Shown: positions 1 through 64,000, counted from the stretch's first letter. The stretch is 64,000 nucleotides of DNA from Malonomonas rubra DSM 5091 (GCF_900142125.1 NZ_FQZT01000004.1:186001-250000), one strand, 5' to 3'. Notes: generated from the letters alone by a model not told the origin. Numbers and translations: made by a program.

Positions 1-2
1 AC

Positions 3-677
3 TATCACCAACAGAATGGCCACTTGTTCCAGGGGCGCTACAAAGCAATCCTGATCGATCCGGAAGTGCATCTGCTTAATCTGGTGCGTGAAGTCCACCT
101 TGCCCCGGTGCGCAACGGTGAAGAGAGCGACCCGATGCGTTTTGCATGGTCGAGCCACCGCGCTTACTGCGGGCGGGAGAAAGTGATCTGGCTGTCGACC
201 GACCGCCCGATGTTGCAGATCGAAGAAACCGGGATCAAGGCATTGATGAGATTCCACAGTTATGTCAACGAGGGTTCGCAGCAGGAGGCGACTGAGGATT
301 TCACGCGTGGCAGCGCCTACGATCCACGGGTTCTCGGCAGCGACGATTTCGTCCGTGGCGTCTTTAAACTGTCACGGCAGAAATACAAGCCGAAAGTGAA
401 TCCGGAAAAGGTGCAGAGGATCGTGTTGGAACGCTACAAACTGACCGAAGATGAGCTGGCTGCACCCGGCAAAAATCGCCACTGTGCCGAAGCCCGAGCC
501 TATCTCGCCTGGCTTTATCTCGAAACCGGTTGTGACACCTTGACCGCTCTCGGTGAACAGCTGGGGCGGGATGTTTCCTCCCTTAGTTCCGCTGTCCGGC
601 GGTTGCAGCTGAAAGCGAAAAAGGATGAGAAAACGGCAGATCGGTTTCAGAAGTTGATGAATCGGATCAGGAGATAA
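3..677 (+). CDS. REP-associated tyrosine (Y1) transposase, 5' truncated by window edge
   Basis: The frame is open from the first base, so the N-terminal part lies outside the window. About 224 residues are visible. The opening block GHLFQGRYKAILID followed by HLAPVR is the hallmark of RAYT / IS200-like Y1 transposases, which cut and rejoin single-stranded REP hairpins through a tyrosine. The catalytic HUH motif would be upstream and is not visible. The last 80 residues carry a helix-turn-helix of the DnaA C-terminal type seen at the end of many RAYTs. A TTG at 24 is not a real start because homology continues upstream of it. These genes are normally single-copy and domesticated. A REP-like palindrome cluster near 43.5 kb could be one of its substrates, which is inference. 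Confidence 0.85.
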   Translation, partial: YHQQNGHLFQGRYKAILIDPEVHLLNLVREVHLAPVRNGEESDPMRFAWSSHRAYCGREKVIWLSTDRPMLQIEETGIKALMRFHSYVNEGSQQEATEDFTRGSAYDPRVLGSDDFVRGVFKLSRQKYKPKVNPEKVQRIVLERYKLTEDELAAPGKNRHCAEARAYLAWLYLETGCDTLTALGEQLGRDVSSLSSAVRRLQLKAKKDEKTADRFQKLMNRIRR

Positions 678-693
678 AGATGGTCCCGCTATT

Positions 694-724
694 AAAGGGG
701 CTGAAGTTTACGCAGCCCTTTTAT
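694..724. terminator. intrinsic terminator between convergent genes
   Basis: A GC-rich stem (AGGGGCTG with CAGCCCTT, 9-base loop) is flanked by AAA and TTTT, so it can stop the transposase gene on + and the carboxypeptidase gene on -. Confidence 0.7.
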
Positions 725-2022
725 CTGGCGGTAAACTCCACCAATATCATGCCGCAAAATTTATCCTGCCGATAAACTTCGAGTCGATAGATCCGACCAT
801 CGTTATCGACAGAATAGTTGCTGTTGCAGGCCGCTAGAGTGATCTCCTGACCGCTGTCATCTCTGGTGTTCTCCTGATGCTGATAACCGATCAGGTTGAC
901 GCGATAGTCTTCTGAGGGCTGCAGAAGAATCTTATCTTTAACTTTGATGTGGTCACCGAGGGCAATGTCTGCTACTCGCTTGTCAATTTGCGCCTGTATT
1001 TCCTGCAGGCTGTCATCATATGTCACATAGTAGGGATCCAGGTAGGAGAAGCGGTTGTTGCCGAAATAGATGCGGTAGCGCTCGCCGTCTTTTCTCACGC
1101 TGACCAGCGGATTGTCAGCGCTGTAGCTCAGCGGTATGCCTTTTTCCAGCGGGAAGTGTTTCAGCTCCGGCCGCATGTTAGTCAGTTGCAGCTTGATTCT
1201 GCCGTCCGCCAGATCCAGTTCGATATCCTCGGTCAGCGCTTTTTTCACCGCTTTCGGGGTGAGCGGGAAATCACGCTCGAAATCGATGCCGATTTCGGCG
1301 AAATAGGCCTCTAACGCAGTCAACAGGTAGTACACACGCTGGTGGGTTGGCAGGCATTTGCTCGCTTCCAGGCCGATCGCTGGTTTGCCCTTACGCAAGG
1401 CGTAGTAGGTGAGAGATTTCTGCATCACCTTGTCGGAGGTCGCTGTGTGGGTGTTTTTGACATGAAAACGGTGCTCGGCGTGCAACAGCATTTGGTTGAT
1501 CCGCTCAGTTGCCTTGCCGCTGAGCATCTCAAGCTGGCCAAACTTTGCCCCGATGAGTTCCGCCTGATCGATGACGCTGCTTTGCCCCCAGCGGCTGGGC
1601 TTGCGTTTGCTCGACTGGCGCTGCGGTGAATAATAGCCACTGCCGTCGTGCAGGTTGAGGATCAGATCAACCTGCGGGTCGGTGATCAGTTTTTTGATCT
1701 TTTGGACAAGAGCGTAATCCCTGTCCGATTTATCGAGGCCGTTGAATTTATAGTTCATGTCGCCGTACCAGCCGTGCGCCCGGCGCAAAATACTGGTGCG
1801 GTTGAGGTCGGGCACGATCCACAGCTGCCCCGTTCTTAAACGATAGCGGGTGGCGAGAAGCGCGGCAGCATTGAATCCGCCCGGTTCGTCACCGTGGATA
1901 CCGCCGATGACTAGCAGCGTCGGCCCCGGTTTGTCGCTGTTCAGTGTTTTCAGGGTAAAGTCTTCAGCAAGGCAGAAGGCCGGCAACAGAAGCAGGAAGA
2001 GGAGGAGGCAGTAGCGTTTCAA
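721..2022 (-). CDS. Csd4-like M14/M99 zinc carboxypeptidase, His-ligand paralogue
   Basis: 433 residues with a signal peptide (hydrophobic residues 5-18, then CLAED), so probably periplasmic. The zinc motif GIHGDEPGG gives H43 and E46, and LNLHDGSG gives the third ligand. These features match the M14 carboxypeptidase fold of the peptidase M99 / Csd4 group, which trims peptidoglycan tripeptides and shapes the cell in Helicobacter. The start is TTG, 1 base after the stop of the upstream paralogue, with no clear Shine-Dalgarno, so it is probably translationally coupled to it. It differs from its neighbour by carrying the classical His rather than Gln as first zinc ligand. Substrate specificity is inferred from the family only. 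Confidence 0.8.
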   Translation of the reverse strand: MKRYCLLLFLLLLPAFCLAEDFTLKTLNSDKPGPTLLVIGGIHGDEPGGFNAAALLATRYRLRTGQLWIVPDLNRTSILRRAHGWYGDMNYKFNGLDKSDRDYALVQKIKKLITDPQVDLILNLHDGSGYYSPQRQSSKRKPSRWGQSSVIDQAELIGAKFGQLEMLSGKATERINQMLLHAEHRFHVKNTHTATSDKVMQKSLTYYALRKGKPAIGLEASKCLPTHQRVYYLLTALEAYFAEIGIDFERDFPLTPKAVKKALTEDIELDLADGRIKLQLTNMRPELKHFPLEKGIPLSYSADNPLVSVRKDGERYRIYFGNNRFSYLDPYYVTYDDSLQEIQAQIDKRVADIALGDHIKVKDKILLQPSEDYRVNLIGYQHQENTRDDSGQEITLAACNSNYSVDNDGRIYRLEVYRQDKFCGMILVEFTAR

Positions 2023-2023
2023 T

Positions 2024-3361
2024 TTAGTTGACCGTTCGTTCGCTCAGGGAAACCAGTTGTTGTTTAGCGTGCTTGCCGAAGTCGACCAGCACCATGCCGC
2101 TGAAACGTTTATCGTGGTAGACCTCGACGCGGAAGATTTTACCATCTTTATCGATGGAATGCTCAGGGCTCAGCTGCCTGCGGATAATCGGCAAACGATT
2201 TTCATCGCGCTGCCCCGCTTTGCGGAAGCCGATGACGTTGACCCGGTAGCCCTTCGGGCTCAGGACCTGAAAGCTGTTGTTGACCGCAATACGCGAGCCG
2301 AAAGGAACCCGCACCAGGTTGTCGTCGATCAGCATTTCGACCTCATCGAGGCTCTGGTCGTAGTCGAAAAACTGCGGCTTGAGAAAGCTCAGCCGGTTGT
2401 TGCCATAATGTATCCGGTAACGGTTGCGGTACGGGATCACCGCCACCAGCGGGTTGTTCGATTCAAACTGCAGATCCCCTTTCGGCAGCGGGAAGTATTT
2501 CAGCGTCTGGCGCAAGTTGTGCAGCTCCAGCCGGATGCGACCGTCGCCGAAAGACACCAGGATATCCTCTTTCAATGCTCGCTTGACTCCCTGTGGGGTC
2601 AGCTGGAAATCGCGCGAAAAACGGATGCCGAGCTGCTGCATGTATCCTTCCAACGCCGCCAGGTGGTAGAAAGCGCGCAGGTGGGTGGGGAAGCTTTTAC
2701 TGGTCTCGATGCCGAAGGCCGGTTTGTTCTGGTTTAGCGCGTAGTAGGTGAGCGACTGCTGCATCTCCGGGTCGGAGTCGGCCGTGTCGGTATTTTTCAG
2801 GTGAAAAAGATGTTCAGGGTCGATTGTCTGCTGGTTAATTTGAGCGATCACTGCCTGGCTCAGCTGTTCCAGCTGGCCGAAACGAGCCCCCGGAAGAGCC
2901 ACCTGGTCGATGATGCAGCTCTGTCCCCAGCGCTGCGGATTGCGCAGTTTGTCGATGTACTGGGGCGAATAGAAGCCGCTGCCATCGTGCAGGTTGAGGA
3001 CCACATCGACGGAAGGATCGCTGATGATTTTCTTGATCCGGTTGACCGCCGGGAATTCCGGATCGCGCGGCGACAGGTGAAGGAATTTGCGGTTCATATC
3101 GCCGTGTAGGCCGCGGGTACGTTTGATGATGCTGGGGAAATTAAGATTGGGCACCACCCAGAGGTTACCACGCTCGACTTGGTAGCGGGTTGCCAGCAGC
3201 GCGGCGGCGTTGAACCCGCCCGGTTCATCGCCCTGAATGCCGGCGACGACCAGCAGGGTCGGGCCGGCTTGGCGCCCCTGTTGCTGGTGCAGGCTGAAAT
3301 CGGATCCGAGCAGCTGTTGAGGAAGACAGAGCAGCAGAGATATCAGGATGAATCGGAACAA
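2024..3361 (-). CDS. Csd4-like M14/M99 zinc carboxypeptidase, Gln-ligand paralogue
   Basis: About 445 residues from a TTG at 3361. A longer GTG reading from 3397 exists but has no ribosome-binding site and would run through a terminator-like hairpin. From the TTG the protein begins with a clean signal peptide (FRFILISLLLCLPQQLLG). The zinc motif reads GIQGDEPGG, so Q43 replaces the usual His. Gln at this site is a known peculiarity of Helicobacter Csd4 (D,L-carboxypeptidase). E46 and the His of LNLHDGSG are present. The protein is strongly similar along its whole length to the adjacent downstream gene, so the pair is a tandem duplication with divergent metal sites. Probable role: periplasmic peptidoglycan trimming. 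Confidence 0.8.
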   Translation of the reverse strand: MFRFILISLLLCLPQQLLGSDFSLHQQQGRQAGPTLLVVAGIQGDEPGGFNAAALLATRYQVERGNLWVVPNLNFPSIIKRTRGLHGDMNRKFLHLSPRDPEFPAVNRIKKIISDPSVDVVLNLHDGSGFYSPQYIDKLRNPQRWGQSCIIDQVALPGARFGQLEQLSQAVIAQINQQTIDPEHLFHLKNTDTADSDPEMQQSLTYYALNQNKPAFGIETSKSFPTHLRAFYHLAALEGYMQQLGIRFSRDFQLTPQGVKRALKEDILVSFGDGRIRLELHNLRQTLKYFPLPKGDLQFESNNPLVAVIPYRNRYRIHYGNNRLSFLKPQFFDYDQSLDEVEMLIDDNLVRVPFGSRIAVNNSFQVLSPKGYRVNVIGFRKAGQRDENRLPIIRRQLSPEHSIDKDGKIFRVEVYHDKRFSGMVLVDFGKHAKQQLVSLSERTVN

Positions 3362-3398
3362 AAAAGTGCCTCTCCCGGTTGAATTCTGGAGAGGCACT
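3359..3398 (-). promoter_or_regulatory. hairpin plus U-tract overlapping the RBS and TTG start of the Gln-type carboxypeptidase
   Basis: Perfect 11-bp inverted repeat 3365-3375 / 3388-3398 with a 12-base loop. On the minus strand it is followed directly by TTTTTT. It has the shape of an intrinsic terminator for the gene ending at 3437. Its 3' arm also contains GGAGAGG, placed 7 bases before the TTG start at 3361, and the start codon itself uses the end of the U-tract. It can therefore act as terminator or attenuator, as an RBS-sequestering hairpin, or both. Confidence 0.65.
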
Positions 3399-3436
3399 AT
3401 AGCAGGATTTTAATGATATTGGTAGCGTAACAACTG

Positions 3437-4189
3437 CTATATTTTCACCTGGCCAAACCAGCTTATCAGGTTTTCTGCCAGCTTGCGGTTGCCGTCTTGC
3501 AGGAATTGATTTTGGAAGATCGCATCGTCGGCAAAAATGACAAAACCGCCCTGGCCATAGTCGCCGGAGATGATGACATCGAAGGAACTGACGACATCAG
3601 GCGGCGACAGTTGCTTGTTGTTGTCGATATCGACCCAGGATTTGGCACTGCTACGAGCGATCGCTTTGCCGCTTTGCTCGAACACCTGCAGCGGCCAGCC
3701 TCCGTAGATGTTGAACTGCTCCAGCCCTTCAGTCAAGAGGTGAGGCTGAAAGTTACTTACGGAGAAATCAATGGTTTTACCGTTCGGCTGTTGTTGCGGG
3801 TCGTTGATGACCCGGGTGGCGACATCGACGCCGAGCTTGTGCAGCAGTGGTAGAATCGGCTGGCCGATGTGAATCATCACCGCCAGCTTGCCACCGTTCT
3901 GCAGGAAAGTCGTGAGGTTGTCGAGCTCTTGTGGTGAGAGCGGGGCGAAGGCTCCCGAGATGACCAGCGCATCGGTTGCCGCCAGGGTTTGCTCAGTGAG
4001 TACGCCATTGCTGACACCGACCTGCCAGCCGTGTTGCTGGAAAAGCCCGGCCAGCTTGCTCAGCTGCAGTGGACCTTCTTTTTCGATCAGAAAAGCTTGC
4101 CTGTGACCTTCATCGAAAAGGATGCGGGGTGCTTCGGCAAAAGCGGAAAGGGGCAAAAGCAGCAGACAGAGCAGGACCAGCAGGCGCAT
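3437..4189 (-). CDS. secreted DUF4350-like (GATase-fold) protein
   Basis: 250 residues with a signal peptide (MRLLVLLCLLLLPLSAFAEA). The body has the alternating strand-helix pattern of DUF4350 / GldG-like domains: an N-terminal block ending DEGHRQAFLI, a central LVISGAFAPLS, then LQNGGKLAVMIH and a C-terminal FVIFADDAIFQNQ. No catalytic triad is evident, so a binding or scaffolding role is more likely than an enzyme. It is the first gene of a minus-strand run with the two carboxypeptidases, which suggests an envelope function. GGAG lies 7 bases before the ATG but is buried in a 17-bp hairpin. The family assignment is from sequence pattern only. Confidence 0.6.
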   Translation of the reverse strand: MRLLVLLCLLLLPLSAFAEAPRILFDEGHRQAFLIEKEGPLQLSKLAGLFQQHGWQVGVSNGVLTEQTLAATDALVISGAFAPLSPQELDNLTTFLQNGGKLAVMIHIGQPILPLLHKLGVDVATRVINDPQQQPNGKTIDFSVSNFQPHLLTEGLEQFNIYGGWPLQVFEQSGKAIARSSAKSWVDIDNNKQLSPPDVVSSFDVIISGDYGQGGFVIFADDAIFQNQFLQDGNRKLAENLISWFGQVKI

Positions 4190-4194
4190 AACAC

Positions 4195-4235
4195 AACTCC
4201 TTAAAGATAACGTGTGCGGTTATCTTTAAGGAGTT
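4195..4235 (-). promoter_or_regulatory. 17-bp perfect hairpin sequestering the RBS
   Basis: Arms 4195-4211 and 4219-4235 are perfectly complementary, with a 7-base loop. In the minus-strand mRNA the 3' arm ends AAGGAGTT, which is the ribosome-binding site for the ATG at 4189. No U-tract follows, so it is not a normal terminator. The expected effect is strong translational repression unless the helix is opened. Confidence 0.7.
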
Positions 4236-4267
4236 GATCAGCAGAGTCAAGTCAATTCTATAGTAAA

Positions 4268-5128
4268 TCAGTAGACTTCCGGTACGAAGGTCTGCTCCGA
4301 CAGTGGCGGCCGAACGTAGCCGATCTCTTCCTGGCGCGGTGGCAGCTCGATCGGCTCCGGGGTCAGGTCTTCGTAGGGAATCATGCTCAGCAGGTGACTG
4401 ATGACGTTGAGCCGGGCGCGCTTCTTCACGTCACCGTCGACCACGTACCAGGGCGCCTGCTTGATGTCGGTGTGGGCGAACATCTCGTCTTTGGCGATCG
4501 AGTATTCAACCCAGCGCGAGCGTGATTCCAGATCCATAGGCGACAGCTTCCAGCGTTTGGTCGGGTGATGGATCCGCTTCTGGAAACGACGCTCCTGCTC
4601 TTCGTTGCTGACCGAGAACCAGTACTTGATCAGGATGATGCCGCTGCGCACCAGCATCCGCTCGAACTCCGGGCAGGAGCGCAGGAACTCGGCATGCTCT
4701 TCCTCCGTGCAGAAGCCCATCACCTTCTCGACCCCGGCGCGGTTGTACCAGCTGCGGTCGAACAGCACCATTTCGCCGGCCGCCGGCAGGTGTTGAACGT
4801 AACGCTGAAAATACCACTGGGTCGATTCCCGCTCGGTCGGCGCTGGCAGCGCCGCCACCTTGACAACGCGTGGATTCAAACATTCGGTAATCCGTTTGAT
4901 CGAACCGCCTTTGCCGGCGGCATCCCTCCCTTCGAAGATCACCACCACTTTCAGCTTTTCATGTCTTATCCACTCCTGCAGTTTGACCAGTTCAATCTGC
5001 AACTTGGCCAGTGCCTTTTCATAATCTTTTGTGCTGATGGTCCTCTTCGGCGCTTCACGATCGGCTGCACGACGCTTCTTGTCCGATTTCGGGTTACCGC
5101 GTCGGTACTTATGCTTGTTGTTTCCCAT
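4268..5128 (-). CDS. ppk2: polyphosphate kinase 2 (PPK2)
   Basis: 286 residues, the usual size for a one-domain PPK2. This family moves phosphate between polyphosphate and nucleoside di- or monophosphates in the cytoplasm. Visible motifs: Walker A FEGRDAAGKGG near residue 65, the lid motif DRSWYNRAGVE near 125, and basic KRWKLSPMD near 190. The N-terminal 35 residues are basic and disordered (KHKYRRGNPKSDKKRR). Subclass (class I, NDP-phosphorylating) is a guess from the KxxKxSPxD pattern. The start has GGGAG upstream. It is one of four polyphosphate-linked genes in the window, with CHAD, ppx and ppk1. The gene appears monocistronic. Confidence 0.93.
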   Translation of the reverse strand: MGNNKHKYRRGNPKSDKKRRAADREAPKRTISTKDYEKALAKLQIELVKLQEWIRHEKLKVVVIFEGRDAAGKGGSIKRITECLNPRVVKVAALPAPTERESTQWYFQRYVQHLPAAGEMVLFDRSWYNRAGVEKVMGFCTEEEHAEFLRSCPEFERMLVRSGIILIKYWFSVSNEEQERRFQKRIHHPTKRWKLSPMDLESRSRWVEYSIAKDEMFAHTDIKQAPWYVVDGDVKKRARLNVISHLLSMIPYEDLTPEPIELPPRQEEIGYVRPPLSEQTFVPEVY

Positions 5129-5559
5129 CAGGATACTCCCGGCTAAAGGGTTAATCTCTCTAGGAATTCTAGCGGACGCTGAAGAAATTGAAAGGAGTTC
5201 CCGCTGAAAAGGGTTCGCTGCTAGCGGCCTGGATGGAGAAGGGCGTTTTTAATGTCATGCTGAAAAGTTCAGCCTGGAGAGTGGTTTGCGGGTTGACCCA
5301 CAGGGAGCATTTTCCGTCAGGCGTTATCGTTCGGTCGAGGAAATGGAGCAGCCTTCTCTCCGCAAAGAACATCGTCCAATAGCTTGGTGTCACCCTGTTA
5401 TTTTTATCTTCGTAGCTTCGCAGAAAAAATTATTTATCCTTCTGTTTGAGATTTTCGGGCCTCAGGTTTTTATGATGATAGCAACTAATCAATAATTTTT
5501 CCCCGCTCCTTGTATCCTCATTAATAAGTGGTATTTATCTAATAACGAAACGAAAAATA
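5129..5559. other. intergenic region before the riboswitch
   Basis: AT-rich towards its right end. Short open frames here lack ribosome-binding sites and protein-like composition. The promoter for the riboswitch transcript must lie here or just upstream of 5560, but no hexamer pair was convincing. Confidence 0.4.
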
Positions 5560-5650
5560 TCTTGAATCCCGAAAAGCCAAACCCTCTGAGAGGGGGGCAC
5601 GGAAAGCTACGGGGCTTTTATTTAAGAAGGCCGGGCTGCCGAAGGATGAA
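5560..5650 (+). ncRNA. GEMM-I cyclic-dinucleotide riboswitch aptamer
   Basis: The segment shows the conserved GEMM-I parts in order. First comes AAAGCCAAACC, then a hairpin 5582-5587 / 5592-5597 closed by a GAGA (GNRA) tetraloop. ACGGAAAGCTACGGGGCT follows, then a second helical arm and GCCGGGCTGCCGAA. A short closing helix can form between 5566-5569 (ATCC) and 5644-5647 (GGAT). By my hand alignment to the Vibrio Vc2 aptamer the ligand-contacting position 20 is G (5576). The 21-46 pair is C-G (5577-5602) instead of G-C. G20 favours c-di-GMP. Desulfuromonadales also carry a 3',3'-cGAMP subclass, so the ligand should be tested. Confidence 0.88.
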
Positions 5651-5677
5651 ATCTTCGGCAGTACCCGGCCTTTTTTT
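5629..5677 (+). terminator. riboswitch expression platform (intrinsic terminator)
   Basis: A 9-bp perfect stem 5636-5644 / 5653-5661 extends through 5629-5635 / 5664-5670 and is followed by TTTTTTT. Its 5' arm is the 3' part of the aptamer (GCCGGGCTGCCGAAG), so aptamer folding and terminator folding exclude each other. Ligand binding should prevent termination, which predicts an ON switch. Confidence 0.88.
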
Positions 5678-5714
5678 CTATTAACTTTTGTTTGTTGTTC
5701 TTCAAGGGGGCATT

Positions 5715-8700
5715 ATGTCAGTTTTCTGGAATCCTTCTGTTGAACGTCTCACTCCTCTGTCTTTATTTGTCCTGCTGTTAGTAAGTTTTTGGTCGTTGTT
5801 TCCCTGCCTTTCGGCAGCTGACGATCAGGAAACGGTCGTCACTCTCACCGGAACTGATGGTTCGGACTATATCTCGCCAACAATTCTGGATAGCCTTCTC
5901 TTTTCTGCTGAAATTGAAACCGAGTTCAGCGAAAAGGTCGAGGCATCAGCAACCGGGATCGATAGCTTGGCTGGTGACGACAGGATCGAAGTCGGCATTC
6001 CAATGATTTCAACGGTGGCTGCCACAGCAATGCTTTTGAACACTCCGGAAAAGGCCACTGAAGCGAACGCAACAAGTATTGGAATAGTTGCGGGAGATGG
6101 GAACGATACGGTCACCACCAATACACTTATCGATATTTTGGGGGCGTCTCTTAGCCTGTATGGTGACACCTTGGAATTTGATCAGCCTCCATCGGAGAAC
6201 GATTCTGACGGCACCACAAAAAAGGAAGTTGATGCGTCAACCTCGGCATCTACAGAGGTGACAGCAGTAAAAACTGGTGGGGGGATTGATAGCATCACCA
6301 ATTCGGGACTCTTGGCCCTGCAAAGTGCTGCCACCAGTGGTGGAACAGCAAACCAACTCACAGCGACAATTCGAGAGTCCTCCTCGGTCAAAATAGAATC
6401 TAAAAGCAATGCTTCAGCGACCGGGTTGCAGGCCGGTAATGGCGAAGACCGGATTAGAAATGATGGCAGTTTTACAACGTCGGCAACTTCAACTAGTGGT
6501 GCTCTTGCTGTTGGATTGGTGGCACCAGAGAATTCAGCCGCTGAAGATAAGAAGGTGAATCTCTCTTTGCTGGCTAATTCATCAGCAACAGCCAGTGTGA
6601 GCGGTATACAGGCTGATGCTGATGAAGATGCCAGCAGTGAAGAAAACAGCTCTCCATTCGGCTTAAACGGTCTGGGTGTTACTTTTCTAAAATCGCTTAC
6701 CACTGTCAGTGGCGATGATCAGATTACCAACAATGCTTTATTAACCGGGGATGCAGTCGCTGTCAGTGGTGCCGGGGCAGGGGCTATCAGCAATAAGGTG
6801 AATGGCAGTGTTCAGACCGAAGCAAAGTCGACTGCCGAGGCTTCGGTCGTCGGGGTCAATGCAGGTGGTGGCAACGATCTGGTTATCAATGCCGGCGAGT
6901 TGCTGTCGACCGCCAGTGCGACGTCCGGTGCGTTGGCGATCTCGGTCGAAGTTGGGGCTTCCGATGAGGATACGACGACCACTCCGTCCAAAGATCGACA
7001 GAACAAAAGCAGCACCGAAGCCAGTTCTTCAGCAAAGGCGTCGGCTGTCGGCATCAGTGGTGACGGCGGTTCGCGGACTGAAACCCTCACTGGCTCTCTG
7101 AGCTTAGACGACGGAATATTGCAGCTTGAAATTCAAAAAATTATTGAACAGATGGCTGGTGACGATAGCGTCACCAATCATTTTGCCATCCAGTCTTTTT
7201 CCTTAGCTAAGTCTTTGACCGATTCTATCGGGGTGAATATCAGTGGTGGTGGATCAGTGGATGCCAAGGCCAAGGCTGCGGCTGATGCGTACAGTGCGGC
7301 CGTTTCGACCGGTTTCGGCGGCGACAGCATAACAAACCTTGGTGCTTTGAACAGTCAGGCAACAGCCAGCGCAACAGCCGTCAGTGTCGGCTTGGCGATT
7401 GGCCAACCGGTTGCGGATACCCCGGAGGGCGAAGATCCCCCTGCTGCAAACGACCGTAAACTTGCCAGCAAGACAGAAACCGACGTCAACGCCAAATCAC
7501 GCGCCTTTGGAATCGACAGCGACGGCCCCGGTGAAAACAGCACGTTTGCCAGTTCCTTGCAAATCAGCGATGGGGGGCTTTTCTTCAGTCTCTTGGATAA
7601 ACGTCAATTGGCTGCGGGCGACGACTGGGTGAACAATACCCTGGCAATTTCAGCGGGGAGTCAAAGCACTGCCGACTCGACCAGCGCGAGCATTCAGATT
7701 GATGCTGTCGGTTCGCTCAATTCGACCTCCAAAGCACACGCTGAGGCAGAATCGCAGGGGGTCGCAACCGGTGCCGGAGATGACGTTGTTATCAACAGTG
7801 GACTGTTGCTCGTCGATGCTGTTTCGGTTGCGGACTCTGTCAGTTTAGGCCTGTCAGTGACGAAGCCACCAGAGGGTGAAACGGTCAGCGATGATGGCAT
7901 TACCAAGCAGGACAAGACCAATGTCAAGGTGGACAGTAGCGTTACCGCCCAGGCGACCACAACTGGCATCGATGCAGAGGGCAAAGACCACCTGCGCAGC
8001 ACCCTCAACACACTGGAGATCACCGGGAGTGAACTGACCTACCAGCTGAGCCTGGAAAAAGAATCCCTGGCCGGTGTCGACAGTGTCAGCAACACTGGTG
8101 CAATTACATCCGATTCTGTTGCCAGTAGTGGTGCGACCAGTGCCGGTATCAGCATCAATGCTGATGGTTCTGTTGACGCCGAGGCCAACTCCAAGGCGAG
8201 CGCCCACGCTGGTGGGGTTCTGACCGGTGGCGGTTCTGACCAGATCGAGAATCAGGGTGTTCTTTCCAGCGCCGCCACTGCCACCGCTACGGCCTTGTCG
8301 GCTTCGGTGAGTATCGCCCAGCCAACTGACAACACGGGCCAGAAACCAAGCGCCTGGGAAAAAATCAAAGAAAAATTTGCCGGGGCCAATAGCGCGGCCA
8401 ATGCCGAAGCAACAGCTTATTCTTCCGGAATCGATAGCGAAGGGGACGCTGGCCGGCAGGCTGATCAGTTGAGTGTTAACATCAGCAGCAACGGGCTGCT
8501 GATCGATGTTGAGCGGGATTTTTCTTCAACTGCCGGCGATGACCAGGTTGTCAACAGTGGTATTTTAGATGCCTCTGCAAGCGCACAAACGCTTGCCGGT
8601 GCCGCTGATGTCAAGGTCAACACCGAGGGCACCGCGTCTGCCGAGAGCAACGCGACCGCCAAAGCCGGAGCCAAAGGGATTGTGACGGGCGGCGCTGACG

Positions 8701-11700
8701 ATCAGATCAGTAACTCCGGAGTTGTCAGCACATTGGCGGATGCTGAAGCTGGCTCGGTTTCGGTCAGTTTTACTCAGCCAGACGGCCCGGCTGTGAAATC
8801 GAAGGTAGACAGCAAAGCAACGGCGGAAGCAAATGCGACCGGAATTGGTGGTGATGGCGGGCGTGAAGCTGAAACCCTCGTGTCCAGCCTGAGTATCGGC
8901 CCTGATGGAATCGCATTTCTCTATTCTTCGGAAGAGCTTGCCGCTGAGGGCGCGGATACTATCACCAATACCGGGTCGGTCTCGGCGAATGCTTTAAGTG
9001 TCTCTGGTGCTGGAGGTGGCGCAGTTTCTCTGGATGGCGCGGCTAAAGCTGAAGTGACAGCGAAGTCAAGTTCTCAGGCGGTTGCCGTGGATGCGGGTGG
9101 TGGTGCCGATCTGGTTTCTTCAGCGGGACAATTGAATGCAACGGCAGATGCTGTCAGTGGCGCTATCGCCTTGGGTTTCGGGCAGAAATCGGAAGAAAAA
9201 TCGAAAACCAAGGTGGAGCTTGAAGCTGGGGCAACGGCCGACTCTACGGCTGTCGGTATCCGTGGTGACAGTGGTGCCGACCAGCGGCTGGATATCGCCT
9301 TGTCGATAAGCGGAGATGGCCTTGTGACCAGCTACCAGAGCGAACAGATCGCGGCCAGGGGAGACGACGAGATTCAGAACTTTGCTGCTATCGATGCCGC
9401 TGCGACCTCGGCCGCTGGCGGACTCGGCGTATCTATGGCGATCGACGGAGTGGCAAAGGCCGAAGTGACGGCGACCGCAAAAAGTCAGGCAACAGCAATA
9501 GAAGCCGGAGGTGGTAACGATCAGCTGCTCAGTGCTGCAGATATTGAAGCTTCGGCCGCTTCGACCGCTGCCGCTCTGGCGGTTGGTGTCGGCAAGAAAA
9601 CCAATGACAGCAGCAGCGCAAAAACCAAGGTTGAGGCCAAGACCGTCGCCGAAGCCAAGGCGACCGGGATCAATGCTGACGGCGGGCTGGAAGATAAACT
9701 GCGGACTCTTGCTGTTACCATTGATGGCGATGGTTTGTTGGTCGATTATACGGATCAGTCAACTGCAGTCAGCGGTGATGACGAGCTGACCAATACGGGG
9801 GCGGTGACCAGCGCCGCGACAGCCAGCAGCGGTGCACTTGCGGTGGCAGTTTCGATCGATGGAGCGGCGCGCGCTGATATCAACTCAACTGCAACCGCCA
9901 ATGCGACAGCATTGGATGCCGGTAGCGGTAGCGATACGGTTCATAATAGCGCAGAGCTGCTTTCCACGGCTGATGCTACCTCGGCCACTTTGAATGTGGC
10001 TGTGACCAGCGATGGCAATGCGGTCACCAATGCCGGGCTTATGGATGGCGGCAACAAGGCTCAAGCCGCTGCCATCGGCATCAGCAGCTCCGGCGGGGAT
10101 TATCAGAAAACGACGAAAGTCAAAGGCTTTATCGACTTCAAAAATATCGGTGTGACGGCCAGCTATGAAGGGATCACCGACAGCCTCAGCGGTGACGGGA
10201 CGGATGAAATCTATAATAGCGGCGATATCATTGCGAACAGCTCTGCGCTCGCCCCGGAGGTAACCGCAGGTGTCAGCGGCGAGGGACTCGCACTGTCGAT
10301 CGGGCGTACCCAAGCTGAAGCCAGCGCTAATGCCATCGAGTCGGGCAACCTCGACGATGTTATCGACAATCATGGAAATTTGACCAGCGAAGCTTCAGCG
10401 ACGGCCGTCCTAGCGAATGTCGCCGTTGTCGGCAAAGGGTTGGCTGTTGCGACCAATGCCGTTTGGGACGGCGGGACCAAGGCCACGGCCACAGCGAATG
10501 GAATCGCTGCCGACAGTGGGAGTATCACCACCAAACAGGTCGATGCAGAGGCCAGTGCGGACATTGCCTATGTCCGTTATTCCGACCAGTTTCAAGCAGC
10601 CTCCGGCAACGATCGGGTGAATAACTCCGGGCAAATCGACGCGAGTTCGTTCGCCCTGGCGCCCTCGTTGAATGTTGCTGTCAACCTGGGCGAGGAGAAC
10701 AAAACCGGCCTCGCCGCGGCGGTTTCAACTTCATCGGCGGAAGCGCAAACCACGGCAATCCGCGGTGGGGACGGGGATGACGAGCTGCTGAATACGGGTC
10801 TGCTTAATGCCACTGCCGACGCGAATGCCGTTTCAGCCAACGTGGCTGTGGTTAACAAAGGCGTGGCTGCGGCCGCAGATGCGGTCTGGGACGGTGGGAC
10901 CAAGGCTGATGCGTCGGCCGTCGGGATTGCCGGAGATGGTGGTGACCTGACGCGGATGACCTATCTGTCGATCGGTACCGACGATATGAGTTTCCGCAAG
11001 GAAACGGTAGTCGCTGGCGGTTCTGACAAAATTGATAATCGTGGGGAAATCAATGCTGATGCAAACGCCAATGCTGGTTCTGTCGGTGTTGCGGTTGCCG
11101 CCAAAGGGGTTGGCGTTGCAACCTCGACCGCAACTGCAGAAGCGCGTGCAGCCGCTATTGATGCCGGCAGTGATGACAGTGTTGATGAAGTTTATAATTC
11201 CGGCAAATTGAAGGCGGAATCGAGTGCCCGCGCCGCGGCGGCTTCGGTCAGTGTAACCAACCAAGGTTTGGCGCTCTCTGCCGATTCCGTTTGGGATGGT
11301 GGGACCAGCGCGAACTCCGAAGCGCGCGGAATCGACGTTGGCGTCGGTGGCGAAACCTTGACCAACGACGGTCAGATCGATGCTCTGGCCCATGCCCTAG
11401 CTGCATCAGCCAGCCTCGCGGCGACCATGACCGGGGTGGCTGGAGCCAGCGCGACAGCGACCAGCAAGGCCGATGCTGTAGCGATTGACGCCAGCGAAGG
11501 AGAGGATGATGACACCCTGAACAATAATGGCGCCCTGTGCGCCAAGTCGGACGCTACTGCTGCAGTTGCCTCGGTTTCGGTGGTTAATGAGGGATTATCG
11601 ATCGCTGCCGGGGCAGTCTGGGATGGCGGGACCGGTGCCGAATCAGTAGCAAAAGGGATTGCTGCCGGGGCGGGACAGGATACAGTCAAAAATACCGGTG

Positions 11701-14700
11701 CAGTCACCACCAAAGCAACTTCCAAGGCGGCCGAGGCGGCGGTTAGCGTTGCGGTGACTGGCGTCGCTGGCGCCATCGCCACCTCAACCGGGGAAGCTTC
11801 AGCAACGGCGATTGATGCCGGCGAGGAGGATGATGCCGACGACACGGTCATCAACAGTGGAGATTTGACTGCCGAAGCAGACGCGTTGGCGGCCACCGCC
11901 ACGGTTTCAGTAACGACCGCCGGAGTCGCGGTCGCCGGGGGTGCCGCCTGGTCCGGTGGTACCAAGGCAAATGCTCAGGCGAGGGGCATCGAAGCTGGTG
12001 AAGGCTCAGACTTTATCGACAATTCTGGAGCGATGACTGTCCGGTCGAACTCAGACGCAGCGGAAGCGGCAGTTGCTGTGGCAGTCTCCGGGGTCGCGGC
12101 GGGTGTGGCGACAGCGACCAGCAGTTCGGACGCCAGCGCGATTGATACCGGGGACGACACGTCAGCTGATTTGGTCAGTAACAGTGGCGCTCTTGATGTA
12201 ACGGCACATTCGTTAGCCGCAACGACTTCGGTCAGCGTAACTACGGCAGGAGTTGCCGTTGCTGCCGGGGATGTCTGGGATGGTGGAACGGAGGCTGAAT
12301 CCCGGGCGCGGGGGATTGAAGTTGGCGAGGGCGGTGACGAAATTGAAAATACCGGAGATATCATCAGCCGGGCAATCGCCGAATCGGCATCGGCGAATCT
12401 GAGTGTTGCAGTGAGTGGGGTTGCCGGGGCGATCGCGTCTTCATCGGTTGCCGCGGATGCGGCGGCGCTGGATGTCGGTACGGGCGATTTTAACGACTCT
12501 GTCGTAAACACTGCCGATATTGACGCTGTTTCTTCAGCGGTTACGGCTTCAGCAGCCGTATCCTTTACCGCTGCAGGGGTCGCTGTGGCTGGGGACTCTT
12601 CTTGGTCAGGAGGAACCAATTCAACTGCCAGTGCCCAGGGAATAATCCTGGGTGGCGGGGATGATGCGGTGACGAATACCGGTTCAATTAATGCAGATTC
12701 GACCTCAAGCGCCACCGGCAGCAGTGTCGCAATTGCTGTTGCCGGTGTCGCCGCTGCCATCGCGTCTGCAGATGCCAATGCTAAAGCCTTGGGGATCAAT
12801 GCCGGAACCGGAGATGACAGCATCAATAGCGCGGGCAGTATAACAGTGAAGTCCTTGGCCAACGGGAACACGCTGACCAACGCGGATTCAAAATTTGGTG
12901 TTTCTGCTGCCGGCAACAGCGTCTGGGATGGCGGCGCCAAAAGCACATCAGCGTCGTCAGGTATTTCCGGCGACAGCGGTCTTGACCAGATCATCAGCAG
13001 CAGCAATATCAACAGCGATGCGGTTGCCATATCCACCTCAACAGCCATCTCTTTTACTGTCGGCGGTGTCAGCGCTTCAGTCTCGACATCGACGGCCTCA
13101 GCCACCGCAGATGCAATTGATGGCGGAGACGAAAATGACCTGATCGACAACAGCGGCAATCTGGATGTTATGGCTAACGCCAACGCGATCAGCGCGAACC
13201 TGGCACTTGCTGGAATCGGGGTCGCAGCAGCCGGGGATTCGGTGTGGGATGGCGGGACCACTGCTACCGCGAATGCCAGCGGGATCAGCGGCGGTGAAGG
13301 TGAGGATATCATTCGCAGCGGACATTTTGATGAACAGGGCCTTCCGCTCGCGGCAGAAGTGAACCATGTTGATGCTGTAGCCGAAGCGCTGGTTTCGACC
13401 AACAGCCTTTCAGTCACCGCCGGAGGGGTCAGTGCCGCGGTCAGTACCGGTACCGCAAGTGCTGCCGGTCGGGGGATTGATGCTGGCAGTGGCGACGATA
13501 CTGTTATCAATGCCAGTGAGTTGTCCGGTCAGGCCAATGCCGAGGCCTATTCCGTGAGCGTTGCCTTGAGCGGTGTCGGAGGTGCCGGGGCCAGTGATGC
13601 TTTCTGGGATGGCGGGACCAAAGCAACAGCAGACGCTTATGGGATTGATGGTGGCAGTGGTAACGATCAACTCAGCAACCTGGTCGGGATATCTGCTGAC
13701 GCGGCATCCAACACTGTGTCAGCAGCTGTTGCGGTCAGTGGCTCCGGTGGGCTGGCGGGGGCCGTGGCGGCGTCAACTTCTACCGCAACCGCGACTGGAA
13801 TCAGCGGCGCAGACGGAGAGGATGAAATTTTGACCATGGGAACGGTCAACTCGAATGCGCTGGCCGAGGCCGAAGGGGTGAGTATCAGCTTCTCCGGATT
13901 CGGCGCGGCGGTTTCGGGTGCTCCCGGGATTAACACCACGGTCGCTGATGCGCGGGCGATTGGCCTGTCAGGTGGCAGCGGTGGCGATTTCCTTGGTAAT
14001 GAAACTGGCGGAGCGATGGTTGTCAATTCCACTTCGCGCGCCAGAGAGACGGCAGTGTCTATCGCTTACGGTGGCGGCATCGCCAGCGCCAACGCTAACA
14101 GCAGCAGCTCAGCGACCAGCATCGGCTTCGATGGCGGCAGCGAGAATGACCTGCTCCAAAACAACGGCTCCCTGGTGCAAACCAGTGATGCGCAGTCGAT
14201 CGCCCGCAGTATCCAGTTTGCCGGCCTTGGGGCCAGCATCGCCAATGCCAATGCGGGCAGTCAAGCGATAAGCCAGGCGTTCACCGCAGGAGACGGGGAT
14301 GATGATGTTTACAATCGTGGCTCGGTTGATCTGACATCAACGGCCTCAGCGATCGGGCAATCGGTCTCGGTGACTCTGGTCGGTGCCAGCATCGGCAAGG
14401 CAAGCGCCGAAGCGCAGGCCGATAGCCTCGGCCTGGGCGGAGACGGCGGGAATGACCGGCTGGACAACTCCGGGGAGGTGGCCATCAATACTTTTGCTAC
14501 GGCTCAGGCCGCTTCGATTTCAGCAGCTCAGCTCGGATATAACCTTGGGGAAGCGAACTCTGAAGCAGGATCCGTGGCAACCGGTATCAGCGGTGGAGAC
14601 GGTACAGATACATTGCTCAATTCCGGTAAGGTGACAATTGCTGCGGAGACCGATGCCGACGCGACCTCGATAGCCGTCTCTCAGCTTGGCTATAACGTCG

Positions 14701-17700
14701 GAAAAGCCAATACCACTGCAGATGTTTCGGTCAGCGGGATGGCCGGGGGGGATGGTGACGACACCATTATAAACCAGGAGGAGGGAGAGATTGAACTTTT
14801 GGCCAAAGGAGATGCTTCTTCTCTGAGCGTCTCGATTACGGTCGGTGGGGTCGCTGCCGCGGAAGCCGCCAGCCTGGTGCTCGCTGATGTGATCGGCATG
14901 CAGGGGGATGAGGGTGATGACATGATCCTGAACGCAGGTCTGCTCGGAGTGCGGACGCAAGCCCTGAGCACTTCGGACAGTGCGTCAGTCAGTTTTCTCG
15001 GCGCTACGACAGCGAAAGCGGGAACCGAGGTTGAGTCTACAGCGATTGGAATCGCTGGTGGCACCGGCAGCGATTATATTGAAAACAGTGGAAGTCTCTG
15101 GGTTGGACCGGAGGCCGATGCGATTGGCGATGAACGATATATGGCGGTCTTACGTGGTTCAGCTAAAAGCGGGGGATTGGGCGGAGCTTCAAGTGCCGAG
15201 GCGTCAGCTGCTGCCTCGGTAGAAGCAACCGGTATCGATGGCGGGGATGAGGCAGATACGATTAACAATCTAGGTGACATTACCGTCAACGCCAATTCAC
15301 TGTCGGTCACCAAATCGGGCTCCGTGCAAATATTCGGTTCGAGCAGTGCTGAGGGGATTGCAGGATCGACAACTTTCACGCGTGGCATTGATGGTGGCGC
15401 AGGAAATGATCTGATCAACAACTCTGCAGATTTGAAGTTGGAGGCAACCTCCGAGCTGAGAATGGAAGGTGGTTCTTACTCTTTCGCCGGCAGTTCGAGC
15501 TCAGGAGGAACTCTTGCCGCGATGACATCTTTAGAAGCGCTTCAAGGAGGCGATGGAGATGATTTTATTGCCAGCAATGGGGCCGTGGATGTAATCGCCT
15601 CATCCATTATGGAGTCATCAAACGGCTCTTCCGCCTCGTTCGGCGGCAGCGTTGCGAGTGTTACCTCTGGAGGAAGGACCTTTGCGACCGGCTTTTCCGG
15701 TGGTGCGGGAGATGATTACGTGGAAAACGGTGAAGATGGCAAGCTGACTGTTACAGCCGAAACGGACGTGGATGTCACAGCCTTGTCCTACTCGTTTGCC
15801 GGCGGTTCGGCAACCGATACGATGTTGTCCGGGAATGCTGTCGTCACGGGCCTCAAAGGCGAGTCGGGTGACGATCGATTGAGAAATGAAGGCACGATAT
15901 CTGTGCTTGCCGACTCGGTCCTGACCTCTACCGGCGGTGCCAAATCAACCATTACCGCTTCGGGTGGGGCGGATGCCACGGGCAGTTCGGTCGCTGGTTC
16001 GACGGCTGTCGGTTTGGACGGTGGCGAGGGCGATGATGTTCTGGAGAGCTATGGGTCACTTAGCGTGAATTCCAGAAGTACCGCCGAAGCCTTCAACCGC
16101 GGCAACAACAGCATTTCCTTTACGAGTGATACGGTTGCTGGCTCAATTACCAGTGCCGCGGCGCTCGCAGTCGGTATTGATGGCGGCAATGGTAGCAACT
16201 CAATGTTTGTCGATGGCCTTCTGGATGTTGATGCTACGAGTATTGGTTATGGTCTTTCCTCTTCAAGCGGCGCAGAATTCTCGTTTGATGGTGATGGCAA
16301 GGCCTGGGTCGAGGCGACATCAATTGCCGAAGCTGCTGGAATTACAGGTGGCGATGCAGGAGACCAGGTTGCCGTAAATGGCGATATCTTTGTTGATGCC
16401 TTTGCGACCACTGCCAAGACGATCAGTACCACGGTGACCGTTTACAGGGTCATCGGAACGACGGATGAAAACAGCGATGAGCCGATGGTCGAGACAATCT
16501 CCGAGGACGTGCTTCCGGAGGCCGGTTCCGAAGGTTACGAAGTTGACACTGTTGTTTTCTGGAACGGGACTGATGCCCCTGATGATCCGAATGAGGTTGG
16601 TACCGGTTCGTATATGATTGTCGTCAGTGAACTTGTAGATGACGACGATGATAGTGATACGGATCCCGTCCTCGTCTATTCATGGGAACCGACCGACCGC
16701 ATAGTGGAAGAAGAGGTTTTGATCGAGGAATCAGGCTTCCCGTCATATGCTTTTGCCAATGGCAATGGCTTCCCGGATGGCGACGGATATGCTGAGGCGG
16801 GGGCAACCGCCACGGCGACAAGTCATGGGGTGCAGTTGGGGGATGGTGATGATAGCATCAAAAATTACGGCAACATCAGCGTAAAGGCACAGGCAGATGC
16901 AGTTGTCAACGTGGGCGCTGACGGCGATTCCAGTGGTGATGCCCGGGGAATTGCGATTTCCCAGGCAACCGCAAGGGCGCTTGGTATGCAGGTTGGTGCT
17001 GGCAACAACAACATCTATAATTTCGGCACGCTTGATGTCCGCGCCATTCCGGTTGCTCAGGCGCGGACCGATGTTTCAGGTGGTGATTACTGCATCTGGT
17101 TCTTCGGTTGGCATTGCGGTGCTGGTGGAGACGGAATCGGCACCGCGGATGCTTATTTCACCGCAGAAGCCTCCGGGATACAGGCGGAAAACGGCAACAA
17201 CTTGATCGTCAACGATGGTGAAATCAATGTGAGTGCTCGGCCCGATCTTCGCTTTGATGATCGGCTGAACTTTGACTACGCGGCAATTGTACGAAAGGAA
17301 GATAAAGAGTATTTCTATGTCAATTCCAGCGCAGACGCTTACGGTATCCGTCTTGGTGATGCTGAAAGTGGCAACACCGTCGTCAATAACGGCATACTGA
17401 CCGTATCGGCCTACACCCTGAGTTCGGAGTGCGATACGGATACCTGTCGTAATTTACTGAACGCCAGCGATGACTCATCAACACCAGACTTTGAAGAGTC
17501 AATTTCGGCGATCGGTATTTTGACCGGATCCGGCAATGACACCGTCATCAACAGTGGCGCCATTATCGCCGATATCGTGCGAAGCACTGAGCGTTCGAAT
17601 GGCACCGCAATCAAGACCGGTGCCGGTAATGACACCGTCACCCTGTCTGATGCGGTGGATGTCGTACATCCAGAGACAGGCGAGTCACTGTTCATTTCTC

Positions 17701-19448
17701 TTAAGGGGGATGTTGATTTTGGCTCCGGTGACGATACCCTCCATCTGATCGGTACTCCCATTGTTGAGGGGGATATTTCCCTCGGGGAGGTTGATGACGG
17801 CGTAGATTCACTGATTTTCGAAGGTGATGGTTTTTTTGAGAGGCCATTGAATGGATTTGAAAACGCGAAGAAGCTGAGAGCTGGAACTTATCAGGTGCCG
17901 AGCCTGCCGACGATGCAACGGATTGAGATCGAAGCTGGCACTTTGCAGACCGACAGCAATTACCAATTTGCCGAAGCTGGCTTTCTGCAAACTCAGGTTA
18001 ACAGTGACGGTAGCCACGGTAAGCTGTATGTAAAAGGCACGACCACCCTCGCCGGTGACCTGTCTGTGCTGCGCGATTCGGCAGGACCATATATCGATGG
18101 AACGGAGTATGACATCATCGAAGGGACGGACGGCATCAATAGCTCCTTCAGTGAGGTCAACCTGCCGACCGCAACGCGACTTGTTAGCTTTAACCTGGAA
18201 CAACAACCGACATTGGTTGCAGTAGAAGCGCAGGTTGAAAGCTATACCAGTGTTGCCAGAAATCCGGTGGAGATAGCTCTGGGCCGGCAGATGGATACCT
18301 GGATGCTTAATGCAACCGGGGAGCTACAGCAGGCTTTAGGAGAATTCCAGACACTGAATTCGGACGAATTTGCAGAAGCTTTTCTCGGCTTCAGTCCTGG
18401 TCAGTACGACAGCTTGACGCAGGCGACTTCTGTGGCCAGCCAGCAGTACAGTCAGACCCTCCTGCAGCGGATCCACAGTGTCAGATTGCTGGGAGAAACG
18501 ACAACACAGGGTGCTCAAGGCTATTTCTCGTCCGGCGACAAGCCGATATTGCTTGCTTTCAACGGTCCGGTTGACAGCATTGCCCAACTTTTCCCAACTG
18601 AGAACAAGCCGACCGCGGAATATGGAATGTGGCTGGAGAGCTACGGGCAGTGGGGGGAGCAGGATGCGGAAAACGGTTTTGTCGGCTCAGAATTCAATCA
18701 TTACGGCGCCGCGATAGGCCTTGATTACCTTCTGAATAATCACTCTCTTCTTGGTTTCAGTCTCGGTTATTCGAGCACCAGGGTCGATATGGATCAGAAC
18801 CAGGGTGATGCTGATGTCGACAGCCTGAATCTTTCTATATACGGCAGCTTTTTCAACGAAAAAGGTTACCTGGATGGAGTTTTGGCTTACGGCCAGCAGG
18901 AATACGAGAGTACGCGGAATATCCGGATTGGGGCGATCAATGAGGTCGCTCGGGGCGAACATGATGGCTATTTTTACTCGGTATTCCTCGAAGGGGGCTA
19001 TAATTTCAACTTTAGCCCCTGGATCCTGCAACCCTTTGCCAACCTTGCCTATGCTGTTCTCAGTGAGGATGGTTTTACCGAGCAGGGGGCAGGAACATTG
19101 AGCCAGGTTTTGGCTGATCGAGAAACCAACTCGCTGGTTTCTCAGCTGGGGGTGCGCATCAGTCCAGTCATCCAGCTGCAACCTGGCAAGCTGATTCCAG
19201 AAGCCAGTCTTGCCCTGCAATACGATTTCGAGATTGATGACCGCAAAATTCAATCATCATTTGTGGATCAGCCAGGAACCTCATTTACTATCGAGGGGAG
19301 TGAAGTTGATAACTCCAGTGTTGTGGTCGGGGTCGGCGTAACTTATCTCGGGCATAACGGGTTTACCCCAGCCATACAGTATAGTGGTGAATTTCGTGAT
19401 GGGTTCTCCAGTCATAGTGTTGTGGGAGAGTTGCGATGGGAGTTTTAG
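5715..19448 (+). CDS. giant autotransporter adhesin, repeat beta-helix passenger (type Va)
   Basis: 4577 residues from ATG 5715, chosen because AAGGGGG lies just upstream and a signal peptide follows directly (SLFVLLLVSFWSLFPCLSA). The passenger is poor in Cys and aromatics and rich in Ala, Ser, Gly, Asp and Asn. Its units D-x-V/I-x-N-x-G are typical of right-handed beta-helix surface proteins. Three tiers of repeats are listed separately. An acidic non-repeat insertion lies at about 16400-16760. Near the end of the passenger are two Cys pairs (YCIW..WHC about 17090, CDTDTC about 17430). The last 280 residues are an autotransporter beta-barrel starting near EYGMWLESYGQW and ending in the outer-membrane signature ELRWEF. 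A helical linker precedes it. Probable role: surface adhesin for biofilm or mineral attachment, switched by the riboswitch upstream. No neighbouring secretion genes, as expected for a self-exporting protein. Confidence 0.93.
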   Translation: MSVFWNPSVERLTPLSLFVLLLVSFWSLFPCLSAADDQETVVTLTGTDGSDYISPTILDSLLFSAEIETEFSEKVEASATGIDSLAGDDRIEVGIPMISTVAATAMLLNTPEKATEANATSIGIVAGDGNDTVTTNTLIDILGASLSLYGDTLEFDQPPSENDSDGTTKKEVDASTSASTEVTAVKTGGGIDSITNSGLLALQSAATSGGTANQLTATIRESSSVKIESKSNASATGLQAGNGEDRIRNDGSFTTSATSTSGALAVGLVAPENSAAEDKKVNLSLLANSSATASVSGIQADADEDASSEENSSPFGLNGLGVTFLKSLTTVSGDDQITNNALLTGDAVAVSGAGAGAISNKVNGSVQTEAKSTAEASVVGVNAGGGNDLVINAGELLSTASATSGALAISVEVGASDEDTTTTPSKDRQNKSSTEASSSAKASAVGISGDGGSRTETLTGSLSLDDGILQLEIQKIIEQMAGDDSVTNHFAIQSFSLAKSLTDSIGVNISGGGSVDAKAKAAADAYSAAVSTGFGGDSITNLGALNSQATASATAVSVGLAIGQPVADTPEGEDPPAANDRKLASKTETDVNAKSRAFGIDSDGPGENSTFASSLQISDGGLFFSLLDKRQLAAGDDWVNNTLAISAGSQSTADSTSASIQIDAVGSLNSTSKAHAEAESQGVATGAGDDVVINSGLLLVDAVSVADSVSLGLSVTKPPEGETVSDDGITKQDKTNVKVDSSVTAQATTTGIDAEGKDHLRSTLNTLEITGSELTYQLSLEKESLAGVDSVSNTGAITSDSVASSGATSAGISINADGSVDAEANSKASAHAGGVLTGGGSDQIENQGVLSSAATATATALSASVSIAQPTDNTGQKPSAWEKIKEKFAGANSAANAEATAYSSGIDSEGDAGRQADQLSVNISSNGLLIDVERDFSSTAGDDQVVNSGILDASASAQTLAGAADVKVNTEGTASAESNATAKAGAKGIVTGGADDQISNSGVVSTLADAEAGSVSVSFTQPDGPAVKSKVDSKATAEANATGIGGDGGREAETLVSSLSIGPDGIAFLYSSEELAAEGADTITNTGSVSANALSVSGAGGGAVSLDGAAKAEVTAKSSSQAVAVDAGGGADLVSSAGQLNATADAVSGAIALGFGQKSEEKSKTKVELEAGATADSTAVGIRGDSGADQRLDIALSISGDGLVTSYQSEQIAARGDDEIQNFAAIDAAATSAAGGLGVSMAIDGVAKAEVTATAKSQATAIEAGGGNDQLLSAADIEASAASTAAALAVGVGKKTNDSSSAKTKVEAKTVAEAKATGINADGGLEDKLRTLAVTIDGDGLLVDYTDQSTAVSGDDELTNTGAVTSAATASSGALAVAVSIDGAARADINSTATANATALDAGSGSDTVHNSAELLSTADATSATLNVAVTSDGNAVTNAGLMDGGNKAQAAAIGISSSGGDYQKTTKVKGFIDFKNIGVTASYEGITDSLSGDGTDEIYNSGDIIANSSALAPEVTAGVSGEGLALSIGRTQAEASANAIESGNLDDVIDNHGNLTSEASATAVLANVAVVGKGLAVATNAVWDGGTKATATANGIAADSGSITTKQVDAEASADIAYVRYSDQFQAASGNDRVNNSGQIDASSFALAPSLNVAVNLGEENKTGLAAAVSTSSAEAQTTAIRGGDGDDELLNTGLLNATADANAVSANVAVVNKGVAAAADAVWDGGTKADASAVGIAGDGGDLTRMTYLSIGTDDMSFRKETVVAGGSDKIDNRGEINADANANAGSVGVAVAAKGVGVATSTATAEARAAAIDAGSDDSVDEVYNSGKLKAESSARAAAASVSVTNQGLALSADSVWDGGTSANSEARGIDVGVGGETLTNDGQIDALAHALAASASLAATMTGVAGASATATSKADAVAIDASEGEDDDTLNNNGALCAKSDATAAVASVSVVNEGLSIAAGAVWDGGTGAESVAKGIAAGAGQDTVKNTGAVTTKATSKAAEAAVSVAVTGVAGAIATSTGEASATAIDAGEEDDADDTVINSGDLTAEADALAATATVSVTTAGVAVAGGAAWSGGTKANAQARGIEAGEGSDFIDNSGAMTVRSNSDAAEAAVAVAVSGVAAGVATATSSSDASAIDTGDDTSADLVSNSGALDVTAHSLAATTSVSVTTAGVAVAAGDVWDGGTEAESRARGIEVGEGGDEIENTGDIISRAIAESASANLSVAVSGVAGAIASSSVAADAAALDVGTGDFNDSVVNTADIDAVSSAVTASAAVSFTAAGVAVAGDSSWSGGTNSTASAQGIILGGGDDAVTNTGSINADSTSSATGSSVAIAVAGVAAAIASADANAKALGINAGTGDDSINSAGSITVKSLANGNTLTNADSKFGVSAAGNSVWDGGAKSTSASSGISGDSGLDQIISSSNINSDAVAISTSTAISFTVGGVSASVSTSTASATADAIDGGDENDLIDNSGNLDVMANANAISANLALAGIGVAAAGDSVWDGGTTATANASGISGGEGEDIIRSGHFDEQGLPLAAEVNHVDAVAEALVSTNSLSVTAGGVSAAVSTGTASAAGRGIDAGSGDDTVINASELSGQANAEAYSVSVALSGVGGAGASDAFWDGGTKATADAYGIDGGSGNDQLSNLVGISADAASNTVSAAVAVSGSGGLAGAVAASTSTATATGISGADGEDEILTMGTVNSNALAEAEGVSISFSGFGAAVSGAPGINTTVADARAIGLSGGSGGDFLGNETGGAMVVNSTSRARETAVSIAYGGGIASANANSSSSATSIGFDGGSENDLLQNNGSLVQTSDAQSIARSIQFAGLGASIANANAGSQAISQAFTAGDGDDDVYNRGSVDLTSTASAIGQSVSVTLVGASIGKASAEAQADSLGLGGDGGNDRLDNSGEVAINTFATAQAASISAAQLGYNLGEANSEAGSVATGISGGDGTDTLLNSGKVTIAAETDADATSIAVSQLGYNVGKANTTADVSVSGMAGGDGDDTIINQEEGEIELLAKGDASSLSVSITVGGVAAAEAASLVLADVIGMQGDEGDDMILNAGLLGVRTQALSTSDSASVSFLGATTAKAGTEVESTAIGIAGGTGSDYIENSGSLWVGPEADAIGDERYMAVLRGSAKSGGLGGASSAEASAAASVEATGIDGGDEADTINNLGDITVNANSLSVTKSGSVQIFGSSSAEGIAGSTTFTRGIDGGAGNDLINNSADLKLEATSELRMEGGSYSFAGSSSSGGTLAAMTSLEALQGGDGDDFIASNGAVDVIASSIMESSNGSSASFGGSVASVTSGGRTFATGFSGGAGDDYVENGEDGKLTVTAETDVDVTALSYSFAGGSATDTMLSGNAVVTGLKGESGDDRLRNEGTISVLADSVLTSTGGAKSTITASGGADATGSSVAGSTAVGLDGGEGDDVLESYGSLSVNSRSTAEAFNRGNNSISFTSDTVAGSITSAAALAVGIDGGNGSNSMFVDGLLDVDATSIGYGLSSSSGAEFSFDGDGKAWVEATSIAEAAGITGGDAGDQVAVNGDIFVDAFATTAKTISTTVTVYRVIGTTDENSDEPMVETISEDVLPEAGSEGYEVDTVVFWNGTDAPDDPNEVGTGSYMIVVSELVDDDDDSDTDPVLVYSWEPTDRIVEEEVLIEESGFPSYAFANGNGFPDGDGYAEAGATATATSHGVQLGDGDDSIKNYGNISVKAQADAVVNVGADGDSSGDARGIAISQATARALGMQVGAGNNNIYNFGTLDVRAIPVAQARTDVSGGDYCIWFFGWHCGAGGDGIGTADAYFTAEASGIQAENGNNLIVNDGEINVSARPDLRFDDRLNFDYAAIVRKEDKEYFYVNSSADAYGIRLGDAESGNTVVNNGILTVSAYTLSSECDTDTCRNLLNASDDSSTPDFEESISAIGILTGSGNDTVINSGAIIADIVRSTERSNGTAIKTGAGNDTVTLSDAVDVVHPETGESLFISLKGDVDFGSGDDTLHLIGTPIVEGDISLGEVDDGVDSLIFEGDGFFERPLNGFENAKKLRAGTYQVPSLPTMQRIEIEAGTLQTDSNYQFAEAGFLQTQVNSDGSHGKLYVKGTTTLAGDLSVLRDSAGPYIDGTEYDIIEGTDGINSSFSEVNLPTATRLVSFNLEQQPTLVAVEAQVESYTSVARNPVEIALGRQMDTWMLNATGELQQALGEFQTLNSDEFAEAFLGFSPGQYDSLTQATSVASQQYSQTLLQRIHSVRLLGETTTQGAQGYFSSGDKPILLAFNGPVDSIAQLFPTENKPTAEYGMWLESYGQWGEQDAENGFVGSEFNHYGAAIGLDYLLNNHSLLGFSLGYSSTRVDMDQNQGDADVDSLNLSIYGSFFNEKGYLDGVLAYGQQEYESTRNIRIGAINEVARGEHDGYFYSVFLEGGYNFNFSPWILQPFANLAYAVLSEDGFTEQGAGTLSQVLADRETNSLVSQLGVRISPVIQLQPGKLIPEASLALQYDFEIDDRKIQSSFVDQPGTSFTIEGSEVDNSSVVVGVGVTYLGHNGFTPAIQYSGEFRDGFSSHSVVGELRWEF
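6690..11150 (+). repeat. autotransporter tier 1 repeats, about 137-155 residues
   Basis: Copies beginning with a G-D-D-x-V/I-x-N signature recur near 6710, 7155, 7620, 8070, 8535, 8950, 9360, 9770, 10190, 10610 and 11015. The spacing is about 460 bp early and 410-420 bp later. Each unit has two clear D-x-I-x-N-x-G blocks and a third degenerate block (L-x-I-x-x-x-G-L). Confidence 0.75.
10461..13900 (+). repeat. autotransporter tier 2 repeats with WDGGT motif, about 109 residues
   Basis: Ten copies of V/A/S-W-D/S-G-G-T/A occur near 10461, 10882, 11289, 11616, 11944, 12271, 12602, 12920, 13241 and 13604. A Trp-less copy (MDGGN) lies near 10042. From 11289 to 13241 the spacing is a regular 318-331 bp. 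Each unit holds two D-x-I/V-x-N-x-G blocks. The first copies overlap tier 1, so the two repeat types grade into each other. Confidence 0.8.
13900..16400 (+). repeat. autotransporter tier 3 repeats, about 52 residues, GGxGxD-like
   Basis: Short units with G-G-x-G-x-D-x-I-x-N-x-G recur near 14291, 14445, 14600, 14748, 14905, 15060, 15240, 15395, 15550, 15700, 15860 and 16022, about 155 bp apart. The motif resembles RTX calcium-binding turns. Calcium binding is only a possibility. Confidence 0.75.
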
Positions 19449-19475
19449 TTGATGCGTACCTTTTAGTATGTTGAC

Positions 19476-20267
19476 TCAACCTACGCGCTTCGGCAGCAGC
19501 AGGCTGGCAATAAAAATCAGGCAGGCTGCAACGACGATCGATGGTCCGGCCGGGGTGTCCCAGTAAAAAGAGCCGATCAGTCCTCCGCCGACGGCGATAC
19601 AGCCGATCAAACTGGCGGCGACCGCCATCATTTCCGGGTTGCCGGCAAAGCGGCGGGCAGTGGCTGCCGGGATGATCAGTAGTGAGGTGACCAGAAGCAA
19701 GCCGACCACCTTCATCATAACGGCGACTGTCAAGGCGATCAGGGCAAGGAAGGTCCAGTTGATGCGGTCAACCGCGATCCCTTCGACCTGCGCCAGGTCT
19801 TCATGCACGGTGATCGCCAGCAGTGGCTTCCAGAGGATGATAAGGCCGACAAGCGCCAATCCGCCGCCACCGAAAATCCAGCCCAGATCAGCAGTGCCGA
19901 TGGCGAGGATATCGCCAAACAGGTAAGCGACCAGATCGACCCGGACATCTTCCATGAAAGCAAGCGCCACCAGGCCGAGGGATAATGCTCCGTGGGAGAG
20001 GATTCCGAGCAGTGTGTCGCCGGAGAGCAGGCGCTGTTTCTGGCTGACGAACAGCAACAGGGCCAGCACTTGGCAGATAATCAGGGTGCCGAAGGTCAAG
20101 TTGATTTCGAGCAGAAAACCGAAGGCGACACCGAGCAGGGCCGAATGGGCCAGGGTGTCACCGAAGTAGGCCAACCGCCGCCAGACGACAAAAGAGCCGA
20201 AAGGGCCGGCAATCAGGGCGACGCCGAGGCCGCCAATCAGGGCACGGAAAAGAAAATCATCGAGCAC
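19476..20267 (-). CDS. znuB: zinc ABC transporter permease ZnuB
   Basis: About 263 residues from GTG 20267, with GAGGAG 6 bases upstream. The gene overlaps the end of znuC by 11 bases. Longer readings upstream are inside znuC and do not look like protein. Seven or eight hydrophobic segments match the ABC-3 permease family. Conserved pieces include RRLAYFGDTLAHSALLG near the N-terminus and VVGLLLVTSLLIIPAATAR. It forms the inner-membrane channel for the zinc delivered by ZnuA. Last gene of the zur-znuC-znuB operon. It converges with the giant adhesin gene with only 27 bp between them. Confidence 0.93.
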   Translation of the reverse strand: MLDDFLFRALIGGLGVALIAGPFGSFVVWRRLAYFGDTLAHSALLGVAFGFLLEINLTFGTLIICQVLALLLFVSQKQRLLSGDTLLGILSHGALSLGLVALAFMEDVRVDLVAYLFGDILAIGTADLGWIFGGGGLALVGLIILWKPLLAITVHEDLAQVEGIAVDRINWTFLALIALTVAVMMKVVGLLLVTSLLIIPAATARRFAGNPEMMAVAASLIGCIAVGGGLIGSFYWDTPAGPSIVVAACLIFIASLLLPKRVG

Positions 20268-21012
20268 AGCGCTCTCCTCTATGGCAGCAGTCGCTGCAGG
20301 CATCGTGATGGTGGTTTTGATCGTGGGTGTAGATGGCCAGCTGCTTGACTGCTTGTGGGCCGAAGAGCTCGACATAGGCAGGATCGTTGGTGACCGAATC
20401 GGGTGTGCCGCTGCAGCAGATATGCTGGTTGAGGCAGATGACCCGGTCGGTTGCCGCCATCACCAAGTGCAGGTCGTGGGAAACCATCATCACAGCGCAG
20501 CCACGTTGGTCGCGGATCCTGGTGATCAGTTGGTAGAGTTCGATCTGGCCGTGGACGTCGACCCCCTGCACCGGTTCGTCCAGTACCAGCAGGTCGGGAT
20601 TGCGCATCAGCGCCCGTGCCAGCACGACCCGCTGCAACTCCCCGCCGGAGAGACCCTGCATTGGTGAGGCGAGAACATGGGCGGCACCGACTTCGGTCAA
20701 GGCTTTTTCCAGCTCTGCAGCAGGCCGCTTTCGATCCATGCTGAGGAAACGCTTCACCGTCAGTGGAAAGGTCGGGTCGAGATGCAGTCGCTGTGGCATG
20801 TAACCGATACTCATGTTTGCTTGGCGGATAACGCTGCCGCTGGTTGGTTCCAGCAAGCCAAGGGCGACACGGATCAGGGTGGTTTTGCCGGCACCGTTCG
20901 GGCCGATGATAGTGAGGATTTCACCCGCCGCCAGTTGCAGGTTTATCTGTTGCAGCAGCTGGCGCTGGCCGATAATCAGGTCGACATCTTTTATTTCCAG
21001 CAGGTTGTTCAT
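20257..21012 (-). CDS. znuC: zinc ABC transporter ATP-binding protein ZnuC
   Basis: 251 residues from ATG 21012, which overlaps the zur stop as ATGA. Walker A GPNGAGKTT, signature LSGGELQRV and Walker B LLVLDEP are intact. The C-terminus carries a His/Cys-rich tail (HDQNHHHDACSDCCH) not needed for ATPase activity, which could bind zinc and sense or buffer it. It energises ZnuB. Longer starts upstream lie inside zur. Regulation by Zur through the shared box at 21535-21557 is expected. Confidence 0.94.
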   Translation of the reverse strand: MNNLLEIKDVDLIIGQRQLLQQINLQLAAGEILTIIGPNGAGKTTLIRVALGLLEPTSGSVIRQANMSIGYMPQRLHLDPTFPLTVKRFLSMDRKRPAAELEKALTEVGAAHVLASPMQGLSGGELQRVVLARALMRNPDLLVLDEPVQGVDVHGQIELYQLITRIRDQRGCAVMMVSHDLHLVMAATDRVICLNQHICCSGTPDSVTNDPAYVELFGPQAVKQLAIYTHDQNHHHDACSDCCHRGERCAR

Positions 21013-21506
21013 GCGTTGTCCGTTCGGTTGCGGCATGCGGAGCAGAGCCCTATGACTTCAATCGTTTTCTTGGCCGCAATGAAGCCGGAGGCAGCGGCGC
21101 TCTTTTCTATCGCGTCAGCAACCTCCGGTATGTCCAGTTCGGCCATACTGTGGCATTGTTTGCAGATCAGGAACTGGCCGTCGTGCGGATGCTCCGGGTG
21201 GCTGCAGCCAACATAGGCGTTGAGCGATTCAATACGGTGAACCAGTCCCATCTGTTGGAGAAAGTCGAGCGCGCGATAGACAGTCGGTGGCGCGGTGCGA
21301 TTCTCTTTCTGCAGCAGGTCGAGCACTTCGTAAGCACCGATCGGTTTATGCTGGCGCCAGACCAGTTCCAAAACGCGGCGACGAATAGCGGTGAAGCGCT
21401 GGTTCTGCTGTGCGCAGAGCTGCTCCGCTTTATTTATCGCAGCCTTGATGCAGAGCTGATGATCTCCTTGAGCGCATCGCAGCATGGTCGCCGAGGGGTC
21501 TGACAT
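21009..21506 (-). CDS. zur: Fur-family zinc uptake regulator Zur
   Basis: 165 residues. The winged-helix DNA-binding part is RRRVLELVWRQHKPIGAYEVL and TVYRALDFL. The metal part has HPEHPHDGQFLICKQCHS and a C-terminal CSAC, giving the structural Cys4 zinc site. The synteny with znuABC identifies the Fur subfamily as Zur. It is the first gene of the minus-strand operon and is autoregulated if the box in the 87-bp divergent region is functional. AGGAG lies 9 bases before the ATG. Confidence 0.93.
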   Translation of the reverse strand: MSDPSATMLRCAQGDHQLCIKAAINKAEQLCAQQNQRFTAIRRRVLELVWRQHKPIGAYEVLDLLQKENRTAPPTVYRALDFLQQMGLVHRIESLNAYVGCSHPEHPHDGQFLICKQCHSMAELDIPEVADAIEKSAAASGFIAAKKTIEVIGLCSACRNRTDNA

Positions 21507-21534
21507 AATTTTTCTCCTGCCGGCTTGATTTTCA

Positions 21535-21557
21535 TTGATGTTACATTATAACGTTTC
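21535..21557. promoter_or_regulatory. Zur box in the zur/znuA divergent promoter
   Basis: The 23 bases contain ATGTTACATTATAACGTTTC, close to the Zur operator pattern GAAATGTTATANTATAACATTTC. They lie midway between the two divergent starts. Confidence 0.75.
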
Positions 21558-21593
21558 ATAAAGAATCGTCAAACTCTCTGCTGGAGATACCGA

Positions 21594-22550
21594 ATGATGA
21601 AAAAAACTTTTCTGCTTTTTGTTGCTTTGCTGCCGTTGGCTGTGACCTCCTTCGCTGCTGATTCCCCCAAGGTTGTTGCCAGTATTCGGCCGATTCATTC
21701 GCTGGTTGCCGGCGTAATGCAGGGTGTTGCCGAACCGCAGCTGCTGGTGAAGGGGGGTGGGTCTCCGCATGGCTACGTGCTGCGTCCTTCAGAGGCACGA
21801 TTGCTGGCAGAAGCCGACTTGGTGGTCTGGGTCGGCCATAACCTGGAAAGCTTCCTGGAGAAGCCACTGGAGACGGTGGCGAAAGATGCACGACAGCTGG
21901 AGTTAAGTGAGGCGCTGGAGGGTTCGTTGCTGCCGGTGCGCACTGGTGGAACCTGGGAGTCGCACATGCGCCATCACGACGAAGCCGAGCATCATCACGA
22001 GGATGCCGAGCATCACCAGGATGGAGACGAAGAGACAAAATACAATCCCCACCTCTGGCTGAGCCCGAAATTGGCGCAGTTGATCGTAGAGGAAACGGCG
22101 CAGGCACTGGCTGCTATCGACCCTGGCAACAGCGGCATTTACCAACACAATGCTGATCAGCTGCAGCAGCAGTTGCAACAGCTCGACCGGGATTTAGCAG
22201 CAATGCTGGCACCGGTGAAAACTGTTCCTTACGTGGTTTTCCACGACGCTTATCATTATTTCGAAGCCGCCTACGGGTTGAACGCGGTCGGCTCGATTAC
22301 TATCGATCCGGAGCGGAAACCAGGTGTGAAGCGTCTGCTTGCAATGCGCGAGAAGATAAAAACACTTGAAGCACGCTGCGTCTTCAGTGAACCCCAGTTC
22401 GAACCGAAACTGGTGGCAACGATCACTGAAGGAAGCAACGCCAGAACCGGCCAGCTCGATCCGGTCGGAACCGATCTGGTCGTCGGGCCAGAACTCTACT
22501 TTCAGCTGCTGCGAGCACTGGCCGAAGATCTGGTGCAGGGATTGCAGTAA
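21594..22550 (+). CDS. znuA: zinc ABC transporter substrate-binding protein ZnuA
   Basis: 318 residues with a signal peptide (KKTFLLFVALLPLAVTSFA). Typical cluster A-I SBP motifs: ASIRPIHSLVAGVM, GGSPHGYVLRPSEA and YNPHLWLSP, with zinc-binding His in each. A His/Asp-rich loop near residues 124-145 (HHDEAEHHHEDAEHHQ) is the diagnostic zinc-chaperone loop of ZnuA. It binds zinc in the periplasm and hands it to ZnuBC. It is transcribed away from zur and shares its operator. Its stop lies 6 bp from the convergent kinase gene. Confidence 0.95.
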   Translation: MMKKTFLLFVALLPLAVTSFAADSPKVVASIRPIHSLVAGVMQGVAEPQLLVKGGGSPHGYVLRPSEARLLAEADLVVWVGHNLESFLEKPLETVAKDARQLELSEALEGSLLPVRTGGTWESHMRHHDEAEHHHEDAEHHQDGDEETKYNPHLWLSPKLAQLIVEETAQALAAIDPGNSGIYQHNADQLQQQLQQLDRDLAAMLAPVKTVPYVVFHDAYHYFEAAYGLNAVGSITIDPERKPGVKRLLAMREKIKTLEARCVFSEPQFEPKLVATITEGSNARTGQLDPVGTDLVVGPELYFQLLRALAEDLVQGLQ

Positions 22551-22556
22551 CAGCGA

Positions 22557-24992
22557 TTACCTGGACTCTTTAGCACTGTCCAGGGTCGTTCTGACGATCT
22601 GGGACAGCTCGGCCATCTCCAGCGGTTTGTTGCAGAAAGCATCGATTATGGCGTCGATGTTGCTTTCTTCACTCTCTTTCGAAGAGTAGCCGGTACAAAG
22701 GATCACCGGCAATGACGGTCTGATCCGTTTGACTTCTTGTGCCAGCTCGATCCCGCTTAATTCCGGCATGGTCTTGTCGGTCAGCAGCAGGTCGAAAGCA
22801 GCAGGGTCCTGGCGGAAGTGATTCAGCGCTTCCACGGCGTTGGAAAAGGCTGTCACCTGGTAACCGAGCTGGCGCAGCATCGTCTCGCTGACGGTGGCTA
22901 ACATTTCATCGTCATCGACCAGCAGAATCCGCTCCGAGCCTTCGATGATTTCCACCTGGTTTCTGTTCTCCACTTTTTGTGCGGCAGCGACAGCAGGGAA
23001 ATAGAGTTTGAAGGTGCTGCCCTCGCCGATTCTGCTTTCCAGTTTGATCAGACCATGGTGCTGCTCGATGGTGCCGCGGACCGTGGCCAACCCCATACCG
23101 CTTCCCTTGTCCACGTCTTTGGTGGTGAAGAAGGGGTCAAATATTTTTTCTGCATTTTCCGCCGGAATGCCACACCCGGTATCGCTGATGCTCAGCTGCA
23201 GATAGCGGCCGGGAGAGCAGCTGAACTGGGCTGGTATTTCGTCTCGCAACAGGTCGACAATTTTCAGATCGATTCCGAGAACGCCTTTCTCATCCATGGC
23301 GTGACTGGCGTTAGTACAGAGGTTGATCAAGGCCTCCTGCAGCCGGGTTTCATCAGCGATAATGGTGGTTTCTGCAGCCTGTGGTGAAATCTGCTTGTGC
23401 AGTTCGATGCTGCTCGGCAGGGTCGATTTCAGCAGGTTGAGCGTTTCATCCAGCAGCTGCGCTATCTGCGCTGGTTTCATCTCCGTCTCTTCCTGCCGGC
23501 TGTAGCCCATGATCTGTCTGACCAGGTCGCGCGAGCGCATCAGGGCGATCTTGGCGTTTTGCAGCTGCCGGACCAGTTCGCTGTTTTCGCTGTTCTGCAG
23601 CATGACCAGGTCGATATTGCCGAGGATGATGGTCATGTTGTTGTTGAAGTTGTGCGCCATGCCGCCAGCCATGACCCCGAGCGCTTCCATCTTGAACTTC
23701 TGCCGCAGCTGGATCTCCAGTTCCTGTTTTTTTTCTTCCGCATCTTTACGTTTGGAGATGTCGCGGAAGGAACCGAACATGACCTCACGCCCTTCCAGTT
23801 CGATGATCGTTGCCTGAATTTCACAGGGGAATTCCCGACCGTTTTTGGTCACCAGCATGGCTTCGACGACTTCACCCGAGGCTTCGTCCCGGTGGTGGCG
23901 GAAATGGTTGGTGATACCGTCCTTTTCAACCGCTTCGGGGTGGATGAGCGATTGCGGTTGGCCAACCATCTCTTCCGGCGTACGTTCTACCATTTTGGCG
24001 AGTTCGGCGTTGATGGCGAGCATAATCCCGGTTTTCGCATCGGCCATGCCAAGGCCGATGGTGGCTTCATTGAACAGTGTCCGGAAACGACGCTCACTTT
24101 CCGACAGCCGTTTTGTCTGCTGCTTCACCTGTGCGTGGAGCGTTTTGTTCCAGAGGAGGACCAGCAGGGCGATCAGTATGCTGCAACCGATAACCACAGA
24201 CGCCCACTTCGGCCATTTTGCCTGTCTGCCGGTTTCTCCGGAAAGCCAACGATTGAGTGTCTGGTAGTAAAAGGAGTTCTGGTCCTGCTTCCAGCGCTGC
24301 AGTGTCTGGTCAATGGTTTTCAGTAGCTCCTGGTTGCGTCCTTCGGGCACGGCAAAATAGAGCGGTTTCGGGCTGAAGATGATCGGTGTGCGGGTGACAC
24401 CGTACTGGCCGGAATTAGCCAGGCCGAAGATGTTCGGGGCGACGCCGGCGCGGGCGTGACCCTGCTGCACCAGGGTAAAGACCTCGTTGTGCGAGGCCGC
24501 CTCGATGTATTCGCAGTCGATGCTGAAACTGTCCGCCAGTTTGCGGAAATTTTTGCCACTGAGATCTTCTTTCATGATGGCAATGGTCTGGTTCTGCAGG
24601 TCGAAGATGTTTTCGACGCGGGAACTGAACAGGGCGTAGACTTCCCCCCAGACGGTGAAGAAAGGCTCTTTGGTGTAATCGAGAAAGCTGTCACGTTTTT
24701 CGGTGTACATCACCGATGTCAGCAGGTCGACACGTTTCTCTTTGGCGCGCTCGAGACCATCGTTCCACGAGCCGTGGACAAATTCCAGCTGCCAGTCGTT
24801 TAATTTGCCGATCTGCATCAACAGGTCGGCGTTGACCCCTTTTACAGCACCAGCGTCATCAGAAAAAATAAGGGGTTTGAAGGGAAAACTGGCAACCCTG
24901 ATACTTTCATCCGCTGCAGTTGCCGGCAGGTCCGTTGCTGAAACCAGCAGGCAGGAAATCACTAGTGCTGCTAGAAAAGACCTATAGTTCAT
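22557..24992 (-). CDS. hybrid sensor histidine kinase: SBP_bac_3, PAS, HisKA, HATPase, receiver
   Basis: 811 residues. A signal sequence is followed by a periplasmic solute-binding domain (SBP_bac_3, about 30-255), a membrane segment (WASVVIGCSILIALLVLL) and a PAS domain (about 300-420). The H-box GGMAHNFNNNM has Asn where AHDFNN is usual. The ATPase domain has DTGCGIP and GSGMGLATV, and a C-terminal receiver has the acceptor Asp in LLLTDKTMP. It senses a small molecule, probably an amino acid or similar, outside the membrane. The internal receiver suggests a phosphorelay with a partner not in this window. Apparently monocistronic. Confidence 0.9.
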   Translation of the reverse strand: MNYRSFLAALVISCLLVSATDLPATAADESIRVASFPFKPLIFSDDAGAVKGVNADLLMQIGKLNDWQLEFVHGSWNDGLERAKEKRVDLLTSVMYTEKRDSFLDYTKEPFFTVWGEVYALFSSRVENIFDLQNQTIAIMKEDLSGKNFRKLADSFSIDCEYIEAASHNEVFTLVQQGHARAGVAPNIFGLANSGQYGVTRTPIIFSPKPLYFAVPEGRNQELLKTIDQTLQRWKQDQNSFYYQTLNRWLSGETGRQAKWPKWASVVIGCSILIALLVLLWNKTLHAQVKQQTKRLSESERRFRTLFNEATIGLGMADAKTGIMLAINAELAKMVERTPEEMVGQPQSLIHPEAVEKDGITNHFRHHRDEASGEVVEAMLVTKNGREFPCEIQATIIELEGREVMFGSFRDISKRKDAEEKKQELEIQLRQKFKMEALGVMAGGMAHNFNNNMTIILGNIDLVMLQNSENSELVRQLQNAKIALMRSRDLVRQIMGYSRQEETEMKPAQIAQLLDETLNLLKSTLPSSIELHKQISPQAAETTIIADETRLQEALINLCTNASHAMDEKGVLGIDLKIVDLLRDEIPAQFSCSPGRYLQLSISDTGCGIPAENAEKIFDPFFTTKDVDKGSGMGLATVRGTIEQHHGLIKLESRIGEGSTFKLYFPAVAAAQKVENRNQVEIIEGSERILLVDDDEMLATVSETMLRQLGYQVTAFSNAVEALNHFRQDPAAFDLLLTDKTMPELSGIELAQEVKRIRPSLPVILCTGYSSKESEESNIDAIIDAFCNKPLEMAELSQIVRTTLDSAKESR

Positions 24993-25137
24993 AATGATCC
25001 CCGAACTTATCCCAGATTAGAAATGTCAAATTGCAATTATGTCAGGTTTCCAGCAGTGTGCAAATAAAAACATTTGACACTTTATACTTACAATGTGAGG
25101 AGCTATTTCCTCGTGAAATTAGTTTTTTAACGCAGCC

Positions 25138-25167
25138 TTGATTTTGTGACTGGCCGATGTATATACA
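25138..25167 (+). promoter_or_regulatory. candidate sigma70 promoter for the Lys/Ala peptide
   Basis: TTGATT (25138-25143) and TATACA (25162-25167) are 18 bp apart, about 60 bp before the small gene. The -10 lies in a dyad-like TGTATATACA stretch. Confidence 0.4.
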
Positions 25168-25229
25168 ATGTATATCAAGCCACGCACTTCTGTGTGGTTC
25201 GCAGTCACCCCGTAAAAGGAGGAAAAACG

Positions 25230-25343
25230 ATGGCCAAGGCAAAAGCAAAAGCACTGAAAAAAGAAATCAAAGCTAGAAAAGCCAAAATCGCCAAGCAGGA
25301 AGGCAAACTGAAGAAGCTTAAGAAAGCTCTGAAAAAAGCCTGA
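25230..25343 (+). CDS. 37-residue Lys/Ala-rich helical peptide
   Basis: The ATG at 25230 follows a near-perfect AAAAGGAGG ribosome-binding site, which is the reason to accept so short a gene. Sixteen of 37 residues are Lys and one is Arg. Ala and Leu fill the remaining positions (EGKLKKLKKALKKA at the end), so a single amphipathic or coiled-coil helix is expected. It has no signal peptide. A hairpin terminator follows at 25382. The composition resembles histone H1-like tails and suggests binding to DNA, RNA or polyphosphate. It lies just before the CHAD-ParA operon, which may be meaningful. No family recognised. Confidence 0.7.
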   Translation: MAKAKAKALKKEIKARKAKIAKQEGKLKKLKKALKKA

Positions 25344-25381
25344 TTCCAGTTCAGGGGAGGTCGCAATTTTGTAGCCTCATC

Positions 25382-25424
25382 AATAAGGGCATTACGTATA
25401 GCGCGTAGTGCCTTTATTGTATTT
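25382..25424 (+). terminator. hairpin terminator after the Lys/Ala peptide
   Basis: Arms 25382-25396 and 25404-25418 pair at 13 of 15 positions (AATAAGGGCATTACG type), with ATTTT just after. It separates the peptide gene from the CHAD operon. Confidence 0.6.
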
Positions 25425-25493
25425 TCCCGTTTATGCAGCTAAATCTTTGTGTATCTTTTTGTTGATGTTCTGCCGACAATTTTCAGAGGCCAC

Positions 25494-27014
25494 ATGACTT
25501 CAGCGACTTATTGGAAATTCACAACAGCTGTGACCCCTGCCGAAATAGAGCAGGCTTTGCCGAAAAAACTGCGTTGCCGTGTTCTCGAGAAGAGCAGTCG
25601 GGGACTGATTGTGCTGGACGATTTTCACTGGCATATCTGGCAATCAGGTGGTTTGCTGACTGCCGATCCGCAGCAGGGACTGCTGAATTTGTCGATCGCA
25701 AAAGAAATCCCTACAGTTCCTTATTCGCCTGAAAACCGTTTCTGGTGGCAACTTCCTTCCGGTGCTCTGAGTGACCACCTCCGTGAACTTCTCGATCTGC
25801 ATGCTTTTGTCCCGAAAGCGGAATGTCGCCTGATCAGTGAGCCCCTTGCCATCATCAACTCCGACGAAAAAATCGTCACCCGGGTCAAGCTTCTGACCCT
25901 CAATGGAGAGAATTTGCCGAGCAGCACTTTTGCCGAGATCTCTCCATTGCGCGGTTATGGAGACGATTACACCGTCACCCTCCAAGCGCTGTCTCTGCTA
26001 TCGTCGGTCGAGGTTGAGTCGTTTGATCTCAGGACCCTGCTGCTTGCCGGCGGATTGCATATTGATCCCCCTGATGAAAAAGACAGCTTTCTTCTCAACC
26101 CTGCAGAGCCGGCGGAAGCGGCGATCTGCAAAATGGCAAAGCGGATGCTGGTGACGGCGCGGCAGTACGAGCAGGGGATTGTTGAAGATATCGACACCGA
26201 GTTCGTGCACCAGTACCGGGTTAATATCCGCAAAAGCCGGTCGTTGATCAGCTTGTTCAAAAAGACATTGTCGAGCGAGCGGTTACAGGCTCTCAAAACC
26301 GAACTTAAGGTCCTTGGAAGCCGCACTAACGACCTGCGTGACCTTGATGTTTTCCTGCTCGATGAAGATTATTACCGTGAGATGCTGCCAGCTGAACTGC
26401 AAACTGGCATGACGCAGGTTTTCACCCGGATCAAACGACGGCGGACGATGGCGTTGAAGAAGGTTGTTGCCTCGCTGCAGGACGATGCCTATCAAGCCGA
26501 AGTCGATCACCTGTTTGAATTGTTCGATACCGAGCCGGATTGGCTCAGCAAGCAGTCTCAGATGCCAATCCAGCAGTTGGTCGCTAAAAAAGTACTGGCC
26601 CAGTACCAGCGGATCTGCGCCAATGGCGATATCATTGATGAGCAGACGCCGGACGAAGCGGTGCATGACTTGCGCATCGAATGCAAAAAGCTGCGCTATC
26701 TGCTGGAGCTTTTCAGCGAGCTGTTCGGCAAGAAAAAGGTCAAACAGCTGATTCGTCACCTTAAAGGCCTGCAGGACAACCTCGGCCGTTTCAACGATTT
26801 TTCCGTTCAGCGCGAGTTTTTGAGCGGACTTGGAATCGGCAAAACCATTTCTGCAGAGCAGCTGGCCAGCATCAATGGCCTGACAGCGGTGCTGTTCAAT
26901 AAGCAGCTGCATGAACGCAGTCTGGTTGTAGCCAATATCGACAAGTTTACCGCGCCCGGGGTCAGAGACGAATTCCAACAAATTTTTGCCCTGAGTGACG
27001 AGGAGTCATCCTGA
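25494..27014 (+). CDS. CHAD domain protein with degenerate CYTH-like N-terminus
   Basis: 506 residues from ATG 25494 (CAGAGG upstream). A longer TTG reading from 25449 adds only a poor leader. Residues about 1-190 look like a divergent CYTH barrel (GLIVLDDFHWHIWQSGG, ECRLISEPLAI). The rest is a CHAD helical bundle with paired basic motifs: HQYRVNIRKSRSLISLF near 245, RTNDLRDLDVFL near 285 and HDLRIECKKLRYLLELF near 390. CHAD domains bind polyphosphate and locate to polyphosphate granules in several bacteria. The stop overlaps the ATG of the parA-like gene (TGATG), so the two are translationally coupled. No catalytic CYTH ExExK motif was seen. Confidence 0.88.
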   Translation: MTSATYWKFTTAVTPAEIEQALPKKLRCRVLEKSSRGLIVLDDFHWHIWQSGGLLTADPQQGLLNLSIAKEIPTVPYSPENRFWWQLPSGALSDHLRELLDLHAFVPKAECRLISEPLAIINSDEKIVTRVKLLTLNGENLPSSTFAEISPLRGYGDDYTVTLQALSLLSSVEVESFDLRTLLLAGGLHIDPPDEKDSFLLNPAEPAEAAICKMAKRMLVTARQYEQGIVEDIDTEFVHQYRVNIRKSRSLISLFKKTLSSERLQALKTELKVLGSRTNDLRDLDVFLLDEDYYREMLPAELQTGMTQVFTRIKRRRTMALKKVVASLQDDAYQAEVDHLFELFDTEPDWLSKQSQMPIQQLVAKKVLAQYQRICANGDIIDEQTPDEAVHDLRIECKKLRYLLELFSELFGKKKVKQLIRHLKGLQDNLGRFNDFSVQREFLSGLGIGKTISAEQLASINGLTAVLFNKQLHERSLVVANIDKFTAPGVRDEFQQIFALSDEESS

Positions 27015-27763
27015 TGAAAGTTCTTGCCTGTTACAGTATCAAAGGGGGCGTCGGCAAGACCGCCTCGGCAGTCAACCTGGCCTACTGGGCGGCCAAATCC
27101 GGTTATCGTACGTTGCTGCTCGACCTCGACTCGCAGGGGGCGTCATCCTTCTATTTTCGTGTTAAATCACCGGTCAAAAAGAACTGGGGCAAGCGCCTGC
27201 TGAAAGCTTACGGGGAAGTTCTCAAGCAGGTGAAAGAGAGCGATTACAAGAACCTCGATGTGGTCCCGGCGCACCTGTCGTTCCGTAATTTCGATATCCT
27301 CCTTGATGAAATCGGCAAGCGCAAGAATCGACTCAGCCAGGCTCTCAAAGGACTGAAAAAAGAGTACGACTTGATTATTCTCGATTGTCCCCCAACCATC
27401 AGTCGTCTGGCGGAGAATATCTTCAACGCGTCCGATATCGTGCTGGTTCCGGTGATTCCGACCACACTTTCCGAGCGCACCTTCGAGCAGTTGCTCAAAT
27501 TTTTCAAGCAGCAGGATTACAGCCGCAAAAAGCTGTTGCCGTTTTTCACCATGGCGGATGGGCGCAAACAACTACACCGGGAAACTGCCACAGCTATGCG
27601 CAAGCGCTATAAGTATTTCCTCAAGCACGCCATCCCTTATTCGACTGATGTCGAAAAGATGGGGAAATACCGCGCGCCGATTGATATTTTTGCTCGCGGG
27701 CGACTGGCGAATAAATCCTATTTCGCTTTGTGGAAAGAAATCGAAAGCAAGCTGGAGGGATGA
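27014..27763 (+). CDS. ParA/MinD-family ATPase coupled to CHAD
   Basis: 249 residues. The deviant Walker A KGGVGKTASAVNLAYW (residues 8-23) carries the signature lysine of ParA-type dimerising ATPases. LLLDLDSQG is the A' motif and LIILDCPPT the Walker B. Basic C-terminal residues (MRKRYKYFLKHA) could give non-specific DNA binding. ParA proteins position plasmids, chromosomes or protein bodies (carboxysomes, chemotaxis arrays) over the nucleoid. There is no ParB and no origin nearby. The partners are the CHAD gene before it and a small ribbon-helix-helix gene after it, both overlapping by one base. A cargo-positioning role is therefore more likely than chromosome partition. That is inference. 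Confidence 0.9.
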   Translation: MKVLACYSIKGGVGKTASAVNLAYWAAKSGYRTLLLDLDSQGASSFYFRVKSPVKKNWGKRLLKAYGEVLKQVKESDYKNLDVVPAHLSFRNFDILLDEIGKRKNRLSQALKGLKKEYDLIILDCPPTISRLAENIFNASDIVLVPVIPTTLSERTFEQLLKFFKQQDYSRKKLLPFFTMADGRKQLHRETATAMRKRYKYFLKHAIPYSTDVEKMGKYRAPIDIFARGRLANKSYFALWKEIESKLEG

Positions 27764-27933
27764 TGGAAGAAAAAAAAAGCAAGAAAACTAAAAAAGACAG
27801 TCAGCTGGTGATCCGCATTAACGGTGAGCAGCGTGACCAGTTCGTTGACCTCTGCGAAGAATTGGATACCAGTGCTGCGCGGGAGATCCGCCGCTTTATC
27901 AAGCAGTTTTTACAAACTAACGGGAACGCATAG
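27763..27933 (+). CDS. small ribbon-helix-helix protein, ParA partner
   Basis: 56 residues. The ATG at 27763 overlaps the parA-like stop as TGATG, with GGAGGG upstream. A basic leader (EEKKSKKTKK) precedes one beta strand (QLVIRIN) and two helices (EQRDQFVDLCEELDTSAARE, then IRRFIKQFL), the plan of Arc/CopG RHH dimers. Small RHH proteins often serve as the centromere-binding or regulatory partner of ParA ATPases. Here it could link the ATPase to DNA or repress the operon. Confidence 0.75.
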   Translation: MEEKKSKKTKKDSQLVIRINGEQRDQFVDLCEELDTSAAREIRRFIKQFLQTNGNA

Positions 27934-27956
27934 ATATTCACGACAGGAGGACACTC

Positions 27957-28436
27957 ATGGCGACACCAATTACAGAGGTTAGCGGCATCGGCCCCGCAAC
28001 CGCAACTATTCTGGCCGAAAATGGGATCACTACTGCTGAAGAGCTGGCGACACAGACTTTGCGCCAGGTTGCCTCGATCAAGACTTTCAGCGAAATCAGG
28101 GCTGCCCGGGTGATTGATGCTGCCAAGTCTCTGCTGTCTGCGGAAGCGGCGCCGGTTACAGAAGCGGCGAAAACGGTGGAGAAGGCTGCAACGAAGGAAA
28201 AAGCCGAAACGAAACCGGCGAAAAAAGCCGATAAAAAGAAATCGAAAGAAAAGATAAAGGAAAAGAAAAAAGACAAGCCGAAAGAAAAGAAGGCGAAGAA
28301 GGAAGAAAAGCCAGTTAAAAAGAAAAAAACAGATAAACCGGCGAAAAAGAAAAAAGATGACAAGCCGGATAAAAAAGTCAAAAAATCCGTTAAGGATAAA
28401 AAGGATAAAAAGTCTGATAAGAAGAAGAAAAAGTAA
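27957..28436 (+). CDS. helix-hairpin-helix protein with a long lysine tail
   Basis: 159 residues with AGGAGG before the ATG. Residues 5-60 form a helix-hairpin-helix domain (VSGIGPATATILAENGI, then a second helical repeat). From about residue 75 to the end the chain is nearly half lysine, in blocks such as PAKKADKKKSKEKIKEKKK and ending KSDKKKKK. The plan (small folded domain plus lysine tail) is like bacterial histone H1-like proteins and Pseudomonas AlgP, which bind nucleic acid and polyphosphate. It lies 23 bp after the RHH gene and before a strong terminator, so it is probably the last gene of the CHAD-ParA operon. Poly-A runs make the tail prone to slippage and length variation. Confidence 0.8.
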   Translation: MATPITEVSGIGPATATILAENGITTAEELATQTLRQVASIKTFSEIRAARVIDAAKSLLSAEAAPVTEAAKTVEKAATKEKAETKPAKKADKKKSKEKIKEKKKDKPKEKKAKKEEKPVKKKKTDKPAKKKKDDKPDKKVKKSVKDKKDKKSDKKKKK

Positions 28437-28438
28437 TA

Positions 28439-28468
28439 AAACGGCCCCTGATTTCAGGGGCCGTTTTT
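28439..28468 (+). terminator. strong intrinsic terminator of the CHAD-ParA operon
   Basis: ACGGCCCCTGA / TCAGGGGCCGT stem with a tight loop, then TTTTT. It ends 23 bp before the convergent ABC operon and may serve both strands. Confidence 0.85.
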
Positions 28469-28491
28469 ATGTTGAACTAGGAAGTTGTTGG

Positions 28492-29148
28492 TTATGAATG
28501 AATCAGCCCGTCTCGAATCTGGATAGCCCTTTCAGCGCGGGCAGCAAGTTCCGGGTTGTGCGTAATCATGACTGTTGTCAGCCCGTTTTCGCTGAGGCTG
28601 CGCAGGATCTTGTAAATCTTCTCGCTGTTTTCGGTATCGAGGTTGCCGGTCGGCTCGTCAGCCAGCAGGATCTCGGGCCCATTCACCAGGCCTCGCGCGA
28701 TGGCTGTGCGTTGCATCTCCCCGCCGCTGAGTTGGGCCGGCGAATGATCGAGCCGGTGCTCGAGACCGACCAGTGCAGCCAGTTCAAGAATTTTGTTGCG
28801 ATCTGCCGATTTTTTGCTGAACAGCAGCGGCAGTGCAATGTTGTCGAACACGCTGAGGCGCGGGATCAAATAGAATTGCTGAAAAACAAAGCCGATTTTC
28901 TCACGCCTCAGTTTCACCAATTTGTTTTCCGCTAGACTGGAGGCTTTTACGCCATCGAACAGAACCTCTCCCTTGCTCGGTTGGTCGAGGCAGCCGAGGA
29001 TGTGCAGCAGGGTGGTTTTACCCGCTCCCGAAGGACCGGTGATCGCCAGCAGCTCACCAGCAGCAATACTGAGATCGACGCCGCGTAACGCGTGGACCTC
29101 CTCGGCCCCCCTGCGGTAGTTTTTTTCGATCTGTTTGAGTTCAATCAT
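28492..29148 (-). CDS. MacB/LolD-type ABC transporter ATP-binding protein
   Basis: 218 residues, the usual size of LolD/MacB-like ATPases. Walker [10 protein letters not shown], signature [15 protein letters not shown] and Walker [13 protein letters not shown] are present, and the EPTGNLD form is characteristic of the MacB/LolCDE/FtsE clade. It powers the permease upstream and overlaps it as ATGA. Such systems work by mechanotransmission on periplasmic or membrane substrates rather than through a channel. Substrate unknown. Confidence 0.9.
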
Positions 29149-30311
29149 CCTTTAATCGCCTCGATAGGATTAATTTTCGCAGCTTTCCAGGCCGGGTAAA
29201 CCCCGGCAGCAATACCGATGATAAAGATGAACAGCACGCTGCCCGCGGCAATTTTCGGGTCGAAGCTGATCAGCTCGCCAGATGGAACATAGGGCACCAC
29301 CGAGCGGACAAAGGTTTCGATCAGGCGCGAGCCGAGCACCGAGAGGAAAATGCCGATCAGCCCGCCGACCAGAGCAATGATTGTCGTTTCTTCGAGGATG
29401 ATGCGGAAGATGTCGAAGCGCGAAGCTCCGACCGCGCGCATCATGCCGATCTCCTGGGTGCGCTCGAAAACCGCCATCAGGATCGAGTTCATCACGCCGA
29501 CGGCACTGATCAGGATTGCGATCAGCACAATCGACAGGCTCAGTGCTTTGGCCGAAGCGGCCAGGTTGGAGATCGAGTTCATCACCTCGCCCATGGTCAC
29601 GATCTGGATGCCGGGAACAGCGGCTGACAGCGATTCGATAATTTCAACCATTTTGGACGGATCATCGACCTTGACACCGATAGCGGTCGCTGCCGAAGGG
29701 TGATCGAGCAGCGCTTGCGCGGTTTCGATCGGCAGGTAGACAAAGGCGTCATCCTGACTGCCGGTCAGGTTGACAATCCCGCCGACAATCAGTGTTCTGC
29801 CGTCTTCGGTTGTTCTGAGGGTATCTCCAGGCTGCAATTTTTCATGTTGGGCAACTTCATACCCGAGCAGGACTTCGTTCTCTTGCGTGGGAGTTTTGCC
29901 GTCGATCTGCCATCCCGGTTTGATCGCTGACAGCGCAGCCATGTCGACGCCGTAAATCAGGTCGATCTTGCCTCGCTGTGGATCGGGCAACTGGGCGACC
30001 AGGATCGGTGTCGCCAAGCTTATGCCACTGGTGGAGCGAACATGCTGCATCACCTTGGTATCGAGAAACTTGGGAATCACCGCCCCGTGCAGAACCAGTG
30101 AGGCGACCTCGTGAGCGCAGCCGGAAGGAACGATCATGAAGTGCAGCCCGGTTCGTTCGAGCTCTGTTTCCAGTCCCTGGTTGAAGCCCTGGTTGAAGGA
30201 GAGCACCGAGAACAGCACGCCGACCGAGGCGGCCATGCCAAGCATGGTCAGAATACTGCGGGTGCGATGCCGTAGCAGGTTCTGCCAGGAAAGATTCAGA
30301 AAGCCGCTCAT
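29145..30311 (-). CDS. MacB/FtsX-type ABC permease
   Basis: 388 residues with one N-terminal and three C-terminal membrane segments and a large periplasmic domain between them (MacB_PCD plus FtsX). Conserved pieces: RSILTMLGMAASVGVLF, ERTQEIGMMRAVGAS and the terminal [16 protein letters not shown]. The periplasmic domain begins with VPSGCAHEVASLVLHG, a Cys-x-His pair that could be functional. The gene overlaps its neighbours by 4 bases on both sides, so the three genes form one operon with the lipoprotein first. Confidence 0.88.
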   Translation of the reverse strand: MSGFLNLSWQNLLRHRTRSILTMLGMAASVGVLFSVLSFNQGFNQGLETELERTGLHFMIVPSGCAHEVASLVLHGAVIPKFLDTKVMQHVRSTSGISLATPILVAQLPDPQRGKIDLIYGVDMAALSAIKPGWQIDGKTPTQENEVLLGYEVAQHEKLQPGDTLRTTEDGRTLIVGGIVNLTGSQDDAFVYLPIETAQALLDHPSAATAIGVKVDDPSKMVEIIESLSAAVPGIQIVTMGEVMNSISNLAASAKALSLSIVLIAILISAVGVMNSILMAVFERTQEIGMMRAVGASRFDIFRIILEETTIIALVGGLIGIFLSVLGSRLIETFVRSVVPYVPSGELISFDPKIAAGSVLFIFIIGIAAGVYPAWKAAKINPIEAIKG

Positions 30312-30667
30312 TTCACTTCGACTCCGTCAGCGACAAGGTAAAGGCTCTGTTTTTCTCTGGAAACGACGCCACTGACACTGACTTGCCTGCCCGGCAGAGA
30401 TGGCAGGGTGAACTGGTTTTTGGCAAGGTCGATATAGATCTGTCCACTGCCGTCATGAAGGAAAAACCAGCAGCCGTTCGATTGGCATTGAGTGACGATG
30501 TTGCCCTCAAGCTGGACCTTCTGGCCGATTAACTGCGGCTGCAGGAAGACGTCCTTGACCTGAACCTTTTGCGCATCGTGATCGACACCGGCGCCATACT
30601 TTTCACCGCCGCAACCGGCGAGAAAAAGAGTGACGAGGAAGATGGCTGTCGCCAGAATTTGTTTCAT
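30308..30667 (-). CDS. OB-fold lipoprotein of the ABC operon
   Basis: 119 residues from ATG 30667. Residues 1-18 form a lipoprotein signal ending in the lipobox LAGC, so Cys18 or so is the lipidated residue. The mature part has the strand pattern of a small OB fold (VQLEGNIVTQCQSNGCWFFL, then GQIYIDL and VSVSGVVS). The two Cys of CQSNGC are conspicuous and could bind metal or form a disulfide. It is first in the operon and probably acts on the periplasmic side of the ABC permease. Function not known. Confidence 0.75.
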   Translation of the reverse strand: MKQILATAIFLVTLFLAGCGGEKYGAGVDHDAQKVQVKDVFLQPQLIGQKVQLEGNIVTQCQSNGCWFFLHDGSGQIYIDLAKNQFTLPSLPGRQVSVSGVVSREKQSLYLVADGVEVK

Positions 30668-30701
30668 CGGCAATATCCTCAAAATGGTTGGAAGATAGTG
30701 C

Positions 30702-30730
30702 CAATATATAATTATTTAGCTTTATAGTCA
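30702..30730 (-). promoter_or_regulatory. sigma70 promoter of the OB-lipoprotein/ABC operon
   Basis: On the minus strand TTGACT and TATATT are separated by exactly 17 bp, 35 bp upstream of the ATG at 30667. Confidence 0.75.
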
Positions 30731-30849
30731 AGAATTCTGTATCGCAAACTGTCTCTTCTTTAAGGTTAAATATGTTATTTTGTGCGGCAGGGAAAAGGTT
30801 ACGACCCGCAACGATTTTACTGTCTGCTAACTCAAACGGCTAAAATCTG

Positions 30850-33435
30850 TCAATTAGTGCTGCTGAAAAGTTTTGATCTCAGCATGTAGGCCTCCCGGCG
30901 CATCGGGTTGGCGCGCACCAGATCTGTCAGCAGCTGGTAAGACGCGTCCTGATCGATTGGGTAGATCTCGTAAGCTATCGACAGTAGCGGGAAATAAGCG
31001 GCGGAAAAATCCCTGCTTTCGCGCACGACATTAAGCAAAGGTTTCCGCGCCGATTCATATAGTTTCCTGACATCTGTTGTCTGTTCGATCTCCATCCCTG
31101 CCCGCAAAAAATTGTTTCTTGCCACCCAGTAGGCACTCAGCCTTTCCGGTGCCAGGTAATCTTCTTCCGTGACGTATTCAGCCACGATCTCTTCGGGATC
31201 AGCGGGTGAGAGTTTTTCGACCAGCGCGACAAGACGATCCTGCACTGGTTTTTGCTCCGAGTAGACAAAAGCCGGTGCCCGGAACAGCACCAGGGGGTGA
31301 TCGTCAGTATTCAGTGGGCTGTCGGCACAGAAGGTTCTGAGCTGCTCACTGCCGGCGAGGAAGGTACCAAACAGACTGTAGTAACTGTCAAATCGCAATG
31401 GCAAAACTTTTTCTCTGATAGCCGGGTCCTGCATTTTGTCGCGGAACCAGCGCTCCGGGTATCGCAGCTTTTCATTTGCACCGATCAGGCCGATGATCGG
31501 CTGTTGCAGGCTGAAATGTGCCAGGTAAGCCTGACTATTGGGAAAGACTTCCAGGAAGCTGCGCATGATGATTTTCAGGGTGTCGGTGTCGAGTTGGTAG
31601 AGCGGTAGCCATTGGCAGAAAAGCCCTTCCTGATTGAGCCGGTTTTTCACCGCTGCGAAATGCTCGATCGTGTAAAGATAGCCCGCCCCGTCACGAGCCG
31701 GATGGAACAGGTCGGCAACCACGACGTCGTATTTTTTCTCGCTCGCAGAGACATAGCGCCGGGCATCTGCTGCGATGATTTTCAGGTTCTCAGCCTTGCT
31801 GATCTCCTCGTTTGCCTTTTTGAAGTAGGGGATCGCTTCGATCACTTCAGGGATCAGTTCTACCCCGTCGGCCTGTAAATCAGGGTAATTCGCTGCTCCG
31901 GCAAAAGTCATCCCGGTGCCGAGCCCGAGAAACAGCGCTGATTGCGGCTTCTTATGCAGAATCAGCGGGATCTGGGCCTGGCGCAGATCGGAATAGATCG
32001 ATCCGGTACCACCCATCTGGAAACGGTTGTTGACTTTCAGATGTAAACCCTCCTGTTGATCTTTCACGACCGTTACCGAGGCCATCACTCCATCCTGATG
32101 AGAGATGATGCTGTTCCCTTCCGGCATGTCGACTAAACGGTAGTCGAAGGGACTGACCAGAAGCAGCGCGACAGCTGCTATTGCTGTTGCGGTCAAAGGC
32201 AGAAGGTTGCGGAAAAGGCGGGGCAACAGGAGCAGGTAACCGACAGCGATCAGCAGCAGGATAATTTTCAGGCCCAGCAGGGGGAGTAGCAAAACGCCGA
32301 ACAGCGGTGGCGCCAGGGCACCGCCGAGGGTGTTCAGGCAGAGGGCCCGGCCAACACCGCCATCCGCGCAGCGCAGATGCTGTGCCAGGTGGCTGAAGGT
32401 CGCTCCCATGAACAGAGTCGGTAGCAGGAAAACACAGAGGGCGATCAGCAGTTCCGCGGAAATAGCGCTGCCGAATCCATCACCGATAAAACTTTGCAGT
32501 GCTGAAAAAAGCCGAGGTATGAAGCGCAGCAGGTAGATGCTTGTCAGGCAACCCAGAGCTGTACCGGTGAGCAGGAATACCAGGCCTTTGTCCAATTCGA
32601 GCTTATGCTGCCGGCGTTGGTAGAGGGCCGCTCCACAAGCGGTTCAGAACAGGTACGTCAGCAGCATGCCGGCAAAAGAGAAAACTGTATTTTCGAGAAT
32701 CTGGCTAAGCGCTCGAACCATGATCACTTCGAATCCGATCCCCAGCAGGCCGGTTATCAGCAGAACAGTATAAAGGCGTATAGATGATGTTGGCGTTTGC
32801 TCCGAGGTCATATCGATATTGGTTGTGGGTGCCTTCTGTTTTACCCAGAGAACCGCCAGCGCCCCGCAGATATTCAGCAGTGCCAGCAGAAGAGACGTGG
32901 ATGTCATCCCCATGGCTGGCAGCAACCAGAAGGTGACCAAGAAAGTTCCTGCCATAGCTCCCAGGGTATTGACGCTGTACAGACCGGCGACCCGCTCTCC
33001 CTGCTGTAGGCGAGTGAAAAAGCGATCCATTGCCGGCAGGGTCCCGCCCATGGCCGCTGTGGCCGGCAGCAGGAGCAGGAAGGGGTAACCGAACGCGAGG
33101 GACCAGTGCCAGAGAGGAGCAGGAGAAATGCCGATCAAGCTGGAGATAGCGGGGGTGGCCGAGGGCAGGATGAAGACCAGGAGGATTGCCCAAACACCGA
33201 TTGCCAGTTCAAACGCAGCATACCAGCGGGCCGGATTTTTACTGCGACTGACTGGGTGATCGAAGCCCCATGCGCCGAGGGCGATACCGCTGAAAAAGGC
33301 GCTGACCACGGCCAACATGCTGATGATCTCGTGGCCGAGGCCGACCGAGAGCATCCGTGTCCAGAGAATTTCATAGCCGAGGCCGGCGACCCCGGAGAGA
33401 AAAAACAACAGGTAGAGCAAAACCCGGTATGACAT
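30850..33435 (-). CDS. fused multi-TM / spermidine synthase-like protein with one in-frame TGA
   Basis: The reading frame runs from ATG 33435 to 30850 (861 residues) with a single interruption, TGA at 32644-32646 (codon 264). Before it are six or seven membrane segments (GLGYEILWTRMLSVGLG, PATAAMGGTLPAM). After it the same frame continues with more membrane segments. A spermidine-synthase-like Rossmann domain follows: LFLGLGTGMTFAGA, VELIPEV, DVVVADLFHP. The downstream part has only a TTG start with no ribosome-binding site, so it is not a separate gene. The codon is followed by Thr-Ala-Cys, so insertion of selenocysteine would give U-T-A-C, a redox-type motif. Homologues in my memory have Gly here, so a GGA-to-TGA nonsense change or a sequencing error is the alternative. 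Substrate of the family unknown; not necessarily polyamine. Confidence 0.75.
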
Positions 33436-33460
33436 AGTCTGATTCCCTGCAGAAAGAAAA

Positions 33461-33484
33461 ATGAGGGGGCACGTGGCCCCCTCA
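33461..33484. terminator. intrinsic terminator after the PHP-domain gene
   Basis: GAGGGGGC / GCCCCCTC stem (33463-33470 with 33476-33483) with A-runs on the left and right, giving U-tracts on both strands. It separates the PHP gene from the fused membrane gene. Confidence 0.8.
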
Positions 33485-33504
33485 AAAATTGCAAATAAAA
33501 CCGC

Positions 33505-35226
33505 TTATTTTTTGTGGTGTTTGTGGTGCTTGTGCTTTCGGTCTTTGTCGACAACGTCGATGAAGATCGGGTTGCTGTAGAACCAAAGGTCAGCATAGGC
33601 CTCAGCAACTTCGTCGAGCTTGCTGTTGGTGGCAATGGTGGTGCCTTCGATCAGCTTGGCTTCCAGTTCCTCAGCGTCCATGGTGGCGTAGAGTGCATCG
33701 CTCGCTTCGTAGTCAGCCAGGGGGTTGCCAGCTTCATCGGTTTCAAACGGAACACCAGCAGGCATGTTGGTGCCACGCAGGCGGACGAACATCGGCTGGT
33801 CGGCTTTCAGCTTGGTGACGAAGGTCATGTAACCATCTTTGTCGATGCCACCGCGGCGCTCGAAGGTGGCGATGACTTTTGCATCGGTTTGATAATCGGT
33901 GGCGACAACGTCCTCTGCGTTGCTCATCGGCACGTTACCGGTAACGGTCGCAGCGATCAGGTCGATGTGGTCGAGTACCGGCTTGTTGAGTGGTTGCGAA
34001 ATGCCGATCTGAGCCAGGGACGGATTTTCGAAATCGAATGGGCAGTTGTTGGCTTCCGCCGGATCATGAACTTTAATCTTGATCTTGATCAGGTCACCCT
34101 TTTTAACGACCAGAGTTTCGCCCATCATTGCCTTGTTGTGCTTGCTTTGCGCGGTGAACTCCAATTCGTCGATCAGGTCACCTTGTACGTTCCAGGAGTT
34201 ACCGGAGCGGTTGCCGTCGAATACGGCCTGAATTTTATCTTCAGCATCGGTATCGATGTAAGTGTAGTTCTTCTGGTACTCGCCCGGCCAGAAGTCGGAA
34301 CCGCCGGTCGACCAGTGGTTGTGGTAGTCGGAGCTGGCGAAGTTGTAGAATTTGCGACCTTCAGCCAGCAGGCCGTCCCAGAGACCGCCGACCTGGGAAA
34401 CGAAGAAACCGGTACCGCCGTAAGTGCCGCCACCGAGGGAGCCACGGCTGAAGCCACGATCGCCGGAAGTCTGGTGCCCCGGAGCTCCTTCGAAACCGAT
34501 GGCGACGTCAGGGCCGGCGTCCATCCAGTTGCGGAAGTCTTCGATCAGGTAAGACCATGCGCGCTCGACGTGAGCTGGAACCACCCAGGCATCACCGAGA
34601 CCTTGGTCTTTCATTGCTTGCATCCACTTGACGCCGAGGATTGCATCCTCTTTGTCGTCGTTGGTTTTGCTCAGAACGTCGCCCAAAAGCCCGATTTCGC
34701 CATCACGGCTGGTGTCGTCATCGCTGCGGTCGAAGCGATATTCGAATTCGCTGATGGCGGTGGCAGTGCCGTCATACTGGTGGATCGCAGTGGAGCAGTG
34801 CTCGTGGCCCGGAACATTCTGCTCAAGACCGCTGATAACGGTCTTGTCCGGGTAGTTTTCGCGGGTCATCTTGATGTCCGGGTAGACAAAGTCGCGAAGG
34901 CTTTGCCAGCGCCACATTTCCTGGTGACCGCCGCTGTACTCGGCATCGCCGAGGATCGGATTGATCGGATAAACAGATGTATCATCCCAGTAGTTGCCAT
35001 TGCCGTCACGGTTACGCTCGCCGCCGTGCTCGGAGTTGGCCCACCAGTCGAGGCCGTAGTTGGCATTTTCAGCCATGACCTGCATGAACGGGTAGCTGCC
35101 ATCGGTGTAAAGGCTGTGCTGGTGGAAGTCACCGGCCTGATACTCGCCAGCCGTTGCGCTGGCTGCTCCCATGGCGATGAACATCGATGCCGCCACGGCA
35201 ATCTTCTTTATTGCTGCTTTCTTCAC
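33505..35226 (-). CDS. periplasmic PHP-type metal-dependent hydrolase (DUF3604-like) with His/Lys tail
   Basis: 573 residues from a GTG with GGAGG 5 bases upstream. A signal peptide ends ASATAGEY. The PHP-type metal site is visible as DFHQHSLYTDG near residue 33, SEHGG near 65, GHEHCS near 134, PAHVERAW near 218 and SSDYHNHW near 305. PHP enzymes hydrolyse phosphoesters, and DUF3604 members are uncharacterised relatives. The last 12 residues (DRKHKHHKHHKK) are almost all His and Lys. Such a tail could bind metal or polyanions. It stands alone, bounded by a long upstream spacer and a terminator. Confidence 0.78.
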   Translation of the reverse strand: MKKAAIKKIAVAASMFIAMGAASATAGEYQAGDFHQHSLYTDGSYPFMQVMAENANYGLDWWANSEHGGERNRDGNGNYWDDTSVYPINPILGDAEYSGGHQEMWRWQSLRDFVYPDIKMTRENYPDKTVISGLEQNVPGHEHCSTAIHQYDGTATAISEFEYRFDRSDDDTSRDGEIGLLGDVLSKTNDDKEDAILGVKWMQAMKDQGLGDAWVVPAHVERAWSYLIEDFRNWMDAGPDVAIGFEGAPGHQTSGDRGFSRGSLGGGTYGGTGFFVSQVGGLWDGLLAEGRKFYNFASSDYHNHWSTGGSDFWPGEYQKNYTYIDTDAEDKIQAVFDGNRSGNSWNVQGDLIDELEFTAQSKHNKAMMGETLVVKKGDLIKIKIKVHDPAEANNCPFDFENPSLAQIGISQPLNKPVLDHIDLIAATVTGNVPMSNAEDVVATDYQTDAKVIATFERRGGIDKDGYMTFVTKLKADQPMFVRLRGTNMPAGVPFETDEAGNPLADYEASDALYATMDAEELEAKLIEGTTIATNSKLDEVAEAYADLWFYSNPIFIDVVDKDRKHKHHKHHKK

Positions 35227-35588
35227 TTCATCCTCCGTTAGTCATTTAAAATTTGTGGGTTGGCTGCTGCTGTTTGCTCTGCTTCTTTGCAAAGTCCGGA
35301 CTCTTCCCTTGCGGGATGCTATAGCGTGTTGAAGTATTGAGGAGTTGTGTTAACGAAACTTTGCAGGGAGATTATTTGTGGGTGAGCAGTTGGGCTAAAG
35401 TTTTTCGTGCTAAATAAAGGCTTATAAACAAGAAGAACAGTCTCTGAGGAAAGCTGACATTTCCGGCTTGTTGGTCGTTGTACGATGTTGTCTTTGGAAC
35501 AGTCGGGGCAGTGCTCTTCGGATAGCACATCGGCCCCCGAAAAGCCTTTTCGGGGGCCGATGTGATGCAGCTATTGTCAGCCTGCTAA
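35227..35588. other. intergenic region with one strong hairpin
   Basis: No gene-like frame. The right end holds an 18-bp hairpin (separate entry). The remainder should contain the promoter of the PHP gene, but I could not pick one. Confidence 0.4.
35526..35564. repeat. perfect 18-bp inverted repeat
   Basis: Arms 35526-35543 and 35547-35564 match perfectly with loop GCC. It lies 25 bp after the cytochrome gene end and has no U-tract outside the stem. It probably acts as a terminator or 3'-end stabiliser for the cytochrome transcript. Confidence 0.65.
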
Positions 35589-35897
35589 TTATTTTTTCTT
35601 GTAAAATGTCCGTACGTATTTTTCCAGCGCGGCCAATCTTGGGTCGGTCGGTGGCAGCAGTTTGCCTTTGAGGGCGTCGCGAATGCAGAAGTTCATAAAT
35701 TCCTGTAGCATTTCAGGAGAGTATTCTCCGGCCCTATCCAGGCCGCTGCCGTTTTTGTGACAGCTGGCGCAACTTTTTCCACTACTGCCGAGAGTGGTGT
35801 CATGAAAAAGGCGTTTGCCTTCATCGACGCCAGAGCCGATTGCAACGCCGCTGAACAACAGGGGAATGAAGACGCTTGAAATTAGGAATATTCGCAT
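35589..35897 (-). CDS. small monohaem c-type cytochrome
   Basis: 102 residues from ATG 35897, preferred over ATG 35924 because AAAGGTGA precedes it and a signal peptide begins at once (RIFLISSVFIPLLFSGVAIGS). One haem-binding CASCH lies near residue 44, and a later Met may be the sixth ligand (SPEMLQEFM). Periplasmic single-haem cytochrome of the class I type with a basic tail (YKKK). An electron-carrier role is inferred. It precedes the hairpin at 35526-35564. Confidence 0.85.
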   Translation of the reverse strand: MRIFLISSVFIPLLFSGVAIGSGVDEGKRLFHDTTLGSSGKSCASCHKNGSGLDRAGEYSPEMLQEFMNFCIRDALKGKLLPPTDPRLAALEKYVRTFYKKK

Positions 35898-35954
35898 AAA
35901 AATCACCTTTGCTAGGGCATTCATGTCTCTGACAAGAGAGTTACCGTTCCCGTC

Positions 35955-36449
35955 TCAAAATGGTTTTTTGGGGTAGTCGTATCGAACCAACTGGGCACAG
36001 CCTTCCGTGGTCACAGCCCAGAGGTCGCAGGCGAGTTCCAACTCCAATATTCCACAGGTAGGCAGCCATTCCGGGGCATCGTCGGTGAACCACTCTCCCA
36101 GCTCGGAAAAGCCGGGATTGTGGCCGATCAGGATAATGTCGTCGTACCTGTCATCAAGTTGCTGGATCAGTTCGAGCAGGGTTGCCAGTTCGGCATCGTA
36201 AATCTGCTCGCGGAAAACGATATCGCCTGCAGCGTAGCCGATCTGTTTGGCGATCCGCTTGGCCGTCTGCCGGGCGCGTCTGGCCGGGCTGCTGATGATC
36301 AGTTCGGGGGCGCAGCCACGTTCAGCCAGCCGTTTGCCCATCAGTGACGCAGCTTTTTTGCCCCGTTCGTTGAGCGGCCGATCGAAATCGGTGTTTGCAC
36401 TGGAATGCCAGTCCGACTTGGCGTGCCGGATCAAGGTCAGTTTTTTCAT
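35955..36449 (-). CDS. sixA: SixA-type phosphohistidine phosphatase
   Basis: 164 residues, the size of SixA. The RHG motif LIRHAKSDW at the N-terminus carries the catalytic His. ISSPARRARQTAKRI and ILIGHNPGFSELGEW supply the other histidine-phosphatase-fold residues. The family removes phosphate from His on relay proteins such as ArcB or the PTS protein NPr. It overlaps the end of the ppx gene as ATGA, so it is cotranscribed and probably coupled. In Desulfuromonadales and other bacteria SixA is often beside Ppx and CHAD genes. Confidence 0.9.
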   Translation of the reverse strand: MKKLTLIRHAKSDWHSSANTDFDRPLNERGKKAASLMGKRLAERGCAPELIISSPARRARQTAKRIAKQIGYAAGDIVFREQIYDAELATLLELIQQLDDRYDDIILIGHNPGFSELGEWFTDDAPEWLPTCGILELELACDLWAVTTEGCAQLVRYDYPKKPF

Positions 36450-38020
36450 TGCACGGTCACCGTTTTCACCTTTATCCGGTAACCGAAAACATCGCTGAAT
36501 AGATCTCCTTTGGTTTCAGCGCCATAAGCCTCAACTGAAAGATCGCTGTTGCCGCTTAATGTGAGGGATAGGCTGGTCTTGTCGAGTTGGCAGTCAAGGT
36601 CAGAAATTTGTCGGTTGCGGCGCCGGTCAAGGCCGTCGGCCAGTCGCAGGACAGCCCCGAGCTGTCGCACCAACAGCCGATCCTCTTCGGACAGAACGCA
36701 GAAATTGCTATGGCTTTTTTTCGGTTTTGCTTTGCGGTGATAGCGGGCCAGGTTGGCGATGATCTCACGCTCGCGCGGAGTGAAGCCGAACAGGTTGGCG
36801 TGGCGAATCAGGTGGTAGCTGTGTTTGTGGTGTTGGTGGTAGCTGATGAAATAGCCGATGTCGTGCAGCAGGGCAGCGGCTTCAAGCAGCTCGCGCTCTC
36901 TTTTGCCCAGACCGGACAGCGGGGCGATGGTGTCGAAGATCTGGCATGCGAGTCGACAGACCTGCTCTGAATGCTGCTCATCGAAGCGGCAGGAACGGGC
37001 GAAGTCAATCACGGATTTGCGCCAGTCGCGTGGCTGTCTGGTGACCGGCAGCAGCCCCCGTTTTTGCAGGCTCTGCAGAATCAAACCCTCTCGGATGCCT
37101 TTGGCGTTGATCCGCAGCAGGTTGGTTTTGCTCCGTCGCATCAGTTCATCGGTCAGGACCATGCCGGCGATGATGATATCGGCCCGTTCGGGGCTGAGGC
37201 CGGTAATGCTCTGCCGCTCCTTCTGGTTTTTTCGCGTCAGCATCGCCAGCAGGTGGACGACCTCGGAGTGCAGCACTTCGTAACGATGCACCGATTCGTA
37301 ATCTTCGCCACGCATCGCCATGACCATCGAACCGATGTTGGTCATGGTGCCGCCGGAGCCCACCAGACAGCTGACCGGCAGGCCGTCACCGATGCCAGCC
37401 TGTTTCAGCGATTTGCGGATATATTTGCGTAACTGTTTAAGCTCCTCTTCACTCGGCGGGTTGCTGTGGATGAATTTTTCCGTCAGAAAAACAGCACCCA
37501 GCTCCAAGGATGTAACAGTTTCAGTGTGGCGCCCCGAGGCGATGACGATCTCGACGCTGCCGCCGCCGATGTCGGCCACGGCAAAGCGCTGCTTTTCCAT
37601 GGCGAAGTTGTGGTGCACGCTCAGGGTCGCCAGATCCGCTTCGACATCACCGTCGATCACTTTGATTTCGAGCCCGGTTGCATCTTTTACTGCACGGATA
37701 AACTGGTCGCGGTTGTTCGCTTTGCGCACTGCGCTGGTAGCGACAACCTCGACCATCTGTGCGCCCAGGCCCGAGATGATTTTGCACATCCGCTGCAGGG
37801 CCTCGATCGCCCTCTGCTGTGCTTCTGGTGAAATAATTCCGCTATTATTCAGACCTTCGCCGAGGCGCACCTGCGCTTTTTCGTCATCCAGAATGCGAAA
37901 ACCTTCCTGTGGGTCGACTTCTACAACGATGCAGCGGAAGGAGTTTGTACCGATGTCGATCGCCGCAAGTCGCGGCGGAGCGGCGATGGTCAATGGAATT
38001 CTGCTGACTGATTCTTTCAT
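36446..38020 (-). CDS. ppx: exopolyphosphatase / pppGpp phosphohydrolase, Ppx/GppA family
   Basis: 524 residues, long-form Ppx. ASKHA phosphatase motifs: AAIDIGTNSFRC near residue 18, VEVVATSAVRKANN near 92, VADIGGGSVEIV near 148 and GSGGTMTNIGSM near 220. A C-terminal HD-type domain follows, with LLHDIGYFISYHQHH near 390. It removes terminal phosphates from polyphosphate, or hydrolyses pppGpp; sequence alone does not decide. Cotranscribed with sixA and divergent from the small Cys/Lys gene and ppk1, so synthesis and breakdown of polyphosphate face each other here. Confidence 0.9.
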   Translation of the reverse strand: MKESVSRIPLTIAAPPRLAAIDIGTNSFRCIVVEVDPQEGFRILDDEKAQVRLGEGLNNSGIISPEAQQRAIEALQRMCKIISGLGAQMVEVVATSAVRKANNRDQFIRAVKDATGLEIKVIDGDVEADLATLSVHHNFAMEKQRFAVADIGGGSVEIVIASGRHTETVTSLELGAVFLTEKFIHSNPPSEEELKQLRKYIRKSLKQAGIGDGLPVSCLVGSGGTMTNIGSMVMAMRGEDYESVHRYEVLHSEVVHLLAMLTRKNQKERQSITGLSPERADIIIAGMVLTDELMRRSKTNLLRINAKGIREGLILQSLQKRGLLPVTRQPRDWRKSVIDFARSCRFDEQHSEQVCRLACQIFDTIAPLSGLGKRERELLEAAALLHDIGYFISYHQHHKHSYHLIRHANLFGFTPREREIIANLARYHRKAKPKKSHSNFCVLSEEDRLLVRQLGAVLRLADGLDRRRNRQISDLDCQLDKTSLSLTLSGNSDLSVEAYGAETKGDLFSDVFGYRIKVKTVTVQ

Positions 38021-38042
38021 CTACTCGTCCTGCGATCCGGCC

Positions 38043-38071
38043 TTGTTAAATGCGACCAGCTTGGTTAGTAT
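38043..38071 (+). promoter_or_regulatory. candidate promoter for the Cys/Lys protein
   Basis: TTGTTA and TAGTAT with 17-bp spacing. An alternative -10 TATAAC lies at 38082-38087, but its best -35 is only 15 bp away. Confidence 0.4.
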
Positions 38072-38130
38072 TTATTTCTGGTATAACAAAGTATATACGA
38101 TTTTGGGCAACTTTTTTTGGAGGTGCAGCG

Positions 38131-38304
38131 ATGGGCTGTCTCAAAGGTAAATCCGAGGTCAAACAGAAAAAAGCGAAATTCGAGTGCGAAAAATGTGGTG
38201 CCATGGTCGAGAAAAAAGGTCATGTCTGCAAGCCGGTCAACGTTGAAAAGTGCAAAAAGAATTCGCATGCGGATAAGTGTAAATGCAGCAAGAAGAAAAA
38301 ATAG
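38131..38304 (+). CDS. 57-residue Cys/Lys-rich putative zinc-ribbon protein
   Basis: ATG 38131 follows a strong GGAGGTG. A longer reading from 38050 lacks one. Of 57 residues about 18 are Lys and seven are Cys. ECEKCGAMVEKKGHVC is a short zinc-ribbon-like knuckle, and CKKNSHADKCKC adds more ligands before the tail KKKK. No signal peptide. No family recognised. It lies between ppx (divergent) and ppk1 (118 bp downstream, same strand), so a role with polyphosphate is suggested by place and charge, not shown. Confidence 0.7.
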   Translation: MGCLKGKSEVKQKKAKFECEKCGAMVEKKGHVCKPVNVEKCKKNSHADKCKCSKKKK

Positions 38305-38421
38305 TTATTTTTTTGTGAGCTAATCTTGACTGCACGAGTTGGATAACGCTCATCCTTTGCTCATATTTGTCAATTAATATTCCTCAGTTATGCTTTAGTT
38401 CTGACGTTGAGGAGTAGGCGA

Positions 38422-40635
38422 ATGATTGATTTTATCGATTCTGAGCAGGATGGGGAAATGCATATGACAGCAGCCGGAATTGCGTCGGCAGGAACTGGTG
38501 AGGAGACGGTGCCGAAAATCGATTTGAACGACCCTAGCCTCTACTTTAATCGGGAGCTGTCCTGGCTCAAATTCAACGACCGGGTTCTGTTCCAAGCCTC
38601 GGACAAGCGTAAGCCGCTATTGGAGCGCCTCAAGTTTCTGGCGATTGCCGGCTCTAACCTGGACGAGTTTTTCATGAAGCGGATCGGTGGCTTCAAGCAA
38701 CTAGTTGCCGCCAATGTGCAGGAAACAACGGTCGATGGACGTACTCCGCAGCAGCAGGTTGATGAATGTTGTGAGGCCGTACAGAATTATTTTCGTCGCA
38801 AAGAGAAGGTCTTCGATGATCTTCTGGCCGATTTGGTGAAAGAGGGGATCGAGCTGCTGCACTATGTTGAGTTAAGCGACGAAGAGCAGTCGGTTTTGCG
38901 TGACGATTTTTATGACAACATTTTTCCGCTGGTGACACCACAATCGGTTGATCCGGCGCACCCTTTCCCTTTTATTTCAAATCTTTCGCTGAACCTGTTG
39001 GTGTCATTACGTTACCCGGGAGAAAAGGAAGAGGCTCTGGCTCGGGTGAAGGTGCCGGTTGGGGCTGGAGCCAACCGCTTTCAGCAGATCGGTGACAGTC
39101 ACCGATTCGTCCTGCTGGAAGAGGTGATGGAGCACAACCTCGACTTGCTCTTTCCCGGTATGGAAATTCTCTCCTGCGAGTTGTTCCGCGTGACGCGGAA
39201 TGCCAACACGAGTAAAGAGGAAGAGCACGCTGACGATCTGATGGAGATGATCGAGACGGCGCTGCATCACCGCAAATTTGCGCCGATTGTGCGGATTCAG
39301 ATTGAGCCTGATATGGGGCCGCAGCACCGCGGGCGTCTGGCCTCAGAACTGGGACTGGATGAAGAGCGGGATGTTTTTGTTTCTCACTGCATGCTCGGCT
39401 TGCGTGACCTCTGGGAACTGTACCGGCTTGAGCTGCCAGAGCTGAAAGAAGTACCGCACCATCCGATTGATCATCCACAGTTGAGCAAAGATCGCAACAT
39501 CTTCCATGTCATCCGTGATCAGAAAGCGATCCTGCTGCAGCACCCGTATGAGTCGTTCTCGTCGTCCGTCGAACGTTTTCTTTACGAAGCGGCCACCGAT
39601 CCGAAGGTGCGCGGCATCAAGATGACCCTCTATCGAACCGACCCCGACAGCCGGATTATCGATTACCTGATCCGCGCGGCACAGAATGGCAAACAGGTGG
39701 CGGCTGTTGTCGAGTTGAAGGCGAGCTTTGATGAGCAGGCCAATATCAAGCTGGCCAGCCGGATGGAAGAGGCGGGCGTCCATGTCACCTACGGCGTGGT
39801 CGGCCTGAAAACTCACGCCAAGGTGATCCTGGTCATACGCCAGGATTATAAAGGTTTGCGCCGCTATGTGCACGTCGGTACCGGTAACTATCACCCGGGA
39901 ACCGCGCGACTCTACTCCGATCTGGGGATGTTCCTGTACGACAAAGCCGTAGGGCGCGATGCGACCGAGCTGTTTAATTACCTGACGACCGGTTTTACCC
40001 CCAAGCGCAGCTACTCTCAGATGCTGCCGGCGCCGAAGATTCTGAAGCGGGCTCTGCTCGACAAGGTGGAAAGGGAAATAACTGTCCATCAGGGCGGCCA
40101 GCCCGGCCTGATCCGCATGAAGATGAACGCACTTGAGGATATCGATATCGCGCGTGCCATTTATCAGGCATCGCAGGCGGGAGTGAAGGTCGAGCTGCTG
40201 GTCCGCGACAGCTGCCGGGTGCGGCCCGGACTGCCCGGTTTGTCGGAGAATGTCCGCGTGCTTTCCATCGTCGGTCAGTTCCTTGAGCACGCACGTGTCT
40301 TCTATTTCCGCAATGGCGGCGAAGAAGAGTTTCTGATCGGTTCTGCTGACGCCATGAAGCGCAACCTCGAACACCGGGTTGAAACCCTGGTGCCGGTGCC
40401 GGAAGGGCCGCTGCGCGAACAGGTCCGGGAGTTTCTCGACCTGCAATTTGACGATCGGGTCACTGCCTGGGAGTTGCATGCGGACGGCGAGTACAAATTG
40501 GTCAACCCGAGCGCGCGCAAAGGGCAGGATGGCTGCCAGGAAAAACTGATCAAGCTGGCGGATAAACGGCAGCATGAAGTTCAGCGGTTGCGCAAGCGTA
40601 AGTCGCGTCAGGCGGGTGAGCGGAACCTGAAATAA
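38422..40635 (+). CDS. ppk1: polyphosphate kinase 1
   Basis: 737 residues from ATG 38422 (GAGGAG about 10 bases upstream), normal PPK1 size. It makes polyphosphate from ATP. Order: N-domain with FNRELSWLKFNDRVL, head domain, then two catalytic domains of the phospholipase D fold. MTLYRTDPDSRI, VGLKTHAKVILVIRQ and HVGTGNYHPGTARLYSDLG contain the autophosphorylated His and its partner. The C-terminus ends basic (RLRKRKSRQAGER). A terminator follows at 40678. Its upstream partners are the small Cys/Lys gene and divergent ppx. Confidence 0.96.
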   Translation: MIDFIDSEQDGEMHMTAAGIASAGTGEETVPKIDLNDPSLYFNRELSWLKFNDRVLFQASDKRKPLLERLKFLAIAGSNLDEFFMKRIGGFKQLVAANVQETTVDGRTPQQQVDECCEAVQNYFRRKEKVFDDLLADLVKEGIELLHYVELSDEEQSVLRDDFYDNIFPLVTPQSVDPAHPFPFISNLSLNLLVSLRYPGEKEEALARVKVPVGAGANRFQQIGDSHRFVLLEEVMEHNLDLLFPGMEILSCELFRVTRNANTSKEEEHADDLMEMIETALHHRKFAPIVRIQIEPDMGPQHRGRLASELGLDEERDVFVSHCMLGLRDLWELYRLELPELKEVPHHPIDHPQLSKDRNIFHVIRDQKAILLQHPYESFSSSVERFLYEAATDPKVRGIKMTLYRTDPDSRIIDYLIRAAQNGKQVAAVVELKASFDEQANIKLASRMEEAGVHVTYGVVGLKTHAKVILVIRQDYKGLRRYVHVGTGNYHPGTARLYSDLGMFLYDKAVGRDATELFNYLTTGFTPKRSYSQMLPAPKILKRALLDKVEREITVHQGGQPGLIRMKMNALEDIDIARAIYQASQAGVKVELLVRDSCRVRPGLPGLSENVRVLSIVGQFLEHARVFYFRNGGEEEFLIGSADAMKRNLEHRVETLVPVPEGPLREQVREFLDLQFDDRVTAWELHADGEYKLVNPSARKGQDGCQEKLIKLADKRQHEVQRLRKRKSRQAGERNLK

Positions 40636-40677
40636 CGTTGAGTCTGCATTGCTCGGGAATAAATTATGTTGCAAACA

Positions 40678-40710
40678 AAAGGGGGCTGCCGAAAGGGCAG
40701 TCCCTTTTTT
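40678..40710 (+). terminator. intrinsic terminator of ppk1
   Basis: Stem GGGGCTGCC / GGCAGTCCC with one G-U pair and a GAAAG loop, then TTTTTT. The remaining 168 bases up to the subtilase start hold nothing else recognisable. Confidence 0.85.
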
Positions 40711-40878
40711 GCGGCCGAATAAAAGCGATATCAGGGTCGCATGAAACTGGGCTTGGCAAGATGCGATGACGGGAAAACTATGTTTAGCTCTCAGGACTCT
40801 GCACAAGGTTCCATCCTGATTCTCTGCTGATCGCGAGCGAGGAATCGTCATAATCGAAATGAAAAAGAGGTGTTGTTT

Positions 40879-42663
40879 ATGTTGAAGCGTGCGTTGTTGC
40901 TGTTGCTACTGCTGTTGCCGCTGGTTGCATCGGCAGGGCAGGAAAGAGGACTGCGTGGCCCGGAGCGGGTCGCTGATGAAATCATTGTCAAGTTTGCAGC
41001 TGATCTCTCTATCACTGAGAAACAGGGGGTGCAGAAGCGGTTCGGGTTGGAAAAGAAACGTGACAGTTTGCACCCGGGAGCATTTTCTGTGTTCAAGCAT
41101 GGTCGTCCGCAGGCGGTACTGAAGTCGTTGCGGGCCATTCCAGGTGTTGTTTATGCCGAGCAGAATGCCTATGCCTATGCCAGTTCAGTGGTGCCGAACG
41201 ACCCCTATTATGGTTACCAGTGGCACATGCAGCGGATTGGGATGGGGTCGGCGTGGGAACTTGCCGACGGAGCCGGTGCGGTGGTCGCGGTGATCGACAC
41301 CGGTGTGCGGCAATCGCTGGCGGATCTGGCTCAAACCGTTTTTCTGCCCGGTTATGATTTTGTCAACCAGGACACCGATCCGACTGATGACGAGGGGCAC
41401 GGTTCGCATGTCTGCGGAACCATCGCCCAGGCTACGAATAACGGCATCGGCGTAGCTGGAATTGCCCATCAGTCGAGCATTCTTCCGGTCAAAGTGCTGA
41501 ATAATCGTGGCAGCGGTACTTACGATGATATCGCTGATGGCATTGTCTGGGCGGCGGATCAGGGGGCCGATATCATCAACCTGAGTTTGGGTGGCCCGGT
41601 GTCTCTGCAGGTTTTGCAGGATGCCTGTGAGTACGCCTGGAACAACGGGGTTCTGTTGGTCGTTGCGGCGGGGAATGAGGCAACCTCTGCACCTTCCTAC
41701 CCGGCTGCTTACGATGTTTGCCTGTCGGTCAGCGCAACGACCTCGCAGGACACCCTGGCGTCTTACTCCAATTACGGTTCGACCATCGATATCGCTGCGC
41801 CGGGTGGAGACAGCGGTGACTACAATGGTGACGGTTACGACGACATGATTCTGCAGAACACTTTCAGCGGAACGTCCGAAGGGTACTATTTCTTCGTCGG
41901 AACCTCGATGGCGGCGCCGCACGTCGCCGGAGTGGCAGCACTGGTGAAGGGGCTCGCTCCAGCCATCGGCAATGCCGAACTACGCAGCCTGCTTGAGGCG
42001 ACAGCGGAGGATATCGGCACATCCGGGCGGGATGACCTGTTCGGCAACGGACTGCTTGATGCTGCAGCAGCGGTGGCTGCCGTTGCCGGTTCCGAACCGG
42101 ACAATTTTCCACCGCAGGCCGATTTCAGCTTTACAGCCGATGGCCTGCAGGTTGCTTTTGCCGATCAAAGTCAGGACTCGGACGGATTAATTGTTGCCTG
42201 GAGTTGGAATTTCGGTGACGGCACAGTTTCCAGCGAGAACAGCCCGGTGCATGCTTATCTGTTTCCCGGAACCTATACCGTGACACTGACAGTGGCCGAT
42301 GATGGTGGTGACGTCAACAGCGTGACGAAAGATGTGACGGTGTATGACGCTGGTGTCACTATGGGGGTGGCCGATATCACGCTGAGCAAGACTATGCGGG
42401 GACGTAATTATCAGGTGAGCGGCTTGGTGACCATCCTGAATTCTCTCGGCCAGCCGGTTGAAGGGGCGACGGTTTCGGTTGTCTGGAGTGGAACGGTAAA
42501 CGCTTCGGCAAGCGGTTCGACTGGTGCCGACGGCAAGGTGACTTTATTGTCGCCGCGATTCAAAGTTGATGGAGCGGTGACTTTGCAGGTTGTGGATGTG
42601 ATTGACGATCTCTATCAGTATGATCCGGCGACCAATGTTGAAACCGAAGATTCGCTGAACTGA
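40879..42663 (+). CDS. secreted subtilisin-like (S8) serine protease with PKD domain
   Basis: 594 residues from ATG 40879 (AGAGGTG upstream). Signal peptide KRALLLLLLLLPLVASAG. An I9-type propeptide follows (about 25-95: DEIIVKFAADLSI ... VVYAEQN). The S8 catalytic triad is Asp in AVIDTGV, His in DEGHGSHVCG and Ser in GTSMAAPHVAG, with oxyanion Asn in VAAGNE. Residues about 410-490 form a PKD domain (WNFGDGT, GTYTVTLTVAD). A final Ig-like module has QPVEGATVSVVW. Probably exported to the surface or medium for protein degradation. Standalone gene. Confidence 0.93.
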   Translation: MLKRALLLLLLLLPLVASAGQERGLRGPERVADEIIVKFAADLSITEKQGVQKRFGLEKKRDSLHPGAFSVFKHGRPQAVLKSLRAIPGVVYAEQNAYAYASSVVPNDPYYGYQWHMQRIGMGSAWELADGAGAVVAVIDTGVRQSLADLAQTVFLPGYDFVNQDTDPTDDEGHGSHVCGTIAQATNNGIGVAGIAHQSSILPVKVLNNRGSGTYDDIADGIVWAADQGADIINLSLGGPVSLQVLQDACEYAWNNGVLLVVAAGNEATSAPSYPAAYDVCLSVSATTSQDTLASYSNYGSTIDIAAPGGDSGDYNGDGYDDMILQNTFSGTSEGYYFFVGTSMAAPHVAGVAALVKGLAPAIGNAELRSLLEATAEDIGTSGRDDLFGNGLLDAAAAVAAVAGSEPDNFPPQADFSFTADGLQVAFADQSQDSDGLIVAWSWNFGDGTVSSENSPVHAYLFPGTYTVTLTVADDGGDVNSVTKDVTVYDAGVTMGVADITLSKTMRGRNYQVSGLVTILNSLGQPVEGATVSVVWSGTVNASASGSTGADGKVTLLSPRFKVDGAVTLQVVDVIDDLYQYDPATNVETEDSLN

Positions 42664-42684
42664 TTGATTCTGGGTGAAAAACAG

Positions 42685-42713
42685 TTGACAGTATTGCGAG
42701 CTGCGGTTATATT
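42685..42713 (+). promoter_or_regulatory. sigma70 promoter of rplU-rpmA
   Basis: TTGACA and TATATT with exactly 17 bp between. Transcription would start about 55 bp before rplU. Confidence 0.85.
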
Positions 42714-42775
42714 GCTCCGTCGCAGCGCTATAGGTGCGTCTGCAGATTGTTTAATTCGTTGATAGGAGTAGCAAC

Positions 42776-43084
42776 ATGTATGCGGTGATCAAGACCGGAG
42801 GAAAACAGTACAAAGTTTCCGAAGGCGACCTTCTCAAGGTCGAAAAGATCGAAGGCGCAGTCGGTGAGACTGTCGAAATCGATCAAGTCCTCATGGTCGG
42901 TGGCGCAGAGGTAAAACTCGGAACACCTCTCGTACCAGGTGCCAAGGTTAAGGCACAGATCGTTGCCCAGGAAAAAGACAAGAAGATCCTTGTCTTCAAA
43001 TCCAAGCGGCGCCAAGGGTATCGTAAAAAATACGGCCACCGTCAACCTATTACCCGACTTAAAGTCGCGGCAATCGAAGCTTAA
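42776..43084 (+). CDS. rplU: 50S ribosomal protein L21
   Basis: 102 residues. The opening MYAVIKTGGKQYKV and the C-terminal KRRQGYRKKYGHRQPIT are diagnostic of L21, which binds 23S rRNA. TAGGAG precedes the start. First gene of the rplU-rpmA operon, followed 12 bp later by rpmA, the usual bacterial order. Confidence 0.98.
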   Translation: MYAVIKTGGKQYKVSEGDLLKVEKIEGAVGETVEIDQVLMVGGAEVKLGTPLVPGAKVKAQIVAQEKDKKILVFKSKRRQGYRKKYGHRQPITRLKVAAIEA

Positions 43085-43096
43085 GGAGGCTCTCTC

Positions 43097-43351
43097 ATGG
43101 CTCATAAGAAAGCTGCCGGTAGTTCCAAGAACGGCCGCGATAGCGCTGGTAAGCGCCTCGGGGTCAAGCGGTTTGGCGGTCAGGAAGTAACCGCCGGTTC
43201 CATTCTGGTTCGCCAGCGTGGCACCACCTTCCACCCCGGCAACAACGTCGGTTGTGGTAAGGACTACACTCTGTTCGCTCTGGTTGACGGCGTCGTCAAG
43301 TTCGAAACCAAGGCGAAGGGTCGCAAGCAGATCAGCGTTTACGCTGACTAA
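43097..43351 (+). CDS. rpmA: 50S ribosomal protein L27
   Basis: 84 residues. [16 protein letters not shown] is the classic unprocessed N-terminus that reaches the peptidyl-transferase centre, followed by [10 protein letters not shown] and [17 protein letters not shown] lies upstream. A terminator at 43377 follows, so obgE further down has its own start or depends on readthrough. Confidence 0.98.
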
Positions 43352-43376
43352 AGCGGATCCAAAGAAACAACCGGAG

Positions 43377-43408
43377 AAACCCGACAGTCAGTAGACTGCC
43401 GGGTTTTT
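43377..43408 (+). terminator. intrinsic terminator after rpmA
   Basis: AAACCCG-CAGTC / GACTG-CGGGTTT stem with one mismatch and AGTA loop, then TTTTT. Confidence 0.85.
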
Positions 43409-43431
43409 CTGTTTCCTACGGTGGTGATTGA

Positions 43432-44673
<1,242 letters not shown>

Positions 44674-44717
44674 GCTTTTGCCGTTTGTTATCAAATCTAT
44701 TTAAATTTTGAGGGAAT

Positions 44718-45860
44718 ATGCGCAAAGCTTTGCTCTCCCACGTAAAACGGGTTGTCGTGAAGATCGGCAGCGGGGTTATCTCCACCGTCGATGGTCTGGA
44801 TGAGGCCCGGGTTGCTTCGATCTCTAAAGATGTCTGCGAGTTGCTGGATCGCGGCCTCGAGGTGATTCTGGTCTCCTCCGGTGCGGTTGCTGCAGGTAAA
44901 GGACAGCTCGGCATCAACGGTCGACCGCAGACGATCCCGCAGAAACAGGCGGCCGCAGCTATCGGTCAGACGCGGATTATCCGTGAATACAAAGAGACCT
45001 TCAACACGCACGGCTATAACGTTGCCCAGGTCCTGCTGACCCGCGACGACCTGTCGAACCGGCGTCGTTATCTCAACGCGCGCAACACCATGATGACCCT
45101 GCTCGAATACGGTGTCACTCCGGTGGTCAATGAGAACGATACCGTTGTCGTTGAGGAGATTCGCTTTGGCGACAACGATAACCTTTCGGCACTGGTGACG
45201 TCATTGATCGAGGCCGATATGCTGATCATCCTCTCTGATGTTGACGGCCTCTATGACAGCAACCCGGCAGAGAACCCGAATGCCGAACTGATCCCTGTTG
45301 TTGAGCGGGTCACGCCGCGAATCGAGGCGATGGGTGGGACGACGCGTGGTTCGCTTGGCACTGGCGGCATGGCGACCAAACTGAAAGCAGCGAAAAGGGC
45401 TGCGCTCAGTGGTGTCGGCACCCTGATCGTTAACGGACGCACCCCGCATGTGCTGCAACAGGTGTTCGATGGCGAGGATGTCGGCACCTACTTTTTGCCA
45501 GCACAGTCAAAACTGACGGCAAAGAAGCACTGGATCGCGTTTTCGAAAAAGCCGCGCGGCAAATTGCTGATCGACGACGGCGGTCGCAAGGCGGTGATTG
45601 AGCGTGGGAAAAGTTTGCTGCCGTCCGGCATCTGTGGTGTTGATGGAGGTTTCGAGCGCGGCGACGCTGTACGCCTCTGCGATCGTGACGGCAATGAGTT
45701 CGCTCGGGGCGTGATCGCTTACTCGCTGGCGGAAACCCTGCAGATTATGGGCAAGCAGTGTTCCGAGATCGCGACGATTCTCGGCTATAAATATCGTGAT
45801 GAAGTGGTCTGTCGGGACGACCTGGTGCTGACCATTGAAAATGAAGAGGAGTCGGATTGA
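44718..45860 (+). CDS. proB: glutamate 5-kinase
   Basis: 380 residues. The amino-acid-kinase domain ([43 protein letters not shown]-type [11 protein letters not shown]) catalyses the first step of proline synthesis. A C-terminal PUA domain is present (about 285-365, with [14 protein letters not shown]), as in the long ProB form. The stop overlaps the proA start as TGATG, so proBA is translationally coupled. Feedback by proline is usual for the family. Confidence 0.97.
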
Positions 45861-47116
45861 TGGCGATTGCTGAAGAGATGTTGGCGTTGGCGATCGAGGC
45901 GCAGAAAGCCTCGCGGAAGATGGCGGTGCTCTCCTCCGGAGTGAAGAACGAGCTGCTGTTGAAAATGGCAACGGCGCTGGAGACGGCCGAAAGCGAGCTG
46001 CAGCGGGAGAACGAGAAGGATTTGCAGGCTGCCCGCGAAAAAGGAATGGCAGCAGCGATGGTCGACCGCTTGGCTCTGACCCCGGAGCGGATCAAGGGCA
46101 TGGCTGACGGCCTGCGCGAAGTGGCTGCGTTGCCCGATCCGGTCGGTGAGGTCACCGGTATGTGGCTGCGGCCCAACGGCATCCAGGTTGGTCGCCAGCG
46201 GATTCCTCTCGGCGTCATTGGCATCATCTACGAGTCGCGCCCCAACGTTACCGCCGATGCGGCGGGCTTGTGCCTGAAGAGCGGTAACGCAGTTGTGTTG
46301 CGCGGCGGCTCTGAAGCGATCCACTCCAACACCGCCATCGGCAGCATCTTGCAGCAGGCAATGCAGGAGATGGGCCTGCCGAAAGCTGCGCTGCAGGTAG
46401 TGACGACCAGCGATCGCAACGCGGTGACGGAACTGCTCAAGCTGGAAGACCAGATCGATCTGATCATTCCGCGCGGCGGTGAAGGACTGATCCGTTTCGT
46501 TTCTGAAAATTCCCGTATTCCAGTGATCAAACACTACAAGGGGGTTTGTCACACTTATGTCGACAAGGCTGCTGACCTGCAGATGGCGGAAGATATCTGC
46601 ATCAACGAAAAGGTCCAGCGGCCCGGCGTCTGCAACGCCATGGAGACCTTGCTGATTCATCAAGATATCGCCGCAGAATTCCTGCCTCAAATTACTGCTG
46701 CGATGCGCAAAGAGGGCGTCGAGCTGCGTGGCTGCGAGAAATCGCTGCAGATCGTCCCTGACCTGGTGGCGGCTACCGAGGAAGATTGGCCGGCTGAGTA
46801 TCTGGAGCTGATTCTGGCGGTGCGTGTCGTCGAGAGCTTTGAGCAGGCGAAAGAGCACATCGAAACTTACGGCTCTCTGCACACTGAAGTGATCGTGACC
46901 AATGATTATGAGCTGTCGCAGCGTTTCCTGAAAGAAATCAACTCGAGTGTGGTGATGGTTAATGCCTCTTCCCGCTTTTCAGACGGTAACCAGCTTGGTC
47001 TCGGCGCCGAAATCGGCATCTCGACCACTAAGCTGCATTCGTTTGGACCGATGGGGCTGGAGGATTTGACGACCCGTAAGTTTGTGGTCCTCGGTAGCGG
47101 CCAGATTCGGAGCTGA
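45860..47116 (+). CDS. proA: gamma-glutamyl phosphate reductase
   Basis: 418 residues from ATG 45860. Aldehyde-dehydrogenase fold. The catalytic Cys is in [13 protein letters not shown] near residue 258, and [17 protein letters not shown] and [10 protein letters not shown] are family blocks. It makes glutamate semialdehyde with NADPH, the second proline step. Coupled to proB and 7 bp before nadD. Confidence 0.97.
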
Positions 47117-47123
47117 GCAGGAA

Positions 47124-47768
47124 ATGAAAATCGGTATCCTCGGCGGTACTTTCAACCCGATTCATAACGGGCACCTGCATATCGCCGAGGAAGTGTTGCG
47201 GTGCTGCGGCTTGGACCAGGTCTGGTTTATGCCGACCTGCCGTCCCCCGCACAAGCAGCTGGCTGATGAGGTTTCTTTCGCGGATCGGTTGGCGATGGTG
47301 GAGGCTGCGGTTGCCGAAACCCCCCACTTTTTTGCCAGTGATCTGGAGGGCCAGCGCGGAGGAACCAGCTACTCGGTCGAGACTTTGCAGCAGCTGTGCC
47401 AGCAGTACCCTGAACATCAGTTTTATTTCATCATGGGGCTTGATTCCTTTCAGGATATCGGCAGCTGGAAAGAGTACCAGAAAATCTTTAGTCTGGCGCA
47501 CTTGATAGTGACCGCCAGGCCCGGCTTTTCCGGTTCCCTCAGAGAACTTCTGCCAGTTGATATCGCAAACTGCTTCTGCTATGATGCCGAATCCGAAAAT
47601 CTGCGACATAGAGACGGATTTTCGATTATTTCAATAACACATACCTGCCGTGATGTTTCCTCCACGGACGTTCGTCAAAAGCTGATTGACGGGCGTGATG
47701 TGGATGCTTTTATTCCGCCGGCAGTTAATGAGTATATCCGGCGACACGGATTGTACCAGAAGGATTGA
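47124..47768 (+). CDS. nadD: nicotinate-nucleotide adenylyltransferase
   Basis: 214 residues from ATG 47124. ILGGTFNPIHNGHL is the nucleotidyltransferase HxGH site, and the C-terminal SSTDVRQKL block completes it. It converts nicotinate mononucleotide to deamido-NAD. Placement after proA and before rsfS is a common deltaproteobacterial order. Confidence 0.96.
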   Translation: MKIGILGGTFNPIHNGHLHIAEEVLRCCGLDQVWFMPTCRPPHKQLADEVSFADRLAMVEAAVAETPHFFASDLEGQRGGTSYSVETLQQLCQQYPEHQFYFIMGLDSFQDIGSWKEYQKIFSLAHLIVTARPGFSGSLRELLPVDIANCFCYDAESENLRHRDGFSIISITHTCRDVSSTDVRQKLIDGRDVDAFIPPAVNEYIRRHGLYQKD

Positions 47769-47770
47769 TT

Positions 47771-48127
47771 TTGCAAGCTAAAGAAGCAGTACTGCAAGCG
47801 GTTGAATATGCGCTTGATAAAAAAGGGTTCAACCTGAAACTGTTTGAAGTTTCCGAGCTTTCCTCTTTGACCGATTACCTGCTCCTGGTTTCCGGCCGTT
47901 CCGATCGTCAAGTTCAGGCGATTGCAGAAAATATTAAGCTGGAATTTAAAAACACCTACCAGGAGTTGCCGCTGGCGATCGAAGGGATGGATCAGGGGCG
48001 CTGGGTGCTGCTCGATTATGGCGAGTTCATGGTGCATGTTTTCCAGGAACCGGTCCGCGAATTTTACGACTTGGAAGGTCTCTGGAGCGAGGCTCCTGAA
48101 ATTGAGCTGGAGCGGACCGAGGCTTAA
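47771..48127 (+). CDS. rsfS: ribosomal silencing factor RsfS
   Basis: 118 residues. Probable TTG start at 47771 with AGAAGG 7 bases before; a TTG at 47765 would overlap nadD. Signature pieces: LSSLTDYLLLVSGRSDRQVQAIA and RWVLLDYGEFMVHVF. It binds L14 and blocks subunit joining in starvation. Start choice is uncertain by two codons. Confidence 0.94.
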   Translation: MQAKEAVLQAVEYALDKKGFNLKLFEVSELSSLTDYLLLVSGRSDRQVQAIAENIKLEFKNTYQELPLAIEGMDQGRWVLLDYGEFMVHVFQEPVREFYDLEGLWSEAPEIELERTEA

Positions 48128-48601
48128 GTGAAACTGCGGCTGATCTGTGTCGGCAAGCTGGCCGAAGCCTGGCAGCGTCAGGCCGCTGATGAATATGCTG
48201 GACGGCTGCAGCGTTATTTCCCGCTGGAAATCGTTGAGCTGAAGGAAGAAAAAGGGGGGCGTAAGGGGGATGTTTCCGGGTTGCTGAAACGCGAAGGCGA
48301 TCGCATTCTGGAAAAGGTCCCGCCACAGTCATTTTTGCTGGTGCTGGATGAGCGAGGTCGGCAGTTCGGTTCGGAACAGCTGGCGGAAAAGCTTGGTGAT
48401 GAAATGCTGCACGGAGGGAGAGACTGGTGTCTGGTTATCGGCGGGCCCTACGGTCTCGACCCTCGTCTGCGGCAACGTGCCGATCAGCTGCTCTCCCTCT
48501 CAAAAATGACTTTTACCCACCAGATGGCAAGGATATTTCTGCTGGAGCAGCTCTATCGCAGCAGTACGATTTTACGCAACGAACCTTATCACAACCGTTA
48601 G
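48128..48601 (+). CDS. rlmH: 23S rRNA pseudouridine-1915 N3-methyltransferase RlmH
   Basis: 157 residues from GTG immediately after the rsfS stop. SPOUT methyltransferase: LRLICVGKL at the start, LLVLDERGRQFGSE, FVIGGPYGLD-type VIGGPYGLDPRL, and the C-terminal LLEQLYRSSTILRNEPYH typical of RlmH. Acts on the 70S ribosome. Confidence 0.96.
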   Translation: MKLRLICVGKLAEAWQRQAADEYAGRLQRYFPLEIVELKEEKGGRKGDVSGLLKREGDRILEKVPPQSFLLVLDERGRQFGSEQLAEKLGDEMLHGGRDWCLVIGGPYGLDPRLRQRADQLLSLSKMTFTHQMARIFLLEQLYRSSTILRNEPYHNR

Positions 48602-48635
48602 TGCAGATTAGAAATAGCAGGAGGCTTGACCCTAG

Positions 48636-48989
48636 ATGGAAGAAGAACAGTTGCAGGAAATCCGCAATAACCTGTTGAAAATGCGGGAAGAACTTTTGAC
48701 TGAAGCGGATAAGTCTTATGAAGCATCCCAGTCGCTGGGAAAAGATGGTGTTCCTGATATTGGCGATATGTCGTCTAACAGCTATAATCAGGAAGTATTG
48801 ATGAACTTGAGTGAAGCTCAACGTGGGCGTGTGCGCGATATCGATGCGGCGTTGGAGCGGATCGATCAGGGGGTTTACGGGCTTTGTGCTCGTTGTGAAG
48901 AAGAAATTTCACCGCGGAGGATGGAGGTGCGGCCATTCTCTCGTTATTGTGTTGATTGCAAATCGGAAGTAGAAAAATTTGGAGAGTGA
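48636..48989 (+). CDS. TraR/DksA-family zinc-finger protein
   Basis: 117 residues. A helical N-terminal coiled coil (LQEIRNNLLKMREELLTEA) is followed by a Cys4 zinc finger (LCARCEEEI and YCVDCKSE), the DksA/TraR plan. Members bind RNA polymerase in the secondary channel, some together with ppGpp. It is shorter than enterobacterial DksA (151). AGGAGG lies upstream. It precedes the TPR gene. Confidence 0.9.
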   Translation: MEEEQLQEIRNNLLKMREELLTEADKSYEASQSLGKDGVPDIGDMSSNSYNQEVLMNLSEAQRGRVRDIDAALERIDQGVYGLCARCEEEISPRRMEVRPFSRYCVDCKSEVEKFGE

Positions 48990-49030
48990 GTTTTCTGTTC
49001 CTTGTTTAATTTAGCAGCCTGGAGATGACC

Positions 49031-50401
49031 ATGATTGTAGTTGCATTGTTCATGTTTCTGTTTATCGCGTTTGCTGCCGGATTCCTGTATTTCTGGGGGA
49101 TCAATCCGGGAGAGGTTACGGTCTTTCTAACCAGTGAGCAGAGTTTTACCCTGCCGACCTCGATTATGTTGGTGCTTATCCTGCTGATCGGCCTGTTGCT
49201 CGGCAACAGTGTCCACATCTTCAGTGCCCTGACGAGTACGGCGAAAATTTGGCGTGGCGGGCGCAAACAGAAAAAAGCAGAAGAAATTGGCGTCATTTAC
49301 CGCAGTGGCGTCGGCCGTCTGCTCTCGGGCGATCTGAAGAAAGCTCGCACGCTGCTGAAGAAGGCGCTCGATCGCGATCCGAAACGGGTTGATAGCTACC
49401 TTGCATTGGCCAGTGTTGCTGAGCAGGAAGGCAATACTCAGGAAGCCATCGATTTGCTGCACAAGGCACGCAAGCTTGATCCGAAAGGGCTGGAGATCCT
49501 CTTCAAACTAGCGCGCACTTTCCAGAATGAAGACCGCCGTGAAGAAGCGATGGCTGTTTATAAAGAACTGCTTGCAGGTGACGCCGAGAACCGTAAGGCG
49601 ATGCGCGCCCTGCGCGACCTGAATATCGAACTGGGTCGTTACAGCGAGGCGCTGGAACTGCAGAAGAAAATCATCAAGGCGACCTCCTCCGGTGCTAAGT
49701 CGGTAGCCGAAAAGCAGATCATGTCCCAATTGCGCTACGAAGTTGCACGCGCTGACCTGGATCGTGGCGAGGCGGAAAAAGTCGTCGATGCCTGCCGCGA
49801 TATGATCAAGCAGGATGCCAGCTTTACCCCGGCCCGTGTAACTCTGGGTGATGCTTATCGCCAACTGAACCGCGCCTCCGATGCTATCAAGGTTTACCAG
49901 GATGGCTACAAGGCTCTGAAGAAGAGCATTTTCCTGGCTCGTTTGGAAGATGTCTACATCGGTGCAGAAGATCCTGCGGCGCTGCTTTCTTTTTACCGCA
50001 GCCGCATGCAGGAAGATAAAGACGATCTGCTGCTTAAGCTTTATCTCGGCCGGCTTTGTCTGCGCCTGGAAATGGTTGATGAAGGGCTGCAACACCTCAC
50101 TGACCTGGAAGCGACCGGCATCGATTTCACGAAGTTACATCTGCTGCTGGCGGAAGCTCATCGCCGTCGCAATAAAATTGATCAAGCGGTTGTCGAGTAT
50201 CAGAAGGCTCTCGGCATTGACAGCCACCTGAGTCTTGGTTTCGTTTGTGAAGAATGTAACGAGCGCTTTGACACATGGCAGGGACGTTGCCCGGTTTGCA
50301 AAGCTTGGGACTCGTTGGTTCTGCCCGAGCGCAAGCAGATTCAGGACGCCAAAGTGGCCGAAAGCCCGCAGCCGATTCCGCACGGTCAACGGGAGGCCTA
50401 A
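49031..50401 (+). CDS. LapA-LapB fusion: DUF1049 membrane anchor plus TPR and rubredoxin-like end
   Basis: 456 residues. ATG 49031 is chosen over 49025 because GGAG sits 6 bases before it. Two membrane helices at the N-terminus (MIVVALFMFLFIAFAAGF, IMLVLILLIGLLLGNSV) match LapA (DUF1049). Multiple TPRs follow (about 85-420: KARTLLKKALDRDPKRVDSY). The C-terminal Cys4 finger CEECNERFDTWQGRCPVC is the rubredoxin-type site of LapB/YciM. LapB tunes LpxC stability and lipopolysaccharide synthesis in enterobacteria. Here both proteins are one chain. Confidence 0.87.
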   Translation: MIVVALFMFLFIAFAAGFLYFWGINPGEVTVFLTSEQSFTLPTSIMLVLILLIGLLLGNSVHIFSALTSTAKIWRGGRKQKKAEEIGVIYRSGVGRLLSGDLKKARTLLKKALDRDPKRVDSYLALASVAEQEGNTQEAIDLLHKARKLDPKGLEILFKLARTFQNEDRREEAMAVYKELLAGDAENRKAMRALRDLNIELGRYSEALELQKKIIKATSSGAKSVAEKQIMSQLRYEVARADLDRGEAEKVVDACRDMIKQDASFTPARVTLGDAYRQLNRASDAIKVYQDGYKALKKSIFLARLEDVYIGAEDPAALLSFYRSRMQEDKDDLLLKLYLGRLCLRLEMVDEGLQHLTDLEATGIDFTKLHLLLAEAHRRRNKIDQAVVEYQKALGIDSHLSLGFVCEECNERFDTWQGRCPVCKAWDSLVLPERKQIQDAKVAESPQPIPHGQREA

Positions 50402-50404
50402 AGG

Positions 50405-51931
50405 GTGGCACAGCAACCGGTCGCACTGGTTATTCTGGATGGTTGGGGGATCAGCAACAGCTGTGACAACAACGCCGCCTGTATGGCCAAGACTCCTACG
50501 ATGGATGCCCTGCGTGCCGAGTGGCCGAATGGTCGGCTCGGTGCCTCCGGGCGCGATGTTGGCCTGCCAGATGGGCAGATGGGTAACTCAGAGGTCGGTC
50601 ACCTCAACATCGGGGCGGGTCGGATTGTTTATCAGGATTTGACCCGGATCAGTTTGGCGATTGAAGACGGCAGCCTGTACGAAAATCCGGTGCTGAAAGA
50701 GCTTTGCAGAAAGCTGGTCGATAGCAAGGGCAAGCTGCATCTGCTTGGCCTGCTCTCCGACGGCGGAGTGCACTCACACAACAGTCATCTCTACGCTTTT
50801 ATCCGCATGGCGAAACAGCTGGGAGTCAAGGATGTTTGCGTTCATGCCTTTATGGATGGCCGCGATACCCCGCCCAGCAGTGGCGCTGGCTATCTGGCTG
50901 AATTAGAGCAGGAATTGGTAAAGATCGGCCTCGGTCGCGTTGCCACTGTGACCGGGCGCTATTGGGCGATGGATCGGGACAACCGCTGGGACCGGGTTGA
51001 ACAGGCCTACCAGGCTCTGACTGAAGGTTTTGGTCAGCAGGCGGAAACTTCGGCACAGGCCATTGAGGCAGCTTACGCTGCTGGGCAAACCGACGAGTTT
51101 GTCAAGCCTTGGGTCATCGGTGACGGTGGAACCATCGAAGATGGCGACGGTGTGCTCTTTTTTAATTTCCGCGCTGATCGTGCACGTGAAATTACCCGCA
51201 GTTTGACCGACGCCGATTTCGGCGGCTTCAAGCGCAACAAGACTCCGCAGTTGGTCGATTATGTCTGTTTGACAGAATATGATGAAAACTTCGATCTGCC
51301 GGTGGCGTTTCCGTCAGAGACTTATCCAGATATCCTTGCAGAAGTTATCTCCAAAGCCGGTTTGCGGCAACTTCGGATCGCGGAGACGGAAAAATATGCC
51401 CACGTCACCTTCTTTTTTAACGGTGGTGTCGAGGAGGCATGGGAAGGTGAAGATCGGGTCCTCATCCCTTCCCCCCAGGATGTTGCCACTTACGATCAGA
51501 AGCCGGCGATGAGTGCGGTTGAAGTGACCGACGAGGTGGTCAAAAGGATCGAATCGGATCAATATCAATTGATTATTCTCAACTTTGCTAACCCTGATAT
51601 GGTCGGCCATACTGGCGTGCTTGCTGCTGCCATCGAAGCGGTCGAAACGGTCGACAGCTGTTTAGGGCGCGTTGTTGAAGCGATGCTGAAGAAAAACGGT
51701 CGTATGCTGATTACGGCTGATCACGGTAACTGCGAGCAGATGAGTGATGGCAAGGGAGGGGCACATACTGCCCATACCAGCAACCCGGTTCCTTTTGTCT
51801 TTATCGACCCTGAGCAGAAAGATGCCAAGCTGCGCGATGGTATTCTCGCTGACCTGGCACCGACGATCCTGCAGTTGTTGGGCATCGAAGTCCCCGCGGC
51901 GATGACCGGAAAAAGTCTGCTGGCCGGATAA
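50405..51931 (+). CDS. gpmI: 2,3-bisphosphoglycerate-independent phosphoglycerate mutase
   Basis: 508 residues from GTG, GGGAGG upstream inside the previous gene. Alkaline-phosphatase fold: VILDGWG, phospho-Ser motif [28 protein letters not shown], and metal ligands in ADHGNCEQM and GAHTAHTSN. It interconverts 3- and 2-phosphoglycerate with two manganese. It lies 3 bp after the LapAB gene. Confidence 0.97.
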
Positions 51932-51961
51932 TCTTCGAACTGACGGATTTGGGGGGAACGG

Positions 51962-52666
51962 ATGCTGCAGTTTGCTCGCTGGCTGTTTCAGCAACTCTTC
52001 CCTGCTGCCTGTCCCCTCTGTAAACAAACCTTTCCTGCCGGTTGGGCGGAGCCTTTTTGCAGCTCCTGCTCAGCCGGTTTTCTTGTTTTGCCGTCCGGGC
52101 GCTGCAGCTGCTGTGCTCTTCCTTTTGGGGGAGGTGCAAACAGCTCTCATCTTTGTAGCCGTTGTTTGCAGAATCCCCCTGCGTTCAGCCAGGTACACGC
52201 CCTCGGCCGCTATGAAAAATCCCTGCGCGAGGCGATTCATCAATTCAAGTTTAACAATCAGGTGTCACTCGATAGACCGCTGGCTGAAATACTTGCTGCA
52301 GTGATTCCGCCGGGTTGCGAGTTCGACCTGATTGTTCCCGTCCCTTTGTCGCCTGCACGTTTGCGCCACCGCAGCTTTAACCAAGCTCTTCTGCTGGGAC
52401 GGGAGTTGGGCAAGAGACTGGCTGCGCCGGTAGAAAACGGACTGCTGGTCAAGCAGGTTGAAACCATCGCGCAACATGATTTATCAGCTTCGGAAAGGCA
52501 GAGAAACTTACAGGGTGCTTTTCGCGTGACGCGCAACCTGTCAGGGGAAAGGGTTCTTCTCGTTGATGATGTGATGACAACAGGTTCGACTCTGCGCGCT
52601 TGCAGTAGCGTGCTGCAAGGGGCTGGATCCGGTGACATTCAGGTTGCTGTCCTGGGACGGGCATGA
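51962..52666 (+). CDS. comF: ComF-family phosphoribosyltransferase-like protein
   Basis: 234 residues. N-terminal zinc-finger-like Cys clusters (CPLCKQ, CSSCSAG, CSCC, LCSRC) precede a PRTase domain with LIVPVPLSPARLRHRSFNQA and the PRPP loop LVDDVMTTGSTL. ComF is needed for DNA uptake in competent bacteria and its homologue is GntX. Enzymatic substrate unknown. GGGGG lies just upstream. Confidence 0.92.
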   Translation: MLQFARWLFQQLFPAACPLCKQTFPAGWAEPFCSSCSAGFLVLPSGRCSCCALPFGGGANSSHLCSRCLQNPPAFSQVHALGRYEKSLREAIHQFKFNNQVSLDRPLAEILAAVIPPGCEFDLIVPVPLSPARLRHRSFNQALLLGRELGKRLAAPVENGLLVKQVETIAQHDLSASERQRNLQGAFRVTRNLSGERVLLVDDVMTTGSTLRACSSVLQGAGSGDIQVAVLGRA

Positions 52667-52746
52667 TGGAGGAAAAGTTTTGCTCGCAACTTAAGTGAAT
52701 GTTATAGTCTGATAATGTTTTCTTATTGCTGTTCCCTGAGGCTGAA

Positions 52747-54204
52747 ATGAAATCGGATTTTCACCGCCTGCTGGCCGAATATCCCCTGGAAACCCTGCTG
52801 CAAACCATCCCGACTGGACTTTTTCTGGTCGATACCGACTTTCAGGTTGTCTATTGGAATACAGAAGCCGAGCGGATTACCGGCTACAGCTCAGCTGAAG
52901 CGGTCGGCAGGCATTGCTCATTTCTTGAAGGTATTCCCTGCAAAGACAAGTGTGGGCTTTACGCCGAAGATACAGAAAAGCCGGTTATCGGCATTAACTG
53001 CTCAGTTCAGCACAAAGACGGTCGTACTATTCAGCTGACCAAAAATGTCGACTTGCTACGGAACAAGACGGGGACAGTCATCGGTGGCATTGAGGCCTTT
53101 GTTGATATCAGCCGGTTGAAACAGCTGGAGAACAGTTTGCGTAGTGAGGTCGAAGATCGCACCCGTGAACTTGAACTGGAAAAGGCTGCCCTGCACTCCG
53201 TTCTTGATGGCATGGTCGACCCGGTTTACATCTGCGATGCCGAGTTCCGCATTACCTTCATCAACCGTGCTTTGCGCGATATTTACGGTGATATTACCGG
53301 CCAAGTCTGCCATCGGGCATTGCATAATTCATCTCTTGTCTGCGAAGACTGCCCGATTACAGATGTCCTTTCCGGTGGAGTTGAGTTCCGTGAGCGTGAG
53401 CTGGAAAACACCGGCAAGATTTATGAAATTGTTCATTCGCCGTTCCCGATGGCACAGAATCCAACCCATAAGCTGGGAGTTTTCCGTGATATTACCGAAC
53501 GTAAAGCGGCCGAACGCCGCCTGCAGCAGGCTAACGGCGAACTGGATGCTTTTGTTTCCACGGTTTCTCATGACCTGCGCTCACCACTGACTCCGCTGAT
53601 CGGCTTTGCTGAGTTGCTGGAAGAGCGTAGTGTCGATCAGCTGGATGAGATCGGTCGCGAAGCTTTGTCGGAGATTAAAAAAACCGCGACCCGGATGAAA
53701 GCGCTGCTGGAAGACCTGCTGACATTGGCGCGAGTCGGTCAGTTGAAAAACCCGGTGCAAAAGGTCGATGTGACCCGGGTGGCTGAAGATGTGATGCTGG
53801 AGTTGGCAGACAAAGTCATTGAACGCCAGGCAAAGGTCGATATTTCGCCGCTTCCCAATGTCCGTATTCCTGAGTCTCTACTGACCGATCTGTTCCGCAA
53901 CCTGCTGGCGAATGCTTTAAAGTATGCGGCGGTTGAAGACCCGCGTATCGAAATTAGCGGCGAAAGCTTTCCGGGCCGCGTGCGTTATCGTGTGGTCGAT
54001 CATGGCCCCGGTATCGCGCGGGATGAAATGGCGGAAGTTTTTGAGCCGTTTCGTCGCGGCAGTAGCAGCCGGGCACACCAGGGGAGCGGCATCGGCCTGG
54101 CGACCGTTGCTAAAATCGCCCGTGTTTACGAAGGTTCGGCATGGGTTGAAGAGACACCCGGCGGCGGCGCGACCTTTGTTGTCGAACTGGCTAGAAACGA
54201 TTAA
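52747..54204 (+). CDS. PAS-PAS sensor histidine kinase
   Basis: 485 residues, no membrane segment, so cytoplasmic. Two PAS domains: residues about 10-130 (LFLVDTDFQVVYWNTEAERITG) and about 150-265 (YICDAEFRITFINRAL). Both hold clustered Cys (EGIPCKDKC; VCEDCPI), which may bind a cofactor or sense redox. HisKA has the H-box STVSHDLRSPLTPLIG. The ATPase domain has NLLANALKY, DHGPGIA and GSGIGLATVAK. The partner regulator is not adjacent. ATG 52747 chosen. Confidence 0.9.
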   Translation: MKSDFHRLLAEYPLETLLQTIPTGLFLVDTDFQVVYWNTEAERITGYSSAEAVGRHCSFLEGIPCKDKCGLYAEDTEKPVIGINCSVQHKDGRTIQLTKNVDLLRNKTGTVIGGIEAFVDISRLKQLENSLRSEVEDRTRELELEKAALHSVLDGMVDPVYICDAEFRITFINRALRDIYGDITGQVCHRALHNSSLVCEDCPITDVLSGGVEFRERELENTGKIYEIVHSPFPMAQNPTHKLGVFRDITERKAAERRLQQANGELDAFVSTVSHDLRSPLTPLIGFAELLEERSVDQLDEIGREALSEIKKTATRMKALLEDLLTLARVGQLKNPVQKVDVTRVAEDVMLELADKVIERQAKVDISPLPNVRIPESLLTDLFRNLLANALKYAAVEDPRIEISGESFPGRVRYRVVDHGPGIARDEMAEVFEPFRRGSSSRAHQGSGIGLATVAKIARVYEGSAWVEETPGGGATFVVELARND

Positions 54205-54332
54205 AACCCTCCTTTTGCCTCATCTCCTGCCGTTTACCTGTTGTTAGCGACCGCTGGAGAGGAATCTTTTGCCGCAAAAAGAAAATCCCTTTATGCTTGA
54301 AATCCAACACTTTCTTGTTTTTTCTTCAGTTC

Positions 54333-54446
54333 TATAACCCAAAAAAGGTTTATGAAATCAAAGCTTGGGTGCTGACCACGAAGATACAGAGTCGCTCTGA
54401 TTTATTTGACTTTCTTCGTGTTCACTGTGAAACCGTCTGGGTTATA
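54333..54446 (+). ncRNA. candidate structured leader RNA of lytS
   Basis: Three inverted repeats are nested in 114 bases. The outer arms are 54333-54341 / 54438-54446 (TATAACCCA) and the middle arms 54377-54384 / 54413-54420 (CACGAAGA). The inner hairpin is 54387-54391 / 54395-54399 (CAGAG, loop TCG). They form one coaxial long-range structure directly upstream of lytS. It matches no RNA family I recognise. Confidence 0.45.
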
Positions 54447-54469
54447 AGTTTTTTACAGGTCGAGGGATT

Positions 54470-56167
54470 ATGCCGTTAATCTTTGAACTGTTGCAGCAGA
54501 TGGCGATGATTGTCGTCATCGCCTATCTTTTCAGTAAATCGCCGGCGATGAATTATCTGACCGGTGAGCGCTTGCGTAACCGCGAGAAACTGATCCTGTA
54601 TTTTACCTTTACCCTGTTTTCGATTCTGGGAACCTATACCGGCTTGCCGATTCAGGGAGCCATTGCCAATACGCGCGCGATTGGAGCTGTGCTGGCAGGG
54701 TTGATTGGTGGCCCAGCTCTTGGCGTTTCTGTTGGTTTGACGGCAGGGATTCATCGTTTCTCTCTTGGCGGTTTCACTGCTTTTTCCTGCGGCATCTCGA
54801 CGACAACTGAAGGCCTCATCGGCGGTTTGATCCACTTATGGCTGATGAAGAAAAACAACCCTGAACAGGTTTTTCAGCCGGCTATCGCCTTCGGCGCGAC
54901 CTTTGTTGCCGAAGTGACCCAGATGGTTTTGATTCTGCTTTTGTCCCGCCCCTTTTCCGACGCCCTTGCACTGGTGGAGATGATTGCTTTGCCGATGATT
55001 CTGGCCAACTCGGTTGGCGCAGCCTTGTTTATCAGCATGGTTAGGGACCAGAAACGGGTAAGGGATAAGGTCGGGGCAATGTTCTCTTCCAAGGCCTTTA
55101 CCGTCGCTGACAGGACACTGGGGATATTGAGCCGCGGCTTCAGTTCTGAATCTGCCAAAGAAATGGTCGAGATTATTCGGCAGGAGACAGGGGTCGGAGC
55201 CGTGGCGATAACCGACCGGGAAAAAATTCTCGCATTCGCCGGTATCGGTGATGATCACCATCGCCCGGGAAACCCGGTTGTCACGAAATGGTCACAGCTG
55301 GCCTTGAGTGAAAATAAAGTTGTTTTCGCTAATGGTTATGAAGATCATTTCCAGTGCCCTTTAACCGATGATTGCCCGATCGGGTCTGTCCTGGTGGTTC
55401 CACTGCAGATGGATCAGGAGGTGGTGGGTACCATCAGCCTGTACGAGCCGAAAACCAAGCTGTTTCTCAGTATCAACCGCTCTTTCGGGGAAGGCCTGGC
55501 AACTCTTTATTCGCATCAGTTGCTGAGATCGCGGTATGAGGAACAGAAATCGCTCTTGGTCCGATCGGAGTTGAAGCTGATCCAGGCGCAGGTCAATCCA
55601 CATTTTTTATTCAATGCGCTCAATACAATACGCGCTGTTGTTCGCAAAGACTCGGACAGGGCTCGTGACTTGCTGCTGGAACTTTCAAACTTCTTCCGTA
55701 CAAACTTGAAGCGGACCAGTGATACTGTGACATTGGAAGAGGAAATCGCTCACAGCGGTGCCTACCTGGAAATAGAAAAAGCGCGTTTTGGCAAACGTCT
55801 GGTTGTTGAGATGGAGATCGATCCGCAGCTGAAGGGATTGAGGGTGCCGGCCTTTACCCTGCAGCCGTTAATAGAAAATGCTGTCAAGCATGGAGTTGCC
55901 AGCCTGCTCGATCAGGGGTATATCTGGGTGAGAGCTTATCAGCAAGGACGGCTTGCTTTGATCGAGGTTGAAGATAACGCTGGCTGCTACTGTAAACCGC
56001 TCGAATCCCAGGGGCTGGGAATGAAACTCGTAGATAAACGGGTGAAAAATCTTTATGGAAACGAGGCCGGACTGTCGGTCGAATGTGTGCCGCAGGAGAA
56101 GACCCTGATTAGGGTCACGATTCCTCAAGACAAAGGGCAATTTGATGATTCGAGCGCTGATTGTTGA
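54470..56167 (+). CDS. lytS: LytS-type sensor histidine kinase (5TMR-LYT, GAF, His_kinase)
   Basis: 565 residues. About 180 N-terminal residues form the 5TMR-LYT membrane sensor (SILGTYTGLPIQGAIANTRAIGA, GGPALGVSVGLTAGIHR). A GAF-like domain follows (about 205-355). The kinase core has VNPHFLFNALNTIRAVV near residue 375 with the phospho-His, and an ATPase domain with LQPLIENAVKHG and GLGMKLVDKRV. Relatives include E. coli BtsS, which senses pyruvate, and Bacillus LytS, which controls pyruvate transport. It overlaps the response-regulator gene by 23 bases. GAGGG precedes the ATG. Confidence 0.93.
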   Translation: MPLIFELLQQMAMIVVIAYLFSKSPAMNYLTGERLRNREKLILYFTFTLFSILGTYTGLPIQGAIANTRAIGAVLAGLIGGPALGVSVGLTAGIHRFSLGGFTAFSCGISTTTEGLIGGLIHLWLMKKNNPEQVFQPAIAFGATFVAEVTQMVLILLLSRPFSDALALVEMIALPMILANSVGAALFISMVRDQKRVRDKVGAMFSSKAFTVADRTLGILSRGFSSESAKEMVEIIRQETGVGAVAITDREKILAFAGIGDDHHRPGNPVVTKWSQLALSENKVVFANGYEDHFQCPLTDDCPIGSVLVVPLQMDQEVVGTISLYEPKTKLFLSINRSFGEGLATLYSHQLLRSRYEEQKSLLVRSELKLIQAQVNPHFLFNALNTIRAVVRKDSDRARDLLLELSNFFRTNLKRTSDTVTLEEEIAHSGAYLEIEKARFGKRLVVEMEIDPQLKGLRVPAFTLQPLIENAVKHGVASLLDQGYIWVRAYQQGRLALIEVEDNAGCYCKPLESQGLGMKLVDKRVKNLYGNEAGLSVECVPQEKTLIRVTIPQDKGQFDDSSADC

Positions 56168-56855
56168 TGATGAGGAACTGGCTTGTGAAGAGCTTCAGCT
56201 TTTGCTGGAAGAAACCGGTGCTTTTGAGCTCGTCGGGGTGTGCTTTAACGCGTTGGACGCCTTGAAACAGATCAAGGAAAAACGCCCCGAACTTCTGTTC
56301 CTCGATATTGAAATGCCTCAAATAAATGGCTTTGAGCTTCTGGCGATGATCGAAGCTGACTTGATGCCGCACGTTGTTTTTGTGACGGCTTACGATGAAC
56401 ATGCCCTTAAGGCCTTTGAGGAAAAGACCCTCGACTACCTGCTGAAACCGGTTTCCCGGGAGCGAATGGACAAAACGGTTGCCAAGTTACGGGAAACGAT
56501 CAGGCGAGGCCAGGTTCCCAGTTACGAGGTCGATTCTCTGAAGCAGATTCCTTGTCAACAATCCAACCGGGTCAAATTAATAGCGACAGGTGATGTTGAG
56601 TTTGCGTTTTCTGACCTTGCCGGGATTCATGTGGTGAGCCCGGAAGGAATGTATTTTACCGAGCTGACGTTGAAAGCACTGGAGGAGAAAACCGAGCTGC
56701 TGCGTTGCCACCGGAAATACCTGATCAACCCGGCAAAAATCGATCAGATAAAAATGCTTGAAAACGGGTTAGCCGAAATCATAACTTTCCGCAACGCAAA
56801 AATACCGGTCAGCCGACGTTACCTGAGACAGCTGAAGGCCAAACTAGAGCTATAA
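56145..56855 (+). CDS. lytR: LytTR-type response regulator
   Basis: 236 residues from ATG 56145. The receiver domain has acceptor Asp in LLFLDIEMPQINGF and VTAYDEHALKAFEEKTLDYLLKP. A linker leads to a LytTR DNA-binding domain (about 135-236: NRVKLIATGDVEFAF, CHRKYLINPAKID, NAKIPVSRRYLRQLK). Partner of the LytS kinase. Its likely target is the TRAP operon that begins 222 bp downstream. Confidence 0.94.
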   Translation: MIRALIVDDEELACEELQLLLEETGAFELVGVCFNALDALKQIKEKRPELLFLDIEMPQINGFELLAMIEADLMPHVVFVTAYDEHALKAFEEKTLDYLLKPVSRERMDKTVAKLRETIRRGQVPSYEVDSLKQIPCQQSNRVKLIATGDVEFAFSDLAGIHVVSPEGMYFTELTLKALEEKTELLRCHRKYLINPAKIDQIKMLENGLAEIITFRNAKIPVSRRYLRQLKAKLEL

Positions 56856-57008
56856 TTCTTTGAAATTGCCACTCAAACAGCCATATCGACCACTCATCAT
56901 AATCCCCTTCTGGCTATTTATAATCCTGGTTTAAATTGTTTACTCTGATTTACGGGAATATTTTCTCGAGCCATTGACAACTGGCTGTTTGCTAGGGAGA
57001 ATTGAGAT

Positions 57009-57029
57009 CTAATACTAAAAAAGTGTTAG
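57009..57029. promoter_or_regulatory. dyad upstream of dctP
   Basis: CTAATACT (57009-57016) and AGTGTTAG (57022-57029) are inverted with one mismatch and a 5-base A spacer, about 50 bp before dctP. It may be an operator, possibly for LytR. Confidence 0.4.
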
Positions 57030-57077
57030 TTTCTGGTCTCTATCATCACTTTCTTAACAATGACGTGGAGGAGCTGT

Positions 57078-58163
57078 ATGAAGAAATCGATTTTTCGCCT
57101 GACTCTGTGCACCTTGGCCATTTGTTCGCTGCTACTGACTGGAACACTGGTAACCAAGGCTGATGCCGCACCGAAGTATCGCTGGAAGCTGGCTCAGACC
57201 TGGGGAACCGGTTTCCCGATTTTTGGTGATGCGGTTATCAAAATGGCGGACATGGTCAAAGAGATGTCGAACGGCGAGATGGAAATCCGCATCGATTCGT
57301 CAAACAAGCATAAAGCTGCATTCGGTGTGCTTGATATGGTCAAAGCCGGCCAGTATGAGATGGGGCACTCAGCATCTTATTATTGGAAGGGCAAGGATGT
57401 TAATACCATGTTCTTCACGACCATGCCGTTCGGTATGATCGCTCCTGAACAGTATGCCTGGTTCTACTATGGCGGCGGCATGGAGCTGATGAAGGAAGTT
57501 TACGACAAGCACGGTGTCTATTCTTACCCGGGCGGTAATACCAGCAACCAGATGGGTGGCTGGTTCCAGAAAGAGATCAACAGCCTTGAGGACTTGAAAG
57601 GTCTGAAGATGCGGATCCCTGGTTTTGCCGGTGAGGTCCTGTCGAAGCTGGGTGTTGTTGTCACCAATATCGCACCGGGTGAGCTCTACACCGCTCTCGA
57701 CCGTGGGACCATCGATGCTCTGGAATGGGTCGGTCCCTCTCTCGATCTGAATATGGGCTTCCACAAGATTACTCCTTACTACTACACCGGTTGGCATGAG
57801 CCTGCGACCGAGCTGCAATTCATGGTCAACAAGAAGAAGTTTGACGCCCTGCCAAAGCACCTGCAGAAGATTGTAGAAATCGCCATGCAATATGCTGCCT
57901 ACGACATGTATGCCCGTTCCTACAATGACAGCGCTGAAAACTGGGACAAGATCGCCAAGGAATATCCGAACGTAAAGATCAAGACTTTCCCGAAAGATGT
58001 TATTGCAGCGATGAAGGCAGAAAACGAAAAGCTGCTCAAGGAAACTGCAGCCAAGGATCCAGTTTTCAAGAAGATCTATGACGCCCAGACCGCTTATATG
58101 AAAAAGGCACGTCGTTGGACCGAGATCTCTGATTACGCCTACTTGAAGGATAACCTCGAGTAA
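57078..58163 (+). CDS. dctP: TRAP transporter substrate-binding protein, TakP-like
   Basis: 361 residues from ATG 57078, GGAGGAG upstream. Signal peptide to about residue 31 (LLTGTLVTKADAAP). LKGLKMRIPGFAGEVLSKLG and GELYTALDRGTIDALEWVGP are the DctP ligand region. The arginine of MRIPG contacts the substrate carboxylate, and the ALEWVGP and YYYTGWHEP pieces are those of TakP, which binds alpha-keto acids such as pyruvate. It delivers substrate to DctQM. A hairpin between dctP and dctQ should leave this protein in excess. Confidence 0.93.
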   Translation: MKKSIFRLTLCTLAICSLLLTGTLVTKADAAPKYRWKLAQTWGTGFPIFGDAVIKMADMVKEMSNGEMEIRIDSSNKHKAAFGVLDMVKAGQYEMGHSASYYWKGKDVNTMFFTTMPFGMIAPEQYAWFYYGGGMELMKEVYDKHGVYSYPGGNTSNQMGGWFQKEINSLEDLKGLKMRIPGFAGEVLSKLGVVVTNIAPGELYTALDRGTIDALEWVGPSLDLNMGFHKITPYYYTGWHEPATELQFMVNKKKFDALPKHLQKIVEIAMQYAAYDMYARSYNDSAENWDKIAKEYPNVKIKTFPKDVIAAMKAENEKLLKETAAKDPVFKKIYDAQTAYMKKARRWTEISDYAYLKDNLE

Positions 58164-58181
58164 TACTTTTGCTCACACAGG

Positions 58182-58213
58182 AAAGGCTCCCGGCATTTTA
58201 TGCGGGAGCCTTT
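58182..58213 (+). terminator. intra-operon hairpin between dctP and dctQ
   Basis: AAAGGCTCCCG / CGGGAGCCTTT perfect 11-bp stem with 10-base loop, then T-rich but interrupted sequence. Likely a partial terminator or 3'-end stabiliser of the dctP message. Confidence 0.7.
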
Positions 58214-58242
58214 CTGCTTTCCCTTTTTCCGGCAGGATGATT

Positions 58243-58782
58243 ATGCTGTTAAAAACTGAACGAGTTTTAGATCGGTTTTCCGATTACGTTGGTTACGTCG
58301 CTGCAGCATTGATGCTTCTGATGCTGGCGAACGTTTTTTACGATACGATTATGCGCTACTTTTTCCGTTCCGGTTCCATCGCGCTACAGGAGCTTGAATG
58401 GCATATCTTTTCGGTCGTTTTCCTTTTCGGAATTTCCTACGCGCTCAAAACCGAGGGGCACGTCCGCGTTGACGTTCTCTATGACAAGTTTTCACCCAAA
58501 GCCAAGGCCCTGGTAAATATTGCCGGTACGCTGATCTTTTTGATCCCCCTTGCGGTGCTGATTATCAATGGTTCAACTTGGTTTGTTCACGAGGCTTATA
58601 CGATGAACGAAATCAGCGGCGATCCTGGCGGGCTGACCCACCGTTACTTGATCAAGGCGGTGATTCCACTCTCCTTTGTTTTTCTGGTGATTTCCGCAGC
58701 TGGTTTCGTGGTCCGGAATATCCGTATTTTCCGTGGATTGGAAATGCCCCCGGAGCACCATGTCGAAGACGATGTGCTTTGA
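58243..58782 (+). CDS. dctQ: TRAP transporter small permease subunit
   Basis: About 179 residues, four membrane helices (YVAAALMLLMLANVFYDTI, WHIFSVVFLFGISYAL, NIAGTLIFLIPLAVLII, AVIPLSFVFLVISAAGFV). ELEWHIFS and EGHVRVDVLYDKFSP are typical of DctQ. ATG 58243 follows GGCAGGA; an ATG two codons earlier is possible. It forms the membrane complex with DctM. Confidence 0.92.
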   Translation: MLLKTERVLDRFSDYVGYVAAALMLLMLANVFYDTIMRYFFRSGSIALQELEWHIFSVVFLFGISYALKTEGHVRVDVLYDKFSPKAKALVNIAGTLIFLIPLAVLIINGSTWFVHEAYTMNEISGDPGGLTHRYLIKAVIPLSFVFLVISAAGFVVRNIRIFRGLEMPPEHHVEDDVL

Positions 58783-58841
58783 TCCTGACTTTGCAAACAA
58801 ATAGTGAAGACACTATTTATTGATAAAAGGACGTTGGCGTA

Positions 58842-60149
58842 ATGATTGGTTTAGTAATGTTTGCTGTCTGCCTGCTGTTGCTTTTGGTCGGATTTCCGGT
58901 CGCTTTCACCTTTGGCGGTGCAGCAGTTATTTTCGGCCTGTTTGCCGAGGGGCAGAGTATTTTTGCCATGATGCCGCACCGTATCTGGTCGGTTATGAAC
59001 AACACCATCCTGATGGCGATTCCCCTGTTTATTTTTATGGGGATTGTACTGCAGAAGTCTAAGCTGGCCGAGCGACTACTCGAATCGATGGGTTTTCTGT
59101 TCGGCGAAATACGTGGCGGGATCGCTATCTCAACAGTCCTGGTCGGGGCTTTGCTGGCGGCCTCTACGGGGGTTGTCGGAGCCAGTGTCGTGGCGATGGG
59201 AGTTATCTCGCTGCCGGTTATGCTCAAGTACAACTATGACAAGCAGCTGGCGACCGGGTCGATCTGTGCTGCAGGGACCCTGGGGCAGATTATTCCGCCC
59301 TCGATCGTTCTGATCATCCTTGGAGACGTTTTTCAGGAGCCGGTTGGCGATCTGTTCAAGGCAGCTTTCTGGCCAGGGTTGTCACTGGTTCTGTTCTACG
59401 TCATCTATATCCTGGTAGTGGCCTATATTAAAAAGGATATTGCTCCTCCGATTCGGCTCGACGATTCGCACGGTACGAAAAAGCAACAGATCTTTACTGC
59501 TCTGCGGGCAATCGTGCCACCGCTGGTACTGATTGTTCTGGTCCTTGGCTCAATCCTGTTCGGCATCGCGACGCCGACAGAATCCTCGGCGATTGGCGGG
59601 GTCGGTTCGATCATTCTTGCCGCGATGTACAAGCAGCTGTCGGTGCGGATGGTCTGGGACAGCGCCCTGGAAACAACCAAGATTACCGCGATGGTTTTCG
59701 CCATCCTGGTCGGTGCGACCGCGTTCTCGATGGTTTTCACCTATACCGGCGGTGACTATATCGTTGAAGATTTCATGATGGGCCTGCCCGGAGAAAAGTG
59801 GGGCTTTTTGATCCTCTCGATGCTGCTGATCATGGCGCTGGGCTTTTTTATCGATTTTGTCGAAATTTCCTACATCGTTGTGCCGATTCTTGCCCCGATC
59901 GCTGCTAACCTGGGTATCAATCCCGTCTGGTACGCGATTCTGGTCGCGATGAACTTGCAGACATCGTTCCTGACACCGCCGTTCGGATTCAGCCTGTTTT
60001 ATCTGAAGGGGGTGGCCCCTCCGGAGGTTAGAACGATGCATATCTATCGGGGAGTTTTGCCATTTATCGTTATTCAGGTCCTGGTTTTAGGAATCCTGGT
60101 GGTCTACCCGGAGATCTTCGGGCTGAGCAGCACCTATTCACCGTTCTGA
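58842..60149 (+). CDS. dctM: TRAP transporter large permease subunit
   Basis: 435 residues with about 12 membrane segments. DctM motifs: MAIPLFIFMGIVLQKS, GVVGASVVAMGVISLPVML, TLGQIIPPSIVLIILG and the C-terminal LQTSFLTPPFGFSLFYLKG. It is the ion-driven channel of the TRAP system. The stop is followed by a strong bidirectional terminator at 60181. Confidence 0.95.
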   Translation: MIGLVMFAVCLLLLLVGFPVAFTFGGAAVIFGLFAEGQSIFAMMPHRIWSVMNNTILMAIPLFIFMGIVLQKSKLAERLLESMGFLFGEIRGGIAISTVLVGALLAASTGVVGASVVAMGVISLPVMLKYNYDKQLATGSICAAGTLGQIIPPSIVLIILGDVFQEPVGDLFKAAFWPGLSLVLFYVIYILVVAYIKKDIAPPIRLDDSHGTKKQQIFTALRAIVPPLVLIVLVLGSILFGIATPTESSAIGGVGSIILAAMYKQLSVRMVWDSALETTKITAMVFAILVGATAFSMVFTYTGGDYIVEDFMMGLPGEKWGFLILSMLLIMALGFFIDFVEISYIVVPILAPIAANLGINPVWYAILVAMNLQTSFLTPPFGFSLFYLKGVAPPEVRTMHIYRGVLPFIVIQVLVLGILVVYPEIFGLSSTYSPF

Positions 60150-60180
60150 TCCCGGCGAAAGAACGCTCCGGTTGGTCGAA

Positions 60181-60213
60181 AAAAAGCCCCGCAACATCGT
60201 TGCGGGGCTTTTT
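60181..60213. terminator. bidirectional terminator
   Basis: AAAAAGCCCCGCAAC / GTTGCGGGGCTTTTT perfect 15-bp stem, loop ATC. It ends the TRAP operon on + and the ferritin-like gene on -. Confidence 0.9.
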
Positions 60214-60239
60214 CTTTGTCCTAAATTTTAAACCGATTG

Positions 60240-60740
60240 TTATTCGCGAACGAATGTATCGATATCGGTCTCGTGAGGCATGCCCATGATGCGGGCATAC
60301 TCGGACTCGATCAGCTGCCAGTGATGATTAGTCGACTTGGCGTTCTCTTCAAAGACGGCACGTACTTCCGGATCTTCGATTTTAGCGGCCATTTCGCGCA
60401 GGCTTTCTTCCAGGCGTTTTTCTTTTTCCATCGCCAGTTCCATTGCCTTCTGGTCGTTGAAGTTGGCCAACAGGGCTTTGTCCAGATCAGACAGCCACTC
60501 GTCGTTTTTGTCCGGATCTTGAGCGATAAAGGTCTCAAAATCGCCCAGCTCGGCGGCGCAGTCGCACTTGTCAAAGAAGTGCTTGGCGTGCTCGCGCTCT
60601 TCCTTGGCCAGCAGTTCGAAGGTTTTGATCGCGTCAGCGTTTTTCATCTGCTTGGCAGCAATCTGGTAGAAATTCATGGCGTTTTTCTCGGTTTGCACCG
60701 AGCGGAGTAAAGCATTTTTTACATCGATCTCACTAAGCAT
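60240..60740 (-). CDS. ferritin-like (rubrerythrin-type) diiron protein
   Basis: 166 residues, four-helix ferritin-like fold. Diiron ligands in SVQTEKNAMNFY, LAKEEREHAKHF and AVFEENAKSTNHHWQLIE match the rubrerythrin erythrin domain, but the C-terminal rubredoxin domain is missing. Probably detoxifies peroxide or handles iron in the cytoplasm. 36 bp downstream of the ferritin gene and likely in its operon. Confidence 0.85.
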   Translation of the reverse strand: MLSEIDVKNALLRSVQTEKNAMNFYQIAAKQMKNADAIKTFELLAKEEREHAKHFFDKCDCAAELGDFETFIAQDPDKNDEWLSDLDKALLANFNDQKAMELAMEKEKRLEESLREMAAKIEDPEVRAVFEENAKSTNHHWQLIESEYARIMGMPHETDIDTFVRE

Positions 60741-60775
60741 CAGGTTGTTCCTCCTTCTCTCGTTGGATTAAATGA

Positions 60776-61285
60776 TCATTCTGCAGCAATTGGTTCAAAA
60801 GTACGTGAACCCAAATCCTTGTCCAGCATCATAAGCCCACGACCGTCTTCTTGTATACGATTTAATTGCGCAATAATATAGCCCGCGCTGGCTTCTTCTT
60901 CAACCTGTTCGGTGACAAACCACTGCAGGAAGATCTGTGCGGCGTGATTACGCTCGTCGATAGCGATGTCCATCAGGTTGTTGATCCGGCCGGTGACGAT
61001 CTTTTCGTGAGCCAAGGCTTTTTCAAATGCGTCCAGCGGGGAGCTGTAGTCGTTGCAAGGTTCTTCCATTGCCAGCATTTTTACCCGGCCGCCTGCTTCA
61101 CAGACGAAGTGAAACATTTTCTCGGCATGGGACATCTCTTCCTGGAACTGGACGTCCATCCAGTTGGCCATCCCGGGCAGGTCTTCAGATTCAAAATACG
61201 CCTGCATCGCTTTGTAGATGAGGGCGGAATGGATTTCGAAATTGATCTGATCGTTGATTGCGTTAAGCAGTTTTTCAGAAAGCAT
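60776..61285 (-). CDS. ftn: non-haem ferritin
   Basis: 169 residues from ATG 61285 (GGAGG upstream); an upstream ATG adds a non-conserved leader. Ferroxidase residues appear in QINFEIHSALIYKAM, QFQEEMSHAEKMFHF and QWFVTEQVEEEAS, as in bacterial FtnA. It stores iron in a 24-subunit shell. A perfect operator-like palindrome covers its -10 box. Confidence 0.93.
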   Translation of the reverse strand: MLSEKLLNAINDQINFEIHSALIYKAMQAYFESEDLPGMANWMDVQFQEEMSHAEKMFHFVCEAGGRVKMLAMEEPCNDYSSPLDAFEKALAHEKIVTGRINNLMDIAIDERNHAAQIFLQWFVTEQVEEEASAGYIIAQLNRIQEDGRGLMMLDKDLGSRTFEPIAAE

Positions 61286-61329
61286 CGGAAACCTCCATCG
61301 TTGGGTCAGTGATAAGTCAAAGTCAAGCA

Positions 61330-61369
61330 AAATAGATGACAATTATACTCATCTATTTGTAAAGTGCAA
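61330..61369 (-). promoter_or_regulatory. ferritin promoter with palindromic operator
   Basis: On the minus strand TTGCAC and TATAAT are separated by 16 bp. The -10 sits inside a perfect 10-bp inverted repeat (AAATAGATGA, 61330-61339 with 61349-61358, 9-bp spacer). A repressor there would block the promoter. Confidence 0.65.
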
Positions 61370-61525
61370 AGAATTTTTCCTATTAACAAATCAATCAAAA
61401 CAAAGCTTATCTTATCTCATTCATTTGTAAAATTTCCGTCCGGAAAAACATTGATTGTCAAACAACGATCAGGTCGACTATTCTGCACGGACTGTTTTTT
61501 CTTTTTTTACGGAAACCTATTGAGT

Positions 61526-62113
61526 ATGAAAATTTCCTCTGCAGAATTTATCAAGAGTGCGACCAACCCCGGCAACTACCCTCCACCGGAGCTTGCCGAG
61601 ATTGCTTTTGCCGGTCGCAGTAACGTCGGTAAAAGTTCACTGATCAACGTGCTGGTCAACCGCAAAAACCTGGTGCGAACCTCATCGACCCCTGGACGTA
61701 CCCAGTTGCTCAACTTTTTCGATATCAACCAGGGCAGTTTTTCGCTGGTAGACCTGCCCGGTTACGGTTTCGCCAAGGTGCCGCTGAGTGTGAAAAAAGC
61801 CTGGGGCCCGATGATGCGGACCTACCTGGAACGGCGTGAATGCCTCAAGGCGGTCATCTTCATCCTCGACATTCGCCGCACCCCGCGCGAAGAGGATATC
61901 CAGATGCTCGACTGGCTGGAAGAGTTCGAGGTGCCGACCATTCCGGTCATTACAAAAATCGACAAGCTTAAACGTGGCCAGCGCGATAAGCAGATCAAGG
62001 AAATTGCTACAACTACTGGCCTGCCGAGTGATGTGTTCAGCCTGTTCTCCGCTTTGACCAAAGAAGGCAAAGATGATATCTGGGAACGGATTGAAGATGC
62101 TTTGGAGGCATAA
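61526..62113 (+). CDS. engB: ribosome-biogenesis GTPase EngB (YsxC)
   Basis: 195 residues from ATG 61526. A long upstream reading has no protein-like character. GTPase motifs: [15 protein letters not shown] (P loop), [33 protein letters not shown] and FSALTKEG. Essential in 50S assembly. The start has no strong Shine-Dalgarno (GGAAA). Confidence 0.95.
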
Positions 62114-62209
62114 GCATAAATAGCGCGATCTCGTCAGGCCCACCAATCCCTTGTAGACAAATTGCTTTTTTTTCGCGGCTCTGTTACAAACGCAACATAT
62201 TTTATCGAG

Positions 62210-62390
62210 TAAACTATTCGGGTGCCCGTTGAAACCGGACGGGAGAATAGGGAAGAGGGTGAAAATCCCTCGCTGCCCCGCAACTGTAAGTGGTGATGAC
62301 CGTCAGCAGGCCACTGGCTCTTTTGAGTCGGGAAGGGCTGACCAGTAAGGCGACCCACAAGCCAGGAGACCTGCCCGGATATTGACCGTA
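62210..62390 (+). ncRNA. cobalamin (AdoCbl) riboswitch
   Basis: Conserved parts in order: GGGTGCCCGTT, GGGAAGAGGGTGAAAATCCC, GCTGCCCCGCAACTGTAA, GGCCACTGG and the B12 box GCCAGGAGACCTGCC. These are the core of the B12 riboswitch. It precedes cobU and cobT. Confidence 0.96.
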
Positions 62391-62430
62391 GCCCTTTCGC
62401 GGGAGAGGTGCCGGAGTCGAGCAGTCTATG

Positions 62431-62461
62431 ACCCCGGTGCCAAGTTGGTGCCGGGGTTTTT
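62431..62461 (+). terminator. terminator of the cobalamin riboswitch
   Basis: ACCCCGG / CCGGGGT stem then TTTTT, 28 bp before cobU. It should form when cobalamin is bound, switching the genes off. Confidence 0.8.
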
Positions 62462-62488
62462 GCGTTTGCCGAAGTCAGAGAGATTGTC

Positions 62489-63010
62489 ATGGCGAAGATG
62501 ATTTATGTCACCGGTGGCTCCCGCTCGGGAAAGAGCAGCTATGCCCAGCAGCTGGCCGAGCGGCATGCTGGTAACCTGCTTTACATCGCTCCGGCACGCG
62601 TTGATGACGATGAGATGCTGGCGCGCATTGAATTGCATCAGCAGGCGCGCGGAGAGCGTTGGCGGCTGCTCGAAGAGCAGCTCTGGCTGAGCGATCGGCT
62701 GCCCGATGCTGGGCCCGGCCACGGAGCACTGCTGCTCGACTGCGTCACCCTCTGGATCACCAACCTGTTCTTTCATTTCGAAGAAAAGCAGGGACCGGTG
62801 CTGGCCGAGGTCGATCGTTTTATCGAGATGGCCTGGCAACTGGAAGAGCCTCTTTATCTTGTCTCGAACGAACTCGGCAGCGGGATCGTGCCGGAAAACC
62901 GGATGGCACGTAAATTCCGCGATCTGGCCGGGATCGTTAACCAGCGCCTCGCCGCGGCAGCGGACGAGGCCTGGATGGTGGTGTCCGGATTGCCGGTGAA
63001 ACTCAAATAG
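62489..63010 (+). CDS. cobU: adenosylcobinamide kinase / guanylyltransferase
   Basis: 173 residues. P loop [28 protein letters not shown] and [21 protein letters not shown] are CobU/CobP signatures. It phosphorylates and guanylylates adenosylcobinamide in lower nucleotide loop assembly. Directly controlled by the riboswitch upstream; 20 bp before cobT. Confidence 0.96.
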
Positions 63011-63030
63011 CTTTCGGAGAAAATATTTCA

Positions 63031-64000
63031 ATGTCACAAATCGAACTGCAGCATATCATCGAGCAGATCAAGCCAGTCAGTGAAGAAAAATTGGCCGCTG
63101 CTCAAGCCCGTTTCGACAGCCAGGCCAAACCGGTCGGTTCCCTTGGCCGGCTTGAAGAGTTTGGCAGCCGTTTTGTTGCTATCACCGGCAAAGACAAAGT
63201 TGCTGGCAAGCGGGTCTATACCTTTGCCGGTGACCACGGCGTGACAGCAGAAGGGGTCAGCGCCTTTCCGCAGGAAGTTACCCCGCAGATGGTCTTCAAC
63301 TTTGTTGATGGTGGCGCCTCGATCAATGCCCTCGCCCGCCATGCCGGAGCCGAGGTGTTGGTAGTCGACATGGGGGTGGCGACCGATTTCGAAGATATGG
63401 ATGGCTTGATCAAGCGCAAGATCGCCAAAGGCACCGCTAACTTTGCCGAGGGCCCGGCGATGACGCAGGAACAGGCGATTCAAGCCCTGCTGACCGGGGT
63501 GGAAATGGCAAGGCAGGCCAAAGCCGATGGCATCGACCTGGTCGGAACTGGCGACATGGGCATCGGCAACACCACGCCATCGGCGGCGATTGCCGCCTGT
63601 ATCTGCCGGCTGCCGGTCGAGCAGGTGACCCATCGTGGCACTGGTATCGACGACGAAGGCCTGGCGCGCAAGATCCTCGCCATTAGCAAAGGTTTGGAAG
63701 TCAATCAACCGAATCCGCAGGACGCTGTCGATGTCTTGGCCAAAGTCGGTGGTTTTGAAATCGGCGGCATCGCCGGACTGATTCTCGGTTGCGCTGCCGA
63801 AGGCATCCCGGTGGTGGTCGATGGTTTCATCTCGACCGCCGGAGCCCTGATCGCCTCGGAACTGCACCCGAACGTGCGTGACTATATTTTTGCCGCCCAC
63901 AAATCAGTGGAGATCGGTCACCATCACATGCTGCATAAGATCGGTCAGCAGCCGATGCTCGATCTTGGGCTGCGGCTCGGGGAAGGCACCGGCGGGGCCG
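63031..64000 (+). CDS. cobT: nicotinate-nucleotide-dimethylbenzimidazole phosphoribosyltransferase, 3' truncated by window edge
   Basis: At least 323 residues, open to the window end. Motifs: [56 protein letters not shown] and the near-C-terminal [10 protein letters not shown] whose Glu is the catalytic base. It makes alpha-ribazole phosphate. Only the last 25 or so residues are missing. Confidence 0.96.

Follow-up and report, generated by a model that had tools for sequence, protein, structure and literature searches.

Introduction

Cellular bodies are positioned by several described bacterial systems. McdA-McdB, which belongs to the ParA/MinD family, positions carboxysomes (PMC6328274). In Pseudomonas aeruginosa, the histone-H1-like, lysine-rich protein AlgP associates with polyphosphate (polyP) granules and spaces them, and no ATPase is known for it (PMC9239181). 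PhaF, PhaM and PhaH are nucleoid tethers of PHB granules (PMC13052382). That 2025 review has AlgP as its sole polyP entry, gives ATP dependence for polyP as unknown, and states that the granule-positioning proteins of Caulobacter have not been identified; a survey of ParA/MinD cargoes mentions neither CHAD nor polyphosphate (PMC10241942). Other CHAD proteins bind polyP (PMC6537752), and the coating of granules by CHAD proteins is reported in literature cited there. A folD-ppk-parA-(CYTH-)CHAD locus of Acidithiobacillus has been drawn, with parA labelled as a chromosome/plasmid partition protein (PMC6416229, PMC10892726).

We analysed a 64,000-nt stretch of the Malonomonas rubra DSM 5091 genome (the window), in which genes for a CHAD protein, a ParA-family ATPase, a small RHH protein and a lysine-tailed HhH protein form an operon. 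As in McdA-McdB, a ParA-type ATPase is encoded with a protein predicted to associate with the cargo, the proposed cargo is a protein/polymer body, and there is no parS; unlike McdA-McdB, the cargo protein is CHAD, a polyP binder, RHH and HhH/lysine proteins are added, and no McdB homologue was noticed among the neighbours, read without an McdB model. The HhH protein resembles AlgP in its long lysine-rich C-terminal tail, but this tail mixes lysine with D/E, is fused to an HhH domain, lacks KPAA-type repeats and is accompanied by an ATPase. PhaF, PhaM and PhaH are likewise small DNA-binding proteins that tie a storage granule to the nucleoid, but their cargo is PHB and they act without ParA. 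The Acidithiobacillus locus, with ParA beside CHAD and PPK1, is an earlier sighting of the linkage, although those papers give no positioning role, no RHH or HhH parts and no phylum-wide survey. In the literature searched, with subscription papers and preprints outside the search, no proposal of ParA-driven polyP positioning was found. Positioning of bodies by ParA/MinD ATPases is known and CHAD-ParA linkage has been sighted before; the proposed link between ParA and polyP positioning appears new in that literature.

Organization of the operon

The features of the window are listed in Table 1. A preliminary description of this DNA had reported one-base stop/start coupling from CHAD through ParA to RHH, a HhH gene downstream in the same operon and no ParB gene, and the gene coordinates bear this out. 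The CHAD stop codon TGA (27012-27014) overlaps the ParA ATG (27014) by one base, and the ParA stop codon and the RHH ATG (27763) overlap in the same way; starting RHH at an alternative in-frame ATG, 27760, would lengthen its overlap with ParA to 4 nt. The HhH/lysine-tail gene starts 23 nt past the end of RHH behind an AGGAGG of its own; the terminator hairpin comes next. The three ParB_N genes of the host all lie on other contigs, and two of them adjoin other ParAs there. The 37-aa lysine-rich gene, the upstream palindrome and the PPK2, SixA-like, Ppx and PPK1 genes had been overlooked in that description.

Table 1. Features of the CHAD-ParA operon and polyP-related genes in the window.
Feature	Position	Strand	Evidence
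PPK2 polyphosphate kinase	4268..5128	-	PF03976, 2.5e-109
Palindrome ATATACAATGTATAT, candidate RHH operator	25161..25175	.	comparative sequence
Optional lysine-rich protein, 37 aa, basic helix	25230..25343	+	homologues
Terminator or attenuator-like hairpin with T-run, between the 37-aa gene and CHAD	25381..25419	+	
CHAD protein, 506 aa	25494..27014	+	domain match, AF2 fold, Foldseek
ParA-family ATPase, 249 aa	27014..27763	+	AAA_31 match, Walker motifs
Type-A RHH protein, 56 aa, lysine-rich N-terminal tail	27763..27933	+	homologues
HhH protein, ~100-residue lysine-rich tail	27957..28436	+	HHH_5 match, homologues
Strong hairpin with T-run; operon terminator	28438..28467	.	
SixA-like histidine phosphatase, operon with Ppx	35955..36449	-	PF00300
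Ppx/GppA exopolyphosphatase	36446..38020	-	PF02541, 7e-64
PPK1 polyphosphate kinase; coordinates of the longest ORF, actual start probably farther downstream	38407..40635	+	PF02503

Conservation of the CHAD-ParA pair

Loci for comparison were picked by ParA similarity alone, CHAD playing no part. This search found close relatives in the host's own genome and in 8 of 40 related genomes, separated by a wide gap from all other ParAs (1e-68 versus 1e-25); across the host's phylum, 22 of the 395 genomes had such a relative. A scan of GTDB genomes for related ParAs gave at least 521 stretches, the best 80 of which were used, and linkage was counted over the 106 closest distinct ParA loci.

At 89 of these 106 loci, CHAD lay immediately upstream of ParA on the same strand, at a stop-to-start distance of -4 nt in 55 of the 89 and -1 nt in seven. 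Linked loci spanned Pseudomonadota, Thermodesulfobacteriota, Myxococcota, Kiritimatiellota, Verrucomicrobiota, Planctomycetota and Chloroflexota, so the gene order is not unique to this genome. Because the pair recurs at so many loci selected on ParA only, its association exceeds chance. The core of the module is CHAD-ParA, often with CYTH, while the RHH and HhH/lysine proteins are recurrent but optional parts, which corrects the preliminary description.

Seventeen loci were unlinked. One of them (L035) is merely a contig end, and the Methylobacter genome of another (L104) carries a long CHAD gene on another contig. No CHAD was found in the Bacteroidota genome of L128, and the Bacteroidota members of the ParA family are CHAD-unlinked, which counts against a role in granule positioning. 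More distant members of the family are mostly unlinked as well, which counts against it too: in a random sample of 150 Pseudomonadota genomes searched at E ≤ 1e-40, only 4 of 46 ParA places adjoined CHAD, and the 20 other places inspected had varied surroundings, many falling in separate clades. ParA family members and CHAD co-occurred in these 150 genomes (37/45 versus 43/105, p = 2e-6), a value not relied on here because the relatedness of the genomes is ignored in it.

ParA ATPase

The ParA protein matched AAA_31 in Pfam (1e-37) and has a canonical deviant Walker A motif (KGGVGKT, K10-T16), Walker A' and Walker B. K10-T16, D37/D39/Q41, D124 and P126-P127 were invariant in 24 aligned ParA rows and conserved at 93% or more in 89. 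Nucleoid binding by this protein is assumed from its family.

In a tree with Soj-type ParAs as the outgroup, the window ParA family was set apart at 100 support. Together with the missing adjacent ParB, this sets the operon apart from a ParABS system of the Soj-Spo0J type. The CHAD-linked label changed seven times on the tree versus 36 times when shuffled, and 69 of the 72 members of the core clade were CHAD-linked; since the tree requires seven changes, the CHAD-linked ParAs do not form one strict clade.

CHAD protein

The Pfam match of the CHAD protein (PF05235, 4e-54) is confined to residues 217-443. The basic residues R242, R246, R249, R282, H391, R394, K398 and R401, of the kind that a polyP-binding CHAD should have, were invariant across 54 homologues. 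The AF2 model built from 54 aligned sequences had a pLDDT of 95.4, and its best Foldseek match was 6qva, the Chlorobium CHAD-polyP complex (CtCHAD), at a TM of 0.93 of the target. Given what other CHAD proteins bind, this predicted fold suggests that the window CHAD also binds polyP.

The N-terminal half of the model gave weaker Foldseek matches to thiamine triphosphatases and YgiF. ExExK occurs in this part in only 2 of 89 CHAD proteins and is absent from the window CHAD, whereas the 37 stand-alone CYTH proteins all retain ExE[RK][KR]. Because it matches the triphosphate tunnel fold and the motif is missing, the N-terminal half is, as modelled, a pseudo-CYTH (TTM-like) domain that has lost its catalytic motif. 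The order of a TTM fold followed by CHAD is that of the YgiF-type CYTH-CHAD protein (5a60); in the window, however, the TTM-like domain is without ExExK, and the active CYTH is encoded by its own gene or found at another place. The pseudo-CYTH domain could perhaps serve as a docking site for ParA. No ParA-activating peptide was evident in CHAD, whose model is ordered throughout except for the last residues, and this counts against granule positioning.

RHH protein and its candidate operator

In Pfam the window RHH protein matched RHH_9 weakly (0.0025, below the cut-off); it is a member of a homologue family with invariant core residues. An RHH gene adjoined 30 of the 89 CHAD-linked pairs versus none of the 17 unlinked loci. 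Type-A RHH genes, the window type, stand by the CHAD-ParA pair at eight loci, and type-B genes immediately precede CHAD at 23, in most cases with an overlap; both types are present in Falsochrobactrum (L098). KAPKA-type repeats were seen in the RHH proteins of the Geobacter-type loci L113 and L114. The absence of RHH near two thirds of the CHAD-ParA pairs counts against granule positioning.

The palindrome ATATACAATGTATAT, allowing up to two mismatches, was present at all eight type-A loci and at none of the rest of the 106, with 0.03 such sites expected by chance in the window. Its exact form occurs once in the 3.96 Mb host genome, at the window operon, and one further site with one mismatch lies on another contig; a distributed centromere was rejected on account of the single exact site. 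Leaving the Geobacter group aside, a second palindrome, TGACGTCA, was read from the sequences at 19 of 20 type-B loci, no more than 110 nt upstream of RHH. Because type-specific palindromes stand upstream at RHH-bearing loci, the RHH protein most likely represses its own operon from this putative operator.

By analogy with ParG, an RHH protein with a basic N-terminal tail may also activate ParA. The ParG model did not match the window RHH at E ≤ 1 and matched one of 19 type-B RHH proteins (E 0.027). Profile searches against PDB and Pfam did not clearly match RHH to ParG or omega, and its sequence does not place the protein in either family with confidence. It is conceivable, though unlikely, that in an ATP-driven machine dedicated to positioning and inheriting polyP granules in several phyla the lysine-tailed RHH both represses the operon and forms part of the granule. 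Titration of RHH away from its operator by polyP or by the granule complex would then make machine abundance follow granule load.

Lysine-rich proteins

The HhH protein matched HHH_5 (9e-12) and, weakly, NCBIfam PhaH (E 0.0075, HhH domain). Lysine is mixed with D, E, S and P over the tail. The gene is single-copy in its own genome, and homologues were found at eight distinct loci, every one beside CHAD-ParA. The protein is predicted to bind the nucleoid, polyP or both. Among the loci examined, homologues of the 37-aa lysine-rich protein occurred only in L052, near PPK2, and in L098, where the gene adjoins RHH-A and RHH-CHAD-ParA-CYTH.

Polyphosphate enzymes around the operon

The window PPK1 was recognized by its PF02503 match at 224881-225420 of the contig (G000:C24), which is 38881-39420 of the window. 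The flanks of the 89 linked loci held CYTH (36), SixA-like (23), NUDIX (20), PPK1 (13), Ppx (9) and PPK2 (8) genes, with 0.27 expected by chance for PPK1 and 0.27 for Ppx. These neighbours were counted with HMMs of clusters built here, and the CYTH, SixA-like, Ppx and PPK2 representatives were checked in Pfam; the NUDIX label, whose representative had no Pfam match, rests on sequence and on how homologues are annotated in Paracoccus plasmids. At two loci (L050, L051), Ppx, SixA-like and PPK1 genes lie within ~5 kb upstream of CHAD. In Colwellia (L071) the order is RHH-CHAD-ParA-CYTH-NUDIX-HhH/lysine, followed by Ppx and PPK1, and on a Paracoccus marcusii plasmid pstB-phoU-phoB is followed by RHH-CHAD-ParA-CYTH-NUDIX-CYTH.

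Discussion

The operon is probably a positioning and inheritance system of the ParA/MinD kind, with the polyP granule as its cargo. That polyP is the likely cargo had been proposed in the preliminary description, and this part is now much better supported because the CHAD-ParA pair is conserved across phyla and polyP enzymes are enriched nearby. In the mechanism that we propose, CHAD would coat the polyP granule, as other CHAD proteins do, and present it to ParA. ATP-bound ParA would sit on the nucleoid, and the granule complex would stimulate hydrolysis and so release ParA there. Granules would then ratchet along the nucleoid and be spaced and passed to both daughters. Where present, the HhH/lysine-tail protein may tether the granule to DNA in the manner of AlgP, PhaF and PhaH. 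RHH would repress the operon from its own operator and might perhaps activate ParA as well, like ParG, and the associated CYTH, NUDIX and SixA-like enzymes may trim polyP or related phosphates.

It is unlikely, in our estimate, that ParA is instead an ATP-driven switch on a CHAD/CYTH complex, steering the assembly or activity of polyP metabolism and not moving granules. CHAD-ParA-CYTH with SixA-like and NUDIX genes does resemble a metabolic gene set, and the pseudo-TTM domain of CHAD beside a separate CYTH with ExExK-like residues recalls a regulated enzyme complex. However, characterised ParA/MinD ATPases of the window kind act in positioning, and recurrent DNA-binding proteins (RHH and HhH/lysine) suit a nucleoid-based process better.

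Co-regulation alone would mean a common phosphate-responsive promoter and a ParA whose cargo is unrelated; it would fit the broader ParA family, in which many members have no CHAD close by and some belong to genomes that lack CHAD altogether. We regard it as quite improbable: overlapping start/stop coupling has been kept over several phyla, far more than co-regulation needs, and the CHAD-linked label clusters on the ParA tree.

A type Ib DNA partition cassette (ParF-ParG or delta-omega style), acting to segregate a chromosomal or ex-plasmid locus with CHAD as passenger, shares with the window a ParA-type ATPase followed by a small RHH protein with a basic N-terminal tail and an upstream palindromic operator, and the module is present on some Paracoccus megaplasmids, but it is highly improbable: the window locus has no iteron array or plasmid, CHAD is the constant partner while RHH is optional (59 of the 89 pairs lack it nearby), the exact palindrome stands only at the operon, and the ParG model leaves the window RHH unmatched and finds a single type-B protein. 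We rejected a plasmid par system because even the best matches on plasmids stay under 60% identity and because both CHAD-ParA copies inspected on Paracoccus megaplasmids sit among phosphate or other metabolic genes, not beside replication genes.

If polyP granules are indeed positioned by this operon, polyP would be a new cargo for the ParA/MinD family, and many of the "orphan" ParA genes that carry a chromosome-partition annotation today would gain a function. Culturable hosts, among them Nitrosomonas europaea, Ruegeria, Methylotuvimicrobium buryatense and Oceanospirillum, make the question testable. The operon would then be the first energy-driven candidate for the spacing and inheritance of polyP granules.

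RHH variants and neighbouring genes

The DNA upstream of the RHH genes with a K/A/P-rich N-terminal region carries TATTATA-type repeats in place of TGACGTCA, the candidate operator site found upstream of nearly all type-B RHH genes outside the Geobacter group. The TGACGTCA site is retained in Nitrosomonas europaea (locus L091), where the type-B RHH gene immediately 5' of CHAD appears degraded or shortened. The apparent CYTH and NUDIX-like fusions were seen in Geobacter-type loci. The CHAD-ParA pair of locus L058 (genome and contig G030:C88), in which an in-frame TGA breaks ParA and CHAD is intact, is a decaying copy. Elsewhere in the M. rubra window, the long single open reading frame probably encodes a giant surface or repeat protein.

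Positions of variant genes and of the long open reading frame
Feature	Position	Length (aa)	Context
RHH with long AlgP/H1-like K/A/P-rich N-terminal region	L113:4730-5284; L114:4521-5093; L125:1081-1458		Upstream of CHAD-ParA
CYTH protein, apparent fusion to NUDIX-like domain	L113:7714-8601; likewise L100, L108, L114, L125	285-322	
Single open reading frame	window 5688-19448	4586	

ParA homologues not linked to CHAD

In locus L169, genes resembling DUF47/PhoU and a PiT-type phosphate transporter lie near a more distant, unlinked ParA. A Bacteroidota clade within the same ParA family (L128, L129, L135, L137, L138) occurs without CHAD, one genome having no CHAD at all, and is followed downstream by a conserved esterase-like protein of ~243 aa. 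Three Methylobacter loci (L104, L122, L123) encode a same-family ParA that is not CHAD-linked, and the next gene downstream resembles glycogen phosphorylase, possibly reflecting a second kind of storage-granule cargo.
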